Source of the DNA: a virus
IMG/VR virus record: IMGVR_UViG_3300028706_000329
Coordinates: 1-60,089 of that record
Reading direction: 5' to 3' (one strand)
DNA length: 60,089 nt
Shown here: one piece after another, positions 1-60,089 of the stretch
Numbering within the stretch: position 1 is the stretch's first letter
How the letters are laid out: each line of letters starts with the position of its first letter
Program-made: the position numbers and the translations under genes
The notes under the pieces: model-generated
What the model saw: the letters and a program-made list of their open reading frames with translations, nothing else
What the model was told of the DNA's origin: nothing
Databases searched by the model: none

Positions 1-45
1 GTTCTTCCATAGTAATAGTGTTTAGTGTTATACGGTAATATTATC

Positions 46-257
46 ACGACCAGACCGTGCACCTAGCGTACACCTGGGGACACACGACCAGGCAAACACG
101 ATACGATACGATACGATACGATACGAACCCAGCAATAGCAAGACACTAGACCACGTAACCGTACGACCAGACCACACGACCAGATCACACGACCAGATCA
201 CACGATCACGCGGAGCCAGCACCGGCAATGCTTCAAGCAAACACGGGACACGACCAG
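46..257 (+). repeat. Six direct copies of ACGACCAG (iteron-like)
   Basis: Exact copies of ACGACCAG start at 46, 84, 163, 176, 189 and 250, all in the same orientation. Copies at 176 and 189 sit in an exact tandem 13-mer (ACACGACCAGATC, at 174 and 187). Related CAGACCACAC units follow at about 270-291. Clustered short direct repeats of this kind are typical of initiator-binding iterons or phage terminal regions. Which of these applies cannot be decided from the sequence. Confidence 0.6.
101..125 (+). repeat. (ATACG)x5 microsatellite
   Basis: Five perfect tandem copies of the pentamer ATACG, preceded by ACG and followed by AAC. The unit shares TACGAT with the minus-strand operator-like dyads at 50.4-60.1 kb (CGTA-N5-TACG), so it might be a cluster of half sites. 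It could equally be simple replication slippage. Confidence 0.7.
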
Positions 258-398
258 ACCAGGCAAACACCAGACCACACCAGACCACACCATGAAACGA
301 CCCGGACCCAGCAACGTAACACACAGCTATAACACACAGCACACTGCGAGCACACACACGTAAAAGGCAAATCATTTACACGGAACCAGAGGAAATAG

Positions 399-411
399 GC
401 CCCCGTGGGGC
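399..411 (+). other. GC-rich hairpin GCCCC-CGT-GGGGC
   Basis: A five-pair G:C stem with a three-base loop, followed by an A-run on the plus strand (413-420). Because the plus strand has A rather than T after the stem, and the minus strand has its T-run before the stem, this is not a normal intrinsic terminator for either direction. It may be a structural element of the control region. Confidence 0.45.
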
Positions 412-442
412 TAAAAAAAAGCGTTTCCGTAACAGTGCCCGT

Positions 443-504
443 GTCGTAAAATATATGTATAACCCATAACCTCTATATATCTTACGATATATTTTAAGTA
501 CGAC
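443..504. promoter_or_regulatory. Imperfect inverted repeat with GTCGTA ends
   Basis: GTCGTA-AAATATAT at 443-456 is mirrored by ATATATTT-TAAG-TACGAC at 487-504 around an AT-rich centre. A further GTCGTA lies at 540-545. These half sites resemble the CGTA/TACG arms of the leftward operator family. This AT-rich segment is the most likely place for the promoter of the first rightward genes (inference). Confidence 0.4.
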
Positions 505-556
505 GTTAGCTTATATAAGTATTTAAGTAAGATTCTACTGTCGTATTTTTAAAATT

Positions 557-572
557 TCGCGCTACTGCGCGA
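557..572 (+). other. Hairpin TCGCGC-TACT-GCGCGA in leader of first gene
   Basis: A perfect six-pair stem with a four-base loop ends ten bases before the ATG at 583, in otherwise AT-rich leader sequence. It would form in the 5' untranslated RNA. It could protect the transcript, be an RNase processing site as in T7 early messages, or restrict initiation. The function is inferred from position only. Confidence 0.5.
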
Positions 573-582
573 TTATATAACT

Positions 583-819
583 ATGAAACAAAAGCTTAGT
601 AAGAAAGCAGCCGCAGCTAAAAGAGTGCGAGACAAGAGGTATGCAATGACTGCAAGGAGAAGATCAATGAAGGCAGAGAACCAACGACTCAGAAGATCAT
701 TTGAAAAGAAACATGGGAAAGGTTCACTCAAGGGTAAAGACTATGACCACAAAAGAAAGAAGTTTGTATCTGTTAAGGTAAACAGGGGAAATGGTGGTAA
801 AGGCACTAAAAAAGAATAA
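583..819 (+). CDS. Small highly basic protein (78 aa)
   Basis: First gene of the rightward block. It is extremely rich in Lys and Arg throughout, with an Ala-rich start (KKAAAAKRVRDKR), a central RRRSMKAENQRLRR stretch and a Gly/Lys-rich tail that includes KGKDYDH. No enzyme motif is visible. The composition suggests nucleic-acid binding, for example in DNA condensation or as a small virion or regulatory protein. It resembles short basic proteins I recall from uncultured marine phages, with no assigned function. A GC-rich hairpin lies just before the start codon. Confidence 0.7.
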   Translation: MKQKLSKKAAAAKRVRDKRYAMTARRRSMKAENQRLRRSFEKKHGKGSLKGKDYDHKRKKFVSVKVNRGNGGKGTKKE

Positions 820-821
820 TA

Positions 822-842
822 ATACGTAATTATACAACGTAT
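822..842. promoter_or_regulatory. Perfect inverted repeat ATACGT-N9-ACGTAT
   Basis: Six-base arms with a nine-base spacer, placed between the first two rightward genes and 23 bases before the ATG at 866. The arms are the same TACG/CGTA words found in the leftward dyads at 50-60 kb, but with a longer spacer. This is a candidate operator or promoter element shared by both arms of the genome. Confidence 0.4.
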
Positions 843-865
843 AGGATTAAACCTAAAACCAAAAA

Positions 866-1183
866 ATGACACTATATTATAAAACCTATTCTTTAGCACC
901 AGGTGCACAAAGGATATCCGAAGAAACCAGAAAACTTTGGGAGCTAATAGCTAATAAACAGAACTGGAGAATAGTTCAATTACCAAATGGATATTACCAG
1001 GCGGAATACAAAAACCAACCATGTGAATGTGAAACCAAAGATTGTGGCAACTGCCCCTGGGTAGATGTAACAAGAAGAGAAACACTTGACGCATGTGAGA
1101 CGGCTATCGATAAAAGCATAGAACACTACACTAAGAAGTTAGAGTTTGCAGATGGCCCAAAAGTAATAAAGACTTTTAAATAA
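866..1183 (+). CDS. Conserved-looking small protein with Cys cluster (105 aa)
   Basis: Function not recognised. Residues about 52-64 contain a C-x-C-x4-C-x2-C cluster (CECETKDCGNCPW) that could bind a metal ion. The N-terminal half is tyrosine-rich and the C-terminal half is predicted helical. It sits between the basic protein and GroEL on the same strand, so it is probably co-transcribed with the chaperonin genes. No signal peptide or membrane segment is seen. Confidence 0.65.
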   Translation: MTLYYKTYSLAPGAQRISEETRKLWELIANKQNWRIVQLPNGYYQAEYKNQPCECETKDCGNCPWVDVTRRETLDACETAIDKSIEHYTKKLEFADGPKVIKTFK

Positions 1184-1205
1184 TCACTTATATAAATTTA
1201 ATTAA

Positions 1206-2771
1206 ATGGAATTCAATAACCCAAGTGAGATAGTAAAGGATTTAACCTTTAGCACACGTGCTAGAGATAGAATCATGCAAGGTGTAGAGAAATTAGCTAA
1301 TGCAGTTAACTCTACCCTGGGCGCTTCAGGAAAATGTGTTATATATGAAGATGCAATGGGTAGACCCGTTATTACAAAAGACGGTGTTACTGTTGCAGAA
1401 TCTGTAGTTCTTATGAACCCGGTGGAAAATATAGGGGCAACACTAATAAAAGAAGCAGCTAAAAAAACTGTGAGAGAAGCAGGTGACGGTACCACCACCG
1501 CAACCGTCCTTGCTCATTCTCTCCTCCAGGAAATGAATGAAGCTACCGGTGATTACTCAATAAGGGAAATTAAAGATAGTGTAAACAATAGTTTGAAAAA
1601 AGTACTGGAATACTTAGATAGTAAAAGTATAAATATAAAGGGCAAGATGCTGGAAGATGTTGCTTCCATTTCATGTAACAACGACAGAAAGTTGGGATCG
1701 ATAATAGCTGACGCATATAAGTCAGTAGGTGAACACGGTGTCGTATTAATGGAAGAATCAGATACAGAAGAAACGTTCAGCGAAATAGTAGATGGGGTAC
1801 AATTTGATTGTGGTATTAAATCACAGCATTTGGTAACAGATACTGAGAAAAACAAAGCCATACTCGAAAACCCCTACGTCCTTATAGTAGCACAAGCAAT
1901 TCCTAACATACGTAAAATACAAAGTGTATTAGAACACGTAATAAAGGAGAAAAGAAGCCTGTTAATAGTAGCAGGAATGGACCAGCAGCCAATGTCGGCT
2001 CTGCTTATGAATAAGGTAAAAGGTAATATAAAGATTAATATTATTGATACACCTGGTTTTGGAGCGACTAAAATGGACACGATGCAAGACCTAGCTACAA
2101 TAACCGGAGCAAAAGTTATAAATGAAGAGTTAGGTGATGATTTAGATTTAATTAGCCCAGATGTTTTAGGAGAAGCTATTAAGTCAGTAACCGATGCAAC
2201 CTCCACGGTAATAACTGTAGGCGAAATGCCAGAGGATGCTAAAGATAGAATAGCTCTGGTTAATAAAAAAATAAAATCCGAAAAGAACCCGTTTATTAAG
2301 TCTAAGCTTGAACAAAGATTAGCAATGCTTTCAGGAGCAGTTGCAATATTAAAGGTTGGAGCCAATTCAAAAATAGAGTTAAAAGAAAAGAAAGACAGGG
2401 TTGAAGATTCTATATATGCTGTTAAAGCAGCTATTAAAGAAGGGATTGTAGCAGGAGGTGGTGTTGCACTACATAATGCTTCAGATAAATTAAAAGATAA
2501 AAATTCACCCGAGAAAATTCTCTGTGAGGCTATAAAAGCACCATATAAAAAAATCCTTGAAAACGCTGGTATAAATTACGGGCCTAATATGGAAGAGGGC
2601 AACGGTGTAGATGTTGTAACAGGGAAAGTGGGTGATATGATTAAACGAGGAATTATTGATCCTGTATTAGTTACAAAGACTGCATTGATAAATGCGGTGT
2701 CTGTAGCAACAACAATAATGTCAGCTGATTGTGTAATATCGAATGTTAGAGAATATGAAAGCGGTAAATAA
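1206..2771 (+). CDS. groEL: Phage-encoded chaperonin GroEL (60 kDa family)
   Basis: A 521-residue group I chaperonin, slightly shorter than the usual 540-550. Family landmarks are present. GDGTTT at residues 93-98 is the ATP/Mg loop with Asp94. KKDRVEDS near 395-402 carries the catalytic Asp equivalent to GroEL D398 (here D401), followed by the GIVAGGG loop. The usual Gly/Met-rich C-terminal tail is missing; the protein ends in EYESGK. The apical and intermediate domains appear complete, so the ring is probably functional. It is followed by an overlapping GroES gene. Phage chaperonins are thought to fold abundant or difficult phage proteins such as capsid and tail proteins. The clients here are unknown. 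Confidence 0.97.
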   Translation: MEFNNPSEIVKDLTFSTRARDRIMQGVEKLANAVNSTLGASGKCVIYEDAMGRPVITKDGVTVAESVVLMNPVENIGATLIKEAAKKTVREAGDGTTTATVLAHSLLQEMNEATGDYSIREIKDSVNNSLKKVLEYLDSKSINIKGKMLEDVASISCNNDRKLGSIIADAYKSVGEHGVVLMEESDTEETFSEIVDGVQFDCGIKSQHLVTDTEKNKAILENPYVLIVAQAIPNIRKIQSVLEHVIKEKRSLLIVAGMDQQPMSALLMNKVKGNIKINIIDTPGFGATKMDTMQDLATITGAKVINEELGDDLDLISPDVLGEAIKSVTDATSTVITVGEMPEDAKDRIALVNKKIKSEKNPFIKSKLEQRLAMLSGAVAILKVGANSKIELKEKKDRVEDSIYAVKAAIKEGIVAGGGVALHNASDKLKDKNSPEKILCEAIKAPYKKILENAGINYGPNMEEGNGVDVVTGKVGDMIKRGIIDPVLVTKTALINAVSVATTIMSADCVISNVREYESGK

Positions 2772-3012
2772 TTACATAATAATACAGCCGATAAAAGAAG
2801 AGTCTAAAGAAGAAAAAGGACTTCTTATAATGGATCAGCATGTAGATGACATTAGATATTTAAAAGGCAAGGTAATATCTGTGGGTAATTTTACAGAAGG
2901 CGTAAAAGAGAATGATACAATATATTATGATAGACGCGCTGGACACGGAATAGAATACGACGATAACTTATATCAAGTTATAAAGCAACAAGATGTTGTG
3001 TTAGTCGGTTAA
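2755..3012 (+). CDS. groES: Co-chaperonin GroES
   Basis: An 85-residue GroES-fold protein. An upstream in-frame ATG exists at 2743, but MKAVNNYIIIQPI is the usual GroES beginning, so 2755 is preferred. Residues about 15-30 form the mobile loop (KEEKGLLIMDQ), followed by the YLKGKVISVG strand typical of the family and a C-terminal LYQVIKQQDVVLVG that matches the final GroES strand. The gene overlaps the end of GroEL, so the two are translationally coupled and should form one chaperonin system. A second, double GroES-like protein is encoded at 14518-15105. Confidence 0.9.
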   Translation: MKAVNNYIIIQPIKEESKEEKGLLIMDQHVDDIRYLKGKVISVGNFTEGVKENDTIYYDRRAGHGIEYDDNLYQVIKQQDVVLVG

Positions 3013-3103
3013 TACCAAAGACCAAAGTCCATAAACTAAAAACCAAAAACGATTACTGAAATACTAATCAAACACATTTGTTTAACTTTATAAATTAAAA
3101 ATC

Positions 3104-3454
3104 ATGGCTTTAAATAATCAAGAACACTTTTTAGTATTTATTGATGCAGCAGATGACGCGGGTATGTTTCCAGTAAGCAAAATCCAGTCAATTACTTGTG
3201 CAGGCGACGCGGCTGTACTTGTAAAATTTGCTCCAGGAAGTTTAGGTGATGGTCAAGCTGCTTCTGTAGATGTTGTAACATTAACTGTTACTGCTGATAC
3301 TGAAAAAACAGTAATGATCGCGCTTGCTGATGCAATCAACAACGCAACTAAATATCCTAAAAACACTAAAAATTATACAGTAGTAGCTGATGACGTAAAC
3401 AGTATTTATGCTAATTCTAACATAACTGCTTGTGCTATCGCATTAGACGCTTAA
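3104..3454 (+). CDS. Putative small structural protein (116 aa)
   Basis: Function not recognised. The protein is Ala/Val/Thr-rich and reads like a beta protein with alternating hydrophobic strands. It has no signal peptide, membrane segment or catalytic motif. Its gene has its own 90-base leader and is followed at once by a strong intrinsic terminator, as expected for a separately and highly expressed virion protein such as a head decoration protein. It resembles short proteins seen in marine phages near capsid or tail genes. The role is inferred. Confidence 0.6.
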   Translation: MALNNQEHFLVFIDAADDAGMFPVSKIQSITCAGDAAVLVKFAPGSLGDGQAASVDVVTLTVTADTEKTVMIALADAINNATKYPKNTKNYTVVADDVNSIYANSNITACAIALDA

Positions 3455-3462
3455 TAATAACT

Positions 3463-3508
3463 AAGATCATACACGGGCTCACGAGTTGGGCCTGTAGATC
3501 TTTTTTTT
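3463..3508 (+). terminator. Intrinsic terminator abutting the next start codon
   Basis: AAGATC at 3463-3468 pairs with GATCTT at 3497-3502, with an inner ACGGGC/GCCTGT stem, and the structure runs straight into eight T residues at 3501-3508. The next gene's ATG begins at 3509, directly after the T-tract. The element would end most transcripts of the 3104 gene and may act as an attenuator for the winged-helix gene. Confidence 0.85.
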
Positions 3509-3949
3509 ATGGAATTAAATGCGGCGGAGATCCGCAACTTAAATTTATTTAAATATTATAGAGTAGTTAGAAAGTGGGCATGTAAGCAAAATGGCTTAAC
3601 AGATGCCGATTTAGAATTACTTATATATCTTGATTGCAAAGTTAGATTTACACGTAATGATTTTATTAATGGTGTATATACTATGTCATGGGATAAAGCT
3701 AGGTGGGAAAGATTAAGAAATGAGGGGTGGATAGATGTATGGAGACACCGAAACAGGACTACAATTAAATACAGCATTTATAATACTTCATATAAATGTA
3801 AAAGATTAATAACACGTATATATAATATTTTATTAGGTAATGAGGACATACCTATATCTGAGCAAAATGTATTTTACAAAAACAAATCATATACAGATAA
3901 AGTTTTTAATAAAGCGATTGATGATATGTTAAAAGATTCAGAAAGATAA
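3509..3949 (+). CDS. Winged-helix DNA-binding protein (MarR-like), putative
   Basis: A 146-residue protein. Residues about 15-100 look like a winged helix-turn-helix: a helical LNLFKYYRVVRKWACKQNGL, then LTDADLELLIYL, a recognition helix around SWDKARWERLRNEGWI, and a basic wing WRHRNRTTIKYSI. The C-terminal tail is helical and basic. No ligand pocket can be judged. The start lies directly after a terminator T-run, with no room for a Shine-Dalgarno sequence, so initiation is unusual. It may regulate phage late transcription or bind DNA within the virion. The assignment is by pattern only. Confidence 0.6.
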   Translation: MELNAAEIRNLNLFKYYRVVRKWACKQNGLTDADLELLIYLDCKVRFTRNDFINGVYTMSWDKARWERLRNEGWIDVWRHRNRTTIKYSIYNTSYKCKRLITRIYNILLGNEDIPISEQNVFYKNKSYTDKVFNKAIDDMLKDSER

Positions 3950-3967
3950 ATTTAAAAAAATAATATT

Positions 3968-4066
3968 ATGCCGAAACTAGGAAAGAAAAAATATGCTTAT
4001 ACACCAAAAGGTAGGGCTGCTTTTAAAAAAGCAAAAGCAAAAAAATCTAAAAAAAGAGGAGGATAA
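3968..4066 (+). CDS. Very small basic protein MPKLGKKKY-type (32 aa)
   Basis: Frame ATG 3968 to TAA 4064-4066. Fourteen of the 32 residues are Lys or Arg, in the order MPKLGKKKYAYTPKG then a Lys/Ala tail ending KKRGG. Similar tiny proteins beginning MPK-x-GKKK-x-x-YTPKG occur, as I recall, in many marine phages near tail or lysis genes, which supports a real gene despite its size. The function is unknown, and the charge suggests nucleic-acid or membrane association. Confidence 0.65.
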   Translation: MPKLGKKKYAYTPKGRAAFKKAKAKKSKKRGG

Positions 4067-4102
4067 TAAAGATAAAAAAAATAACACATTAATTTATAAA
4101 CA

Positions 4103-4396
4103 ATGGCGGAACTTGACCTAGACAAGATCAAAAAACAAAAATTCAATATCAGCATAGAAAACTTAGTCACCATAGGCGCTGTGGTAGTTACAGTGGTTGG
4201 TATGTGGTACTCACTACAAGCTGATATACAACTGGCAAAGGAATTACCGGAACCCCCAGTTTCAAGAACCGAGTATGACCTAAAAGATCAGTTAATTCGA
4301 GAAACTATTATATCTACTGAAGAAAAAGTAGATGCTAATTCAGAAAAGCTTGATAAGATTGATGAAAAGCTTTACGAAATAATTAAAAATAAATAA
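4103..4396 (+). CDS. Small membrane-anchored coiled-coil protein (97 aa)
   Basis: One membrane segment at about residues 17-36 (LVTIGAVVVTVVGMWYSL), then a hydrophilic helical region (residues 50-97) with heptad-like spacing, ending in EKLYEIIKNK. It lies upstream of a secreted protein, another membrane coiled-coil protein and the holin. The topology would suit an inner-membrane spanin-like or holin-accessory protein, but no family motif proves this. Confidence 0.7.
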   Translation: MAELDLDKIKKQKFNISIENLVTIGAVVVTVVGMWYSLQADIQLAKELPEPPVSRTEYDLKDQLIRETIISTEEKVDANSEKLDKIDEKLYEIIKNK

Positions 4397-4397
4397 A

Positions 4398-4712
4398 ATG
4401 AAAAAATTTGTTACTTTTCTATTTTTATTGTTTAGTTTTTTTTGTTATTCACAAGATATATCAGTTGTACATTTCAATTACAAATGGAACCAACATAATG
4501 ATTTTAAACAATTAGCAAGTATAAAAAGAGCAAAAGTATCAAAAGCATTTGTTGAAGACCAACCGGCTAATTTTAAATCTAGTTTTAAAGTTGTCCCTGT
4601 TATAATTATTTTTAAAAACGGGAAACCCATAACGAGGGTTGAAGCAGATTTAAGCATGAAAATAAAAACAAGACTTGAAGATATACAAGAACTTGTGGAT
4701 AGATACCAATAA
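4398..4712 (+). CDS. Secreted thioredoxin-fold-like protein lacking CxxC
   Basis: A signal peptide of about 18 residues ends with CYSQ, a cleavage context typical of Bacteroidota. The mature part looks like a small thioredoxin fold: an early VVHFNYKWN strand and SFKVVPVIIIFKNGKPI, which matches the cis-Pro strand of thioredoxins (VPTIILFKNG). The redox CxxC pair is absent, so it is probably not an oxidoreductase. It starts one base after the preceding gene's stop. I recall similar proteins from flavobacterial phages. The periplasmic role is unknown; envelope modification or superinfection exclusion are guesses. Confidence 0.7.
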   Translation: MKKFVTFLFLLFSFFCYSQDISVVHFNYKWNQHNDFKQLASIKRAKVSKAFVEDQPANFKSSFKVVPVIIIFKNGKPITRVEADLSMKIKTRLEDIQELVDRYQ

Positions 4713-4713
4713 T

Positions 4714-4875
4714 ATGAAATCAAAAGGATTAGGTGATTCAATAGAAAAAATCACAAAAGTAACAGGTGTTAAAACAATGGTAGATGTAATCTCAAAAGGA
4801 TTAAATGTACCTTGTGGTTGTGAGGGAAGACATAACACCTTAAATACAATATTCCCATATAAAAATAAAAAATAA
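4714..4875 (+). CDS. Small protein with CGC motif (53 aa)
   Basis: ATG at 4714, one base after the upstream stop, is preferred to an in-frame ATG at 4675 inside that gene. The sequence MKSKGLGDSIEKITKVTG, a central VPCGCEGR with two Cys, and a C-terminal LNTIFPYKNKK form a compact pattern that I recall from small genes of marine phages infecting Bacteroidota. No function is assigned. It overlaps the next ATG, indicating translational coupling within the lysis and membrane cluster. Confidence 0.65.
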   Translation: MKSKGLGDSIEKITKVTGVKTMVDVISKGLNVPCGCEGRHNTLNTIFPYKNKK

Positions 4876-5159
4876 TGACAATACTATTTATAATAGCAAT
4901 AATTGAAGCATTAGTTATAGTGTATTTAGTTATGCTACATTCAGGAAAAATTAAAGATGCTGATGGCGATTTTATTGCTGATTCAGTAGAAGCAAAAGTT
5001 GAAGAAATTCAAGTTAATGCTGTAAATAAATTAAACAGATTAAAAGCTGAATTAAAAGATATAGCTACTTCTATAAAAGAGGTTGGTAATCAATTAGAAG
5101 ATTTACCAAAATCACTTAAAGGCAAAAGAGCCGGAAGAAAAGCAAATGTCAAAAAATAA
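4875..5159 (+). CDS. Membrane-anchored coiled-coil protein (94 aa)
   Basis: An N-terminal membrane helix (residues about 2-20, TILFIIAIIEALVIVYLV) is followed by an acidic calcium-loop-like DADGDFIADSVE segment at about 28-39, then a long amphipathic helix to about residue 80 and a basic tail. It overlaps the upstream gene by one base and the holin gene by 14. The topology is like an inner-membrane spanin (i-spanin) or a holin partner. The function is inferred from this and from the neighbouring holin. Confidence 0.7.
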   Translation: MTILFIIAIIEALVIVYLVMLHSGKIKDADGDFIADSVEAKVEEIQVNAVNKLNRLKAELKDIATSIKEVGNQLEDLPKSLKGKRAGRKANVKK

Positions 5160-5604
5160 AAAGAAATTAAAAGACACAGCGGTTGGTAAATTTTTAGCAG
5201 GTGCTGGATCTAATATAATCGGTAGTCTCGGTGAAGTTTTGCCAGATAAAGGTGTACTTGGCTTAGTTAAAAATTTAATTAAGAAAGATCCCACACTACC
5301 AGCTGAAGACAAGGAAAAAGCATTAGCCCTGCTGCATCAAGATACTGTAGAAATGCAAGAAGTATCAAAAAGATGGCAGGCGGATATGAGATCTGATTCC
5401 TGGCTTTCAAAAAATACAAGGCCATTAACATTAGTTTTCTTAACTATTTCAATGGTCTTATTAATATTTATAGACTCAACCGGTTTAGACTTTGAAGTTG
5501 ACGGCGGCTGGGTTGATCTTTTAAAATCACTTCTTATTACAGTATACGTAGCATATTTTGGATCGCGTGGTGCTGAGAAGTTCAAAACAATACAAAACAA
5601 ATAA
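5146..5604 (+). CDS. Holin of the three-transmembrane type
   Basis: A 152-residue protein. Residues about 85-110 (TRPLTLVFLTISMVLLIFI) and 120-140 (WVDLLKSLLITVYVAYFG) are membrane segments, and the ending GSRGAEKF matches what I know of the three-TM phage holin family (Holin_3TM), including the S/W-x-x-KNTRPL lead-in. The first 80 residues are cytoplasmic-like and basic. It would form the lesion that releases the peptidase endolysin encoded 38 kb downstream at 43884. It overlaps the preceding coiled-coil membrane gene. Confidence 0.8.
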   Translation: MSKNKKKLKDTAVGKFLAGAGSNIIGSLGEVLPDKGVLGLVKNLIKKDPTLPAEDKEKALALLHQDTVEMQEVSKRWQADMRSDSWLSKNTRPLTLVFLTISMVLLIFIDSTGLDFEVDGGWVDLLKSLLITVYVAYFGSRGAEKFKTIQNK

Positions 5605-5607
5605 ACA

Positions 5608-8600
5608 ATGCCTAAAATTTCTACTTATTCGCTAGATACTACTATAACTGATAACGATAGTTTATTAGGAGTTAATGCAGCAGACGGTACAACAAAGAGG
5701 TACTCAATGTCTGGTATAAAAGCTGCTCTTCTTGAGGGAGCTGATATAACTGCTGTGATTGCGGGTACGGGATTATCAGGTGGTGCGACATCAGGGGCAG
5801 CAACTCTTACAATAGACAGTACAGTTGTAACATTAACCGGTACACAAACACTTACTAATAAAACTCTTACAACACCTGTAATTTCAACAATATCAAATTC
5901 AGGTACAATTACTTTGCCAACATCGTCAGACACTTTAGTGGGTAGAGCAACAACTGATACCTTAACAAACAAAACATTAACATCGCCTAGTATTGCAACT
6001 CCTACTTGGACTGCAACAGAAAGCGCTATAGCTAATGGTGATTATTTGCTTTTCTTAGATGCATCGGCTTCTTCTGAAACTAAAAAAGATGCATTAGCTG
6101 ATATAGCTACATTATTCGCAGGAACAGGATTAACGGCGTCTAATTCAGTTATAGGTATAGACGCATCACAAACACAAATTACAGGTGTTGGTACAATTAC
6201 TACAGGTACTTGGCAAGCTAGTCTAGTAGGAATAGATTATGGTGGTACTGGATTAAGTGGAGAAACTGATGGTTATATAGTAATTGCTGATGGCAGCGGA
6301 AGCGCTACTCACTTAGATGTTGGTTCAAGTACTGGTATTACAATACTTGGTACTATTGCAACGGGTGTATGGCAAGGTACTGCTATTGATACAGCATACA
6401 TAGACACTACATTAACCTCACAAACATCTATATTAAATTCAAGTCTTGTCGTAGGATATGGTTCCTCACATGCAAATATAGATTTTAGTACTGATAATAG
6501 TATAATTTTTGATATTGATGGAACATCACAAATACAATTAGATGACGGGGTTTTAAAACCAACTACAGATAGTGATGTTGATTTAGGAACTTCTAGTTTA
6601 TACTTTAAAGATTCATATATAGATACTGTTACTACAACAGGTAATGTTACAGTAGGTGGAAATTTATCAATAACAGGTGATTTAACAGTATCAGGGGATA
6701 CAACTACTGTAAATACAGCAACACTAAGCGTGGAAGATCCGCTTATAATTGTAGGAAGTGGTAATAATTCTTCAGATGCTGTGGATTTAGGATTATATGG
6801 ATTATATGATACATCTGGTTCACAGGATTTATATGCAGGATTATTTAGAGATGCAAGTGATAGTGGTAAATGGAAATTATTTAAAAGTCTGCAAGCTGCA
6901 CCAACTACAACTGTAAATACAAGTGGTACAGGATATGCAGTAGATACTTTAGTAGCAAATATAGAGGGTAATGTAACGGGTAACGTAACAGGCAATACAT
7001 CTGGTACTGCGGCTACGGTAACTACTGCAGCACAAACTAACATTACTTCACTTGGGACATTAACCGGATTAGATGTTAATGGTGCAGTTACTATTAATGA
7101 TAATCTTTCGTTAGATGGATCAAATAAAGAATTAAGATTTTATGAAGCAGCTAACTATGTTGGATTCGAAGCTCCGGCTTTATCAGCAGATCAAATATGG
7201 GTATTACCTTCAGCTGATGGTTCAAGTGGTACTGCACTTAAGACAGACGGTTCTGGAAACTTAAGTTGGGGGACCGCGGGTGGAGATGTATTTAAAACAA
7301 TATCAGTATCGGGACAATCTGATGTAGTAGCAGATGGAGTAGCAGATACGTTAACACTTGTAGCAGGAACAGGAACAACTATAACTACTAACGCAAGTAC
7401 TGACACAATAACAATAAATGCCGGGGCTAATACAGTTGAAGTAGATGAATATACTGGGAACGGGAGTACAACGGCTTATACATTAAGTACAACTTGTACT
7501 AGTGAAAATAATTTACTTGTATATATGGATGGTGTTTTTCAACATCACAATACATATGCGGTATCAGGAACTACATTGACTTTTGATACTAATGTGCCAA
7601 ATGGCTCTAAAGTTGAAGCATATCATATGATAAGCGTTAGTAATAGTGATATGGTACAAGCAGCAGTAGCTGGAACATTAATGGATGTTAGTGGAGCTAC
7701 AGGAAGTGTAACATTTAATGTAGATTTAACAGAGGCAGGAGAAGCAACAATTGCAAATGGAGATTATATCTTATTCTTAGATGGAGGAGCAACAGGAACA
7801 CATGCTAAAGAAGCTATTGCAGATGTTGCGACATTATTCGCTGGTACAGGATTAACAGCATCAAGCTCTGTTATTAATATAGATGCAGCACAAACAGGTA
7901 TTACTTCATTATTAGCTACAGATATTAAAATAGGAGAAGATGACCAGACTAAGATTGATTTCGAAACAGCTGATACTATAAACTTCTATGCTGGAAATGA
8001 AAAGCAATTGATATTAACCGATGGAGCACTTACTCCTGGAACAAACGCAATAGTTGATTTAGGAACTGATGCTTTAGAATTTAAAGACGCATATTTTGAT
8101 GGAACCGTAGAGGCTGATGCAATTACAATAGGCGGTACTGCTTTAAATACAGTTATTGCGGGAGTAACAGTATCAAATGCAACTTTAGCAGCAACAGCAA
8201 CAGTAACCGATTCAACTGCAAATACAGACTTTCCTGTAGTATTTCATAATGAATCAAATGGTTTATTAGATGATACAGCAGCTTTTGAATATAATCCTAG
8301 TACTGGTACACTTATAGTTGCTAACTTAGATATTGGTACTGATGTAGATGTTGATGGAACACTTGAAGCAGATGCAATTACAGTAGGCGGAACAAATATA
8401 GTAAGTGGTAGTTTAATAACTACATTAGGTACAATTAGTGCAGGGGTTTGGAATGGAACAGTTATTGCTTCAGCTTATCTTGATTCAGATACAGCTCATT
8501 TAAGTGGTACGCAAACATTCAGTGGAGCTAAAACATTTTCAGCAGATGTTGCATTTTCAGGAGATACAGCAACATTTAGTTCTGCTAATTCAACAGACCC

Positions 8601-9402
8601 ATTAGTAGTTATCAAGAATACAACAAACGACGCTAACGGATCTCGTTTACATTTTATAAAAGATAAAGGCGCAGCAGGAGCGGATGGGGATGATATTGGA
8701 ACTATTGAGTTTATTTCTGATGACGCTGGTCAAGCTCAAACTAGTTTTGCAAAGATAGTAGCAGAAGTTTCCGAAGCAGATAATACAGACGAAGCAGGTA
8801 AACTATCATTCTATGTAGCAGAAAGCGATGGCACAACTACGGCATTGACCGCTGGTCTTGTACTAGAAGGAGAGCATGCAACAGATGGGGAAGTAGACGT
8901 TACTATAGGAGCTGGTGCAGCATCAACAACATCTATTGCAGGTAATGTTTATGCAGCTGGTGGTAAATTTGGAATCGATACAGGAGATTATATGCAATTT
9001 ACTGCAAATACACAAACAGATTTTTATGTAAATGGTAATAATGAAATGAGATTAGAAGCAGATGGAGATTTACATGTTGATGGTGATGTTGTTGGATATT
9101 CTACAACAATTGGTTCTGATGAAAAAATTAAAACAAATATATCTCCTATAGAAGGAGCTATTGATAAATTAAAACAAATAAATGGTGTAACATTTAATTA
9201 TAAAAGGAATAACAAACCTTCTGGGGGTGTTATTGCTCAAAATATAGAAAAAGTTATGCCATCATTAGTTGGAGAGCAAGAAACTTTAGATGGGAAAGAT
9301 ACTTTTAAAACAGTTGATTATAATGGTATTATTGGACTTCTTATAGAATCTGTCAAAGAACTTGAAGAAAGACTTAATAGATGTGAGTGTAATAAAAATT
9401 AA
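5608..9402 (+). CDS. Tail fibre with C-terminal S74 self-cleaving chaperone
   Basis: A 1264-residue repetitive beta-rich fibre. The N-terminal half repeats modules such as LFAGTGLTAS and GTWQ/GVWQG. Residues about 615-690 form a beta module (YTGNGSTTAYTL ... VYMDGVFQ) that is also present near the start of the connector protein at 24743. The last 95 residues are a Peptidase S74 intramolecular chaperone. It begins at Ser1170 (GSDEKIKTNI), with the conserved Ser-Asp pair, GGVIAQNIEKV and a final coiled coil. In this family the chaperone trimerises the fibre and then cuts itself off at that Ser. The protein is probably the main receptor-reaching fibre. Confidence 0.88.
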   Translation: MPKISTYSLDTTITDNDSLLGVNAADGTTKRYSMSGIKAALLEGADITAVIAGTGLSGGATSGAATLTIDSTVVTLTGTQTLTNKTLTTPVISTISNSGTITLPTSSDTLVGRATTDTLTNKTLTSPSIATPTWTATESAIANGDYLLFLDASASSETKKDALADIATLFAGTGLTASNSVIGIDASQTQITGVGTITTGTWQASLVGIDYGGTGLSGETDGYIVIADGSGSATHLDVGSSTGITILGTIATGVWQGTAIDTAYIDTTLTSQTSILNSSLVVGYGSSHANIDFSTDNSIIFDIDGTSQIQLDDGVLKPTTDSDVDLGTSSLYFKDSYIDTVTTTGNVTVGGNLSITGDLTVSGDTTTVNTATLSVEDPLIIVGSGNNSSDAVDLGLYGLYDTSGSQDLYAGLFRDASDSGKWKLFKSLQAAPTTTVNTSGTGYAVDTLVANIEGNVTGNVTGNTSGTAATVTTAAQTNITSLGTLTGLDVNGAVTINDNLSLDGSNKELRFYEAANYVGFEAPALSADQIWVLPSADGSSGTALKTDGSGNLSWGTAGGDVFKTISVSGQSDVVADGVADTLTLVAGTGTTITTNASTDTITINAGANTVEVDEYTGNGSTTAYTLSTTCTSENNLLVYMDGVFQHHNTYAVSGTTLTFDTNVPNGSKVEAYHMISVSNSDMVQAAVAGTLMDVSGATGSVTFNVDLTEAGEATIANGDYILFLDGGATGTHAKEAIADVATLFAGTGLTASSSVINIDAAQTGITSLLATDIKIGEDDQTKIDFETADTINFYAGNEKQLILTDGALTPGTNAIVDLGTDALEFKDAYFDGTVEADAITIGGTALNTVIAGVTVSNATLAATATVTDSTANTDFPVVFHNESNGLLDDTAAFEYNPSTGTLIVANLDIGTDVDVDGTLEADAITVGGTNIVSGSLITTLGTISAGVWNGTVIASAYLDSDTAHLSGTQTFSGAKTFSADVAFSGDTATFSSANSTDPLVVIKNTTNDANGSRLHFIKDKGAAGADGDDIGTIEFISDDAGQAQTSFAKIVAEVSEADNTDEAGKLSFYVAESDGTTTALTAGLVLEGEHATDGEVDVTIGAGAASTTSIAGNVYAAGGKFGIDTGDYMQFTANTQTDFYVNGNNEMRLEADGDLHVDGDVVGYSTTIGSDEKIKTNISPIEGAIDKLKQINGVTFNYKRNNKPSGGVIAQNIEKVMPSLVGEQETLDGKDTFKTVDYNGIIGLLIESVKELEERLNRCECNKN

Positions 9403-9416
9403 TAAATTTATAAACT

Positions 9417-10451
9417 ATGCCAGTAACAGGAAGTGGAGAAATAAAATTACGTGCTGATGTTAATAATGAAATAGAAGGCAATAATACTGATACTAATGTT
9501 AGTTTAAGAACTTTATCAGCTTCAGCAGGCGAGAGTGTGCCTGACGCTTTAAGTGAATTTTATGGTTATAGTAATACTACTTATTTAGAGTTTCTTATAA
9601 TTGCAGGGGGTGGTGGTGCTGGTGCTGCCCACGGTGGTGGTGGTGGTGCTGGTGGACTTCGTAATTCTACAAGCACATCAGGTGGAGGCGGTTCAGCAGA
9701 AACCGCAATAACTTTAGTAGCAAGTAGAACATATAATATTACTATTGGCGGTGGTGGAGCAGGAGCAGGAGGCTACAACCAATCACCAGCAAATGGTGTT
9801 GATTCTTCAATAGCAGCAGTAGCTTTAGCAACCTTGACTTCCACTGGCGGTGGTGCTGGGGGTGGTGGAACAACAACACCTAGTGCTAATAGTGGAGGTT
9901 CAGGTGGTGGTGGACCTGGATTTAACGGTAGAGGTACTGCTGGAGCAGGTACAACAAATCAAGGATATGCAGGTGGAACTTATAGTGGTGGAGTAGATTA
10001 TAAAGGTGCTGGTGGTGGCGGTGGTGCTGGTGCTGCTGGAAGTGGTGGCGGTGCTCAAAATGCGGGTTATAATGGAGGTGCAGGTTTAGCTGTTTCAATT
10101 ACTGGCGCATCAGTAACATACGCTGGTGGTGGTGGTGGTGGTTCTTCAAATAGTGCATCTTCTTCAGGTGGTTCAGGTGGTTCAGGTGGAGGTGGAGCAG
10201 GTGCTGCTAATATGGGTTCTGCAGGAGCAGGGACTGCAAACCTTGGTGCTGGTGGAGGTGGCGGTGGTGGTCAAGCAGGGGTCGGTTTTTCAAATGGGGG
10301 CGCTGGAGGTTCTGGAATAGTAATATTAAGATTATTAACATCAGCGTATTCAGGAACAACAACAGGTTCACCAACGGTTACAGCCTATGGTTCAGGAGCA
10401 ACTGCACTTACAGTATTAAAGTTTACAGGTAGTGGAACTTATGTACATTAA
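9417..10451 (+). CDS. Glycine-rich tail adhesin (344 aa)
   Basis: About 60 N-terminal residues form a short conserved head (MPVTGSGEIKLRADVN ... FYGYSN) that probably attaches to the tail. From about residue 61 there is a single glycine-rich adhesin domain (starting FLIIAGGGG) made of long Gly runs between short beta strands, closing with SGIVILRLLTSAYSGTT and a final LKFTGSGTYVH. The same domain occurs twice in the gene at 11873. Glycine-rich domains of this type are known from phage fibre tips. Here it is probably a receptor-binding accessory fibre. Confidence 0.8.
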   Translation: MPVTGSGEIKLRADVNNEIEGNNTDTNVSLRTLSASAGESVPDALSEFYGYSNTTYLEFLIIAGGGGAGAAHGGGGGAGGLRNSTSTSGGGGSAETAITLVASRTYNITIGGGGAGAGGYNQSPANGVDSSIAAVALATLTSTGGGAGGGGTTTPSANSGGSGGGGPGFNGRGTAGAGTTNQGYAGGTYSGGVDYKGAGGGGGAGAAGSGGGAQNAGYNGGAGLAVSITGASVTYAGGGGGGSSNSASSSGGSGGSGGGGAGAANMGSAGAGTANLGAGGGGGGGQAGVGFSNGGAGGSGIVILRLLTSAYSGTTTGSPTVTAYGSGATALTVLKFTGSGTYVH

Positions 10452-10473
10452 AAATATATAAACAATAAATAAA

Positions 10474-11871
10474 ATGGCAACAACAAAAGTAACAGCTAAC
10501 GTATTAGCGGATAATTCAATAACACAAGCAAAGCTTGCAGACGATGCGATTGGAGCAGCAGAATTAGCAGCCAACGCAGTAGTCAATGCTTCTATAGCAT
10601 CTGGAGCAGCTATAGATATGGATAAGCTTGATGGTGATTCACTTGCAGCGGCTATAACTGACTTTGCACAAGACGATCTTGTAATACTATCAGATACATC
10701 AGATTCAGGTAATCTTAAATCAATGACAGCTTCTAATTTAGAAGATGCAATATTTGGTAATATAAGTGGTGATGTTACTTTAGCAGCAGGTGGAGCAGCT
10801 ACAGCAGCAGCAGCACAAACTAATATTACATCTTTATTAGCAACAGATATAAAGATAGGAGAGGACGATCAAACAAAAATAGACTTTGAAACAGTTGATA
10901 CAATTAATTTTTATGCAGGCAATGAAAAACAACTAATACTTACTGATGGTGCTTTAACACCGGGCAGTAATGCTATTGTAGATTTAGGTACTGACGCATT
11001 GGAATTTAAGGATGCATATTTTGATGGTACCGTGGAAGCAGACGCTATTACAATAGCTGGAGTAACTTTAGCAGAAACAATTGCTGATACTGTGGGGGCT
11101 ATGGTAACTAGTAATACAGAAACAGGTATTGCTGTTACATACGATGATAGCGACAATACACTGGATTTTGTATTAGGGACAATAACTAGTCTTGGTACAA
11201 TCAGTACTGGTGTTTGGCAAGGAACGGCAATTGCCTCTACATATATAGCTGCAGACGCAATTACAGGTGCAAAAATTGCTGATGATGCGATAGATTCAGA
11301 ACATTATACAGACGGTTCAATTGATAATGCACATTTAGCTGATGACGCAGTAAACAGTGATGAAATAGCAGCAGGAGCAATAGATTTAGCTCACATGTCA
11401 GTAAACTCTATAGATAGCGATCAATATGTTGATGGTTCTATTGATCTAGCGCACATGAGTGTTAATTCAATTGATTCTGATCAATATGTAGACGGAAGTA
11501 TTGATAACGCACATATTGCAGATAATGCGATAAATTATGAAAAAATTGATGATGAATTTACAACGGTTGATGCTTTAAGTGCAGCAAGTACAGTGGCTGT
11601 AGATTTCGATGCAGCACAAGTATTTACACTTACACCAAATGCAAATACAACATTAAATATAACAAACCCAAAAATTGGTGTTACTAAAACAGTAATAATG
11701 ACTGGATCAGGAGGAAGTAGAACTTTAGCTTTTCAAGTAGGTGGTAGTTCAGGTACATTTAATAAAATAGCAGGTGATTATGATGACACTTCAAGTAAAA
11801 AGAATTTAATTTCAATAACATGTGTTGCTGCTACAGAGTTTTGGTATGCAATAAATCAAATAGCTTCATAA
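10474..11871 (+). CDS. Repetitive tail fibre protein (465 aa)
   Basis: The start MATTKVTANVLADNSITQAKLADDAIG and repeated D-D-A-I/N-A-H-x-A units indicate a beta-helical or collagen-like phage fibre. Residues about 113-195 are nearly identical to part of the long fibre at 5608 (DNA 7885-8135 against 10809-11060), although the codons differ strongly. A 20-residue unit is tandemly duplicated at 11386-11445 and 11446-11505. The C-terminal about 100 residues are a compact beta domain (TVDALSAASTVAVDF ... EFWYAINQIAS). No chaperone domain is seen. It is probably part of the same fibre assembly. Confidence 0.75.
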   Translation: MATTKVTANVLADNSITQAKLADDAIGAAELAANAVVNASIASGAAIDMDKLDGDSLAAAITDFAQDDLVILSDTSDSGNLKSMTASNLEDAIFGNISGDVTLAAGGAATAAAAQTNITSLLATDIKIGEDDQTKIDFETVDTINFYAGNEKQLILTDGALTPGSNAIVDLGTDALEFKDAYFDGTVEADAITIAGVTLAETIADTVGAMVTSNTETGIAVTYDDSDNTLDFVLGTITSLGTISTGVWQGTAIASTYIAADAITGAKIADDAIDSEHYTDGSIDNAHLADDAVNSDEIAAGAIDLAHMSVNSIDSDQYVDGSIDLAHMSVNSIDSDQYVDGSIDNAHIADNAINYEKIDDEFTTVDALSAASTVAVDFDAAQVFTLTPNANTTLNITNPKIGVTKTVIMTGSGGSRTLAFQVGGSSGTFNKIAGDYDDTSSKKNLISITCVAATEFWYAINQIAS

Positions 11872-11872
11872 T

Positions 11873-13624
11873 ATGTTTGGACAAGGTTTTAATTTAGGTG
11901 TATTATCCGCAGTTGAAGCAATAGCAGATTTTCTTGTAATTGCAGGAGCCGGTGGTGGAGGTGCAGATGTTGGAGGAGCAGGTGGTGCAGGTGGACTGCG
12001 TACATCTTATGGTGCTACAAGTGGTGGTGGTGGAAGTAATGAAGAACAAATAACATTAACAGACGCAACAACTTATACCTTTACAGTAGGTGCAGGTGGT
12101 GCAGCCGCTACCGGTGCTGGTCAAATAGGAAACAGCGGTGTTAATTCATCTCTTGCCGCATCAGGTATAACTACAATTACTTCTACAGGAGGAGGAGGAG
12201 GTGGTGCTACTAATGATAATGGTCTTACTGGAGGTTCAGGAGGAGGTTCAGGTAGGACTGGTTCAGCAGGTGCAGGCACATCAAATCAAGGTTATGCGGG
12301 GGGAATAGGTTCACAAAGTAATGGTTTTACTGATACAGGAGGTGGTGGAGGTGGTGCCTCTGCTGTAGGTAGTAATGGAACTACTTCTAATGCTGGAGCT
12401 GGTGGTTCAGGATTGGCTATAAGTATAACGGGTTCATCAGTGGCATACGCTGGTGGAGGTGGAGGAGGTGCTTATAATGCTTATGCAGGTGTTGCTGGTT
12501 CTGGTGGTGGTGGTGCTGGAGGTTCAGGTGGTGGTGGTGCTGGAACAGCTGGAACAACAAATCTTGGAGCTGGTGGTGGTGGTGCTGGAGCCGCAGGTGG
12601 TGATGGTGGAGCTGGAGGTTCAGGAGTAATTGTATTTAGATTACCAACTTCTTTGTATGATGGAACACTAACTGGTTCACCAACAGTTACAACAGATGGT
12701 TCACATACAATATTAAAATATACAGGAAGTGGAACTTATGCTCACGGAATCTTCACTTATTCTGCTGACTTTTTAGTCGTTGCTGGTGGTGGAGGTGGTG
12801 GTAATTACTCTTGGGGTGCTGGTGGTGGTGCAGGAGGATTAAGAACATCTTATGGTTCAACATCAGGAGGTGGTGCATCTGCTGAAAGTTCAATAACATT
12901 AACTGAAGATACAGTTTATACAATAACAGTTGGTGCAGCTAACGCTAACGCTAATGGTGCAGATTCATCATTAGCAGGTACAGGTCTAACAACAATTACT
13001 TCTGTTGGAGGTGGTCGTGGTGGTTACGGTCTTGGTGCTGGAACAGCTGGTTCAACAGGTGGTTCAGGTGGTGGTACTGGAGGAACAGATACAAATGCAG
13101 GTGGTGCAGGTACATCTAATCAAGGTTATGCAGGTGGTGCAGGTACAGGTGATACAGGTCAATCTGCAGGTGGTGGGGGTGGAGCAAGTGCTGTTGGTAC
13201 TGATGCTGCTGCTAATTCATCAGGTAATGGAGGTGCAGGAGTAGCTGTTTCAATAACAGGTTCTTCAGTAGCCTATGCCGGTGGAGGTGGTGGAGGAGTT
13301 GGTCGTGGTGATTTAACATCTGAAACAGGTGGAACTGGTGGTTCAAGTATTGGTGGAACTGGTGGTAGAAACACATATTATGGAGGTAGTAACAGTGTAA
13401 ACCCAACTACAGGAGCAGTAAATACAGGTTCAGGTGGTGGTGGAGGAAACGGAAGTAGTAACAGTCAAAATTCTGCAGGAGGAGCGGCAGGTGGTTCAGG
13501 TATTGTAATATTAAGAGTACTAACTGCAAAATATAGTGGAACTACAACAGGAAGTCCTACAGTAACAACATCAGGTAATGATACAATAATAAAATTCACA
13601 GGAAGTGGAACATATACAGCGTAA
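11873..13624 (+). CDS. Glycine-rich adhesin with two tandem domains (583 aa)
   Basis: It starts one base after the previous stop. Two copies of the glycine-rich domain follow a 17-residue leader: about residues 18-295 (FLVIAGAGGGG to GSGTYAHG) and 300-583 (FLVVAGGGGGG to GSGTYTA). Each has the pattern GGLRTSYGxTSGGG, ITSxGGGxGG, GTSNQGYAGG, VAYAGGGGGG and a closing VIVFRLPTS or IVILRVLTA strand. It is paralogous to the single domain at 9417. Three such domains in neighbouring genes suggest recent duplication of a receptor-binding module. Confidence 0.8.
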   Translation: MFGQGFNLGVLSAVEAIADFLVIAGAGGGGADVGGAGGAGGLRTSYGATSGGGGSNEEQITLTDATTYTFTVGAGGAAATGAGQIGNSGVNSSLAASGITTITSTGGGGGGATNDNGLTGGSGGGSGRTGSAGAGTSNQGYAGGIGSQSNGFTDTGGGGGGASAVGSNGTTSNAGAGGSGLAISITGSSVAYAGGGGGGAYNAYAGVAGSGGGGAGGSGGGGAGTAGTTNLGAGGGGAGAAGGDGGAGGSGVIVFRLPTSLYDGTLTGSPTVTTDGSHTILKYTGSGTYAHGIFTYSADFLVVAGGGGGGNYSWGAGGGAGGLRTSYGSTSGGGASAESSITLTEDTVYTITVGAANANANGADSSLAGTGLTTITSVGGGRGGYGLGAGTAGSTGGSGGGTGGTDTNAGGAGTSNQGYAGGAGTGDTGQSAGGGGGASAVGTDAAANSSGNGGAGVAVSITGSSVAYAGGGGGGVGRGDLTSETGGTGGSSIGGTGGRNTYYGGSNSVNPTTGAVNTGSGGGGGNGSSNSQNSAGGAAGGSGIVILRVLTAKYSGTTTGSPTVTTSGNDTIIKFTGSGTYTA

Positions 13625-13643
13625 TTAAAAATAAATAAATAAA

Positions 13644-14021
13644 ATGGCACATTTTGCAGAAATAAATGAAAATAACATAGTAACAAGAGTAATTGTAGTA
13701 AATAATAACGAACTGTTACATAACGAACAAGAATTAGAATTAAAAGGTATAGATTTTTGTGAAGGACTATATGGTCACAGAAACTGGGTTCAAACATCTT
13801 ATAATGGAAATATGAGATATAATTATGCAGGTCAAGGTTATACTTATGATGAAGATAATGATGCTTTTTATGCACCACAACCTTATGCAAGTTGGTTATT
13901 AGATGAAGATTATAAGTGGGAAGCACCCGTACCTTATCCAGAAGATACATCAGATGATAAAGTATATGCTTGGGATGAAGAAAACCAAGAATGGAAAGTA
14001 GTTGAAATTACTATTGAATAA
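13644..14021 (+). CDS. Conserved marine-phage protein MAHFAEI-type (125 aa)
   Basis: The pattern MAHFAEINENNIVTRVIVV, FCEGLYG, NWVQTSYNGNMRYNYAG, GYTYDEDNDAFYAPQPYASW and PVPYPED matches a protein family I recall from many cyanophages and marine phages, always near tail fibre genes. It has no enzyme motif. The aromatic, acidic composition and the position suggest a minor tail or fibre-assembly protein. The function has not been established to my knowledge. Confidence 0.75.
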   Translation: MAHFAEINENNIVTRVIVVNNNELLHNEQELELKGIDFCEGLYGHRNWVQTSYNGNMRYNYAGQGYTYDEDNDAFYAPQPYASWLLDEDYKWEAPVPYPEDTSDDKVYAWDEENQEWKVVEITIE

Positions 14022-14055
14022 TAAATTAAGTTAAATTAAATTAAATAAATAAATT

Positions 14056-14322
14056 ATGAGTAAAAAAACAAAGAAAATAACAGATAAAGAGCTTGGGGAT
14101 TTGCAAGCCAAAATAAGTATACTTACTGATTTACAATATAAAATAGGTGCTTCAGAAGTAGAAAAAAATAATTTACTACAATCTTATAGTGTGGCTAAAC
14201 TAAATTTACGCGATATGCAAGGAGAATTAAAAGATAAATATGGGCATGTTAGTATAGATATAAAGGGTGGTGATATTACAGAAATAAAAGAGGCAGATGA
14301 GCAAGCTGATAAGAAAGATTAG
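14056..14322 (+). CDS. Small coiled-coil protein (88 aa)
   Basis: Function not recognised. Residues 1-70 form a long charged helix with heptad-like leucines (ELGDLQAKISILTDLQYKIG), followed by an acidic tail rich in Glu, Asp and Lys. It follows a 34-base A/T spacer of repeated TTAAAT words, typical of the start contexts in this genome. It lies upstream of packaging genes and may be a scaffold-like or chaperone-associated factor (inference). Confidence 0.65.
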   Translation: MSKKTKKITDKELGDLQAKISILTDLQYKIGASEVEKNNLLQSYSVAKLNLRDMQGELKDKYGHVSIDIKGGDITEIKEADEQADKKD

Positions 14323-14518
14323 TATTGGTAAAGACTATAAAACCGACGCTATGCACTATGCTGTAGGTCAAGAAGTATACGGAGGGCATATAATATGTGA
14401 TATATTAGAAGAAGAAAATAAATTCTGCATATACATTAAAAAAAATAATGATATATTACCATGGAAAGATTTTAATAAAAACATGGGAATATCTGTAGAA
14501 TACAATCTTGAATACTAA
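14297..14518 (+). CDS. Small conserved-looking protein (73 aa)
   Basis: Function not recognised. The compact beta-type pattern DYKTDAMHYAVGQEVYGGHII and FCIYIKKNNDILPWKDF resembles short proteins encoded before packaging genes in marine phages. It overlaps the preceding gene by 26 bases and abuts the GroES-like gene (TAATG overlap), so the three are coupled translationally. No Cys, signal peptide or membrane segment stands out. Confidence 0.65.
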   Translation: MSKLIRKISIGKDYKTDAMHYAVGQEVYGGHIICDILEEENKFCIYIKKNNDILPWKDFNKNMGISVEYNLEY

Positions 14519-15105
14519 TGAAACCAACACATACTTTTTTAATAACACCAAAAAAAGAAAGATACGACAATATTAAAAAGGTCAATGATACAGAGTTAAT
14601 ATTAAATTCTGGTATAACTGATCATAAATTTGTAAGTCGTGAAGCTGTAATACATGAAACACCAATAATAGATGGCAAGCATTTTACTAGAGGCACTGAG
14701 CTTTATGTGCATCATAACATATTTCGCCGTTGGCATGACGTTAGAGGTATTGAAAAAAACAGCAAAAGTTATTTTAAAGATAATCTATATTTTTGTGAAC
14801 TCGATCAAATCTTCCTTTATAAACACGAAGGCAGCTGGAAAGCAAATCAAGGCTACTGTTTTATAAAACCATTAGCGAGCGAGGATAAGTTCTCTACTAA
14901 TAAAGAAAAACCTTTAATGGGTATTGTTAAGCACACCGATGATTCAGGTTTATTAACAATAGGTGAGAAGATAGGTTTTACCCCGGATAGTGAATACGAG
15001 TTTATAATAAACGGTGAAAGATTATACAGGGTAATGACAAAGGAAATTTCAATTAAATATGAATATAAAAAAGAAGAAAGAGAGTATAATCCAAGCTGGT
15101 TATAG
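14518..15105 (+). CDS. Tandem GroES-like (co-chaperonin fold) protein
   Basis: A 195-residue protein with two divergent GroES-type halves. The first (HTFLITPKKERYDN ... GTELYVHHNIFRRWHDVRG ... LDQIFLY) and the second (GYCFIKPL ... KPLMGIVKHTDD ... IGEKIGFTPDSEYEFIING ... RLYRVMTKEISIKY) each show the strand order of GroES, with the ending like the final GroES strand. Similar proteins in uncultured marine phages are, as I recall, called co-chaperonin GroES. It sits directly before the terminase genes, 11.5 kb from groEL/groES. It could cap the phage or host chaperonin for capsid folding, as T4 gp31 does. The role is inferred. Confidence 0.65.
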   Translation: MKPTHTFLITPKKERYDNIKKVNDTELILNSGITDHKFVSREAVIHETPIIDGKHFTRGTELYVHHNIFRRWHDVRGIEKNSKSYFKDNLYFCELDQIFLYKHEGSWKANQGYCFIKPLASEDKFSTNKEKPLMGIVKHTDDSGLLTIGEKIGFTPDSEYEFIINGERLYRVMTKEISIKYEYKKEEREYNPSWL

Positions 15106-15331
15106 AGCTGTTGATGAATTAGTAAAAGTAGCAAAAGAACCAATTGTAGAAACTGATGATGATGTATCTGCGGATAGATTAAAAAATGCAGCCGCTACAA
15201 AAAAGCTAGCTATATTCGATGCTCTTGAGATTTTAAATAGAATAGAACAAGAACAAGCTATTTTAGAAAACAAACCTATACAAGATGAAACAAAAGCATT
15301 TAGTGGGTTTGCTGAAAAAAGATCTAAATAA
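15059..15331 (+). CDS. Putative terminase small subunit (90 aa)
   Basis: A short all-helical protein (ESIIQAGYRAVDELVKVAKEP ... RLKNAAATKKLAIFDALEILNRIEQEQAIL). It overlaps the upstream gene by 47 bases and shares its last base with the terminase large-subunit start. Position directly before terL, small size and helical make-up fit a terminase small subunit, but no classical helix-turn-helix can be assigned with certainty. Confidence 0.5.
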   Translation: MNIKKKKESIIQAGYRAVDELVKVAKEPIVETDDDVSADRLKNAAATKKLAIFDALEILNRIEQEQAILENKPIQDETKAFSGFAEKRSK

Positions 15332-17550
15332 TGAGTTACCAACAAACATTATATAAGATTATTGAACCTATTAAACGAACAACGATACATAGGCTAAATA
15401 AAAAGAAAGCTTGGGAATATGGTTATAACAAAGAACATGATGTGATTGTTATAAGCAAGACTGGTAGGATTGGTGAAGTATATGAAATACAAAACTTAAA
15501 GATTGCATTACCGGAAGTAAAAGAAGTGTATAGCAAACATGATAAGTGGACACCACATGAATACCCTAGAGAATTAAAAAATATCAAAACAATATTTGAC
15601 TGGGAAAGATATCCTGCTCAATTTAAAGATGAATGGCATACGTACATTAATAGAGAATTTACAAGAAGGGAAGAAGGTTTTTGGTTTAATAACAAAGGCA
15701 ACGACACTTATATCACTGGCTCTCATTACAATTACTTGCAGTGGTCCAAGATTGATGTTGGGAAGCCAGACTTTCGAGAAGCAAACAGATTATTCTTTAT
15801 TTTCTGGGAGGCATGCAAGGCAGATACAAGATGCTATGGAATATGCTACCTTAAGAATAGACGGTCTGGATTTAGCTTCATGTCAAGCAGCGAGACAGTT
15901 AATCAAGCTACACTCACTTCAGATGCTAGATTCGGAATCTTATCGAAGACTGGTAGCGATGCAAAGAAGATGTTTACCGACAAGGTCGTCCCAATTTCAT
16001 TACACTACCCATTCTTCTTTAAGCCAATACAAGACGGGATGGACCGTCCCAAGACAGAGCTTGCCTACCGTGTCCCAGCATCCAAACTCACAAGGAAGTC
16101 CATCACCAGTACAACCAACGCCTCCAAAGGGAAAGACCTCGACGGGCTCGATACAACGATAGACTGGAAAAACACAGGGGACAACTCATATGATGGTGAA
16201 AAGTTAAAATTACTTGTTCACGATGAATCTGGTAAATGGGAAAGACCAGATAATATATTAAACAATTGGCGTGTTACAAAAACAACGTTGAGATTAGGAA
16301 GCAGGATTATAGGAAAATGTATGATGGGATCCACCTCAAACTCTTTAGACAAAGGTGGTGATAACTTTAAAAAATTATATAATGGCTCAGACGTTACAAA
16401 AAGAAACCGCAATGGACAGACTGGCTCTGGATTATATAGTTTGTTCATACCTATGGAATGGAACTACGAGGGATTCATTGATTCTTATGGATTACCTGTA
16501 TTCGACACACCCAAAGTTGCGGTTGAAGGACCCTATGGCGATAAAATCGATATTGGAATCATTGAGCATTGGGAAAATGAAGCAGATGGGCTAAAGAGTG
16601 ATTCTGATGGATTGAATGAATTTTATAGACAGTTTCCAAGAACAGAAGAACATGCGTTTAGAGATGAAACAAAAAATAGTATATTTAATTTACAAAAGAT
16701 ATACGAACAAATAGATTATAACGATGATACAAAATCATCTAATAGTGTTTCAAAAGGAAACTTTCAGTGGGAAAATGGTATTAAAGATTCAAGAGTGTTA
16801 TTTACACCTGATAGAAACGGAAGATTTAATATATCTTGGACACCAAGTATAAATCTACAAAACCACGTAATAAGTAAAAATAGAGCTAAATACCCTGGTA
16901 ATGAGCACATGGGTGCATTTGGCTGTGATAGCTACGATATATCCGGTACGACAGATGGTCAAGGATCTAAAGGAGCTTTACACGGATTAACTAAATTTAG
17001 TATGGAAGATGCACCTTCTAATACTTTTTTTCTAGAGTATATAGCTCGACCACAAACAGCAGAGATATTTTTTGAAGATGTGTTAATGGCATTAGTATTT
17101 TACGGTATGCCACTTCTTGCAGAGAATAATAAACCAAGACTTTTGTATTATTTAAAAAGAAGAGGATATAGAGGTTACTCAATGAATAGACCAGATAAAA
17201 CCGCAAACAAATTATCTGTAGCAGAAAGAGAAATAGGTGGTATACCTAATTCATCAGAAGACATAAAACAAATACATGCTGCAGCAATTGAATCATATAT
17301 TGATAAATATGTAGGATTACAGGAAGATGGAAACTACGGTAATATATATTTTAACACAACATTGAATGATTGGTCTAAGTTTAATATAAACAACAGGACT
17401 AAACATGATGCAGCTATAAGTTCAGGACTTGCAATTATTGCGAACAACAGACACTTATACGAACCAAAACAACAAAGACAAATAAAAACATTGGACTTTG
17501 GATTTAAAAAATACAACAATCAAGGAAACATTTCAAAAATATTAAAATAA
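15331..17550 (+). CDS. terL: Terminase large subunit
   Basis: A 739-residue packaging motor. The Walker-A-like segment is KNRRSGFSFMSSS at residues 175-187, a deviant form common in phage terminases. Walker B is LLVHDE with Asp298 and Glu299, and a coupling TSN-type motif follows (MGSTSNSLDKGG). The C-terminal nuclease half begins with FGCDSYDISGT near residue 530. The protein cuts and pumps phage DNA into the prohead with the portal encoded next. DNA of about 15735-16190, covering the ATPase core, uses C- and G-ending codons far more than the rest of the gene, which may mark recombination. Confidence 0.85.
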   Translation: MSYQQTLYKIIEPIKRTTIHRLNKKKAWEYGYNKEHDVIVISKTGRIGEVYEIQNLKIALPEVKEVYSKHDKWTPHEYPRELKNIKTIFDWERYPAQFKDEWHTYINREFTRREEGFWFNNKGNDTYITGSHYNYLQWSKIDVGKPDFREANRLFFIFWEACKADTRCYGICYLKNRRSGFSFMSSSETVNQATLTSDARFGILSKTGSDAKKMFTDKVVPISLHYPFFFKPIQDGMDRPKTELAYRVPASKLTRKSITSTTNASKGKDLDGLDTTIDWKNTGDNSYDGEKLKLLVHDESGKWERPDNILNNWRVTKTTLRLGSRIIGKCMMGSTSNSLDKGGDNFKKLYNGSDVTKRNRNGQTGSGLYSLFIPMEWNYEGFIDSYGLPVFDTPKVAVEGPYGDKIDIGIIEHWENEADGLKSDSDGLNEFYRQFPRTEEHAFRDETKNSIFNLQKIYEQIDYNDDTKSSNSVSKGNFQWENGIKDSRVLFTPDRNGRFNISWTPSINLQNHVISKNRAKYPGNEHMGAFGCDSYDISGTTDGQGSKGALHGLTKFSMEDAPSNTFFLEYIARPQTAEIFFEDVLMALVFYGMPLLAENNKPRLLYYLKRRGYRGYSMNRPDKTANKLSVAEREIGGIPNSSEDIKQIHAAAIESYIDKYVGLQEDGNYGNIYFNTTLNDWSKFNINNRTKHDAAISSGLAIIANNRHLYEPKQQRQIKTLDFGFKKYNNQGNISKILK

Positions 17551-19971
17551 ATGGATTCATCATCAACAGGCATATTCCCCTCACAAGCAGTCCCAAGCGA
17601 AGAAAAAGCAGGCAGATCCTATGGTTTAAGCGTTGCTAAAGCAATTGAATCTGAATGGTTTAAAAGAGATTCAGGGTCAACTAAATATTATGCTAATAGA
17701 GACAACTTTCATAGGCTGCGTTTATATGCAAGAGGAGAACAATCAATACAAAAGTATAAAGATGAATTATCTATAAACGGTGATTTATCATATTTAAATT
17801 TAGATTGGAAGCCAGTACCAATTATACCTAAGTTTGTAGATATAGTTGTTAATGGTATTCAAGAAAGAACATATGATATAAAAGCTTATTCACAAGATTC
17901 AGCTTCTATTAAAAAAAGAAGTGATTACGTGCAGGACATTGCTGAGGACATGATGATGAAAGAGTATAAAGATAATATTCAAAAAGAATTAGGCCTTGAC
18001 ACTTATAAAACAAATCAAAAAACATTACCTGAAAATGAAGAAGAGCTTCAGCTGCATATGCAATTAGAATATAAGGATTCTATAGAAATAGCAGAAGAAG
18101 AGGCTATAAATAATGTTTTTGATCATAATAAATATCATTTAATAAAGAAAAGATTAGACTACGATATTGTGACAATAGGTATGGCCGCTGTAAAAAACGA
18201 ATATACAACTTCAGAGGGTATAAATATAAAATATGTTGATCCATCAGATTTAGTTCATTCTTATACAGATTCACCTTACTTTGATGATATATACTATGTT
18301 GGTGAAATAAGAAGAGTATCTGTGGTGGACCTTAAAAAACAATATCCAGAATTAACAGACGAGGATATTAAAAAACATATTGAAAATCAAGGTAGCAGTA
18401 CTAAATTGTATAATAAAGCTTATCAAACAGCGGATTCAGAGGACAACGCATATGCTTATGTATTGTATTTTGAATATAAAACATACAAGGATCAAGTACA
18501 TAAAATAAAAGAAACATCCACAGGCGCGGAAAAATCAATTCAAAAAACAGACGCATTTAACCCCCCTAAAGATGAGAGATCAAGATTTAAAAAAGCTAAT
18601 AGAACAATTGAAGTAATATATGAAGGTACAAAAATTATTGGATCCGATATATTATTAAGATGGCAATTAGCTGAAAATATGACAAGACCAAAATCTAATA
18701 CGGTTAAAGCACAATTTAGTTACAATATGGTCGCGCCGAGAATGTATAAAGGTAAGGTTGAATCATTAGTTGGAAGAATGACTACATTCGCAGATATGGT
18801 TCAATTAACTCATTTAAAATTACAGCAGGTGTTATCAAGGATGGTTCCAGATGGTGTATTTTTAGATGCAGATGGTATAGCTGAAGTAGATTTAGGTAAT
18901 GGAACAAATTATAATCCACAAGAAGCTTTAAACATGTATTTCCAAACAGGATCTGTTATTGGTAGATCAATGACACAAGACGGGGACTTTAACAACGGAA
19001 GAGTACCAATACAGGAGTTGCAGAGTAGTAGTGGGGGAGCTAAAATACAAAGTTTAATAACATCTTATAACTATTATTTACAAATGATACGTGATGTTAC
19101 GGGGCTAAATGAAGCAAGAGATGGTTCAACACCTGATAAAAATGCTTTAGTAGGTTTACAAAAATTAGCAGCTGCAAATTCAAATACAGCGACAAGGCAT
19201 ATATTGCAGTCTGGTTTATATTTAACATTAAAAACCGCAGAAGCAATTTCTCTTAGAATATCTGATGTTTTAGAGTTTGGGCCAACAAAAAAATCTTTTG
19301 TGCAAAGTATAGGTAAATATAATGTTGCTGTATTAAATGAAATTAAAACTTTACAGCTCCACGATTTTGGAATATTTTTAGAGTTAGCTCCTGATGATGA
19401 AGAAAAACAAGTACTAGAGAATAATATTCAAATATCTTTACAAAAAGAACAAATAAATTTAGAAGATGCAATTGACGTGCGTGAGATTAAAAACCTTAAG
19501 CTTGCAAATCAGTTGTTAAAACTAAGAAGAAGGAAAAAATTTGAACAAGATAGAGTTGTGCAACAACAAAACATACAGATGCAAACGCAATCTAACGCTC
19601 AAGCTGCTCAAGCCGCCGCTCAAGCGGATGTTCAAAAACAACAAGCTATAACACAACAAAAATCTCAGTTGGCTCAAATTGAAAGCGAATTAGATATTAA
19701 AAAAATGGAAAGAGAGGCTGAGCTTAAAAAAGAATTGATGTTAAAAGAATTTGAATTAAATATGCAACTTAAAGATGCTGATTTAAATGTAATTAAAGAT
19801 AAAGAGAAGTATAAAGAAGATAGGAAAGATGATAGAACAAAAATACAAGCTTCTCAACAGTCTGAATTAATAGATCAAAGAAAAAATGATAAGCCACCAA
19901 AAAACTTTGAATCCACTATGGGATTTGATAATTTAGGTGGATTTGGCACAGAACAATTTGAGCCAAGATAA
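17551..19971 (+). CDS. Portal protein
   Basis: An 806-residue protein directly after terL with no spacer. The order, size and motifs fit a podovirus portal: an N-terminal wing region with IPKFVDIVVNGIQERTYDI, a stem and crown region, and NYYLQMIRDVTGLNEARDGSTPD near residue 510-535. Residues about 660-780 form a long Gln/Ala- and then Lys/Glu-rich coiled coil ending in a short GGFGTEQF tail. It would form the dodecameric channel for DNA and dock the terminase and the connector proteins. Confidence 0.82.
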   Translation: MDSSSTGIFPSQAVPSEEKAGRSYGLSVAKAIESEWFKRDSGSTKYYANRDNFHRLRLYARGEQSIQKYKDELSINGDLSYLNLDWKPVPIIPKFVDIVVNGIQERTYDIKAYSQDSASIKKRSDYVQDIAEDMMMKEYKDNIQKELGLDTYKTNQKTLPENEEELQLHMQLEYKDSIEIAEEEAINNVFDHNKYHLIKKRLDYDIVTIGMAAVKNEYTTSEGINIKYVDPSDLVHSYTDSPYFDDIYYVGEIRRVSVVDLKKQYPELTDEDIKKHIENQGSSTKLYNKAYQTADSEDNAYAYVLYFEYKTYKDQVHKIKETSTGAEKSIQKTDAFNPPKDERSRFKKANRTIEVIYEGTKIIGSDILLRWQLAENMTRPKSNTVKAQFSYNMVAPRMYKGKVESLVGRMTTFADMVQLTHLKLQQVLSRMVPDGVFLDADGIAEVDLGNGTNYNPQEALNMYFQTGSVIGRSMTQDGDFNNGRVPIQELQSSSGGAKIQSLITSYNYYLQMIRDVTGLNEARDGSTPDKNALVGLQKLAAANSNTATRHILQSGLYLTLKTAEAISLRISDVLEFGPTKKSFVQSIGKYNVAVLNEIKTLQLHDFGIFLELAPDDEEKQVLENNIQISLQKEQINLEDAIDVREIKNLKLANQLLKLRRRKKFEQDRVVQQQNIQMQTQSNAQAAQAAAQADVQKQQAITQQKSQLAQIESELDIKKMEREAELKKELMLKEFELNMQLKDADLNVIKDKEKYKEDRKDDRTKIQASQQSELIDQRKNDKPPKNFESTMGFDNLGGFGTEQFEPR

Positions 19972-19989
19972 TAACTAAATAATAAAAAA

Positions 19990-20307
19990 ATGAGTAAAGT
20001 AGCAAAAAATGATTGGACCGCTAGTATAAACGGTTCAGCGTATTCAACAGCAAGTTCAGCTGCAATAACACCAACTTCTGGAAATGTATGGATAGCAATA
20101 ACAATCCTTACAGATACAGTCTTTGATAGTGCAAGCGGATTAGTTGCTGAAAGTGCGACAACGTATGTTAACACTGAAGGCATTGGGGCAGGAGCCGCAG
20201 GTTTAGTAGTTGATAGCGTAACATTCCCAAAAGGAGTAACAATTTATGGTCGTTGGACTGAAATTGATGTTGCTTCAGGAACTATTGTTGCATATCAAGG
20301 AATTTAA
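19990..20307 (+). CDS. Small beta-rich virion protein, putative (105 aa)
   Basis: It is Thr/Ala/Ser-rich with alternating hydrophobic strands (VWIAITILTDTVFDS, VTFPKGVTIYGRWTEID). Its place between portal and scaffold suggests a head decoration or head-fibre protein. No family is recognised. It has its own AATAAAAAA start context and is followed by a perfect hairpin at 20316-20341. Confidence 0.6.
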   Translation: MSKVAKNDWTASINGSAYSTASSAAITPTSGNVWIAITILTDTVFDSASGLVAESATTYVNTEGIGAGAAGLVVDSVTFPKGVTIYGRWTEIDVASGTIVAYQGI

Positions 20308-20315
20308 AGGTATAC

Positions 20316-20341
20316 GTATTCTTGCCTTATTAAAAGAATAC
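20316..20341 (+). other. Perfect intergenic hairpin GTATTCTT/AAGAATAC
   Basis: Eight perfectly paired bases (20316-20323 with 20334-20341) around a ten-base loop. It is followed by AAATAATT rather than a T-run, so it is a weak terminator at best. It lies between the small virion gene and the scaffold gene and may set their relative expression through RNA processing or stability. Confidence 0.55.
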
Positions 20342-20359
20342 AAATAATTATATTATATT

Positions 20360-21562
20360 ATGTCAGAAGAAACACAAGTAAAAATTGTAGAAGATGAAAA
20401 TCCATCAACTGCAGAACAAGAAACCAAAGTGCTCAAAAAAATGGGTGCTGATATAGGTGAAGAATCTATTACTAAAGTAGATTTAAGACAAACTAAAGAA
20501 GAAACAGATGCCGTTCAAGAACAAAGCACAGATGATAGCCTGTCAAGCGGAAGCGACACGGATGAAAAAGCTGGGGAAGAAACCAAAGTGGAATTGCAAG
20601 AAGTACAGCAAGAAGAAAGCCAATTAGCTTTAGAAGAAGTAATTGACGAAGAAACCAAGGAAGAACCTAAAGAAGATCCTATAGAGGAACTTAAAGAAGA
20701 AATAGAAGAAGCTGTTCAAACATCACAAGATACAGCAACAGAATTACCAGAAAACATTCAAAAGGTTGTAGACTTTATGAATGATACTGGTGGAACGTTA
20801 GAAGATTATGTAAAAATTAATCAAGATTATTCTAACACAGATGATTCAACTTTATTATATCAATATTATAATCAAACTAAATCACATCTTACAAAAGATG
20901 AAATAGATTTTTTAATTGAAGATAATTTTTCATTTGATGATGAAATTGATGAACCAAGAGATATTAAGCGAAAACAACTCGCTTATAAAGAAGAGATTGC
21001 AAAAGCAAAAATTCATTTAGAAGGATTGAAAAGTAAATACTACGAAGAAGTCAAGTTGGGTTCTAAGTTAACTTCAGATCAACAAAAAGCAATTGAGTTT
21101 TTCAATACCTATAACACCGAACAATCAACACAGCAAGAAACGCGAAAAAAGCAGGCAGCCCATTTTAATAATGAATCTAAAAAAGTTTTTACAGATGAAT
21201 TTAAAGGTTTTGAATTTAATGTTTCAGACAAAAAATATAGATTTAATGTTAAAGATAAAAAGCAAGTACAAGATAAGCACGCGAGTGTATTAAATGTTTT
21301 TGATAAGTATATTGACAACAATAATATGCTAAAAGACGCACCTGGTTATCACAAAGCTCTTTTTGTTGCGGACAATGCAGACGCAATTGCAAATCATTTT
21401 TATGAACAAGGTAAAACTGATGCTATAAAACAGTTAAATGCAGAATCCAAAAATATAAACATGGATCCTCGTCAAGCTGGCACAGTTGAAGCTGGAGGCT
21501 TAAAAGTAAGAGCAATTAGTGGTGATGATAGTTCAAAACTTAAAATTAAACTTAAAAAATAA
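20360..21562 (+). CDS. Capsid scaffolding protein, putative
   Basis: A 400-residue, very acidic, helical protein placed immediately before the major capsid gene. The first 130 residues are almost entirely Glu, Gln, Lys, Thr and Ser. The rest holds charged coiled-coil segments, and the C-terminus is basic (KLKIKLKK), as is usual for scaffold proteins that bind the capsid shell through a basic tail. Sequence similarity to a named family was not needed for this call, which rests on composition and order. Confidence 0.72.
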   Translation: MSEETQVKIVEDENPSTAEQETKVLKKMGADIGEESITKVDLRQTKEETDAVQEQSTDDSLSSGSDTDEKAGEETKVELQEVQQEESQLALEEVIDEETKEEPKEDPIEELKEEIEEAVQTSQDTATELPENIQKVVDFMNDTGGTLEDYVKINQDYSNTDDSTLLYQYYNQTKSHLTKDEIDFLIEDNFSFDDEIDEPRDIKRKQLAYKEEIAKAKIHLEGLKSKYYEEVKLGSKLTSDQQKAIEFFNTYNTEQSTQQETRKKQAAHFNNESKKVFTDEFKGFEFNVSDKKYRFNVKDKKQVQDKHASVLNVFDKYIDNNNMLKDAPGYHKALFVADNADAIANHFYEQGKTDAIKQLNAESKNINMDPRQAGTVEAGGLKVRAISGDDSSKLKIKLKK

Positions 21563-21584
21563 TAATTAAAAATTTCAATATAAA

Positions 21585-23033
21585 ATGGCAGCAATAACTC
21601 CAACAGCCGGAGGCAGTCTAAATTCAACACCTGCACCGGCTAAACAGACTTTGTCTTCTAACTACCTATCTTTTACAGGTGGTTCTAATGACTGGTCTCA
21701 ACAATACCTACCGGATTTATATGAGAAAGAAGTTGAAGTATTTGGAAACAGATCCGTAGCTTCTTTCCTAAGATTAGTAGGCGCTGAAATGCCTATGACT
21801 TCTGACCAAGTAGTTTGGTCTGAGCAAGGTAGATTACATTTACATTACAAAGGTGCAGCAGTAGCTAACACCGGTGTAATTACAATCGCATCAAGTGGCA
21901 CACATGCCGTAAGAGTAGGGCAAACAATCGTATTAAGCGATAACCAAACTTCTCCTACAGTAATTAAGTGTTACATCTCTGCGGTTGCGTCCGACAACAC
22001 AACATGTACTGCAATTCCTTATACAGGAGCTGCAACGGTTGGTGCAGTGTCTGGATTCGATACCACTGATGATAGTGCATCAAACACGTGTGACTTTTTC
22101 GTTTATGGTTCTGAATTTAAGAAAGGAACTTCAGGAATGTCTAACGCGGTACAGCCTTCTTTCGCTTCTTTAACTAACAAACCAATTATCATTAAAGATA
22201 AATATGAAGTATCAGGATCTGACGCTTCTCAAATTGGTTGGGTTGAAGTAACAGGTGAAAATGGACAATCTGGTTACCTATGGTATTTAAAAGCTGAAGG
22301 TGACACGAGACAAAGATTCGAGGATAACCTTGAAATGGCAATGATTGAGGGTGAACTAGCAGCAGCAGCTGGTGGCGTAGACTCACAACTTGGTACAGCT
22401 GGATCAGCTGATACTGCAGGTACACAGGGTCTTTTTGCAGCAATAACTGCAAGAGGTCACATTACCACTGGTATCGCAGGTACTTCAGCTACAGATGACT
22501 TAGGTTCGTTTGATAACATTCTTAAGAAATTTGATGCTCAAGGGGCGATCGAAGAAAATATGTTATTTATTAACAGAAACGTATCTTTAGCAATTGACGA
22601 TATGCTTGCAACGCAAAATTCTTACGGTGCGGGTGGTACATCTTATGGTGTATTCTCAAATAGTGAAGATATGGCACTTAACTTAGGATTTTCTGGATTT
22701 AGAAGAGGTTCTTATGACTTCTATAAAACTGACTGGAAATACTTAAATGATGGCTCAACAAGAGGAATTATTGAAGACGACGTAAGAGGTGTAGTAGTAC
22801 CGGCTGGTACATCTACTGTTTATGACCAAATTCTTGGTAAAAACATTAAAAGACCTTTCTTACACGTAAGATATAGAGCTTCTGAAGCTGATGACAGAAA
22901 GATGAAATCTTGGACAACTGGTTCAGTTGGTGGAAACATCACTTCTGACCTAGATGCGATGGAAGTTCATTACCTATCTGAAAGATGTCTAATTACACAA
23001 GGTGCAAACAACTTTATGTTATTGACTTCTTAA
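21585..23033 (+). CDS. Major capsid protein
   Basis: A 482-residue protein downstream of the scaffold and followed by a strong terminator. The sequence has a long beta-rich P-domain-like middle, FGNRSVASFLRLVGAEMPM, ENMLFINRNVSLAIDDML, and DFYKTDWKYLND near residue 380, followed by KRPFLHVRYRASEADDRKMKSWTTGSVGG, which fits the HK97-fold capsid of large podoviruses. Codons are visibly more C-ending than in neighbours (for example repeated AAC, GAC and TTC), consistent with high expression. An HK97 fold is inferred, not shown. Confidence 0.85.
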   Translation: MAAITPTAGGSLNSTPAPAKQTLSSNYLSFTGGSNDWSQQYLPDLYEKEVEVFGNRSVASFLRLVGAEMPMTSDQVVWSEQGRLHLHYKGAAVANTGVITIASSGTHAVRVGQTIVLSDNQTSPTVIKCYISAVASDNTTCTAIPYTGAATVGAVSGFDTTDDSASNTCDFFVYGSEFKKGTSGMSNAVQPSFASLTNKPIIIKDKYEVSGSDASQIGWVEVTGENGQSGYLWYLKAEGDTRQRFEDNLEMAMIEGELAAAAGGVDSQLGTAGSADTAGTQGLFAAITARGHITTGIAGTSATDDLGSFDNILKKFDAQGAIEENMLFINRNVSLAIDDMLATQNSYGAGGTSYGVFSNSEDMALNLGFSGFRRGSYDFYKTDWKYLNDGSTRGIIEDDVRGVVVPAGTSTVYDQILGKNIKRPFLHVRYRASEADDRKMKSWTTGSVGGNITSDLDAMEVHYLSERCLITQGANNFMLLTS

Positions 23034-23044
23034 TACTTTTTTAC

Positions 23045-23086
23045 AGTAGAGCAGGGCGCGGTAACAGCGCCTTAGCTTTACTTTTT
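23045..23086 (+). terminator. Intrinsic terminator after capsid gene
   Basis: GGCGC at 23054-23058 pairs with GCGCC at 23067-23071 around GGTAACA, with outer imperfect AGTAGAGC/GCTTTACT pairing, followed by TTTTT at 23082-23086. It comes 12 bases after the capsid stop and should insulate the very strong capsid transcript. Confidence 0.85.
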
Positions 23087-23109
23087 ATTAACTTATATTA
23101 TATTATATC

Positions 23110-23973
23110 ATGAAAAAAAATAAATCTGCCCAAAGGGCACAAAGTGCTGTTAAATCAGCACCAATACAAGAAACATTTACAGAAGAAGTTGCTGTTAAAG
23201 AACTAGTGACTAAAAAAACTGTAAAAGAAATGCCATTACCAGAACCGAACTCTGGTTGGGCAATGAAAGATAGGTTATATGCACTCAAAGATGGATTATC
23301 CCCTTTGACATATACTATAAAAAGTTCCGGTATATTCTATTTTGATGAAGAAAAAGGATATGAAAGAGAGCTTAAATACACAACAAATCAAACAACAGCA
23401 TTTGTTGATGAGTTTAAAGGAGATGCTAAATTAGAGCACATAACATTTGTTGATGGTACACTAAAAGTACCTAAAGCAAAACAAACATTACAAAAACTTT
23501 TATCATTATATCACCCTCAAAGGAATTCATTATTTTTTGAATTCGATCCAGAAACACAAGCTGAAGATGAGTTAGATATGATGGAATTAGAAATTGAAGC
23601 TTTAAATGCAGCAATGAGCATGGAAATTGACCAGATAGAGGCAATAGTGCGTACTGAAGCTGGAAATAAGGCATCTAAGATGACTTCTAAGGAACTTAGA
23701 CGTGATTTGATTAATATTGCAAAGAGAGATCCTATTCTATTCTTAGAACTAGCGAATGACGAAAACATCAATATTAGGAATATGGGTATTAGAGCGGTTG
23801 AAGCTGGAATTATAAGCTTATCATCTGATCAAAGAACATTCACATGGGGAGCAACAAATAAAAAATTAGTTACGGTACCATACGAAGAAAATCCATACAG
23901 TGCATTAGCAGCGTTTTTCAAAACCGATGATGGAATTGAAATATACGATGCAATTGAAAAAAGACTTAAGTAA
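23110..23973 (+). CDS. Putative head or connector-associated protein (287 aa)
   Basis: Family not recognised. The N-terminal 40 residues are Lys-rich and disordered. Residues about 45-140 look beta-rich (RLYALKDGLSPLTYTIKSSGIFYF) with a short PxxxTLQKLLSLYHPQ helix. Residues 150-285 are helical, with an acidic QAEDELDMMELEIEALNAAM stretch. Its position directly after the capsid gene suggests a head completion protein. A hairpin lies just downstream. Confidence 0.6.
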   Translation: MKKNKSAQRAQSAVKSAPIQETFTEEVAVKELVTKKTVKEMPLPEPNSGWAMKDRLYALKDGLSPLTYTIKSSGIFYFDEEKGYERELKYTTNQTTAFVDEFKGDAKLEHITFVDGTLKVPKAKQTLQKLLSLYHPQRNSLFFEFDPETQAEDELDMMELEIEALNAAMSMEIDQIEAIVRTEAGNKASKMTSKELRRDLINIAKRDPILFLELANDENINIRNMGIRAVEAGIISLSSDQRTFTWGATNKKLVTVPYEENPYSALAAFFKTDDGIEIYDAIEKRLK

Positions 23974-23986
23974 GTCGTAATTATAG

Positions 23987-24015
23987 TATAAGGCTACTGT
24001 AATTGTGGCCTTATA
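23987..24015 (+). other. Hairpin TATAAGGC/GCCTTATA
   Basis: Eight perfectly paired bases (23987-23994 and 24008-24015) with a thirteen-base loop, followed by A/T-rich but not T-run sequence. It separates the gene ending at 23973 from that starting at 24035. It may be a weak terminator or a processing hairpin. Confidence 0.55.
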
Positions 24016-24034
24016 TTATAATAATAAAAAAAAT

Positions 24035-24739
24035 ATGGCAATTAGCATAGATACAGTTTATCAAAGAGTACAAGCTATTCTTAACAAAGAAAATCGTGGA
24101 TATATAACGCCACAAGAATTTAATTTATTCGCTAATCAAGCACAGCTTGAAATATTCGAACAGTATTTCTTTGACCTAAATCAATATGAAAGACTGCCAA
24201 AAAAAGATACTGAGTATAGCAACTTATCACAACTTACTAATGAAAAAATAAGTAAATTTAAAACCTCAGCAACACTTACATTTGAAAATGAATATTTTGA
24301 ATTGCCAAGTAATTTACATAAGCTAGGCACGGTTATATACAACGGTACAACACCTGTTGAGCAAATAGATCAAAAAAATTTACTAGAATATACGCTTTCC
24401 CCTTTAACATCCCCAACAACAACAAATCCTGTTTTTATACAGAACATTAAAGGAGCATCTTCTACATGGAGCGTTGTAGTATCCCCTAATACCATAACAT
24501 CTCTTATAACGGCATCCTATCTAAGAAAACCTAATAATGTTGAGTGGTCAGGAACAAGTGTTGCTGGAATACTTTTATTTAACTCTGGTAATTCTCAGGA
24601 TTTTGAATTGCATGAATCAGATGAAGTAAAATTAGTAATTAAAATATTATTGTATGCAGGATTAAGTATAAAACAAGCTGATGTTGCACAATTAGCTGAT
24701 GCAAAAGAAACTAAGCAAATACAACAAGAAAAATCTTAA
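24035..24739 (+). CDS. Head-tail connector or tail adaptor protein, putative (234 aa)
   Basis: The ATG at 24035 follows an A-rich run and is preferred to an in-frame GTG at 24005 that would overlap the hairpin. The start (DTVYQRVQAILNKENRGYITPQEFNLFANQAQLEIFEQYFFDLNQY) is helical, like podovirus adaptor proteins, followed by beta segments (FELPSNLHKLGTVIYNG, TSLITASYLRKP) and a helical C-terminus. The position between the capsid and large tail genes fits the T7 gp11-like adaptor ring. The assignment is by order and pattern. Confidence 0.65.
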   Translation: MAISIDTVYQRVQAILNKENRGYITPQEFNLFANQAQLEIFEQYFFDLNQYERLPKKDTEYSNLSQLTNEKISKFKTSATLTFENEYFELPSNLHKLGTVIYNGTTPVEQIDQKNLLEYTLSPLTSPTTTNPVFIQNIKGASSTWSVVVSPNTITSLITASYLRKPNNVEWSGTSVAGILLFNSGNSQDFELHESDEVKLVIKILLYAGLSIKQADVAQLADAKETKQIQQEKS

Positions 24740-24742
24740 TAA

Positions 24743-25846
24743 ATGGGACTAATAACACAAAGCGAAAGAGAATATTACGAAGGCGAACAGCTTTTTACAG
24801 GAGATGGGAGTGACACTACGTTTACATTAACGTTTACACCACTACCAACAGCTGAATCAAAATTTAGAGTTTTTCTTGATGGATTAGAAGTAGATGATGA
24901 TTTGCATAGTTATAATTCCAGCACAGGGGTTATAACATTTACTACAGCCCCAGGCAATGGAGTAATAATAAAAGTATTATTAGAAAACCAAAATACAGGT
25001 AATTATAAATATATATCATTAGACAATATAGTAAACAACTTTATGGTATCTTATATAGGAGACGGTAAAATTATAGACAATGCGAGAAAGCTAGATGTAT
25101 TATTCCACTGTAAAAGAGCAATACAAGAGTTTAGTTACGATATAACTAGAGTTGAAAAAATATTTGAAATAACAATACCTGCAAGCTTAACACTGCCGGT
25201 ACCACAAGATTACGTTAATTATGTTAAATTAGCATGGGCAGATGACAATGGCCTTGAAAGACCAATATATCCTGCTCGTCAAACATCTAGACCATCTAAA
25301 TCAGCATTACAGGATACAGATGCTACTTACTTATATGATAATGATAATTCTCTTTTATTAGCAGAGCCTGAAATTACTGAAAGCTTTAAAGGTATTGAAA
25401 CAAATCCTTCACTTGGATCATCAAGTTCAAAAGATTATTTTGCACAGAATCCAACATACAGTGATAGTATAATAGGTTATGGTAGAAGATATGGTAGTAG
25501 TCCTGAAAATTTACAAATAAACGGTGTATTTATACACGATGAAGCAAACGGTAAATTTGGATTTAGCAGTAATCTTTCAGGCAAAAACTTATTATTGCAT
25601 TATGTATCAGATGGGCTTGGAACTGATGCGGAAATGAAAATACATAAAATGGCAGAGGAAGCTGTTTATAAATATGTAGCGCATGCAATACTATCCACAA
25701 AAGCAGATATTCCTGAGTTTATTGTAAATAGATTTAAAAAAGATAGAAGAGCGGCAATGCGAAATGCTAAATTAAGATTATCAAATATTAAATTAAATGA
25801 GCTTTCTCAAATAATGAGAAACAAATCTAAACACTTAAAACATTAA
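24743..25846 (+). CDS. Head-tail connector/tail protein, putative (367 aa)
   Basis: Residues about 15-75 form a beta module (LFTGDGSDTTFTLTF ... RVFLDGLEVDD ... VITFTTAPGNGVIIKVLL) that also appears inside the long fibre at 5608. Residues 110-345 are a connector-like helical/beta part (HCKRAIQEFSYDITRVEKIFEI, VPQDYVNYVKLAWADDNG) with a basic helical C-terminus (RRAAMRNAKLRLSNIKLNEL). It is probably a tail adaptor or neck protein acting with the neighbouring genes. No symbol is warranted. Confidence 0.65.
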   Translation: MGLITQSEREYYEGEQLFTGDGSDTTFTLTFTPLPTAESKFRVFLDGLEVDDDLHSYNSSTGVITFTTAPGNGVIIKVLLENQNTGNYKYISLDNIVNNFMVSYIGDGKIIDNARKLDVLFHCKRAIQEFSYDITRVEKIFEITIPASLTLPVPQDYVNYVKLAWADDNGLERPIYPARQTSRPSKSALQDTDATYLYDNDNSLLLAEPEITESFKGIETNPSLGSSSSKDYFAQNPTYSDSIIGYGRRYGSSPENLQINGVFIHDEANGKFGFSSNLSGKNLLLHYVSDGLGTDAEMKIHKMAEEAVYKYVAHAILSTKADIPEFIVNRFKKDRRAAMRNAKLRLSNIKLNELSQIMRNKSKHLKH

Positions 25847-25850
25847 TTAA

Positions 25851-28800
25851 ATGCCACAAATTAAAAGAACTTTTCTTCAAGGTAAAATGAATAAAGACCT
25901 TGATGAAAGACTTATACCTGAAGGTGAATACAGAGATGGATCTAATATACAAATTTCTATATCAGATGGTAGTAATGTGGGAAGTGTTCAAAACATATTA
26001 GGTAATACTGTAATAAGCTATATTGCTGGCACAAATTTAAAATGTATAGGTACCATAACAGATCATACAAATGATAAAATATATTGGTATATAAAAGGAA
26101 CAAATTTTCAATGTATTGCTGAATACGATATAAATAATAATGCAGTAATACCTATATTAGTTGATTTAAGATCATCAACACAACAATTAAATTTTCCAGA
26201 TAAAACAATAACAGCTATTCAAATATTAGAAGGAAAGCTAGTGTGGTCTGACAATAATTCTGAGCCTAAATTATTAGATATTAATGATTTTAGAACTGCT
26301 TCTGCAAATAATTTTGGATCTACTACTCAAATAGAAAATGATGATTTTAAAGAAGAGCATATAACATTAATAAAGAAAAAACCCAATAACGCACCTACTG
26401 TTGCAATAGAAGAAATAGAAGCTACCACTGATCTTGGTATATTTAATGAAAAATTTATTAGATTTGCATATAGGTTTAAATATAACAACGGCCAATATTC
26501 AGTTATGTCGCCTTTTACTGAAACTGTTTTTTATCCTCCTACAAACCATAATCATAAAGATTATCCTTTTACTTATAATGTTGATGAAGGATATAATGAA
26601 AAAATGGTTAATAGTATAAAACAAATTAAACTGTCTGGCTTTGAAACTGGTTATGATGTAGAATCTATTGATATAATATATTCAGAAGCGGGAAATGTAA
26701 ATATATATATATATAAAACTATACCTTATGCTGATTTAAAATTAGCTAGCGGTTTAAATAATATAGTCACTATAAATAAAGAAAGTTTTTATGCTGTAAT
26801 AAACCCAGAACAACTAGATAGACAATACGATAATATACCGTATAGAGCCAAAGCTATGAGTATTGTAGCCAACAGGATAGTAATGGGTAATTATAAAGAT
26901 GGTATAGATTTAACAAACTATACTCCAGCTTTTAGTATATCGTTAGCAACAAGAAGAGCCGCTTTAGATTTAGATGGAAATGGTACTGCTACTGATTTTA
27001 ATATGCGAAGCGTAAAGTCGGGTAGAACATATCAATTTGGTATAGTTTTTGAAGATGAATATGGTAGGCAAACACCTGTTGTATCAAATGGAACAGGTAG
27101 TATAGAGGTGGAATATGAAGATTTTATAAATCAAATTAGTGGGGGAGTAGCTATAACATCGGGAAAAAACTTTAGAGTAGCGATGACCGGTAGTGCTCCC
27201 TCAAACAATAGGATTAAAAGGTTTAAGTATTATATTAAAGAAACATCAACACGTGATGCTTCGATGAAGTTTCATAATGTTATTTGCCATCAAGTAGCAC
27301 CGGCTTTAGTAGCAGGGCTAGTAGCAACTAAATCAGCTTTTTTAGTTGTTCCTTCAACAGAAATTAATAAAATACATGAAGGAGACTTTTTTGTTCTTAA
27401 AAAAGGATTAAATAGTGGCAAGCCTTTAGCTGGAATAGCAAACCCTAAAAAATATAGAGTAACTGCAAAAGAAGAGGATAAACCATTAGATTGTGATTAT
27501 AACGGGGAAGCAGAAGGAAGATTCTTTTTAAAAGTAGCTGTTGACAATAGCTCAGATCTATTAATTGACGAATCTGTTGATAGTACAAATGGAAATTTAG
27601 TAATTATGCCTTGGTTAAATTCTTCACCGGGCCATGAATGGTACACAGTAGCGGCTGGCGATATAGACACAAGTGATGGGGATATTTATTTATTAGATTT
27701 ATTAGCAGGTGGAACTAGATTTCAGTATTATTTAAAAAATGGTAATATTAGATATGTAATGACACCAAGTTACAGTGGCAGTTTAAATAAAGAAGCGCAA
27801 GGAGCTACTGCTACTATTCCTTGTGGCACAGAGTATGGGGTTTTAAAACAATTAAAAAATGATGTTAGTTTTAATTTAACAGATGGTGATTCTACAATAA
27901 AAGCAATTAGGTTTGATGTGGATAGTTTTGGAAAAGTAAAGAATTTTTACTTTTGTTATCTCGTATTTGGAGAAGATGTTGGAGAGCCTTTAATAATAGA
28001 AAAACTACCTGATGTTGAAGATAAAACAGATTTATACTGGGAAACCTCTGAGTCTTATCTTATAGCTGATTATACAAGTAATAAAGATTTAAGATACTGG
28101 AACTGTATTGATTTTGGTGATGGTGTTGAATCAGATACTATAAAAGATGATTTTAATAATGTTCCAATAACAAAAGGTGTTAGAGTAAATACTACTATAG
28201 CTAGAGAAAATTATCATTTAGTACAAAAAGAGCAAGAACATAAAAGTGGATTAATATACTCAGGTATATATAACTCAATAACAAGTGTAAACGATCTTAA
28301 TCAATTTAGCACAGGTAAAAAAATATCAAAAGAATTAAATACAGAATATGGTAGTATACAAAGATTAGATACTAGAGACACTGACTTAGTAGCTTATTGT
28401 GAAGATAAAGTGCTTAAAATATTAGCAGACAAAAATGCTTTATATAATGCGGATGGTTCTACTAACTTAATGATTTCAAATAAAGTTTTAGGAAAAGCAA
28501 TGCCCTATCTTGCTGATTACGGTATATCTCAAAATCCAGAATCTTTTGCGGAATTTGGTGGAGCATCTTATTTTGTAGATAAAGCTCGAAATGCTGTATT
28601 AAGATTAAGTCAAAATGGTATTGAAGATATATCAAGATATGGTATGACAAATTATTTTAGAGACAAATTAAATGAAAGTTATTCTGAAATAGTAGGAACA
28701 TATGATTTGCATTCCAAACAATATATAATATCTTTTCCAAATTTAAATGGCACCCCTGGAGAAAGTGTGTCTTTTAAGGAAAATGTAAAAGGTTGGCCAT

Positions 28801-30572
28801 CAAGGTTAACTTTTAATTTTGAAAATGGTGTGTCTATAAATGGTATTTTTTATACTTTTAAAGACGGGCAAATATGGAGACAACATAGCCCAGAGGGCGT
28901 TAGAAATAATTTTTATGGTCAAGATTATAATTCTGGTATTAAATTAATATTTCAAGATAATCCCTCTCAAATTAAAAATTTTTTAACATTAGGTTATGAG
29001 GGTACACAGGCTAAAACAGCAACTAAAAAAGGTTGGGTAGTAAATAGCGTTGTAACCAACGAGCAAGAAGGTAAAATAGTTGAATTTAAAGAAAAAGAAG
29101 GTAAATGGTATTCTCAAATATCTGGTATGCCAAGTAATTTAGAAAATTTGGATAGTAAAGAGTTTACAGTACAGGGTCTTGGAAATTTAGGTGAATTTAA
29201 TAATACACAAGTAAGCCCAACTCCAACACCAACAAATACTCGTACTGCAACTCCAACGCCTACTCCAACTAATACGCCTACCCCCACTCCAACTCAAAAT
29301 ATTACTCCAACACCAACACCTACTAATACAGCTACAGCTACTCCAACGCCTACTAAATCTCCAACACCAACACCCACAATAAGTGTTACACCAACATCAA
29401 CAGCCACAAAAACTCCAACCCCAACACCTACGGTAACTTCATCACCAACTCCAACTCCGGGGGTATCGGGATCACCGACGCCTACTCCAACCCCAACGCC
29501 TTCGTCTACTCCATCAGCAGGGGCTGATCCAACTCCAACCCCGACTCCTAGTCAATCATATGTAGTCGCTTTTTACGAATTAAAACAATGTGGTAGTAAC
29601 CAAATAGGATTTAGAACATCAACAACAACACAAGCACAATCATATGCTGCAAATACAAGGTTACAAGATACGTCAAGCGGTTTGTACTATATTATAACAG
29701 GAGAATTAACGACATCAGGAGGTATTATAACAGCTAATGATACAGGACAAACAGGTTGTCCTCAACAAAGCGGTAGTGAGTTTTTTTATGGACTGCAAAA
29801 ATGTGATGACAGTACTACCGGATTTAGAACTGAACAAACAACAGCTCAAATAACTTTTGCTGTAAATGATAGGGTTCAAGACGTTGCGGGAACAAACTAT
29901 TTAGTTGTAAGCACAAATGTAAATGGTCCATCAGCAGTAAGTGCAGGTGCTATGACAGCAACAGGGTCTACAGGGTGTCCTGCCTTACCTACCCCAACTC
30001 CAACACAATCACCAGTTGCTACGCAAACGCCAACAACATTTTTTGCTACTATGATTACTTGTGATGATCCTGCTGGCGCAATATTAGGTGTGTCAGACAG
30101 CTCTGTAATACCTACTAGCTTAGTAATATACGATGGAACAGAATGTTATAGATTTTTAAATACTAATCAAAGACAGCCTAGTACGGATATAGATGATTCA
30201 TCTTTTACTAAATTTAATAGTACCGCATCAGTGGGGCTTAATTGTGCGGCTTGCTTCGATAGTATATTTGGTGTAACACCAACGCCAACCCCATCAACAG
30301 CTCCTTCATGTCATGGTGTTAATTTATTTAGGACTAAAGCAAACCCTCAAAGTAGTTCATCAGCAGAATCAACATTATGTGGTACAGGCTCTGCAGCCGT
30401 ACAAACATTTATAAACGCAACATCGTTAGCTTCGGCTACAGCTGTTTACACTTCGTCAGGCTGTTCAACATTTGAGTCAGGAACAAAATATTATTCTGAA
30501 ATTCCAGGCACATATTATGTGTGGAATGGTAGTTCATTAAGTGGACCGTTTTCAGGATTAAATTGCCAGTAA
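25851..30572 (+). CDS. Large tail protein with Pro/Thr mucin-like linker and Cys-rich modules
   Basis: A 1573-residue protein. Residues 1-1120 resemble a podovirus tail-tube or nozzle protein ([27 protein letters not shown] at the start, repeated beta segments such as [16 protein letters not shown]), with a size and place like T7 gp12. Residues about 1121-1237 are almost pure Pro-Thr dipeptide repeats with Ser, Asn and Ala. The last about 335 residues hold Cys-containing modules. Two are clear tandem repeats (FYELKQC ... GQTGCP and FYGLQKC ... GSTGCP), then two looser ones separated by short PTPTP linkers. The exposed end is probably a receptor-binding extension. Two glycosyltransferase genes follow immediately. 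Confidence 0.78.
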
Positions 30573-30600
30573 AAAAATAAAAACAATTAAATTATATTAA

Positions 30601-31827
30601 ATGAAAAATACAATCTTTGTTCAGATTGCGAGTTATCGTGATCCTGAATTATTACCAACATTAAGGGATTTAATTAAAAATTCCAAATACCCGCAGAATT
30701 TAAAAATATGTATAGCATGGCAACATGATATAAATGATAAGTGGGATAACCTTGATGAATTTAAAAACGATAAAAGATTTGAAATAATTGACATTAAGCA
30801 CGACGAATCTGAAGGATGTTGTTGGGCTAGAAATTATATTCAACAAAAATACTCAGGAGAAAAATATACGTTGCAATTAGATTCTCATCATAGATTTGTA
30901 AAAAATTGGGATGAAAAATTAATAAAAATGTATAATAATCTAAAAAATAAGGGACATAATAAACCTTTAATTACTGGTTATATACCGTCATATGAGCCTA
31001 AAAATGATCCTAAAGGCAGAGCTAGTAAAGCTTGGGGTATGCAGTTTGACAGATTTACACCTGAGGGGGTAGTATTTTTTCTACCTTATTGGTTTGATAA
31101 TAAGCTAAAAGAGCCTCTTCCGGCTAGGTTTTATTCAGCACATTTTACATTTACAACTGGGGATTTTTGTAAAGAAGTGCCACACGACCCAGATATGTAT
31201 TTTCACGGAGAAGAAATATCTATAGCAGTAAGAGCTTTTACACATGGATACGACCTATTTCATTCTAACGAATTAATTGCGTGGCATGAGTACACAAGAG
31301 AGGGGCGTACAAAACACTGGGATGATCATAAAAATTGGACTGAAATAAATAAAGCTTCACACCTTAGAATGAGACAACTACTGGGGGTAGATGGGGAACA
31401 TTGTGCTCCTTGCGTTAAAAATGCTTTTGGTGATTTTGGCCTAGGAAATAAAAGAACATTAGAAGAATACCAAGAATACGCTGGAATAAATTTTAAAACT
31501 AGAAACGTAAGAAAATCTACACTTGATAACAATATTCCTACGTTGGGTAAAAAAAATGAACCTTTTACTAAAAAATTTAAACATATAATTGATTTAAATT
31601 CTAACAATTTTAAATATGATGACTACACTTTTGCTGCTATTATATTAGAAGATAAAAATGGTAAATCATTATACAGAAAAGATGAAGATTCTTTTATGGA
31701 TAAAATGAGTGAGAAAGTGGCTTTTCACATAGATGTTGAAGCCAACATTAGTAAACCTTACAAGTGGGTAGTGTGGGCATATTCTCAAAAGAATGAATGG
31801 GCAGAAAAATTAGAAGGAGTCTTATAA
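30601..31827 (+). CDS. Glycosyltransferase, Skp1/GlcNAc-transferase-like family
   Basis: A 408-residue protein. The start IFVQIASYRDPELLPTLRDL and CIAWQHD, then LQLDSHHRF (residues 91-98, the metal/nucleotide-sugar motif region), GYIPSYEP and FTFTTGDFCKEVPHDPDMYFHGEEIS match the family I know as GlcNAc-transferase (PF11397-like), whose founder modifies hydroxyproline of Skp1. A C-terminal domain (about 310-408) is extra and beta-rich. The sugar and acceptor here are unknown. Position directly after the Pro/Thr-rich tail protein suggests virion glycosylation; modified DNA is the alternative acceptor. It overlaps the next gene by one base. Confidence 0.78.
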   Translation: MKNTIFVQIASYRDPELLPTLRDLIKNSKYPQNLKICIAWQHDINDKWDNLDEFKNDKRFEIIDIKHDESEGCCWARNYIQQKYSGEKYTLQLDSHHRFVKNWDEKLIKMYNNLKNKGHNKPLITGYIPSYEPKNDPKGRASKAWGMQFDRFTPEGVVFFLPYWFDNKLKEPLPARFYSAHFTFTTGDFCKEVPHDPDMYFHGEEISIAVRAFTHGYDLFHSNELIAWHEYTREGRTKHWDDHKNWTEINKASHLRMRQLLGVDGEHCAPCVKNAFGDFGLGNKRTLEEYQEYAGINFKTRNVRKSTLDNNIPTLGKKNEPFTKKFKHIIDLNSNNFKYDDYTFAAIILEDKNGKSLYRKDEDSFMDKMSEKVAFHIDVEANISKPYKWVVWAYSQKNEWAEKLEGVL

Positions 31828-33422
31828 TGAAAAAAATAACTTTAGTTACTGGATTTTGGGATATAGGCAGAAACAATCTTGAGGGGCATTGGAAAAGAAG
31901 TGAGCAATCTTATATAGATAAATTAAATAGTTTATTAAAAATTGGGCACAATTTTATAGTGTTTGGTGATGATGATTTAAAAAGTAAAATACCGGACAGT
32001 GAAAACATACAGTTTATACATAAAGATTTAAACTGGTTTAAAAATGATTTTTTTGATAGTATACAAAAAATTAGAACTGATAAAAATTGGTATAATCAAT
32101 CTAGTTGGTTACCCGAATCCACGCAAGCGAAGCTCGAATACTACAATCCAGTAGTAATGTCTAAAATGATGCTTTTAAATGATGCTAGAATATTAGATAA
32201 GTTTGACAGCGATTACATGTTTTGGATTGATGCGGGCATATCTACTACTGTTCATTTAGGGTATTTTACTCACGATAATGTATTATCTAATATTGTAGAA
32301 AATTTAAATAATTTTTTATTTGTGTGTTTTCCGTATAAAGCAGAAAATGAAATTCATGGATTTTCGTACCCCGCAATAAATAAATATTGTAATAATGAAA
32401 ATGTTGAGTATGTGGCTAGAGCAGGGTTTTTTGGAGGTAAGAAAAAAGATATTGAAAAAATATTTTTTAATTACTACAGGTTGTTAAGTAGAACACTATC
32501 TGATGGTTATATGGGAACAGAAGAAAGCATATTTAGTATTATGCTTTATAAACATAAAGATTTAATTGAAAAGTTTATAATAAACGAAGATGGTCTTTTA
32601 AGCACATTTTTTGAAGCAGCTAAAAATAAAAACATATTTAAAACTAGAATTGGTTTGTACGCAATAAGTTTTAATTCACCAAATCAATTTAAAAAACTAT
32701 GTAAAAGCATAATTAAATATGATCCTGCTTTTATAAAAAATACTGAAAAGTATTTACTAAACAATTCTACTAAACCAGAGTTTAATAAAGACTATAATAA
32801 AATTTGTAAACAGTATGGATTTACAGAAATTAAAAAAAACAATATTGGAATATGCGGTGGAAGACAATTTATAGCTGAACATTTTGAAAAAGCTGAGTTG
32901 GATTATTATTATTTTTTTGAAGACGATATGTTGTTTTATGATGGAAAAGAAAATAAATGTGAAAATGGCTTTGTTAGAAAAGTAAAAAATATATTTAATA
33001 AAACAGTAAACATTATAAAATCTGAAAAACTAGATTTTTTAAAATTAAACTTTACTGAATTTTTTGGAAATAACTCAGAACAATGGGCTTGGCATAATTT
33101 ACCTGAAAATAAAAGAATTGAATATTTTGGTGATTTACCTCATAAACCTTTTGTTTCTTATAATAACATTAAATCTTATAAAAAACTAGCATATGCTACA
33201 GGGGAGGTTTATTATTGTAATTGGCCTCAAATAGTTTCAAAAAAAGGTAATAAAGAAATGTTTATAAAAAAACCTTTTGAGCACCCATTTGAACAAACAT
33301 GGATGTCTGATATATACCAAAAATATAAAAAAAATATAATTAAGTCCGCAGTGCTACTGGCTTCACCTACAGAGCATAATAGATTTGAGCATTATGAAAA
33401 AGAGGAAAGAAAAGAAAATTAA
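31827..33422 (+). CDS. Two-domain glycosyltransferase (HtrL/YibB-like plus second GT)
   Basis: ATG at 31827 is chosen because it follows a clear GAAGGAG ribosome site and overlaps the previous stop (TAATG). The result is 531 residues. Residues 1-280 look like the HtrL/YibB glycosyltransferase family (TLVTGFWDIGR, MSKMMLLNDARI, DYMFWIDAGIS with Asp135, and GTEESIFSIM). From about 285 a second GT-like domain starts (LYAISFNSPNQFKKLCKSII) with an acidic FFEDDMLFYDG motif near residue 365 and a galactosyltransferase-like PFEHPFEQTWMSDIY end. It is probably a fusion of two transferases that act in sequence with the upstream enzyme. Confidence 0.75.
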   Translation: MKKITLVTGFWDIGRNNLEGHWKRSEQSYIDKLNSLLKIGHNFIVFGDDDLKSKIPDSENIQFIHKDLNWFKNDFFDSIQKIRTDKNWYNQSSWLPESTQAKLEYYNPVVMSKMMLLNDARILDKFDSDYMFWIDAGISTTVHLGYFTHDNVLSNIVENLNNFLFVCFPYKAENEIHGFSYPAINKYCNNENVEYVARAGFFGGKKKDIEKIFFNYYRLLSRTLSDGYMGTEESIFSIMLYKHKDLIEKFIINEDGLLSTFFEAAKNKNIFKTRIGLYAISFNSPNQFKKLCKSIIKYDPAFIKNTEKYLLNNSTKPEFNKDYNKICKQYGFTEIKKNNIGICGGRQFIAEHFEKAELDYYYFFEDDMLFYDGKENKCENGFVRKVKNIFNKTVNIIKSEKLDFLKLNFTEFFGNNSEQWAWHNLPENKRIEYFGDLPHKPFVSYNNIKSYKKLAYATGEVYYCNWPQIVSKKGNKEMFIKKPFEHPFEQTWMSDIYQKYKKNIIKSAVLLASPTEHNRFEHYEKEERKEN

Positions 33423-33452
33423 TAATAGTATAATTAACGTAATAATAACAAT

Positions 33453-33773
33453 ATGAGTTCAATAACATTAAACGCTTCATTTGATAAAAATGTATCATTA
33501 CAAATAAATGATGTTATATATTATCAAAATGTTGCAGGTGGAACCAAAAGAATAGGTCCTTTGATTTCAAAATCAAACACTACTATTACATGCACCGTAG
33601 ATGGCGATGTTAGTAGCCTTAACAATGGTAATTTTTTGTTTTTTGTTAAAGAAAACGAAATTAACACTTCTAGTTTAATAGGCTATTTTGCAGAAATAGA
33701 TTTTACAAACGATTCACGGGAATATGCAGAGTTATTTGCTGTAAATTCAGAAATTTCAATAAGTAGTAATTAA
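33453..33773 (+). CDS. Small beta-rich protein (106 aa)
   Basis: Function not recognised. It is a Ser/Asn/Ile-rich beta-type protein (ITLNASFDKNVSLQINDVIYY, ITCTVDGDVSSL), ending YAELFAVNSEISISSN. It lies between the glycosyltransferases and internal virion genes and is probably a minor virion or tail component. No membrane or signal segment is seen. Confidence 0.6.
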   Translation: MSSITLNASFDKNVSLQINDVIYYQNVAGGTKRIGPLISKSNTTITCTVDGDVSSLNNGNFLFFVKENEINTSSLIGYFAEIDFTNDSREYAELFAVNSEISISSN

Positions 33774-33785
33774 AAAATAAAAAAC

Positions 33786-34433
33786 ATGGCAGCAGGAACA
33801 GCAGCAAAAATAGCAATCAAAGCATTACCCGGGGTAATTAAAGGTATCGGAGGTTTATTTGGAGCAAAGGGAGCACAGTCAAGAGTTTCAAGCGCGCAGG
33901 GAAAATATGATAATGCAATGCAAACATTTGAGGGGTTTGAATTTGAAAACCCATATGCTAAACTTGATAACAAAATGGACAATATTGAACTTGCAACTCA
34001 GTCAGCAGAATTAGAATATCAAGAACAGCAAGCTACATTAGCCCAAACGCTAGATGCTCTCCGTGGTGGCGGGGGTGGAACGGGAACCGCGGCTGTTGCG
34101 CAAGCAGTTGCAAGACAACAAATGGCGGGTCAGCAAAGAATATCAGCAAAGTTAGAACAGCAAGAAATGCAAAACGAATTGAGGTCTAGACAAGCGGCTA
34201 TGCAATTACAGCAACTTGAAGCACAAGGAGCAATGAAAGTGCAAGGAATGGAATTTGACAGACAGTCTACTATAGTAGGTATGAGACAACAAGAATTAGC
34301 AGGGGCTTTAGAAGCGCAAGCTGAAAACAAAAGTTCTATGTTTGAAGGTCTTGGAAGTTTAGCTCTAGGAGGAGCAGCGGGCGGGTTGTTTGGTGATAAA
34401 GTTAAGGGTTTTATAGATAAAATAGGAGAATAA
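33786..34433 (+). CDS. Internal virion protein, putative (gp14-like)
   Basis: A 215-residue protein with a hydrophobic, Gly/Ala-rich N-terminus (residues 1-33) that could insert in a membrane, a Gln/Glu/Ala-rich long helix from 45 to 185, and a Gly-rich hydrophobic end (GLGSLALGGAAGGLFGDKV). This amphipathic plan and its place before two larger virion genes resemble the T7 ejection protein gp14. Such proteins leave the capsid and form part of the DNA-translocation channel through the cell envelope. Confidence 0.65.
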   Translation: MAAGTAAKIAIKALPGVIKGIGGLFGAKGAQSRVSSAQGKYDNAMQTFEGFEFENPYAKLDNKMDNIELATQSAELEYQEQQATLAQTLDALRGGGGGTGTAAVAQAVARQQMAGQQRISAKLEQQEMQNELRSRQAAMQLQQLEAQGAMKVQGMEFDRQSTIVGMRQQELAGALEAQAENKSSMFEGLGSLALGGAAGGLFGDKVKGFIDKIGE

Positions 34434-34435
34434 TT

Positions 34436-35794
34436 ATGGCAGCAGATAAAGGATTAATAGCGGGTGCAGCAGCATTAGCAAAAGCGCAATCAAAAGCGGG
34501 ATCAGCCGCTGTAACAGGATTAGGAAAAGCGGCAAAAGATTTTTCAACAAATGTTGACTTAATACTTAAGGAACAAGCAAAACAAGACGAAGCGGCTAAA
34601 AAGCAAAAAGCAGCTGATTTAAAAAACATGGCTAGCCTTAATAAAAGTAACGCGTTAGTCCAAGGCGTGATTAGAGAGCAAGATAGAAAGCTTTTGCAAG
34701 GTGAGTATGAAACTCATTTTTCTTCTGGTTCAGCAGACATAAACAGCGGGGCGTGGAATGAGGGTGGTATGATAGATTTTCAAAACAGGGATAATTCATT
34801 GGGCTCTTTTGCTAAAAATATAAACGGAGTAGAAGCGGACTTTGCTGCAGGACAGGAGAGGCTTCAACTAGGGGTCCCAAGTGATGCTATTAGCATTGAA
34901 GATAGACGCTATAAAATATTCACGGGTTATGGAAATTCTGAGTACACATGGGAAGATAAAACGGATGGAAAAGGTAAAGGGTTACAAAATAAAATAAGAA
35001 ATTTTGAAGGAATTGGGCAAGTAACCGATGAGGAAATTAAAGAAGCTATTGCATACGGTACACAAACAAAAAACGTTAAACAAATAACAGATTATTCTAA
35101 TACAGTTCAACAAGGATTTGCAAGAGCAGACAGCGAATTTAAGGCTGAAAGTGTAATAACAAATATACTAAATCAAAACAGTACAAATGAGCAGATGGAA
35201 AATCTTTTAACAAATGTTTATGATAGCAGAGACAGTGGAACACCGTTAAACATAACTACTTTAAAAAATGAAGAAAAAGATTTAAATGATGAAAATGAAT
35301 ATAATAAGTATTTAAAAGATTTATTAAAAGGACAGTTAGAAATAGATAAAGCTTCGCATTATCAGGAACCGCCTGAAGATAAACCAGACGAAGTAGATGA
35401 GAGTAGAACATCTGCTACCAACACAGCTAATACTATGATAGGGCAATTAGGTAAAGGGGTTGAAGGTGTTACAAACTTTTTAACATCATTTTGGGAAGAT
35501 CCTAGCCAAGGTGCTTCAAACACAAAAGTAACTAATAATGGAAACAATGTTAGAATAGTTACAGACCAAATTCAAAAAGTAAGTAAAACTACTGGATTAC
35601 CAGAGTTTGAAGAAGATGGTAAAACACCTATATATATAGATGTAACAAGAAATTACAATCTTAAAGACACTCAAAGTTTATATAATTTTGTAAACCAAGT
35701 TATTAATAACAGTAATTTAAGTACAAAAGTTAAAAATATATTAAAAGAAAAACCTGCTTCATTCTGGGCTGCTTCTATTAATAATAACAATTAA
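34436..35794 (+). CDS. Internal virion protein, putative (452 aa)
   Basis: It starts two bases after the preceding stop. It begins Ala/Gly-rich (GLIAGAAALAKAQSKAGSAA), then is a hydrophilic helical protein rich in Asn, Gln and Lys, with no enzyme motif. The order small, medium, very large internal protein (this gene is second) mirrors gp14-gp15-gp16 of T7, suggesting the middle part of an ejection complex. The role is inferred from gene order. Confidence 0.62.
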   Translation: MAADKGLIAGAAALAKAQSKAGSAAVTGLGKAAKDFSTNVDLILKEQAKQDEAAKKQKAADLKNMASLNKSNALVQGVIREQDRKLLQGEYETHFSSGSADINSGAWNEGGMIDFQNRDNSLGSFAKNINGVEADFAAGQERLQLGVPSDAISIEDRRYKIFTGYGNSEYTWEDKTDGKGKGLQNKIRNFEGIGQVTDEEIKEAIAYGTQTKNVKQITDYSNTVQQGFARADSEFKAESVITNILNQNSTNEQMENLLTNVYDSRDSGTPLNITTLKNEEKDLNDENEYNKYLKDLLKGQLEIDKASHYQEPPEDKPDEVDESRTSATNTANTMIGQLGKGVEGVTNFLTSFWEDPSQGASNTKVTNNGNNVRIVTDQIQKVSKTTGLPEFEEDGKTPIYIDVTRNYNLKDTQSLYNFVNQVINNSNLSTKVKNILKEKPASFWAASINNNN

Positions 35795-35797
35795 ATC

Positions 35798-38700
35798 ATG
35801 GAAGAAATCTATTTAGGTAGTGACGGAAAGGAATATTCTGCTTCAGACCTTCAAGAATATGCGAGTCAATTAAATTTAGACTTTGAAGAATACCTTCAAA
35901 AATTCCAGTTCACATCGAAAACAAGTGAGCCGGGAAAGTTAAAACCTACAAGTCCGGGTGTGCCTGTAGAGACAATTGCAGCACCCGATATGGAATCCAG
36001 CTCGGAAGATACTTCTTTGGAGTCACCTCAAAGGGGTGAAAATTTTATTGATAAACCACCTGGAAAATATATAACATTAAATATAAATGGAAAACCTCAG
36101 GATCTTACTGAGGAAGCGTACAATAGGGAATACGCTGGTAATCAAGAATATCCTAATTCTTTTGACGAGTATGTATCTGAACTTCAAAAAAACCCTAAGT
36201 TTCAAAATTTAAAAATAAAAGATTTTCAACAACCTAATTTAGAAGGCGTAACTGTTGTTGGTGAAAAACCAACAGATGGGTATAATATTGATGTTGACCC
36301 TGTTAAAGTGGCAAAAGGGTTTGTAATGGGTGGTCCCGTAGGGCTTGTTGCTGGCGCTATTAGTGGAACCACAATTGAAAAAGATAAATCAATTGAAGAA
36401 AAAGTTGTTGAGTTCCAAGACGGTTTATTAAAAATTGATGAAGAGTCTGAAAAAGAAAAGATAGTAAAACAATATTTTAATTTAAGCACAAACGCTATAT
36501 TTGGTATACCAGTTGCTAGAAACCCTGAATATTTTCCCCAAACAGAAGAAAGAAAAATACAAAAAACGCAACAAGGGAAAGACTATAATGAAAGAATGAA
36601 AGAAGAAGATTTACAAAAATCTTTAGGTGCTAGAAAATATGAACAGTGGAAAAAAATTACTGCTCAATTACAAAGTAATAATGAAGAGCTTACGTTAGAA
36701 AATATTGCTGAATCTTTTAATATAAATGAAGCTAAACAAACAGAAAAAGAAGGTGCTGAAATTAACAATATTGTATTCGAAGGAAAACAAAATTACGCAA
36801 GAAATTATATTACAAAAAATCTTACAGGACTAGGAGGGGATGTCGATAGTAGAGTGCAATACCTGCTTGATGGACTAGGAGAGGGTTTCAAAGATGAGTT
36901 AAATTTTCAAAAAAACAAAAGTCAGCAAGACCGTATAGACTTTGAAAAAAACTTTGGTAGACCATTGGTAAGAACAGAAGTAATAGACGGGAGAAAATAT
37001 GAACCCGAAGGTGTTACTAGCACATTTAAAAATGTGTTCGAAAATACAATTAAAAAATTAGAAAATAATAAAGATTCTCTTACGGCCACGACTAAAAGAC
37101 TTGAGGGAAAATTTAAAGAGATGAATTATGTTCAAGAAAAATATGGGGACAAAATAAAAATAGCTCAGGAAAATGGCGACTATGAGCAAGTAGAAAGGTT
37201 AAAACAAAACCCAGAATTATTGGCTTCAAATGAAACTTTAATTAGTTTACAAGAAGAAGGCAAGGTAGTATTGGCTAGGTGGCAGGAAGCTATGGATATA
37301 TATGAAAAAATACCAGATAGTCAGGCGGCTCTAAACCAACTGAGCAAAAATTATAATTTATTTGATAGATTTTTACATAAAAATGAACAAGCTTTTTTAG
37401 GTAGCGCTGCAATGTATCTTGGTAAATCTGCTGAGTGGTCTGGTAATTTATTAAATTTAATTCCAGGTGTTAATATTGAATCTAATGGGGATTTAGCAAA
37501 AGCCGCAACAGATTATAACAAAGCACTTCAAATTAAAGATGAAAAACAATTTCCTAAAGCATTAAATGTATTTCAAGAAGACTTAGGCTGGTATTCTGTA
37601 ACAGAAGCACTTGTAAACAATTCTCCTTCAATAATAGCTTTAGCTCTTTTTAGAGGTGGTGGAAGCACAAAAGGGCTTAATAGAACTAGAGAAAAATTGA
37701 AAAATTTTGGCAAAGTTTCTAATTTACCAAGCGGAAATACTACAGCGCTTAATAGAGCTTTTGCTGGTCCTATGGCTGCATTTTTTACAATGGAAGCTGG
37801 TGGACAAGCATCTAATCTTGAAATTAGTCAAAGAGAGGCGCAACAAAATATTAATTTTTTAAAAGCACAACTTGAATCTACTGAGGGGGAGTTTGAGAAA
37901 AATGAAATAATTCAAGAAATATCAAATCAAGAAAATATATTAAATTTAGAAGAATGGCAAAAAGCTCTTAATGTTAATTCTTACGGTGCAATTGCAACAC
38001 TTGCGGAGAGATTTGGTACTTTAAGATCTATGCAAAGGTTTAGTAGAATGTCACGAGCAGTTGGTCTTAATAATTTTAGAAAACTAACCGGAGAGCACAT
38101 GGGTAAAGTTATATCAGAAGGCATTGGTACAATAAAAGGGCTAGGGACTGGTGTCGGTATTGAAATATTAGAAGAAACATTTACTCAAATAGGACATAAC
38201 TATTTAGATAATACAATAGGCATAAATAAAAGTCTTTTAGAAGGAACAGATCCTGAGTTTTTTAAAAATGTTGCAATTATATCTATGGCAATATTAGGGC
38301 CATCAGTGTCTACTAATATTTATAATTCCGTATCTAGCACGCTAAAAACTCAAGCTGAACAACAAAAAAATAGACAATTAGAAGAAGAGCTGGTTAATAT
38401 ACAATTAAGGCTTAACAAGATTGATGGTAGAACAACAGAGGGCAGAAGGTTAAAAAAAGAAAGAGACGAAAAAATGAAAGAGTCAGCGTTCTTCCAAATG
38501 GTATCATTAGGGGGAAAAGCTGATATGTCAAAAGAAGACCATTTAGCTGCGTTTGATATTGAAGCTGAAAAAAATAGAAGATTGCAAGAAGCGTATGATG
38601 CAGGGTTAGATGCTTTATCTATTGATGGTGCTGTAGATAATTACAGTAGAAATAGAATGAAATACCTTAAAGATGATATTGCTGAATTAGATAAACGAAA

Positions 38701-41700
38701 AGAAGAAATCTTTAAAAATTATAATGATGAATACTTAACGCGTATAGCAAAAGATGACAAAGAAGGTTCAGAACAAAGAGGACAAAGACTTTTTAATCTT
38801 GGAATGTATAATTTTTCTAAAAGCTTATTAAAAGCAACCGATGGTGTTAATGTTAACACAATAACTACTCCTGCTGACTTATTAGAGTTTGAAAGTAAAT
38901 TAAAAAGAAAAGACTATCTTGCTTTAGAAGAGGCACTGCAAGGTGGATTAGTAACCGCTTCCCATGTTGGCAATGAAATATTTATATTCGAAGATAATTA
39001 TTTTAAAAACCAAGCAAATGAAAAATTAAGTAAAACAGAGCGTGAGGTAGCGAGTGTAGCTGCTTTGCATGAACTTGGCCACATACAAGCTAAAAATGCT
39101 GGTATAATAAAAGACGATAAATTAGTAGGTGATGCTAGATCTGTTATAACTGGTATAATAGCAGATGTTAAAAGTAGATATGAATCTGGCAGATTATCAA
39201 AAGAACAATACAATACATTTAATGCAAGAATTGAAGGGTATAGAATAAAAGGAGAATATAAGCATACAGATGGTAGAACAGTTGCTGGTAAAGAAATTAA
39301 CGGTGTTGATGTTGATGAGTTAATACAATTAGTTGCAGATTTTAAAACGTTAGGTATACTTCCAAAAAGTAGTTTTAATAATTTATATAGTTTAAAAGCA
39401 TTTATTAATAACTTTTTATCATTAAAAAACAAAAGTTCTTTAGCGTTTAAAATAAATACAGCTGAAGATGTAAATGGTTTTATTAATAGTTGGCAAGGTA
39501 AAGCGGCATCCGCAACAAGTGTACAACAAATTGATAAAGAAGAAGAGGTTAAATTTTCTAAAACTTTATTTGAAACAATAGATAGTTTTATACCAAAAAA
39601 TATTAAAACTAAAGCGGAATATGATGTATTTACTCGTTCACCAGAAGGAGTAAAAATATTTAATTCTATATATACAGGGGCCATTGCTGCAAATATAAGA
39701 AAAGATCGTTCGTTTCAAGAAGCTGAAAAAGTAATTCAAAGTGTTGTAACAAGAGTATTAGGATTTAATCCTGAACAAGTTAGAAAAGACGGCACTGTTG
39801 TTGGTAGAGAAGGCTTTGTTGAAAGAGTAATGTCGGATACAAGGTTTGCTACATTAGACGCTAAAGAAGCTTTAGCTATAGAAAGTAAAAAAAGAAAAAA
39901 AGAAGATAATCTTGATGAAAGCGCAGCTGCTGAAAGATCAACAATGCAATTAGCTGATGAGTCTACATCAATAGAATTTGAGTTAGACAATAAAAAGAAA
40001 GAAGATGATAAGCCAATATTTTCAGATGCTTTAGAATTATCTGAAGACACTAAACAAGAAATTGTAGTAGCCACGGCTAAATCGTTTCCTTTAGTTGAAA
40101 AAGGCGTTGACAAAACTTATTATATTACTAAAAAAGAAACCGGAAAAGTAATTACTGTTACTAAAGAGCAATATAAAAAATTAAAAGAAAATAAAAACTA
40201 TGAAAACCCTCGTGTTGAATCTAAAATAACTAATTATAAATCGTATAAACAGGGTTTACAAAAATTATCTTATATACAATTAAAACCCACGATTAATAAA
40301 CTTGTTAAAACCATGGGATTTGAAAAGTTTGTTAATAAATATTTTGACGTTATATACAACAAGTTGCCTCAATCAGTAATAAATAAAAGATATTCTACTG
40401 ACAAGCTTAGCTCATCTACCTTTATAGGTAAAAAAACAGGTAGAGAAACTATTGGTGCTGGTAAAGCTATAACGGAAAAAGTAAAAGTTAATAAAACAGA
40501 TTTTATAAATTATTTTGTAAATAGAGAAATGTTATCTCAAACTAGAAGCGATAGACAAACTGGTTTAATAGAGGTTATAACTAATGAGTTAAGTGCGGAT
40601 GTTGCAGTAGATATAATAGAGGGTAATATAGAAGTCAAAGACAAAGGTAAAGAACTAGATGTATTAGCTTTAATGGATGTGTCTGGCTTCCAATTAGAAA
40701 ATACTTTTTATGATAAATTAGAAAAAGCATTGGAAAGAGACAATCTTAGCATTGCGGTATTAGATGATAAAAATCAGAAATCTAGTAATATTAAATTTAG
40801 TAAAACAATTGGAGTGGCTAGAGAGCAAGGCATGAATGAGCAGGATCTTTATAAGTTTGTAAAATTAGCAAAAGCCAGCAAGGACAAAGCGCTAAGAAAA
40901 AACCCTGAACTAATGCAAGCTTTTCAAGATGATATACAAGAAACGTCATGGAAAGGTTATGAGCAAAGAGGGTTTTTAAACTTTGTACTGGCTAATAAAG
41001 ACAATCCTGAAATAACTATTGACCAAAAAGAAATAACAGCAGAAAGCAATACTAAAATTGATTTAAGGTTTGAGTGGAAAGGTCAAAAGCTTGGAATGGA
41101 AATTAAAAAAGGAATTAAAGGTGCTGCTAGATATAATGGGGGAAGAGCAAGGGGTACTACCTTAAACAACTTAACCACTGAGTATGATTACATTAATGAA
41201 ATAATTAAAAGTAAAAAATTTAAAAGTACTGTTGGTAAAGCATTAAAAAAATGGCAAGAAGAGCTTCAGGAATTATCTGGTAAAAAAATACAGTTTTTTA
41301 AAGATACAAATGGGGTAATCTCTGGAACCACTGATTTTGTTTCAAGAGAAGTACACAAGCAGATGAAGGAAAGTGGTTTACAGCAGGCTGTATCAGGTGG
41401 ATTTAGGTTTCCTATTGATATGAAACACATTAGATCTCATTCTATTAATATGGACAAAAATGGGTATAAGGGTGCGTACATGTTAATCAATACTGAAGGA
41501 TTTTCATTAGCAAATGATCAATTAAATACGTCAGCTCCTTTATTAGAGGGGGAAGCTTATATTGAATTTAAAATTAAGTGGGACCCTAAAAAAGCAAGTG
41601 GTGAGACTAGATCGGAATCCAGTGAGGGTAATTATGCTTTTGCTTTTGAAGCGAGAATTGAAAGCTTAAAAAACAAGGGAATACCATTAGCATCTTTAAA

Positions 41701-43849
41701 TGATTACGAAAAAGCGTTTGAAAGATCAATTTCTCAAAAAGAAATATTAGAAACGTTCAACAATATAATTGAAAAAACAAAAGGAGTGCCAGCCAACCAG
41801 GATATAACTCCTACAGAAATGTTAGCTTTTGAAAGAAAAAATAAACAATTACAAATATGGATCCCCAGCGCCGCTGAAGATTTAAGAGGTCTAATATACA
41901 GGTTAGTAAGAAAAGGTAAATTAGGTGATCAAGATTTAAAGTTTTATGATGAAGTATTATTTAAACCTTTAGCGCATGCTTACGCTGAGTTTGAAAATGA
42001 TAAGAACGAATCTATGAATACAATATCTAAAATACGTAAAGCAATTAAAGCTATAGGTGTTGATTTACAAGCAGAAGCTTTTGACGGCATTACAAATGGG
42101 CAAGCAATAAGATTACATTTATGGAATACAAGAGGATATATTAAAGACAATAAATTAAAAGGGGTTGATGCTATAAGTGATAAATTAGGAGCTAAAGCAA
42201 CCAATCACGTAAGATCTTTAAAAGGTATAGAGCTGTTGGATTTAATTGCTGATATTGAAGGTATATACCAAAAAACTGGTAGAAATTATCCAGAGCCTAA
42301 AAAACAATGGAGATCACAAACAATATTATTTGACTTTTTAGAATTCCAAAACGAGGATAGGCGAAAAGAAATTTTTGCAGGATTTGTTAATAACATGGAA
42401 ACTTTATTTGGTAAATTAAAAAATGGCAAATTGGAAGGGCCACAAGCAATGAGGTTAAGAGCTGCTGTGGGAAATCAATGGATGATTGCCATGTCTGATA
42501 TGGTAAGAAGACTTAAATCTGGTAGAAACAGAATACCCAGTAAGGACCCATATATAGATGCAATGTTAGATTGGACTAACGCTTCAGTTGGTACCACTAT
42601 GTTTATAAACTCTAGATCTGCTTTGCTACAGACTATTTCAAATCTTAATTTTATAAATGGTACTGATAATAATGTTTTAAGAGTAGGTGCAGCTTATTTA
42701 AATGCACCACAATTTGTAGAAGATTTTTTATATATTTTAAATTCTCCTTTTCTACAACAAAGAAGAGCTGGGCTTAAAATAGATGTTAATCTTGACGAAC
42801 TGAGTCAAGCTGTAGATGGTTATGGAAAAACTGGTAAAGCTCAAGCGTTAATTTCGGCTATACTTAAAAAAGGGTTTATGCCTACGCAATTTGCAGATAG
42901 TTTTGCTATTGCTTTTGGAGGTGCTCCGTTCTTAAGGAATAGAACAAAAACGTATATTAAAGAGGGGCTTACAAAAGAAGAAGCTTTTGAAAAAGCATTT
43001 CTTGATATGAAGGAAACTTCTGATATGTCACAGCAATCATCTAGACCGGATAAAGTATCTATGCAACAAGCTAGTAGTCTTGGTAAATTAATTTTATCTT
43101 TTCAAAATTACCCTATGCAAGCGGCTAGACTGCAAAAAAGAGCAGCACAAGATTTTTTTGCTGGTAGAGGTGATAAAATAAGTCATTTTAGAAAAATAAT
43201 ATATTATGGTGTGGTACAAAACGCTGCGTTCCATATGTTACAAAAAGCAGCATTTGCTGTTTTATTTAATGATGAAGGCATAGAAGATGAAGAAGAAGAA
43301 AAAAGACTTTGGTCTGTACTAAACGGGATGGCTGACAGTATGCTAGCTGGTTCTGGGTTTGCCGGTATGGGTATGGCAATGATGAAAAATGTAACTTTAG
43401 AATTAATTGATGAATTTAGTAGTGATAGACCAGCAGATACAAGAGAAGCTTTAGTAAAAGCAACTTCATTTTCACCTGCAATAAACGCTAAATTTAGAAA
43501 GTTTGACCAAGCTTTAAAAAGGTGGGAGTATAAAGACACGTATGAAGATTTAGAAAAGTTTAGTTTAAAAAACCCTATACTTAAAAGCACAACAGAATTT
43601 ATAGAATTTTCTACTAATTTTCCATCATCAAGGATAATATCGAAATTAGAAAATGTTGAAGCTGCTTTAGACGCTGAATCGCAATGGTATGAAAAAGTTT
43701 TTCTTATGATGGGTTGGAATAAATACAGCTTATTTATGGAAGACTGGCAGATGCCGGATATTACACCAATAACTCCTCCAAAAATAAAATCAAGAGTTCA
43801 GGCCCCTAAAATTAAAGGGCCAAAAATTAAAAAACCTAAAATAAATTAA
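35798..43849 (+). CDS. Giant internal virion/polyvalent protein with protease and nuclease motifs (2683 aa)
   Basis: The start MEEIYLGSDGKEYSASDLQEYASQ resembles other marine-phage ejection proteins. A hydrophobic patch lies near residue 840. The zinc-protease motif H1091-E-L-G-H1095 lies in VAALHELGHIQAK. An identical KFSKT pentamer occurs at 1252-1256 and 1666-1670, flanking a middle domain, as if marking processing sites. After the second one a PD-(D/E)xK-like nuclease signature is seen: Asp1755 in IDLRFEWKG, then Glu1768-Ile-Lys1770. Residues 1960-2680 are helical, with hydrophobic stretches around 2460-2540, and the end is a PKIK-rich basic tail. It is probably injected with the DNA and attacks host targets. 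Functions are inferred from motifs. Confidence 0.75.
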   Translation: MEEIYLGSDGKEYSASDLQEYASQLNLDFEEYLQKFQFTSKTSEPGKLKPTSPGVPVETIAAPDMESSSEDTSLESPQRGENFIDKPPGKYITLNINGKPQDLTEEAYNREYAGNQEYPNSFDEYVSELQKNPKFQNLKIKDFQQPNLEGVTVVGEKPTDGYNIDVDPVKVAKGFVMGGPVGLVAGAISGTTIEKDKSIEEKVVEFQDGLLKIDEESEKEKIVKQYFNLSTNAIFGIPVARNPEYFPQTEERKIQKTQQGKDYNERMKEEDLQKSLGARKYEQWKKITAQLQSNNEELTLENIAESFNINEAKQTEKEGAEINNIVFEGKQNYARNYITKNLTGLGGDVDSRVQYLLDGLGEGFKDELNFQKNKSQQDRIDFEKNFGRPLVRTEVIDGRKYEPEGVTSTFKNVFENTIKKLENNKDSLTATTKRLEGKFKEMNYVQEKYGDKIKIAQENGDYEQVERLKQNPELLASNETLISLQEEGKVVLARWQEAMDIYEKIPDSQAALNQLSKNYNLFDRFLHKNEQAFLGSAAMYLGKSAEWSGNLLNLIPGVNIESNGDLAKAATDYNKALQIKDEKQFPKALNVFQEDLGWYSVTEALVNNSPSIIALALFRGGGSTKGLNRTREKLKNFGKVSNLPSGNTTALNRAFAGPMAAFFTMEAGGQASNLEISQREAQQNINFLKAQLESTEGEFEKNEIIQEISNQENILNLEEWQKALNVNSYGAIATLAERFGTLRSMQRFSRMSRAVGLNNFRKLTGEHMGKVISEGIGTIKGLGTGVGIEILEETFTQIGHNYLDNTIGINKSLLEGTDPEFFKNVAIISMAILGPSVSTNIYNSVSSTLKTQAEQQKNRQLEEELVNIQLRLNKIDGRTTEGRRLKKERDEKMKESAFFQMVSLGGKADMSKEDHLAAFDIEAEKNRRLQEAYDAGLDALSIDGAVDNYSRNRMKYLKDDIAELDKRKEEIFKNYNDEYLTRIAKDDKEGSEQRGQRLFNLGMYNFSKSLLKATDGVNVNTITTPADLLEFESKLKRKDYLALEEALQGGLVTASHVGNEIFIFEDNYFKNQANEKLSKTEREVASVAALHELGHIQAKNAGIIKDDKLVGDARSVITGIIADVKSRYESGRLSKEQYNTFNARIEGYRIKGEYKHTDGRTVAGKEINGVDVDELIQLVADFKTLGILPKSSFNNLYSLKAFINNFLSLKNKSSLAFKINTAEDVNGFINSWQGKAASATSVQQIDKEEEVKFSKTLFETIDSFIPKNIKTKAEYDVFTRSPEGVKIFNSIYTGAIAANIRKDRSFQEAEKVIQSVVTRVLGFNPEQVRKDGTVVGREGFVERVMSDTRFATLDAKEALAIESKKRKKEDNLDESAAAERSTMQLADESTSIEFELDNKKKEDDKPIFSDALELSEDTKQEIVVATAKSFPLVEKGVDKTYYITKKETGKVITVTKEQYKKLKENKNYENPRVESKITNYKSYKQGLQKLSYIQLKPTINKLVKTMGFEKFVNKYFDVIYNKLPQSVINKRYSTDKLSSSTFIGKKTGRETIGAGKAITEKVKVNKTDFINYFVNREMLSQTRSDRQTGLIEVITNELSADVAVDIIEGNIEVKDKGKELDVLALMDVSGFQLENTFYDKLEKALERDNLSIAVLDDKNQKSSNIKFSKTIGVAREQGMNEQDLYKFVKLAKASKDKALRKNPELMQAFQDDIQETSWKGYEQRGFLNFVLANKDNPEITIDQKEITAESNTKIDLRFEWKGQKLGMEIKKGIKGAARYNGGRARGTTLNNLTTEYDYINEIIKSKKFKSTVGKALKKWQEELQELSGKKIQFFKDTNGVISGTTDFVSREVHKQMKESGLQQAVSGGFRFPIDMKHIRSHSINMDKNGYKGAYMLINTEGFSLANDQLNTSAPLLEGEAYIEFKIKWDPKKASGETRSESSEGNYAFAFEARIESLKNKGIPLASLNDYEKAFERSISQKEILETFNNIIEKTKGVPANQDITPTEMLAFERKNKQLQIWIPSAAEDLRGLIYRLVRKGKLGDQDLKFYDEVLFKPLAHAYAEFENDKNESMNTISKIRKAIKAIGVDLQAEAFDGITNGQAIRLHLWNTRGYIKDNKLKGVDAISDKLGAKATNHVRSLKGIELLDLIADIEGIYQKTGRNYPEPKKQWRSQTILFDFLEFQNEDRRKEIFAGFVNNMETLFGKLKNGKLEGPQAMRLRAAVGNQWMIAMSDMVRRLKSGRNRIPSKDPYIDAMLDWTNASVGTTMFINSRSALLQTISNLNFINGTDNNVLRVGAAYLNAPQFVEDFLYILNSPFLQQRRAGLKIDVNLDELSQAVDGYGKTGKAQALISAILKKGFMPTQFADSFAIAFGGAPFLRNRTKTYIKEGLTKEEAFEKAFLDMKETSDMSQQSSRPDKVSMQQASSLGKLILSFQNYPMQAARLQKRAAQDFFAGRGDKISHFRKIIYYGVVQNAAFHMLQKAAFAVLFNDEGIEDEEEEKRLWSVLNGMADSMLAGSGFAGMGMAMMKNVTLELIDEFSSDRPADTREALVKATSFSPAINAKFRKFDQALKRWEYKDTYEDLEKFSLKNPILKSTTEFIEFSTNFPSSRIISKLENVEAALDAESQWYEKVFLMMGWNKYSLFMEDWQMPDITPITPPKIKSRVQAPKIKGPKIKKPKIN

Positions 43850-43851
43850 TT

Positions 43852-43896
43852 ATGCCAAAAGACGCTTGTTATAAAAAAGTAGTATGGAAAAGATAA
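43852..43896 (+). pseudogene. Truncated MPKDACY-type small gene remnant (14 codons)
   Basis: ATG 43852 to TAA 43894-43896 reads MPKDACYKKVVWKR. As I recall, many marine phages carry a conserved small protein of about 45 residues that starts MPKDACY-x-KV. Here only the first ten residues match, and the frame ends after a few more, overlapping the endolysin start at 43884. A deletion seems to have joined the head of that gene to the next one. Alternatively it is a short leader peptide coupled to endolysin translation. Confidence 0.45.
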
Positions 43897-44345
43897 GTAA
43901 ACATATATCATACAGAGAAGCTACTAAATCTAATACAGCGATGAGATTAGATATAGATAATACACCAGGGCTTTATGAGATAACTAATATGAATGGGGTA
44001 GCACATAATATATTTGAACCATTAAGAGAATGGGTTGGTGGACCAATAAAAATTAATTCTTTTTATAGATCTGTTGCTTTGAATAAAGCTATAGGTGGAA
44101 GTTCTAGATCACAGCACTGTGAGGGTAGAGCTATGGACATTGATGATACATTTAGATATAAGACCAATGCTGAGATGTATGAATACATAAAAGAAAACTT
44201 AAATTTTGATCAAATGATTTGGGAATTTGGTACAGATAAAAACCCTGATTGGGTACATATAAGTTATGTATCTGAAGAACAAAATAGAAATAGATGTTTA
44301 AAAGCCACAAGAGTCAATGGAAAAGCAATGTATAGCATTATATAA
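43884..44345 (+). CDS. Endolysin: D-Ala-D-Ala peptidase, M15 family
   Basis: A 153-residue peptidase of the VanY/M15 type. Zinc ligands are visible as SQHCEGRAMDID (His78, Asp85) and DWVHISY (His125), with Phe-Tyr-Arg at 60-62 in the family's substrate region. It would hydrolyse peptide bonds of peptidoglycan at the end of infection, after the holin encoded at 5146. It has no signal peptide, so release depends on the holin. It overlaps a putative lipoprotein gene by 29 bases. Confidence 0.85.
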   Translation: MEKISKHISYREATKSNTAMRLDIDNTPGLYEITNMNGVAHNIFEPLREWVGGPIKINSFYRSVALNKAIGGSSRSQHCEGRAMDIDDTFRYKTNAEMYEYIKENLNFDQMIWEFGTDKNPDWVHISYVSEEQNRNRCLKATRVNGKAMYSII

Positions 44346-44562
44346 AAGACTTTTATTAGCTTTACTTGTTTTAACATTTGTTTCGTGTTACACTATAAAA
44401 TCTACAGTTGTAAATAAGTTAGATAAAACTTGGCCTTGGAATACTATAAAATACAAAGGGAACCCAAACTTAGATTCCCTTCATATTTATAAACAAAACA
44501 AAACTAACCATCGCAACTTAAGCAATCTGGATTCATTGCCTCCGCTGCAATATCGCCTCTGA
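44317..44562 (+). CDS. Small lipoprotein, possible o-spanin (81 aa)
   Basis: A basic N-region, hydrophobic stretch LLLALLVLTFVSC and Cys25 form a lipoprotein signal. The mature part is short and hydrophilic. It overlaps the endolysin gene, which suits an Rz1-like outer-membrane spanin, although it is not Pro-rich and no partner is firmly known (the membrane coiled-coil gene at 4875 is a candidate). The last 59 bases overlap the convergent nrdA 3' end, an unusual tail-to-tail overlap of the two main transcription blocks. Confidence 0.6.
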   Translation: MEKQCIALYKRLLLALLVLTFVSCYTIKSTVVNKLDKTWPWNTIKYKGNPNLDSLHIYKQNKTNHRNLSNLDSLPPLQYRL

Positions 44563-46249
44563 GAACACTCTCTGTTCTCGTGTAGTATAAAGTTTTAATT
44601 CCTCGCTTCCAAGCTTCCATATGAACTCTATTAATCCATCTAGGTTCTGCTTGTGATGGAAACGCAAGATTCAAACTTACAGACTGATCAATATAAGTTT
44701 GTCTTATACCCGCCTGATTAACTAATTCTAGTTGATTTATTTCCTTAAACGTTTTGAAAACATTTTTAACCGGCTCGCCAACTTCTTCCTGAGTAAGCTT
44801 GCCATTAGTATCGTAATAGTAACCATTTAATTCTTTTATTCCTTGCACAGATCCTTTGTCTTTTAATACTTTATCCCAAGTTTTCTGTGTGTTTATATTT
44901 AATTTTCTGAATATTTTTTCTAATTCTCTATTCTTTCTTATAAATGTACCTTTAGCAGATTGCTCTGTAAATACATTAGCAGCCCAGGGTTCAATTCCTG
45001 GTGATACATTACCAGACAATTTACTGTTTGATACTGTTGGTGCAACAGCTCTTAAGTGTGTATTACGCATTCCTGTACCTACACACCATAATGGTTCACC
45101 ATATACGTCAGCTAGATCTCTACTTGCTCTTTCAGTTTCCAGTTTTAGCTGTGAAAATATTTCTCTTGTTTTATACTGTGCAATCAATCCTTCAAAAGCA
45201 ATTCCTTTCTGTTGTAATAAAGTATGCCAACCTAATACACCTAAACCTAATGCTCTTCCTTTTTCAGCAGATCTAACTGCATTACCAAATCCACGCATAT
45301 TCTTAGCTCTTTGTATAAACTCTTCTAATACTCCATCTAAAAACCAAGTGGCATAATAAATCAAATCACTATTTTTCCATTCATCATACTTAGCTAAATT
45401 AACAGAAGATAAGCAACATACAAAAGAATGTGATTCATCTGTATGTAGTGTAATCTCAGAACATATATTAGTCATATGAACTTTTAAACTGTTATCTTTA
45501 TATGCTTTAGGATTATTTTTATTAGTATTACCTTTAAACATTATATAAGGTTCACCTGTAGCTTTTCTTTTCTGTAGTAGTCTACTCCATTTCTTTCTTG
45601 CCTCTGCTTGCCCTTCTTCGAGTCTTCTCATAAACTTATCACCTATTACAGTACATTGATGTAAATTTAATGACTGTCTATTAACATCACCTTTGGGCTC
45701 TCTAATTTCTAACCAATCTAAAAAATCTGGGTGATCAATATTTATATTAACAGACGCAGCACCTCTTCTAACTGATCCTTGATTTGTGGCAAGTATAGTT
45801 GAGTCATATACTTTACAGAATGGCACAACACCATCTGATGTTCCATTACCAGCTATAATAGACCCTGCTGGTCTAATCATGTTAACACCAATACCCACAC
45901 CACCACCGTGCTTTGCAAGCAACATCATTTCAAGATTCTTATTACCTATATCCATAATGCTATCAGCTACATCAATACCAAAACAACTAATAGGTAAACC
46001 TCTATCGGTTCCAGTATTAGATAAAACAGGTGAAGCTAAACAAAGCCATCCTTTCCAAATATAATCAAAAAACTTATCTGCTAATTCTGGTTTATATAAC
46101 CTTCTAGCAACAGCTTTAGAAACTCTCATATAAGCGTCTCTAGGCGATTCACCTTGTAATAGATAACCACCTGAAATAGTCTTCTTATATACGTCTGTAT
46201 CGCCCCACACAGGGTAATCCTCGCCTTTCTTCCAGTCGTTATTCCACAT
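44504..46249 (-). CDS. nrdA: Ribonucleotide reductase class I, large (alpha) subunit
   Basis: A 581-residue alpha subunit, short because it lacks the N-terminal ATP-cone, so feedback inhibition by dATP is probably absent. Active-site features are present: PISCFG, NICSEITLH (N-x-C-x-E), FVCCLSSVNL, the KTLYY radical-transfer Tyr pair near the end and a C-terminal C-x-x-C (CLSCDG) for re-reduction. It makes deoxyribonucleotides with the NrdB protein encoded upstream at 46618. The coding order is nrdB, small lipoprotein, coiled-coil gene, then nrdA. Confidence 0.95.
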   Translation of the reverse strand: MWNNDWKKGEDYPVWGDTDVYKKTISGGYLLQGESPRDAYMRVSKAVARRLYKPELADKFFDYIWKGWLCLASPVLSNTGTDRGLPISCFGIDVADSIMDIGNKNLEMMLLAKHGGGVGIGVNMIRPAGSIIAGNGTSDGVVPFCKVYDSTILATNQGSVRRGAASVNINIDHPDFLDWLEIREPKGDVNRQSLNLHQCTVIGDKFMRRLEEGQAEARKKWSRLLQKRKATGEPYIMFKGNTNKNNPKAYKDNSLKVHMTNICSEITLHTDESHSFVCCLSSVNLAKYDEWKNSDLIYYATWFLDGVLEEFIQRAKNMRGFGNAVRSAEKGRALGLGVLGWHTLLQQKGIAFEGLIAQYKTREIFSQLKLETERASRDLADVYGEPLWCVGTGMRNTHLRAVAPTVSNSKLSGNVSPGIEPWAANVFTEQSAKGTFIRKNRELEKIFRKLNINTQKTWDKVLKDKGSVQGIKELNGYYYDTNGKLTQEEVGEPVKNVFKTFKEINQLELVNQAGIRQTYIDQSVSLNLAFPSQAEPRWINRVHMEAWKRGIKTLYYTRTESVLRGDIAAEAMNPDCLSCDG

Positions 46250-46439
46250 CTTCTTTATTTTCTTTTAATTCTTCAGTTAATTTTGTTATTGCTTTTTTAT
46301 ATCCGGGTAATCTTTTTACAGTTTCTAATGTACCTACAGATAAATCTCTAAGATTATTTAGTTCCTGAAGAACACCTTGCATCAATCCTCCAAGCTGTTC
46401 TATTTTTCTTTTCATTATAATTAATTCTGATTCTTTCAT
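46239..46439 (-). CDS. Small coiled-coil protein (66 aa)
   Basis: A charged helical protein (IEQLGGLMQGVLQELNNLRD ... VGTLETVKRLPGYKKAITKL) with an acidic tail, overlapping the nrdA start by 11 bases. Its function is unknown. I recall the LSVGTLETVKRLPGY pattern in marine phage genomes next to ribonucleotide reductase genes. It could be an accessory factor for NrdAB, which is inference from context only. Confidence 0.65.
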   Translation of the reverse strand: MKESELIIMKRKIEQLGGLMQGVLQELNNLRDLSVGTLETVKRLPGYKKAITKLTEELKENKEDVE

Positions 46440-46448
46440 AATTTAATT

Positions 46449-46649
46449 TTAATTAATTCCACAAGATGTAGCTATTAAATAAACTACTTCTTCTTTACAC
46501 TGTTCGTTTTCTACAAATGTTCCACATTTTTCAATAGCGTAAGCTTGTATCAATTTTATATCACACTCAACTTCGACATTTTGTTTAGTGCAACCTATAA
46601 ATGTTAGTATTAATATACTACCAAATATCCTCAAAATCTTCTCCTTCAT
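46449..46649 (-). CDS. Small Cys-rich lipoprotein (66 aa)
   Basis: The start at 46649 (MKEKILRIFG) is chosen because it gives a normal lipoprotein signal, SILILTFIGC, with the lipid Cys at residue 20. A longer frame up to 46805 would run across nrdB. The mature part has four Cys (ECD, KCG, QCKEE, SCGIN), probably as disulphides in the periplasm. The gene overlaps the end of nrdB by 32 bases in another frame. The function is unknown. Confidence 0.6.
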   Translation of the reverse strand: MKEKILRIFGSILILTFIGCTKQNVEVECDIKLIQAYAIEKCGTFVENEQCKEEVVYLIATSCGIN

Positions 46650-47586
46650 TTGCTTTAGAATAGTCAGTAGGTCTAATAGCAAAAAAATCGGTATGAGTAA
46701 CACCCCCAGTAAGATGATAAAACCAATCCAAAGCATTAGCTTTGTTCTCGTTATACCTAAAATGTTGTGAAGATTTGTTATAGCCAAGTTCTGTAATTTT
46801 TTCATTAGCTCTTTTTTTAATAAATTCTTTTAAATCATCTTTCTTTAAATTCTCTATATCGCCTTGTTCAAACATTTTATCGATATATTTTAATTCAAGG
46901 TCAACCATTATATCGGCTGCCTCTAATACATGGTTTTTACATTCTTTTTTTAAGCCTGGTGTTTCTTCACACATATGTCTAAACAATTGACAACCCATCT
47001 TTGAATGTAATGATTCATCTCTTACTGACCATTTCATTTGCTGGCCAACACCCTTAAGTAGGTTTCTAAGCTGAAAGCTATATAGAACAGCAAAAGCAGA
47101 ATATAACGAAACACCTTCAGCGAAAGCGCTAAACACTGCCAAACTTTTGGCAATACCAATTTTATTTTTTCCTTCATAACTAACTAAATTTTCAAATCTA
47201 TTTGCGGTAGCAGGCTCGTGTAAGAAAGCTTCAAAGTCTTCAAGACCTAAAGTTTCATTTAAATACGAATAAGCTACAGCGTGAATAGTTTCTTGTGATC
47301 CAAACATCATAGCCATTTGTTGTATTTCATGTTTAGGAAACCACGCAACTACTTTTTGTGTCCAGTAATCTGACACCGCACATTCTGTTTGTGCAAATCC
47401 TAATAATATATTACCTACTAAATGTTTTTCAGAAGGCGTTAATCTCTCATTCCAGTCTTTTACGTCACCACTCATTGGTATTTCCGTGTGCAACCAAAAC
47501 GCTTGTGCTTGTTTTAACCAGCCCTCAGTGTAGTACTCTGGGTACTCAAAAGGCTTGTAAGCTACTCTATTGTCAAATAATCCCAT
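46618..47586 (-). CDS. nrdB: Ribonucleotide reductase class I, small (beta) subunit
   Basis: A 322-residue ferritin-like radical-generating subunit. Metal ligands are visible as Glu68 (QTECAVSDYW), Glu99 and His102 (QETIHAVAY), Glu157 (FAEGVSLY), Glu191 and His194 (RDESLHSKMG). Tyr106, four residues after His102, sits where the radical tyrosine of class Ia enzymes is found. The first ligand is Glu rather than the Asp of E. coli. The C-terminal tail ends EGEDFEDIW, the usual acidic peptide that docks with NrdA. It starts one base after a small upstream gene. Confidence 0.95.
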   Translation of the reverse strand: MGLFDNRVAYKPFEYPEYYTEGWLKQAQAFWLHTEIPMSGDVKDWNERLTPSEKHLVGNILLGFAQTECAVSDYWTQKVVAWFPKHEIQQMAMMFGSQETIHAVAYSYLNETLGLEDFEAFLHEPATANRFENLVSYEGKNKIGIAKSLAVFSAFAEGVSLYSAFAVLYSFQLRNLLKGVGQQMKWSVRDESLHSKMGCQLFRHMCEETPGLKKECKNHVLEAADIMVDLELKYIDKMFEQGDIENLKKDDLKEFIKKRANEKITELGYNKSSQHFRYNENKANALDWFYHLTGGVTHTDFFAIRPTDYSKANEGEDFEDIW

Positions 47587-47587
47587 A

Positions 47588-47740
47588 TTAATCTTCTATT
47601 TCTTGTTTAACTATTTCTAAAGCAATATCTATAAACGGTAGATATAATACATGCGACACCACCTCTTCTAGATCGTATGATCTAATCCCTATTAATATTC
47701 CAGGATATAAACCTATTGATATTCTCCAAACTCTATTCAT
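47588..47740 (-). CDS. Small protein upstream of nrdB (50 aa)
   Basis: ATG 47740 to TAA 47588-47590. It is hydrophobic at first (MNRVWRISIGLYPGILIGIRSYD), then acidic (IALEIVKQEIED). It lies one base before nrdB and overlaps the previous small gene by eight bases, a packing typical of real genes in this operon. The function is not recognised. Confidence 0.6.
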   Translation of the reverse strand: MNRVWRISIGLYPGILIGIRSYDLEEVVSHVLYLPFIDIALEIVKQEIED

Positions 47741-47900
47741 GTACTTTTATATTAAATTTATCATGAATTTCAATTAATTCGTTCCATCTTAAAAACCCCC
47801 TATTACTAGCCCATTTAATATGCTTTTCAATTTGACGTTCTTTATATTTTAACCTAGCTACTTTCTTTTGTTTTTCAGAATTTCTATTACTCTGTCGCAT
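47733..47900 (-). CDS. Small basic protein (55 aa)
   Basis: ATG 47900 to TAG 47733-47735. The first 30 residues are very basic (MRQSNRNSEKQKKVARLKYK), followed by WASNRGFLRWNELIEIHDKF, a helix-rich tail. It overlaps the endonuclease gene by 43 bases, the largest overlap in this operon, which lowers confidence slightly. Nucleic-acid binding is plausible from its charge. Confidence 0.5.
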   Translation of the reverse strand: MRQSNRNSEKQKKVARLKYKERQIEKHIKWASNRGFLRWNELIEIHDKFNIKVHE

Positions 47901-48319
47901 TCTTTATGATTTTGTGGTTTAAAAAGTATATAACTTGGGAACTGCTCAGTAACTAATTTTTTAAATAACTTCCACCTAATAGGAAATGATTCATTAGGCC
48001 TACCTTTAGTTTCAATTATAAAATCATCACCTATAAAGTCAGGTGTGTATTTTATTGGCAGTATTCTTTTTTCTCCTCTGTTTATAAATTCCCCCTTTGA
48101 GTTAGCTTGTCTTTCATAAACTTCATTTTCAAAATGAAATCCATTTAATAGTACAAAAGTTTCACCTTCGTATTTAGCTTTAATCTTTGCTTTCTGTAAA
48201 GCCATATACATATACTTCTCCAGCCCTGATGCAAAGTTATGCCCCTCATAACTAATTTTTTTAGACTGGACTGGCCCCTTTTTTTTCCTACCAGGGGCTT
48301 TCTTCCTTTTATAAAACAT
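47858..48319 (-). CDS. PD-(D/E)xK endonuclease (T7 endonuclease I/DUF1064-like)
   Basis: A 153-residue protein with a very basic N-terminus (KRKKAPGRKKKGPVQSKK), Glu in SGLEKYM, then YTPDF and IIETKGR (D ... E-x-K) and a helical RWKLFKKLV. This order is that of phage Holliday-junction or debranching nucleases such as T7 gp3. It would resolve branched replication or recombination intermediates, or degrade host DNA. It shares one base with the following gene's stop/start (TAATG). Confidence 0.8.
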   Translation of the reverse strand: MFYKRKKAPGRKKKGPVQSKKISYEGHNFASGLEKYMYMALQKAKIKAKYEGETFVLLNGFHFENEVYERQANSKGEFINRGEKRILPIKYTPDFIGDDFIIETKGRPNESFPIRWKLFKKLVTEQFPSYILFKPQNHKECDRVIEILKNKRK

Positions 48320-48555
48320 TATTCTTTTGCTTTAAGATCTCTTAAATAACATTCTTCTATTTCACTTTTTAATACCTGTCTTGTTTTTTCTATATAGTTG
48401 ACAGCATCCATTAATTCTTCCTGTATATGTTGAAGCCATGTATCTAAGGTTTGGTCATCTTTATGTAAAGTAACACCGTACTTTTTATAACCTACATCAG
48501 ATCTGTTAATAAACTTTTTTACTACTGATTCTATAATCTTATCTCTTATTTCCAT
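48319..48555 (-). CDS. Small all-alpha protein, MazG/dNTP pyrophosphatase-like (78 aa)
   Basis: Helical, with WLQHIQEELMDAVNYIEKT at residues about 40-58. The E-E-x-x-D-A pattern is reminiscent of MazG and phage dCTPase-type NTP pyrophosphohydrolases. Only one half of a metal site is evident, so activity is uncertain. It lies between the endonuclease and the GIY-YIG/MazG gene, in the nucleotide cluster. Confidence 0.5.
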   Translation of the reverse strand: MEIRDKIIESVVKKFINRSDVGYKKYGVTLHKDDQTLDTWLQHIQEELMDAVNYIEKTRQVLKSEIEECYLRDLKAKE

Positions 48556-48556
48556 A

Positions 48557-49315
48557 TTAGTCTTTTACAAATGTTCCGTTTACCATTCTCCCAGTTCTAC
48601 CAGAAATCTCATCATAAGCAAACTGCATACAAGTTTCAATTGAAACACCGTTGAGCTCGGCGAGATTAGTAAGAACAACAACGCTATCACCAATAGCATC
48701 GATAATACCTTCTTTATCATTGTTAAGAAGGGATTGCGATAATTCCCCTGTTTCTTCATATAATTTTATTAATTGTGTTTTAGGATCTCCTTTATCTAAG
48801 ATACCTTTTTCTTTAGCCCATTGTCTTATTAAGTCAAATATTTCTACATTGTTATGAGCAGGCTTTGCTAAAAATGCTTCATAAAAAGCTTTGTTATAAA
48901 TGTAAGTTCTGGTATCGTCATACATAGACTTGTATGAGTTAGCCACCATCCATTCAATTGCTTCTGTTGTTATTTCAAATTCACCTAAAGGCGTTTGCCA
49001 TTTTACCCCTATGTTTTTGTTTAGTATAGATTTAAGTTTAGACTTTTTGCAAGGGAAAGTCGAGGTTTGTTCTGTTGCATTTATTTTCATTTTTTTATTT
49101 ACTAAATTTTTATATAATGTTCTATCAACTTTATACCCATAAAACTTTTGAAGCTCTATTTCTCGCTTTGATATGTAATTAATATCAGACGAAGAATCTA
49201 GAACTTCATACTCTCCAAGCTTATAGCCTTGCACAAGCGTAACTCTATTATTTAAATCACGTGTTACGCCGATTTTTTTATTAGGTATGTGGTAAATATA
49301 ATATATTTCTTCCAT
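48557..49315 (-). CDS. GIY-YIG-like domain fused to MazG-type nucleotide pyrophosphohydrolase
   Basis: A 252-residue protein. Residues 1-70 resemble the GIY-YIG nuclease fold (YYIYHIPNKKIGVTRDLNNR), although the exact GIY/YIG tripeptides are degenerate. Residues about 155-252 are MazG-like: LIKLYEETGELSQSLL supplies E-E-x-x-E, and IIDAIGDSVVVLTNL supplies a second acidic pair, the metal site for hydrolysing NTPs to NMP. The middle part (EFEITTEAIEWMVANS) is undefined. It lies six bases from the thymidylate synthase homologue, so it may supply dCMP or dUMP to it. Confidence 0.75.
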   Translation of the reverse strand: MEEIYYIYHIPNKKIGVTRDLNNRVTLVQGYKLGEYEVLDSSSDINYISKREIELQKFYGYKVDRTLYKNLVNKKMKINATEQTSTFPCKKSKLKSILNKNIGVKWQTPLGEFEITTEAIEWMVANSYKSMYDDTRTYIYNKAFYEAFLAKPAHNNVEIFDLIRQWAKEKGILDKGDPKTQLIKLYEETGELSQSLLNNDKEGIIDAIGDSVVVLTNLAELNGVSIETCMQFAYDEISGRTGRMVNGTFVKD

Positions 49316-49321
49316 ATTGTT

Positions 49322-50155
49322 TTATTTTCCTACAGATAATTCTGCTTTAATTATAGGACTGTGGTTATATCCTTCTAATGTTATAGTATCTTTATTAGGA
49401 ATGAATACAAAATCATTTGCACCTTCTCTTAATTTAATACCACCCCAACTCATTTTAAGTTTAGGTAAATCGTATTGCTTTGCGGCAATATACTCTTCAG
49501 CTTGTTCTAAATGATTATTATATAAATGACAATCACCTAAGCTAGCAATAAGAGTTCCGGGTTTATAACCAGCTCCTTCTGCTATCATTTCTAATAACAA
49601 GCCATACATAGTTATATCATATGGTAATCCAAGAAATACATCTGCACTTCTTTGTTGCCACATTAAGTCCAGTTTACCATCGTTATAAAATAACTGGAAG
49701 TTATAATGACAAGGAGGGAGTACCATATCGTGAAGATCATGAACGTTCCAAGCGGAAACCATGAGTCGTCTACTGGTGGGATTTTCCCTAAGCTCCTGTA
49801 GCACCATTTGTAATTGATCAATGCCATTAGCATGGCGCCACTGGTGACCGTATACGGGACCAAGTTTTCTATCAGTCCTACCAGATCTTTGATAATCAGG
49901 AATCCAATACTTGACACCGTTATCAATAAGATAATCCAAGTCGCTTCGACCTTCGACAATCCAAAATAATTCTGTTTTTGCATGATTAAATATAATTTTC
50001 TTTTTAGTTAATATAGGGAATCCGGCTTTCATGTCATGATACAACATTCTACCGAACACAGCTCTTGTACCTGTCCCTGTTCTATCTGCTTTAGGTTTAC
50101 CTCCATGTAATATACCGGATATTAAACCTGTGTATTCAGTTTCTATATTTGTCAT
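49322..50155 (-). CDS. thyA: Thymidylate synthase family enzyme, likely dCMP-specific (Asn to Asp)
   Basis: A 277-residue homologue. Conserved features are DRTGTGT, TELFWIVEG, NPTSRRLMVSAWNV (Arg129/Arg130), catalytic Cys149 in LPPCHYNF, QRSADVFLGLPYD and GDCHLYNNHLEQ. The residue after LPY is Asp180. It lies 31 residues after the catalytic Cys, exactly where E. coli ThyA has Asn177 (Cys146). Asp at this site is found in the dCMP hydroxymethylase of T4, and the Asn-to-Asp change in Lactobacillus casei ThyA is known to give dCMP methylation. The enzyme is therefore probably a dCMP methylase or hydroxymethylase (inference), although ordinary dTMP synthesis cannot be excluded. Confidence 0.85.
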   Translation of the reverse strand: MTNIETEYTGLISGILHGGKPKADRTGTGTRAVFGRMLYHDMKAGFPILTKKKIIFNHAKTELFWIVEGRSDLDYLIDNGVKYWIPDYQRSGRTDRKLGPVYGHQWRHANGIDQLQMVLQELRENPTSRRLMVSAWNVHDLHDMVLPPCHYNFQLFYNDGKLDLMWQQRSADVFLGLPYDITMYGLLLEMIAEGAGYKPGTLIASLGDCHLYNNHLEQAEEYIAAKQYDLPKLKMSWGGIKLREGANDFVFIPNKDTITLEGYNHSPIIKAELSVGK

Positions 50156-50438
50156 AATAGTATATACATGTTTTATACATCATTTTCTTACATTCATTAG
50201 CGCCATAAGATTCTGGCGACAAGTTAGGTTTTTCACCTTTCTTATATGGCCCAATAATAATTGATATGTGCCATTCTTTAGGAGCAGCACCTGTGGAAAT
50301 TGGAGAGTAAGAAATTCTTATATTATTTTTAATACAAAAATCATTTGCCGCTCTTTCTTTAACTGTAGGAAAGTAAGTACCCATGATACTTTTCTTTCTC
50401 TTCCTACCTATATCCATTGCACTTATTGTTCCTGCCAT
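50136..50438 (-). CDS. Conserved-looking phage protein (100 aa)
   Basis: Function not recognised. The start MAGTISAMDIGRKRKKSIMGTYF is followed by KEWHISIIIGPYKKGEKP and a Tyr-rich end (YKTCIYYYDKYRN). It overlaps the thyA start by 20 bases and follows an operator-like element between 50441 and 50469. Similar proteins occur next to primase genes in marine phages, as I recall. Confidence 0.65.
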   Translation of the reverse strand: MAGTISAMDIGRKRKKSIMGTYFPTVKERAANDFCIKNNIRISYSPISTGAAPKEWHISIIIGPYKKGEKPNLSPESYGANECKKMMYKTCIYYYDKYRN

Positions 50439-50440
50439 AT

Positions 50441-50469
50441 TATCTTTTTATTATCGTATTTGTTACGTA
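50441..50469 (-). promoter_or_regulatory. Leftward regulatory element copy A (CGTA-N5-TACG)
   Basis: On the minus strand it reads ACGTAACAAATACGATAATA, then AAAGATATG. The dyad core is at 50455-50467. It starts right after the stop of the primase gene, and the ATG of the 100-aa gene follows within 30 bases. It belongs to a family of six near-identical copies and is either a promoter or an operator for this part of the operon. Confidence 0.6.
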
Positions 50470-52191
50470 CTACTCCCAAGGCATTATAGTGTTTTCTGGT
50501 ATAGGTTCTGAATGCGGTATATAACAACCAGATTTAGGTTCCCAAGTGAAGAAACATTCAGCACCATTTTCACCTAAATTTTGAAACTTAACTTTTAACA
50601 CTTTAACCTTTGTTGTTTTCTTTTCATAGTCTCTATGAACTAATAAACCATGATAACTAGCATCATACCATTCACCTCCACCTTTAATATTATACATTGT
50701 AGGCTCTTCAATTTTACCGTTTGAATCCTTATACATTTTAGTTGGGTGGGCAACTATAACAACTAATACATCATATTTTTTAGCAAACATTTCAATCTTA
50801 GTTAAATATTCTAATGTATAAACATTAACATCACCGTTATTGGTGTTTAAATCTCTTACTTTATTAAATGGATCTATAACTAAACATTTAATACCTTTGC
50901 GTTTTACAAGTTCACCACCTTTTTTTAATACTGAATCTAATGTATAACGCTCCATATCGATAAAATAAAAGTTATCGTTTATATATTCTGTTGTTTGTTC
51001 CCATTTATCTGTACCTATATCTTTTCTTGATGGCATACCTTGCCAAGCTTTTCTCATTAACTTATGAGCGTGTAAATATGTGGGTGCATTTTCAGGTGAA
51101 GCAAAAGCCGTCTTCCAACTGTGTTGCTGATTATAACCTATAACCATCTGATCTACAAAATCTGATTTACCAGATGATGGAATACCTGTAACAGTTATAA
51201 ACTGCCCTGTGTATGTAGAAAATATATTGTCAAAATTACGTAAGCCTATTTGAAATCCAGGTTTGAAACCGTTTTCAACAAAGTCTACAACATCGCCTTC
51301 AATATCTTTAAAAGTTGTTACGTTTTCTAATGGTACTGGACTTGCTGCATCAATAACTTTAACTAAAGAAGGAGCTCCGTATTTAAGTAAATATTCATTT
51401 GCATCTTTACAATCTTTAAATGAAGTTGTATAGCAAACCTCCGCCCCTAATCTTCTTATTAATTCTTGTCTTAGCGCTTGTCCTGGCTCATCATTATCAA
51501 CAGCTATAATTATCTTTTCAATGCCTGTAAAATAATCTATACAGTTATCTAAATAATCTAAGTTGTTTGTGCCCAGTGTGGCACCATTTGGAACTGATAT
51601 AGCGTTAGATATACCTGCTTCGTGTAGAGCTAATACATCAATCTCACCTTCAGTTATAACACAAAAAGAATGGCCTACAATAGAATCAATGTTATAGAAT
51701 ACTTTTTCAGCACCCTTATATAACTTGAAGTTCTTGCGGCCATCTCTGTACTTAATGTTGATGAGTTCACCACCCATCATATAATTAAATTTAATTGCGT
51801 TCTCTTCTTTTGAAGTTTGTGGCATAAACTCAGGACCCTCAGAAACATTTAAGTCTTCAAGAGTCCTTTGAGATATACCTCTACCATTAAACCACTCTAC
51901 AACTTTTGAACTAACAGGCTTATGCGTCTTAGTACTAAAATCCGGACGGACATATACTTTTTCGCTTACACCTCTTCTTTTAAAAGTATGTAACTGGAAC
52001 GTTCTATTACAATTGTGGCAAGTACCTAACCCTCTCTCCCAGTCGTAAGAAGCGCACTTCTTTTTCTTATTCTCAGATTTTCTAGTATGTGAACACATGG
52101 GGCATGTACCCTCCGGTGCACCTACTTTTAAATCGTATTGATTAAACTGTTCGATCTGGAAACCATTAATTTCCGTGTTATTTACTTGCAT
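50470..52191 (-). CDS. T7-like bifunctional primase-helicase
   Basis: A 573-residue protein. A zinc finger near the N-terminus has C30-x2-C33 and C58-x2-C61. A TOPRIM primase segment is visible near residues 175-195 (FCVITEGEIDVLAL, with acidic IIIAVDNDEPG following). The RecA-type helicase has Walker A VTGIPSSGKSDF near residue 335, a C-terminal IKCLVIDPFNKV Walker B and VVIVAHPTKM. It unwinds the fork and primes the lagging strand. No phage DNA polymerase is seen in the window, so it would have to work with a host polymerase. Confidence 0.92.
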   Translation of the reverse strand: MQVNNTEINGFQIEQFNQYDLKVGAPEGTCPMCSHTRKSENKKKKCASYDWERGLGTCHNCNRTFQLHTFKRRGVSEKVYVRPDFSTKTHKPVSSKVVEWFNGRGISQRTLEDLNVSEGPEFMPQTSKEENAIKFNYMMGGELINIKYRDGRKNFKLYKGAEKVFYNIDSIVGHSFCVITEGEIDVLALHEAGISNAISVPNGATLGTNNLDYLDNCIDYFTGIEKIIIAVDNDEPGQALRQELIRRLGAEVCYTTSFKDCKDANEYLLKYGAPSLVKVIDAASPVPLENVTTFKDIEGDVVDFVENGFKPGFQIGLRNFDNIFSTYTGQFITVTGIPSSGKSDFVDQMVIGYNQQHSWKTAFASPENAPTYLHAHKLMRKAWQGMPSRKDIGTDKWEQTTEYINDNFYFIDMERYTLDSVLKKGGELVKRKGIKCLVIDPFNKVRDLNTNNGDVNVYTLEYLTKIEMFAKKYDVLVVIVAHPTKMYKDSNGKIEEPTMYNIKGGGEWYDASYHGLLVHRDYEKKTTKVKVLKVKFQNLGENGAECFFTWEPKSGCYIPHSEPIPENTIMPWE

Positions 52192-52212
52192 GTAATCTAT
52201 TTATATTAGTTC

Positions 52213-52524
52213 TTAAAATGGTAAATCATCTTGTGCAACTTGTGGTTTAGCAGCTGCAGCTTGTTGTTGATTATCTCTTGGTACAGGCTTAGGGAATTCA
52301 CCGTCAGTCCATACAACAGTAGCGTTACCTAAAAATGTTCTAGGCTCCTTAGCTTCTCTTTCTTCCTTAGTTTGTGCCATAGCCACTGGACCATGGTTAC
52401 CATAGGCATCAACGTCATTATTAACGGTAATAGTAATTGGTAAATACTTACCTTTTTTACCTTCAATAATCCTTGATTTGTCTATAGCAGTAAGGTTTAT
52501 ACTTGTTTTAATTATACCTGCCAT
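52213..52524 (-). CDS. ssb: Single-stranded DNA-binding protein
   Basis: A 103-residue OB-fold-like protein with beta-strand segments (IKTSINLTAIDKSRII, LPITITVNNDVDAYG, FLGNATVVWTDG), a flexible Gln/Ala-rich linker and the acidic DDLPF tail that lets SSB recruit partner proteins. It is encoded between the exonuclease cluster and the primase-helicase, consistent with a replication and recombination role. Confidence 0.8.
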   Translation of the reverse strand: MAGIIKTSINLTAIDKSRIIEGKKGKYLPITITVNNDVDAYGNHGPVAMAQTKEEREAKEPRTFLGNATVVWTDGEFPKPVPRDNQQQAAAAKPQVAQDDLPF

Positions 52525-52527
52525 TTC

Positions 52528-52695
52528 TTAATATGTTTGTAATTGTGAAAACATTCTTTTTAATTGAGTGCTATTTGCACCTGTTGATCTTCTTAAATTG
52601 TCAACTGCTTTTACATGCGTTTGATTGCTGTAAAAGTTTCTCTCACTTGTTGTAACACCTGTTACACTACAAGTTCTTTTCTTTGTTCTTGCCAT
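52528..52695 (-). CDS. Small basic protein (55 aa)
   Basis: ATG 52695 to TAA 52528-52530. It reads MARTKKRTCSVTGVTTSERN, then a helical region ending LKRMFSQLQTY. Its basic charge suggests nucleic-acid contact. It is three bases upstream of ssb and nine bases after the exonuclease stop, so it is clearly within the operon. The function is not recognised. Confidence 0.6.
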   Translation of the reverse strand: MARTKKRTCSVTGVTTSERNFYSNQTHVKAVDNLRRSTGANSTQLKRMFSQLQTY

Positions 52696-52704
52696 AATAT
52701 AAAA

Positions 52705-53448
52705 TTAAAGTGTTTTAGTTAAAAAAAATTGTGATGGATCAAACCCATCTGTTTTAAAGAATAGCTCATATGCCTCAGTAGCTCTAAGTACTTTATCTCT
52801 ACCTGATTCATAAAACTCATCTGAACAATCAAATATTCCTATTTGATGTGTTGTCTTATCCATTACGATAAATAACATATCATAACCAAACATCTCTTTA
52901 TAGATATAAGCTTGACTGTCATAGTTGTATTTATTTGCCGACCATTTAAATTTACTTACGTCGGCACTTGTTTTGAGGTCTATAATAAGTTGCTCGTCCT
53001 CATTTATTATATCGGCTTTGCCTTTCCACATATTACCGAACAGCCTTATTATCCCGGGTTGTTCGTATTTGATACGTGCGCCTTTTCTTGAACCCCGTAT
53101 GTAATCTTTACATATGTTGTTCTTTAGCAACCTTTCTCGCATTAATTCAATTTTGTCTGCTTCATGTTGAAGTAAACACAATTCCCCTTCGGATATTTCC
53201 TTATACTTTTTTGTATTTCTTGTAGAAGATTCAATGATTTTAAAATTATCAATCTTATCTGGTTCAAGTATACTAGTATGGAAATAACCACCAACTAAAA
53301 AAGCAGAGCTCATTGCTGAGGGTACTTTAAAGCTTAGTGGGTCTTTTAATAATGCGGATATGTCTGAGTTACTTAAATACTGTTTACCAAACTTACCGTA
53401 GTAATGTTCGTCTGATTTAAGTTTTTCTAAGACTTCGTCTTTTGTCAT
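52705..53448 (-). CDS. RecB/RecE-like PD-(D/E)xK exonuclease
   Basis: A 247-residue nuclease. LSNSDISALLKDPLSFK and GGYFHTSILEP at the start match the exodeoxyribonuclease VIII-type family, and the catalytic segment is KGKADIINEDEQLIIDLKTSAD (D ... D-L-K). The QAYIYKEMFGYD helix follows, as in that family. Adjacent to the ERF annealing gene with only one base between, it should form an exonuclease-annealase recombination pair. Confidence 0.85.
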   Translation of the reverse strand: MTKDEVLEKLKSDEHYYGKFGKQYLSNSDISALLKDPLSFKVPSAMSSAFLVGGYFHTSILEPDKIDNFKIIESSTRNTKKYKEISEGELCLLQHEADKIELMRERLLKNNICKDYIRGSRKGARIKYEQPGIIRLFGNMWKGKADIINEDEQLIIDLKTSADVSKFKWSANKYNYDSQAYIYKEMFGYDMLFIVMDKTTHQIGIFDCSDEFYESGRDKVLRATEAYELFFKTDGFDPSQFFLTKTL

Positions 53449-53982
53449 CTATAACGTTGTTAATGATTTTTCTTGCTCAGCGGTCATAGAATACTTCTTT
53501 TTAATTGAAGTGACTTTGCCTCCTGACTTAACATAATCTTGAGCTTGTTTTAATTGAGCTGACGTCATAGTAGTAGTCTGGGTACCATGTGTATTGGTAG
53601 CATCGGAATCTGCAGTGTCGTCAATTAACAATAGATTACCTAAAGCATATTTCTTACCATAAGATGATGCTGAACCAAATTGCTGTGGTGTTTGCATACC
53701 TTTCTGATTAAGATCTACCCCTACAATAGCTGTTGCTGATATAAAAGCGTCGCTTTCAGTGTCATGAATTTGTGCTCTTGTTTCTATTACAGGAACAGTT
53801 AAATTCGACTCTTGGAATTGCTCGTGAACAACAAAGTATACTTTATACTTTTCGTTGTACGGTTTTAATGCTTCAAGAATATCTTCGGCTGATCTGAAGT
53901 TATATTTGCCGAATGAGTTGTAACGTGATTTCTTACTTTTGAACTCTTTTTGTATTAAACTTAATTTTTGATATATTGTCAT
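53449..53982 (-). CDS. erf: ERF-family single-strand annealing protein
   Basis: A 177-residue recombinase. The core from the N-terminal YNFRSAEDILEALKPYNEKYKV through QFGSASSYGKKYALGNLLLIDD is the ERF signature, and it ends with a Thr/Lys-rich tail. It pairs complementary single strands made by the adjacent exonuclease. A partial copy of the leftward regulatory element (ACACGTAATAAT ... AGATAATG) lies just upstream, at 53983-54006. Confidence 0.88.
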   Translation of the reverse strand: MTIYQKLSLIQKEFKSKKSRYNSFGKYNFRSAEDILEALKPYNEKYKVYFVVHEQFQESNLTVPVIETRAQIHDTESDAFISATAIVGVDLNQKGMQTPQQFGSASSYGKKYALGNLLLIDDTADSDATNTHGTQTTTMTSAQLKQAQDYVKSGGKVTSIKKKYSMTAEQEKSLTTL

Positions 53983-54017
53983 TATCTATATATATTATTA
54001 CGTGTTATCTTAACTTT

Positions 54018-54341
54018 TTAATTACCAAGCCTATAGAACAACCATGCCTCTTTAGATTTCGGCTTTGTTATTACTAAACTTGTCTCCCCTAAATAAAACA
54101 ATAAGTTGTACTCATCGCTTATATCTGTTCTTATTATCCTTAGCTCCCCGTCAACAATTTTAATTGTGCCCTGGGCTATTATCTCTTCCACACTTCTCCT
54201 AACAAAAGTATTGTTAGGTTGAATTGTCAAAAGTTCTTGTTCTTGGTTATACCAATTACCATATAATTCTGGCGGAATTGAATTTGATTGCGTATAGCAA
54301 AAGCTAGTGGCCATCAAAAATATAATTATTAATTTTCTCAT
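54018..54341 (-). CDS. Secreted lipocalin-like small protein (107 aa)
   Basis: A signal peptide (MRKLIIIFLMATSFCYTQ) ends in a Bacteroidota-style CYTQ site. The mature protein is beta-rich and begins with PPELYGNWYNQEQELLTI, the G-x-W entry of small lipocalin-like domains, and ends WLFYRLGN. It is probably periplasmic. Being in the middle of replication genes, it may act on superinfection or envelope functions, but this is unknown. It overlaps the sigma gene by four bases. Confidence 0.7.
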   Translation of the reverse strand: MRKLIIIFLMATSFCYTQSNSIPPELYGNWYNQEQELLTIQPNNTFVRRSVEEIIAQGTIKIVDGELRIIRTDISDEYNLLFYLGETSLVITKPKSKEAWLFYRLGN

Positions 54342-55093
54342 AAAAAATCTAATACTTGTGATTTATCTACTGTGTTTATTAAAGTGTTAATCGCATCTCT
54401 TTTTATTTGAGACACTCTAACATAGGAGGCTACACCTTCTATATTAAGTTTTCTCGCAATTTCTTTTGCGGGCATTTTATCACAGTCAAGTCCGTAGCTC
54501 ATGCGTAGTACATCATATTCTCTATTCGATAGATTGGCTTTCATTAAACCTAATAGATAAGCGTTTATAATATCTATATTATACTTCTTTGAAGTATCAG
54601 GTATTTGCATTAAAGCACTGTCCTCTTCATTTTCATATTCAATATCTATACTAGAAAATATGCTGTTAAAAAACATTTGCACTATCATCTTGTCACCACC
54701 GTCTGATTTTCTAATCTGATTAAGCTTGTATTCAGGAATTCTCATATCACCTCTGTTAATATCTATCTCCCTTCTTATTGCACCTCGAATACGTTTAGAT
54801 AAAAATGATTTTAAAGTTTTAGTAGGATCATCAGATTCTTGTACAACAGCCCAATCTATTCTATCAACCGCTAAAATTAAACCTTCTGAACCTGCTTGCA
54901 ATAAATCATTAATACTTAAAACGCCAGAAGCTTGATCAGACGTAGAAAATGAAAAAGCTACAGAAAAGACTGTATCTAAATTTTCAATTATTATTGTGTC
55001 TCTCTCTGAGTACTTACCCTTTGAGGCTAAATTTAAACTATCCTTAACGTCATTTTTAAATCTGACGAAGTTATGAATGTTGTATCTCTTCAT
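54338..55093 (-). CDS. Sigma-70 family factor
   Basis: A 251-residue protein. Region 2 is visible in INDLLQAGSEGLILAVDRID followed by FLSKRIRGAIRREI, and region 4 in LSNREYDVLRMSYGLD, KEIARKLNIEGVASYVRVSQIKRDAI, a helix-turn-helix. Region 1 is missing and region 3 is short, as for phage-encoded sigma factors. It probably redirects host RNA polymerase to phage promoters. The CGTA-N5-TACG plus AGATAATA elements or the late block are natural candidates. Confidence 0.85.
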   Translation of the reverse strand: MKRYNIHNFVRFKNDVKDSLNLASKGKYSERDTIIIENLDTVFSVAFSFSTSDQASGVLSINDLLQAGSEGLILAVDRIDWAVVQESDDPTKTLKSFLSKRIRGAIRREIDINRGDMRIPEYKLNQIRKSDGGDKMIVQMFFNSIFSSIDIEYENEEDSALMQIPDTSKKYNIDIINAYLLGLMKANLSNREYDVLRMSYGLDCDKMPAKEIARKLNIEGVASYVRVSQIKRDAINTLINTVDKSQVLDFL

Positions 55094-55700
55094 TTAAAAG
55101 TTTTTTTTCCCTAACTAATCCGTTAGTTATATTCCTATAAATTGTTCGTGTTGATACATTTAAAATAGTTGCTATCTTTTTTATTGTTATCTTTTCTTTG
55201 TTATCATTAATAGTTAACATAGCTTCATATATATCTTCTGGCTGCGCTTTCTTTTGTCTACCTATTAACTTGCCTATTATTTGTTGTTTTTGTTTTGTAT
55301 TTAATCCAGAATTATCTCTAAAAATGATTTTTCTCATTTTATTTTTAGGTGCATCACTATCAAAATCGATTAAGCTTATTTCCTCAATCATTTTATCAAT
55401 AATATTTGTAGGACAGTTGAAAGTTATATAGCCATTTATTTTATTTGCTACAATCTTTGCTAGCGTGTTAAATTGAAAGTGTGTCATTTCTTGATTTAAA
55501 TACCATAGCACAATTAGGTGCCACTTTAAAGATTTGTATGTAGTTATCTTAGCTTTACTACGAAATAGAGCATAACATTCAAACGTTCCGTTTTCATAAT
55601 ACCATCCCCAGTTGTATTGTTTTGTTGGTACATCATTAATAGGATCGCGTCTGTATAATATTCTATTGTCGTTTAAATATTTCAAATTTCTTTCAAACAT
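55071..55700 (-). CDS. Helix-turn-helix protein, putative regulator (209 aa)
   Basis: The C-terminal EKITIKKIATILNVSTRTIYRNITNG is a clear helix-turn-helix of resolvase/AraC-like form. The first 90 residues are aromatic and basic (WGWYYENGTFECYALFRSKAK, LKWHLIVLWYLNQE), possibly a ligand or DNA-binding domain. It overlaps the sigma factor gene by 23 bases, suggesting one control unit. Its target is unknown. Confidence 0.72.
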   Translation of the reverse strand: MFERNLKYLNDNRILYRRDPINDVPTKQYNWGWYYENGTFECYALFRSKAKITTYKSLKWHLIVLWYLNQEMTHFQFNTLAKIVANKINGYITFNCPTNIIDKMIEEISLIDFDSDAPKNKMRKIIFRDNSGLNTKQKQQIIGKLIGRQKKAQPEDIYEAMLTINDNKEKITIKKIATILNVSTRTIYRNITNGLVREKKLLNEEIQHS

Positions 55701-55946
55701 TTATCTTTGCATAAAAGTTATTAGCTTTAAATACTTTTTATACCTATCTATATTAGAGGAAAGTAATACTAATCTATTAACTTTAAGTTCTAATTTCTTA
55801 CCTGTTAATGTGTGTAGCTCCATAGATTCAGATGTAATTTCAGAATGCAAATCATATAATCTTTGGCCAACAAACCTTAAATGTTTTTGCTTTCTTGAAT
55901 AAAGATTATGTTTATTTCTTATGTTATGTATAAATTCTAAAACCAT
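55701..55946 (-). CDS. Small helical basic protein (81 aa)
   Basis: Function not recognised. A charged helical protein (MVLEFIHNIRNKHNLYSRKQKHLRFVG ... KLELKVNRLVLLSSNIDRYKK). It follows a tiny membrane protein gene that overlaps its start, and its stop abuts the HTH gene. It is probably an early phage protein that acts on a host factor. Confidence 0.65.
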   Translation of the reverse strand: MVLEFIHNIRNKHNLYSRKQKHLRFVGQRLYDLHSEITSESMELHTLTGKKLELKVNRLVLLSSNIDRYKKYLKLITFMQR

Positions 55947-56047
55947 AAATTATCTATTATAATACAGAGAGCAATAAACGATATAGCTATAATCCAAAGG
56001 GGTACACCAATGTAGATTAAAATTCTATTCAACTTTTTTTTTCGCAT
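55937..56047 (-). CDS. Tiny membrane protein (36 aa)
   Basis: ATG 56047 to TAG 55937-55939. A basic start (MRKKKLNR) and one membrane span (ILIYIGVPLWIIAISFIALCIII). It overlaps the next gene by ten bases. Small membrane proteins of this form are common early phage products. The function is unknown. The stretch 56048-56109 before it shows no clear gene. Confidence 0.5.
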   Translation of the reverse strand: MRKKKLNRILIYIGVPLWIIAISFIALCIIIDNLWF

Positions 56048-56109
56048 ATCGTTTATTTGGTTTGCTACTCTGCTGTTGTTTTTTTATTTTATCTCTAATT
56101 CCAAATATA

Positions 56110-56604
56110 TTATAAGAAACTAGGTGCTTGTAAATGCGGTTGCTCATCTTTTATTGTTACTTGTTTTTTATCGTTAATATAGTAGTTCCAGTATGCTTTA
56201 GATGAATGGCCTTCAACTTTATATTCATCAGGCATACATTGTGGTGGTTGTGTGAAAGGCGTATTGTCAATATATAAAGGTGGCATGTATAGCACGTCTC
56301 TACACTTTTCAATAGTCAGATGTGTTCTACCATATCTGTTAGTATACTCATCACCCAGCGCCATCATGTACTGATATGTCCAATTGTAATTGTCTAAGCC
56401 GGAACGGACCCATATAGTAGAGGGGTGGTTCACATGAGCTTTCTTGTAAGGAACATAACTAGTATCGTACTCATAATCTTCTCCGATCACATGATGGGCA
56501 GTACAAAGCATTTGGGCAGCTTCCAGCGGCATTTTAACAACATGTCTGTTGTAATGGTATTCGGCAGCTTTTACTGGGTCTGGGTGTAAGTAAAATATAT
56601 TCAT
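56110..56604 (-). CDS. Conserved marine-phage protein MNIFYLxxDP-type (164 aa)
   Basis: A family I recognise from many environmental phages: the N-terminal MNIFYLHPDPVKAAEYHYNR, HVVKMPLEAAQMLCTAHH, NHPSTIWVRSGLDNYNWTYQYMM, DEYTNRYGRTH and QCMPDEYKV. Conserved His, Glu, Trp and Tyr residues suggest an enzyme or a nucleic-acid-binding fold, but no function has been assigned to my knowledge. It starts on the stop of the upstream 52-aa gene (TAATG). Confidence 0.75.
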   Translation of the reverse strand: MNIFYLHPDPVKAAEYHYNRHVVKMPLEAAQMLCTAHHVIGEDYEYDTSYVPYKKAHVNHPSTIWVRSGLDNYNWTYQYMMALGDEYTNRYGRTHLTIEKCRDVLYMPPLYIDNTPFTQPPQCMPDEYKVEGHSSKAYWNYYINDKKQVTIKDEQPHLQAPSFL

Positions 56605-56762
56605 TAGTGGTTTATTATTTCAAATTCTTTATTTTGTACTATCATGTACTTTATACAATCAATATTGTATTTATTTATTATTACTTCTGTTTCATTAGAT
56701 TTTTTAATATTACTGTAAATATTAATTTTGCCAGTTATATAATCAAGTATTATTAGCTTCAT
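56604..56762 (-). CDS. Small protein (52 aa)
   Basis: ATG 56762 to TAA 56604-56606. It reads MKLIILDYITGKINIYSNIK and ends KEFEIINH, a small beta/helix protein. The last codon overlaps the ATG of the next gene (TAATG). It lies directly after regulatory element copy B. The function is not recognised. Confidence 0.6.
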   Translation of the reverse strand: MKLIILDYITGKINIYSNIKKSNETEVIINKYNIDCIKYMIVQNKEFEIINH

Positions 56763-56768
56763 AGGGTA

Positions 56769-56800
56769 TTATTATCTAAGGTTATTCGTATTTGCTACGT
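56769..56800 (-). promoter_or_regulatory. Leftward regulatory element copy B (CGTA-N5-TACG)
   Basis: The minus strand reads CACGTAGCAAATACGAATAA, then CCTTAGATAATAATACCC before the ATG at 56762. The dyad core is at 56787-56799. It has one substitution in the spacer (GCAAA for ACAAA), while both CGTA/TACG arms are kept, evidence that the arms matter. Confidence 0.6.
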
Positions 56801-56986
56801 GTTAGGTATTTGGCTGTATAAAGCATTGCATTCTGATTCAAGAAAGCTTATATGCTTTTCCATTGCCTCAATTCTAAAATTAAGGTATTGTATTAAATCA
56901 TCTTTATTGCCTGTAAAGTTTGAAGTTTCGTTAAATTTATTATATGTTAGCATAAGATCGCCATTAATTGTTAATTGAAAATTCAT
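56795..56986 (-). CDS. Small protein (63 aa)
   Basis: A short helix-forming protein (MNFQLTINGDLMLTYNKFNE ... LIQYLNFRIEAMEKHISFLESE), possibly a coiled coil. Its stop lies within the region of element B. The function is not recognised. It follows a similarly small gene after one base. Confidence 0.6.
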   Translation of the reverse strand: MNFQLTINGDLMLTYNKFNETSNFTGNKDDLIQYLNFRIEAMEKHISFLESECNALYSQIPNT

Positions 56987-56987
56987 A

Positions 56988-57170
56988 TTATATCAGTGGC
57001 TCAATTGCTTGTATTCTTAATTGACCTTTATTATTCTTTTCGCTATAATGTATAGCATATATTTGGTTTCCGTACTTCTGTAGCAATTTTATTTGCTCAT
57101 CAGTAAATTTAAAGTCTAAGTTAAATGACCTTCCATTTTGTCTTCCATCTGTATTTAAAAACATCATCAT
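56988..57170 (-). CDS. Small protein (60 aa)
   Basis: It begins with three Met codons (MMMFLNTDGRQNGRSFNLDF), so the exact start is uncertain. The first one is used because of the A/T context. A mixed alpha/beta small protein (FTDEQIKLLQKYGNQIYAIHYSEK). It lies just after the tRNA gene, with no signal or membrane segment. The function is not recognised. Confidence 0.55.
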   Translation of the reverse strand: MMMFLNTDGRQNGRSFNLDFKFTDEQIKLLQKYGNQIYAIHYSEKNNKGQLRIQAIEPLI

Positions 57171-57184
57171 AATTCATAATTTAG

Positions 57185-57256
<72 letters not shown>

Positions 57257-57490
57257 ATAGGTTTAAGGAACAGAAATCCTGTTAATTTCTGAATTACGTT
57301 GGACAGTTTTATAGATTCTGTATCGAGCCTTTTACTGTTTATCTTAGGAGCCAACAACCTAAGGATTGCCCATTGGTCTTACACCCTAATATTATTAGAG
57401 AGAGATAAGGGTCATTCTGGCATTACCTTTTTATGTGACCGTTTTGTAACCAAACCGCCAGACACTATCTCACTCATCTAAAATAAATAA
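57257..57490. other. 234-base non-coding stretch with hairpins beside the tRNA
   Basis: No gene of convincing length is present. The sequence appears richer in G and C than the surroundings and contains several stems: TTAGG at 57343-57347 with CCTAA at 57357-57361, GGTCA/TGACC at 57410-57414 and 57436-57440, and an imperfect CGTTTTG/CAAACCG near 57441-57458. A 21-codon minus frame reads MSEIVSGGLVTKRSHKKVMP. It might be a structured RNA co-transcribed with the tRNA, a decayed gene, or captured host sequence. Confidence 0.4.
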
Positions 57491-57709
57491 CTAACCTAAA
57501 ATAAAGTTATTCTTAATATGCTTGTTAAAGAATTTACCAATCGAATAACTGTTTCTTAGTTTTTGAAACAATCTAACTGGTATATCTTTGTATAAGTAAT
57601 TTGTATCGTTTTGAAATTTAACTAATAAATTTCTTTGTTCTTTGTAGTATCTCATTGACTGTATTGCTGATGAGTCTACTGTTATAAAATCGTATTTAAT
57701 TTTTCTCAT
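57491..57709 (-). CDS. KTSC-domain protein (72 aa)
   Basis: The whole protein is a KTSC domain: DSSAIQSMRYYKEQRNLLVKF, NDTNYLYKDIPVRLFQKL, SYSIGKFFNKHIK. KTSC domains are small alpha/beta units found in phages and beside RNA-related proteins, with an unproven RNA- or nucleic-acid-linked role. It is encoded after regulatory element copy C. Confidence 0.85.
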   Translation of the reverse strand: MRKIKYDFITVDSSAIQSMRYYKEQRNLLVKFQNDTNYLYKDIPVRLFQKLRNSYSIGKFFNKHIKNNFILG

Positions 57710-57723
57710 GTTGTTTTGTTTAT

Positions 57724-57757
57724 TATATTATCTATTTATTATCGTATTTGTTACGTG
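57724..57757 (-). promoter_or_regulatory. Leftward regulatory element copy C (CGTA-N5-TACG)
   Basis: The minus strand reads ACGTAACAAATACGATAATA, then AATAGATAATATAATAAA before the KTSC gene at 57709. The dyad core is at 57743-57755. The TAA within ACGTAA is also the stop codon of the upstream 86-aa gene (ends K-G-T). Confidence 0.65.
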
Positions 57758-58011
57758 CCTTTGGTTATATCTTTTCTGAAATCATCATTTCTCCACATAT
57801 AATCTCCAAACTCTTCACGCTTTTGTAAAATCCAATCTTCTTGGTTTTTAAATTTATCTATTATTTCTATAGCTTCTCCTAAAGAGTCTACTGTATGGGC
57901 TTCACTACCCCACAGGTTTATATGTCTTGCAACATATTTACCTTCATGCAATGGGTGCTTTGTTACACTCCAATTGTCACCTTTCATATTTTCAGGATTT
58001 ACTTCTTCCAT
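57751..58011 (-). CDS. Small acidic/aromatic protein (86 aa)
   Basis: Function not recognised. WSVTKHPLHEGKYVARHINLWGS and EAIEIIDKFKNQEDWILQKREEF suggest a mixed alpha/beta fold. Its stop codon is inside regulatory element C. It overlaps the upstream gene by 13 bases. It is probably an early host-takeover protein. Confidence 0.62.
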   Translation of the reverse strand: MEEVNPENMKGDNWSVTKHPLHEGKYVARHINLWGSEAHTVDSLGEAIEIIDKFKNQEDWILQKREEFGDYMWRNDDFRKDITKGT

Positions 58012-58379
58012 AGCTCTTGTAATTTTTCATTAGTCATTTTATATATAGCTTGTATATTATCACTATTGTGTATAGCATGCTCAAGTGCCCACATCCCCGC
58101 TTGTTCCCAGCTATCAGGTCTGACACCAAACTCATCATCTTCTTCAAATATATCATAGCTAAGATTTTCAATAATCTCTTTACATTTAAAATTACCCATT
58201 GTGAAGTTGTCAATCCAGTAACCTATTAATTCATTTACATATTCTTCTTCAACTATAAATTCGTCAACGACTTCTCCCGCTACACCTTCTTCATACTCAT
58301 TAACTAATTCATCTGATATGTCACCTATTAAATAGTCTGTATATACTGAGGACCAGTATCTATATTTAGCTTCATCCAT
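57999..58379 (-). CDS. Acidic protein (126 aa)
   Basis: A strongly acidic helical protein (YEEGVAGEVVDEFIVEEEYVNELIGYWIDN). No family recognised. Acidic early proteins of phages often mimic DNA or bind host proteins, which is possible here. It overlaps both neighbours (13 and 8 bases), so translation is coupled. Confidence 0.62.
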   Translation of the reverse strand: MDEAKYRYWSSVYTDYLIGDISDELVNEYEEGVAGEVVDEFIVEEEYVNELIGYWIDNFTMGNFKCKEIIENLSYDIFEEDDEFGVRPDSWEQAGMWALEHAIHNSDNIQAIYKMTNEKLQELWKK

Positions 58380-58644
58380 CGTACCTAGTATAATTTGAGA
58401 GGTTTTGTAATATCTCTACGTTAGATTTTTCTTTACTTGATACTACTTCTGTGTCTGTAGTCTCGATCGAATGTAAATAAGCAGTTTCATATTTATCTGT
58501 ATTATCTACAAAGAGTGAAATGATATCTAATTTATCATCATCGTCAAGAGTACTAAAACCAAATTCAGATTTTAGTTCATTTGCCATATGGTCTAGTATA
58601 CCTTCAAGCAATTTGTTATCGTACTGTTGTGAATATTTAGTCAT
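58372..58644 (-). CDS. Acidic helical protein (90 aa)
   Basis: Function not recognised. It reads GILDHMANELKSEFGFSTLDDDDKLDIISLFVDNTD, then an acidic/Thr-rich end (TTDTEVVSSKEKSN). Start 58644 follows an A/T leader downstream of element copy D. It is probably an early phage protein of the same operon. Confidence 0.62.
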   Translation of the reverse strand: MTKYSQQYDNKLLEGILDHMANELKSEFGFSTLDDDDKLDIISLFVDNTDKYETAYLHSIETTDTEVVSSKEKSNVEILQNLSNYTRYDG

Positions 58645-58673
58645 AATTATTTATTTAATTGTTTTACATTTAT

Positions 58674-58705
58674 ATTATCCTACTGTTTCCGTATTTGTTA
58701 CGTGC
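58674..58705 (-). promoter_or_regulatory. Leftward regulatory element copy D (CGTA-N5-TACG)
   Basis: The minus strand reads ACGTAACAAATACGGAAACA, then GTAGGATAATATAAATG. The dyad core is at 58690-58702. It lies entirely inside the 3' end of the 198-aa gene, whose last codons encode HVTNTETVG. The AGATAATA-like box (GGATAATATAA) falls after that stop, before the gene at 58644. Confidence 0.6.
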
Positions 58706-59271
58706 GTAGTAGTTTCGCTATGCAGTTTATCAAAAGAAGATAGCTTGTGATAACCGAAGGTATAAAAATATTCATCTTCAAATATCATTTGCTCACCATC
58801 ATAATTTGGATGGTATATTAAATCTTGTTTACCTGTTGGATAAAATGTTGATGATGTCCATTCTTTTATATTATAAGAAATGCAATCTAATTCAAGTTCC
58901 ATACATAGTATCAACAATTTATCTTCAAGTATATTTCGATCGGAATACTCCATATATTCGCCTTCTAATCCTTTATTTTGTCCGGAAACATCTTTAAAAG
59001 TTTCAAGTCCACCATAAAAGCTAAAAGCAATATAGTAACTTTTTTCAGGTTCGTCTTTATAAGTATTGTCGAATTCGAACATAGATTTTATTATGTTACC
59101 ACTTCCGCCATCAAATCTTTTTACAACTGTTTTTCTTACAGTATTTAAATCATGGTAGTCATATCTGTAACCAGAGGATTTGGAATGTTTAAGCTTTCCC
59201 ATGTTTCTTTTTGAACCGATATTCAATTCAACGGTCCAATGTCTGCTTGTTTCTTTTTTAGTTTTTGTCAT
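58675..59271 (-). CDS. Uncharacterised protein (198 aa)
   Basis: Function not recognised. The N-terminus is basic and Tyr-rich (TKKETSRHWTVELNIGSKRN, YRYDYHDLNTVRKT), with a beta-rich middle (YYIAFSFYGGLETFKD) and an end of HVTNTETVG that is encoded by regulatory element D. No signal peptide. It starts where the 36-aa gene ends. Confidence 0.6.
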   Translation of the reverse strand: MTKTKKETSRHWTVELNIGSKRNMGKLKHSKSSGYRYDYHDLNTVRKTVVKRFDGGSGNIIKSMFEFDNTYKDEPEKSYYIAFSFYGGLETFKDVSGQNKGLEGEYMEYSDRNILEDKLLILCMELELDCISYNIKEWTSSTFYPTGKQDLIYHPNYDGEQMIFEDEYFYTFGYHKLSSFDKLHSETTTHVTNTETVG

Positions 59272-59368
59272 TGTTATTTATTTTATCGTTATATAATTTT
59301 TGAAACATATTTTTGCCATCTATTAAATATACTTCAACTATTTTATTAATTAATTCTTGTTTTGTCAT
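59258..59368 (-). CDS. Tiny protein (36 aa)
   Basis: ATG 59368 to TAA 59258-59260. It reads MTKQELINKIVEVYLIDGKN and ends MFQKLYNDKINNNDKN. Small and helical, it follows element copy E and overlaps the next gene's start by 14 bases, as do other genes of this operon. Real gene status is likely but not certain. Confidence 0.5.
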   Translation of the reverse strand: MTKQELINKIVEVYLIDGKNMFQKLYNDKINNNDKN

Positions 59369-59379
59369 GTTATTTATTT

Positions 59380-59415
59380 TATATTATTATCTATCTATTG
59401 TCGTATTTGTTACGT
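59380..59415 (-). promoter_or_regulatory. Leftward regulatory element copy E (CGTA-N5-TACG)
   Basis: The minus strand reads ACGTAACAAATACGACAATA, then GATAGATAATAATATAAA before the ATG at 59368. The dyad core is at 59402-59414. The TAA within ACGTAA again serves as the stop of the upstream gene (ending K-D-N-T), as in copy C. Confidence 0.65.
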
Positions 59416-59628
59416 ATTATCTTTATAGTATCCTACTTGATATTTGCATAAAATTTCATCACCAATCCTTTGGATATGTTTTTCAATACTATCATCAATT
59501 ATAGAATGTATAGCATTTTGTACTGTGCCTGTATAGTCTCTGTATTCATCAACTGTATATTCAGCTAAGATTTGACCGATCGTTTCAATCAACTCATTTT
59601 TTTCTATTTGTATAAGTTCTTTATCCAT
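59410..59628 (-). CDS. Small acidic protein (72 aa)
   Basis: Function not recognised. It reads MDKELIQIEKNELIETIGQI, a mainly helical acidic protein. Its stop is inside element E. It overlaps the upstream gene by eight bases. It may be one of the early proteins that interfere with host functions. Confidence 0.62.
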   Translation of the reverse strand: MDKELIQIEKNELIETIGQILAEYTVDEYRDYTGTVQNAIHSIIDDSIEKHIQRIGDEILCKYQVGYYKDNT

Positions 59629-59821
59629 GGTTTTCGATCGGTGTTAATCCTTCCTCTTCAGCGCTTGTCATCCACTCTATATAGCTTAAACTAAAACCAT
59701 ATTCAACTAGATAATCTTCATAGTCTTCACTTTGCCATTCCATCTTATTATATGTTGGAAGGTCATTCATATTTTTTTGGTATACTTTACCATCTGCAAA
59801 ATTTAGTATTGTTAAAGTCAT
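59621..59821 (-). CDS. Small protein (66 aa)
   Basis: Function not recognised. Aromatic and acidic (MEWQSEDYEDYLVEYGFSLS), ending TPIENHG. It overlaps its downstream neighbour by eight bases and the upstream gene by four. Confidence 0.6.
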   Translation of the reverse strand: MTLTILNFADGKVYQKNMNDLPTYNKMEWQSEDYEDYLVEYGFSLSYIEWMTSAEEEGLTPIENHG

Positions 59822-60024
59822 TTTTCTTTTTTATTAGTTAATTCTCTTCTTATAAAATTCATTCCGGCAATAAATCCAGAATTCCATATTGAGTCATTCT
59901 CAACAGTTGTCATCCACTTGGTCATGATTTCATGATGGTCATGTACCATATTGGTTCTCACTTCGAAATCTGTTCTTTCGATTAGGTCTAGTAGTATTTG
60001 TTTATTTATAAAATTTCCTTTCAT
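59818..60024 (-). CDS. Small protein, first leftward gene in the window (68 aa)
   Basis: Function not recognised. It reads MKGNFINKQILLDLIERTDF, helical with a His-rich middle (MVHDHHEIMTKWMTTVEND) and a basic end. It is preceded by element copy F and ends with an ATGA overlap. If the molecule is circular, it is the first gene of the leftward block. Confidence 0.62.
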   Translation of the reverse strand: MKGNFINKQILLDLIERTDFEVRTNMVHDHHEIMTKWMTTVENDSIWNSGFIAGMNFIRRELTNKKEK

Positions 60025-60043
60025 TGTTATTTATTTTAGTTAC

Positions 60044-60080
60044 ATATATATTATCCTATTGTCATCGTATTTAATACGTA
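60044..60080 (-). promoter_or_regulatory. Leftward regulatory element copy F (CGTA-N5-TACG, variant)
   Basis: The minus strand reads ACGTATTAAATACGATGACA, then ATAGGATAATATATATG. The dyad core is at 60066-60078. The spacer is TTAAA instead of ACAAA, but both four-base arms are intact, and the GATAATA box follows as in other copies. It is probably the outermost leftward promoter. Confidence 0.6.
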
Positions 60081-60089
60081 CTCCACATA

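Follow-up and report, generated by a model that had tools for sequence, protein, structure and literature searches.

The phage represented by IMG/VR record IMGVR_UViG_3300028706_000329 (60,089 bases; the whole stretch, positions 1 to 60,089, is referred to here as the window) is likely to make 5-methyl-dCMP and probably builds this nucleotide into its DNA. The conservation of residues, the exchange of enzymes within one genomic slot and the missing avoidance of restriction sites give good support to a cytosine-modifying enzyme that acts on dCMP, and we infer that cytosine is replaced in the virion DNA.

The large terminase of the window is 61% identical to that of the uncultured podovirus MW202828 and 46% identical to those of Elemovirus Flavobacterium phages. 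The group is widespread and marine, its nearest cultured relatives infect Flavobacteria, and a literature search of open-access papers found no description of it. The genome also encodes phage GroEL and GroES (1206-2771 and 2743-3012; annotated too in Elemovirus and in Cellulophaga phage phi40:1), a Pyr_excise family protein (56110-56604; pyrimidine-dimer glycosylase family, as T4 DenV), a 2683-aa ORF without a PHROG match (35798-43849) and two glycosyltransferases within the structural gene block (30601-31827, PF11397, GlcNAc type; 31797-33422, HtrL_YibB, with weak TAGT/phrog_842 matches), which possibly serve virion or surface glycosylation.

The thymidylate synthase homologue and its genomic slot

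The gene of interest lies in a conserved order of primase/helicase, a gene of about 90 aa, thymidylate synthase (TS), MazG fusion, a gene of about 80 aa, DUF1064 nuclease, NrdB and NrdA. The features of the window are given below with their occurrence among 84 TS loci, many of which are on contigs too short to show the remaining neighbours.

44504..46249, minus strand: NrdA, ribonucleotide reductase large subunit (PF02867, 5.6e-90; 61/84 loci)
46618..47586, minus strand: NrdB, ribonucleotide reductase small subunit (PF00268, 9.7e-59; 76/84 loci)
47858..48319, minus strand: DUF1064/endonuclease I-like resolvase, a neighbour (PF06356, 3.5e-5, just under the cut-off; phrog_190 Holliday junction resolvase, 1e-8; 79/84 loci)
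48319..48555, minus strand: 78-aa conserved protein (no Pfam or PHROG function; no MazG match in the PDB)
48557..49315, minus strand: GIY-YIG(T5orf172)-MazG fusion, predicted dCTP pyrophosphohydrolase (motif EETGE...DAIGD intact)
49322..50155, minus strand: 277-aa homologue of thymidylate synthase with Asp at the base-reading position, predicted to methylate dCMP at C5 (PF00303, residues, tree, ThyA fold)
50136..50438, minus strand: 100-aa conserved protein between the primase/helicase and the TS slot (79/84 loci; no family match)
50470..52191, minus strand: primase/helicase, upstream border of the slot (phrog_239, 5.4e-87; 82/84 loci)

The 277-aa protein belongs to the ThyA superfamily by its PF00303 match (E 5.6e-81, Pfam profile search) and its full catalytic residue set: the catalytic Cys, the phosphate-binding Arg residues, Glu58, Tyr94, Asp169, His207 and Tyr209 are kept in the window and in 80/80 relatives, and the window enzyme also retains His147 and Leu143. 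It is most similar overall to canonical ThyA and has the ThyA fold in structure comparison; the AlphaFold model is weak at the catalytic loop (137-150). The initial annotation had pointed to an Asp 31 residues after the catalytic Cys, and the Pfam match, the alignment and the relatives confirmed this observation. The catalytic residue is Cys149 (codon 49711-49709), and Asp180 (codon GAT, 49618-49616) replaces the Asn of dUMP-using enzymes at the position of E. coli 177 (Ec177), the residue by which the cytosine-using TS subgroup is recognized. The offset of 31 is the same in E. coli (C146/N177) and in T4 (C148/D179), so the Asp attributed earlier to T4 dCMP hydroxymethylase does align with Asp180. 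Asp at Ec177 was invariant in the 80 closest viral relatives (80/80), whereas 77 of 78 bacterial ThyA-like relatives retrieved with the same query carried Asn, and Asp180 is therefore neither a chance substitution nor a sequencing error. The gene at 49322-50155 is thus a genuine ThyA homologue with Asp at the base-reading position. Many relatives of this TS were present in IMG/VR, and none of the isolate phages in the collection carried a TS that exceeded 60% identity with the window enzyme. Two Asp TS contigs, L093, in which the gene neighbours are also shared, and L094, are binned as the Rickettsiales MAG MED657 and are probably phage DNA misbinned with a bacterium.

The slot can hold other enzymes. 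A search of terminase relatives without the window-type TS identified three contigs (G055, G062 and G064) in which the same slot is filled by another TS-family protein, which measures 214-233 aa, shares 27-28% identity with T4 gp42 and 24-26% with the window TS, and bears the full hydroxymethylase signature (D177, Asp three residues before the catalytic Cys, hereafter C-3, Ser at the position of T4 Ser94, Ec92, and Thr147). A search with this gp42-like enzyme yielded 80 loci, with Asp177 in 80/80, the MazG fusion directly downstream in 78/80 and the primase upstream in 71/80; a homologue in a Bacteroides phage (44%) carries the annotation deoxycytidylate 5-hydroxymethyltransferase. In a further contig (G049), the slot is occupied by a third, divergent Asp-type TS, 35% identical to that of the window. 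Since these different enzymes share one slot and all bear the cytosine-reading Asp, we read the role of the slot as cytosine modification; their presence in one slot would otherwise be hard to explain. On the G064 contig, a different large ribonucleotide reductase, class II-like by eye, replaces NrdA/NrdB at the usual place (L418, 10418-12271).

The MazG fusion lies directly downstream of TS in 83/84 loci and, in the window, is separated from it by 6 bp. The initial annotation had described two adjoining MazG/dCTPase-like genes, a description that holds for one of them only. In 48557-49315, a MazG/PRA-PH C-terminus with its acidic motif places the protein among the MazG/all-alpha NTP pyrophosphohydrolases: PF01503 and PF03819 match 17/17 members of the fusion family, although the window copy alone scores just under the Pfam cut-off for MazG, the best PDB match is the MazG enzyme 1vmg (1.2e-7), and Foldseek returned MazG, S-2L MazZ and dCTPase folds, together with other MazG types. 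The second candidate, the 78-aa gene (48319-48555), had no MazG match: nothing was found in Pfam, PHROGs or the PDB that would make it a second MazG, nor did it match the fusion in profile comparison, and its weak PDB matches were to a ribosomal death-associated protein (7e-4) and a sliding clamp inhibitor (0.26). It is also found in Elemovirus and MW202828, relatives without any TS or with ThyX only, and is probably not cassette-specific.

The presence of the fusion follows the slot enzyme: it was found in 6/6 slot-enzyme contigs (in G055 as two overlapping frames), in full length in 0/12 relatives without a slot enzyme (G037 has the MazG half only) and in neither MW202828 nor Elemovirus. Its N-terminal half, absent from the initial annotation, is T5orf172/GIY-YIG-like (10/17 members at E<1, best 1.7e-5). 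A nuclease-like GIY-YIG domain joined to a nucleotide pyrophosphohydrolase is thus conserved across the lineage. T4 endonuclease II is a GIY-YIG enzyme that cuts cytosine DNA, and one may speculate by analogy that this half of the fusion might likewise act as a nuclease on unmodified DNA.

Restriction sites in the phage genomes

Cytosine modification blocks many restriction enzymes, and selection against their sites is expected to relax. For the 12 cytosine-containing 4-bp palindromes, we compared observed counts with a Markov expectation from 3- and 2-mers, and scored strong avoidance of a motif where O/E was < 0.35 with a Poisson p of < 1e-4. Pooled counts could mask avoidance in individual genomes, and the counts were therefore redone per contig. 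None of the 32 contigs with the Asp TS (median overall O/E 0.90) and none of the 62 hydroxymethylase contigs (median 0.96) had an avoided motif, whereas avoidance was found in 10 of 12 MW202828 relatives, long contigs without ThyA or ThyX (median 0.71), in 22/24 further relatives, and in 7/8 contigs with the sister Asn-type TS (L239-L246). The motifs missing in the MW202828 relatives were GATC, CATG, CTAG, GGCC or CGCG. Palindromes of A and T only were near expectation in the groups in which they were counted. As calibration, a 15-kb piece of T4 (hmC) and DoCa6 had no avoided motif, and SPO1, with hmU and ordinary cytosine, avoided GGCC.

The contrast was maintained with matched G+C content (7/8 controls avoiding sites vs 0/32 Asp TS contigs), and 6-bp palindromes agreed with the 4-bp result. 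A lenient threshold flagged 6/32 Asp TS and 5/62 hydroxymethylase contigs, as opposed to 33/36 MW202828 kin and 8/8 contigs with the sister Asn-type TS. The Fisher p value of 2.7e-8 is overstated and not to be taken literally, as contigs of one lineage do not count as independent observations and few lineages are contrasted. The lack of palindrome avoidance fits cytosine-modified DNA. In Elemovirus, CATG, CCGG, CGCG and GGCC were at zero, and MW202828-like phages also lose specific motifs; such strong, motif-specific losses (L083-L084, L330-L409) hint at the restriction specificities of the hosts.

The same pattern could arise if the hosts of the Asp TS phages had few restriction systems, or if the phages were protected by some means other than cytosine modification. 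The contrast does follow lineage. However, it persisted in pairs from the same metagenome (5/5 metagenomes holding both kinds), and no N6/N4 methylase or QueC was found in 41 records on either side of the contrast. We therefore consider host differences or other protection an unlikely explanation.

Product and pathway

Assuming that the enzyme acts on dCMP, its residues point to 5-methyl-dCMP rather than 5-hydroxymethyl-dCMP. Hydroxymethylation by T4 dCMP hydroxymethylase (dCH) has been assigned to Asp145 (Cys minus 3) and Ser94, and TS enzymes carry Leu at the Asp145 position (PMC6400193). Asp is present at C-3 in both T4 gp42 and SPO1 gp29. The window TS has Leu146 at this position (codon 49720-49718), as do 80/80 relatives, and it has Pro at Ec92, as do 74/80 relatives (the other 6 have Lys/Arg), where a hydroxymethylase would be expected to carry Ser or Thr; moreover, it keeps the C-terminal folate-closing tail (ending in SVGK) that the T4-type enzyme lacks. 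The T4-type hydroxymethylase residues are missing, and the predicted product is therefore 5-methyl-dCMP. Thus, of the two products envisaged in the initial annotation, the methyl form is retained with a dCMP-acting enzyme, and the Leu and Pro residues just named disfavour the hydroxymethyl form. The enzyme looks like a canonical methylase in which the base-reading residue has been changed. Two features leave room for doubt about the methylase call: in the Asp clade, Ser aligns with E. coli Trp83 (in a loop with insertions, where the alignment is uncertain), and the chain extends two residues beyond the usual Val/Ile end, which counts against 5-methyl-dCMP.

If the enzyme instead converted dCMP to 5-hydroxymethyl-dCMP, the virion DNA would contain 5-hydroxymethylcytosine, perhaps further decorated. 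The occupation of the same slot by a hydroxymethylase-type enzyme in sister phages would agree with this, as would the apparent replacement, at the uncertainly aligned Trp83 position, of the Trp that guards the active site from water. However, the activating Asp/Glu at C-3 and the Ser94 of T4 dCH are replaced with Leu and Pro (PMC6400193), and the 541-aa glycosyltransferase of the window is missing from 31/31 long relatives, so that we regard a hydroxymethyl product as quite improbable. The glycosyltransferases at 30601-33422, with their weak TAGT and phrog_842 matches, were considered as hmC-glucosylating partners and rejected as cassette members, since the 31797-33422 protein matched 0/31 long relatives.

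Returning to 5-methyl-dCMP, the pathway would begin with NrdAB, the phage ribonucleotide reductase noted earlier and found here on the same strand as TS, which would yield dCDP, taken to dCTP by host kinases. The MazG half may then hydrolyse dCTP, which would deplete the unmodified precursor and provide dCMP. Cys149 would attack C6 of dCMP, Asp180 protonating N3 and orienting the cytosine, and methylene-tetrahydrofolate would give the carbon, with hydride transfer as in ordinary TS rather than attack by water, to produce 5-methyl-dCMP. Host kinases and the host polymerase would incorporate this nucleotide, and the modified phage DNA would be shielded from restriction at cytosine-containing sites. 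No thymidylate-kinase-family gene was found in 32 related records and no dCMP deaminase in 31, and DHFR, ThyX and family-A DNA polymerase were not found in relatives (DHFR and polymerase: 31-32 records). The kinase and the polymerase must therefore be supplied by the host or encoded by unrecognized genes, and phosphorylation by a kinase is the least secure step of the pathway. T4 brings its own kinase for the modified nucleotide, and the failure to find one in the related records counts against 5mC-containing DNA here. The retained His147 also counts against modified cytosine, since modified contigs differ at position 147 (PMC8670742).

The phage might also use 5-methyl-dCMP in a thymidylate bypass, with a host deaminase converting it to dTMP and the cytosine of the DNA remaining ordinary. 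A dCMP deaminase adjoins the TS of an Xp12 relative, the genomes are AT-rich, and the relative MW202828 carries ThyX, but the absence of a deaminase in the 31 records, the occupation of the slot in sister phages by a hydroxymethylase unfit for a thymidylate role and the missing site avoidance, which would be left unexplained, make such a bypass very doubtful. That the protein is an ordinary dUMP-using thymidylate synthase tolerating Asp is highly improbable, despite its closeness to canonical ThyA, its ThyA fold and its His147 and Leu143, because Asp is invariant throughout a deep clade, the nearest sister TS (L239-L246) has Asn on contigs that mostly avoid sites, and the slot is swapped with dCMP-type enzymes.

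Descent and comparison with known systems

The initial annotation had suggested alignment and a tree as a check. The Asp clade formed a single group (support 100/100) nested among ordinary phage TS, with the Asn group L239-L246 and T5-like TS as neighbours. The nearest sister phage enzymes in a widened search (L239-L246) all carried Asn. The clade was separated from T4 gp42 and from DoCa6 (gp42, SPO1 and DoCa6 being on long branches), and the window TS did not group with Bosavirus TS, for which the long-branched DoCa6 served as proxy. From this position, Asp was probably gained independently of T4 gp42 and of the Xp12-type enzymes. DoCa6 stands here for the Xp12-type methylase, and its 5mC content is presumed from kinship with Xp12.

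To our knowledge, Xp12 is the main known case of a phage with 5mC in place of all its cytosine. The Xp12-type enzyme (Bosavirus, DoCa6 as proxy) resembles that of the window in having Asp at the Asn177 position and 5-methyl-dCMP as its predicted product, and the relative AXL1 has a nucleotide pyrophosphohydrolase and ribonucleotide reductase in its genome, as in the window (PMC9206674). However, the DoCa6 TS is only 27% identical to that of the window, forms a long separate branch, carries Asn at C-3 and Pro at 147, and adjoins a dCMP deaminase, in contrast to Leu, His and no deaminase in the window. T4 gp42 shares the Asp, with a phage dCTP hydrolase and ribonucleotide reductase as partners, and a gp42-like enzyme fills the same slot in sister phages; nevertheless, gp42 itself is 23% identical to the window TS, which lacks equivalents of Asp145 and Ser94 and keeps the tail that T4 dCH lacks. 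The change of Asn to Asp cited in the initial annotation is borne out by mutant work, in which it yields 5-methyl-dCMP (PMC8670742). The engineered E. coli N177D and L. casei N229D enzymes have a canonical frame with a single Asn-to-Asp change, as in the window, but there the change is a natural one, fixed across an entire phage clade, with Tyr also replacing Phe176 and Ile79. In the MetaGPA survey, TS genes on modified-cytosine contigs from metagenome selection were marked by mostly Asp at Ec177, co-occurred with PRA-PH domains and also differed at position 147 (PMC8670742). The window shares Asp177 and the PRA-PH/MazG co-occurrence, but it retains His147, and its MazG domain is fused to GIY-YIG, unlike the MetaGPA contigs, in which TS occurs with carbamoyltransferase and dCMP deaminase domains (PMC8670742).

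There is, in our view, an even chance of a broader scenario, in which a dCMP methylase evolved from a canonical phage ThyA, without a shared origin with the Xp12 and T4 enzymes, and can trade places in its slot with a hydroxymethylase, so that the lineage swaps 5mC and 5hmC genomes while retaining one partner that removes dCTP and possibly also cleaves unmodified DNA; this would amount to the T4 strategy compressed into a single operon and to a natural, fixed counterpart of the laboratory Asn-to-Asp TS. If the reading proposed here is correct, a common marine phage lineage replaces cytosine with 5mC by means of an enzyme set apart from ordinary ThyA largely by a single catalytic position and freely exchanged with a hydroxymethylase, providing a natural series for how TS-fold enzymes choose base and product. 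Genes annotated as thymidylate synthase would then not necessarily make dTMP, Asp177, the C-3 residue and absent palindrome avoidance would together be a sequence-only predictor of modified-cytosine viruses in metagenomes, and restriction would appear to be a strong pressure in these hosts.

T4, Xp12 and the MetaGPA survey had already shown the principle of modifying DNA through a TS-family enzyme that reads dCMP and has a dCTP hydrolase as its partner. The new elements are the natural, single-site-like conversion of a canonical TS, its independent origin, the exchange of the slot with a hydroxymethylase, the GIY-YIG-MazG partner and the restriction-site footprint.
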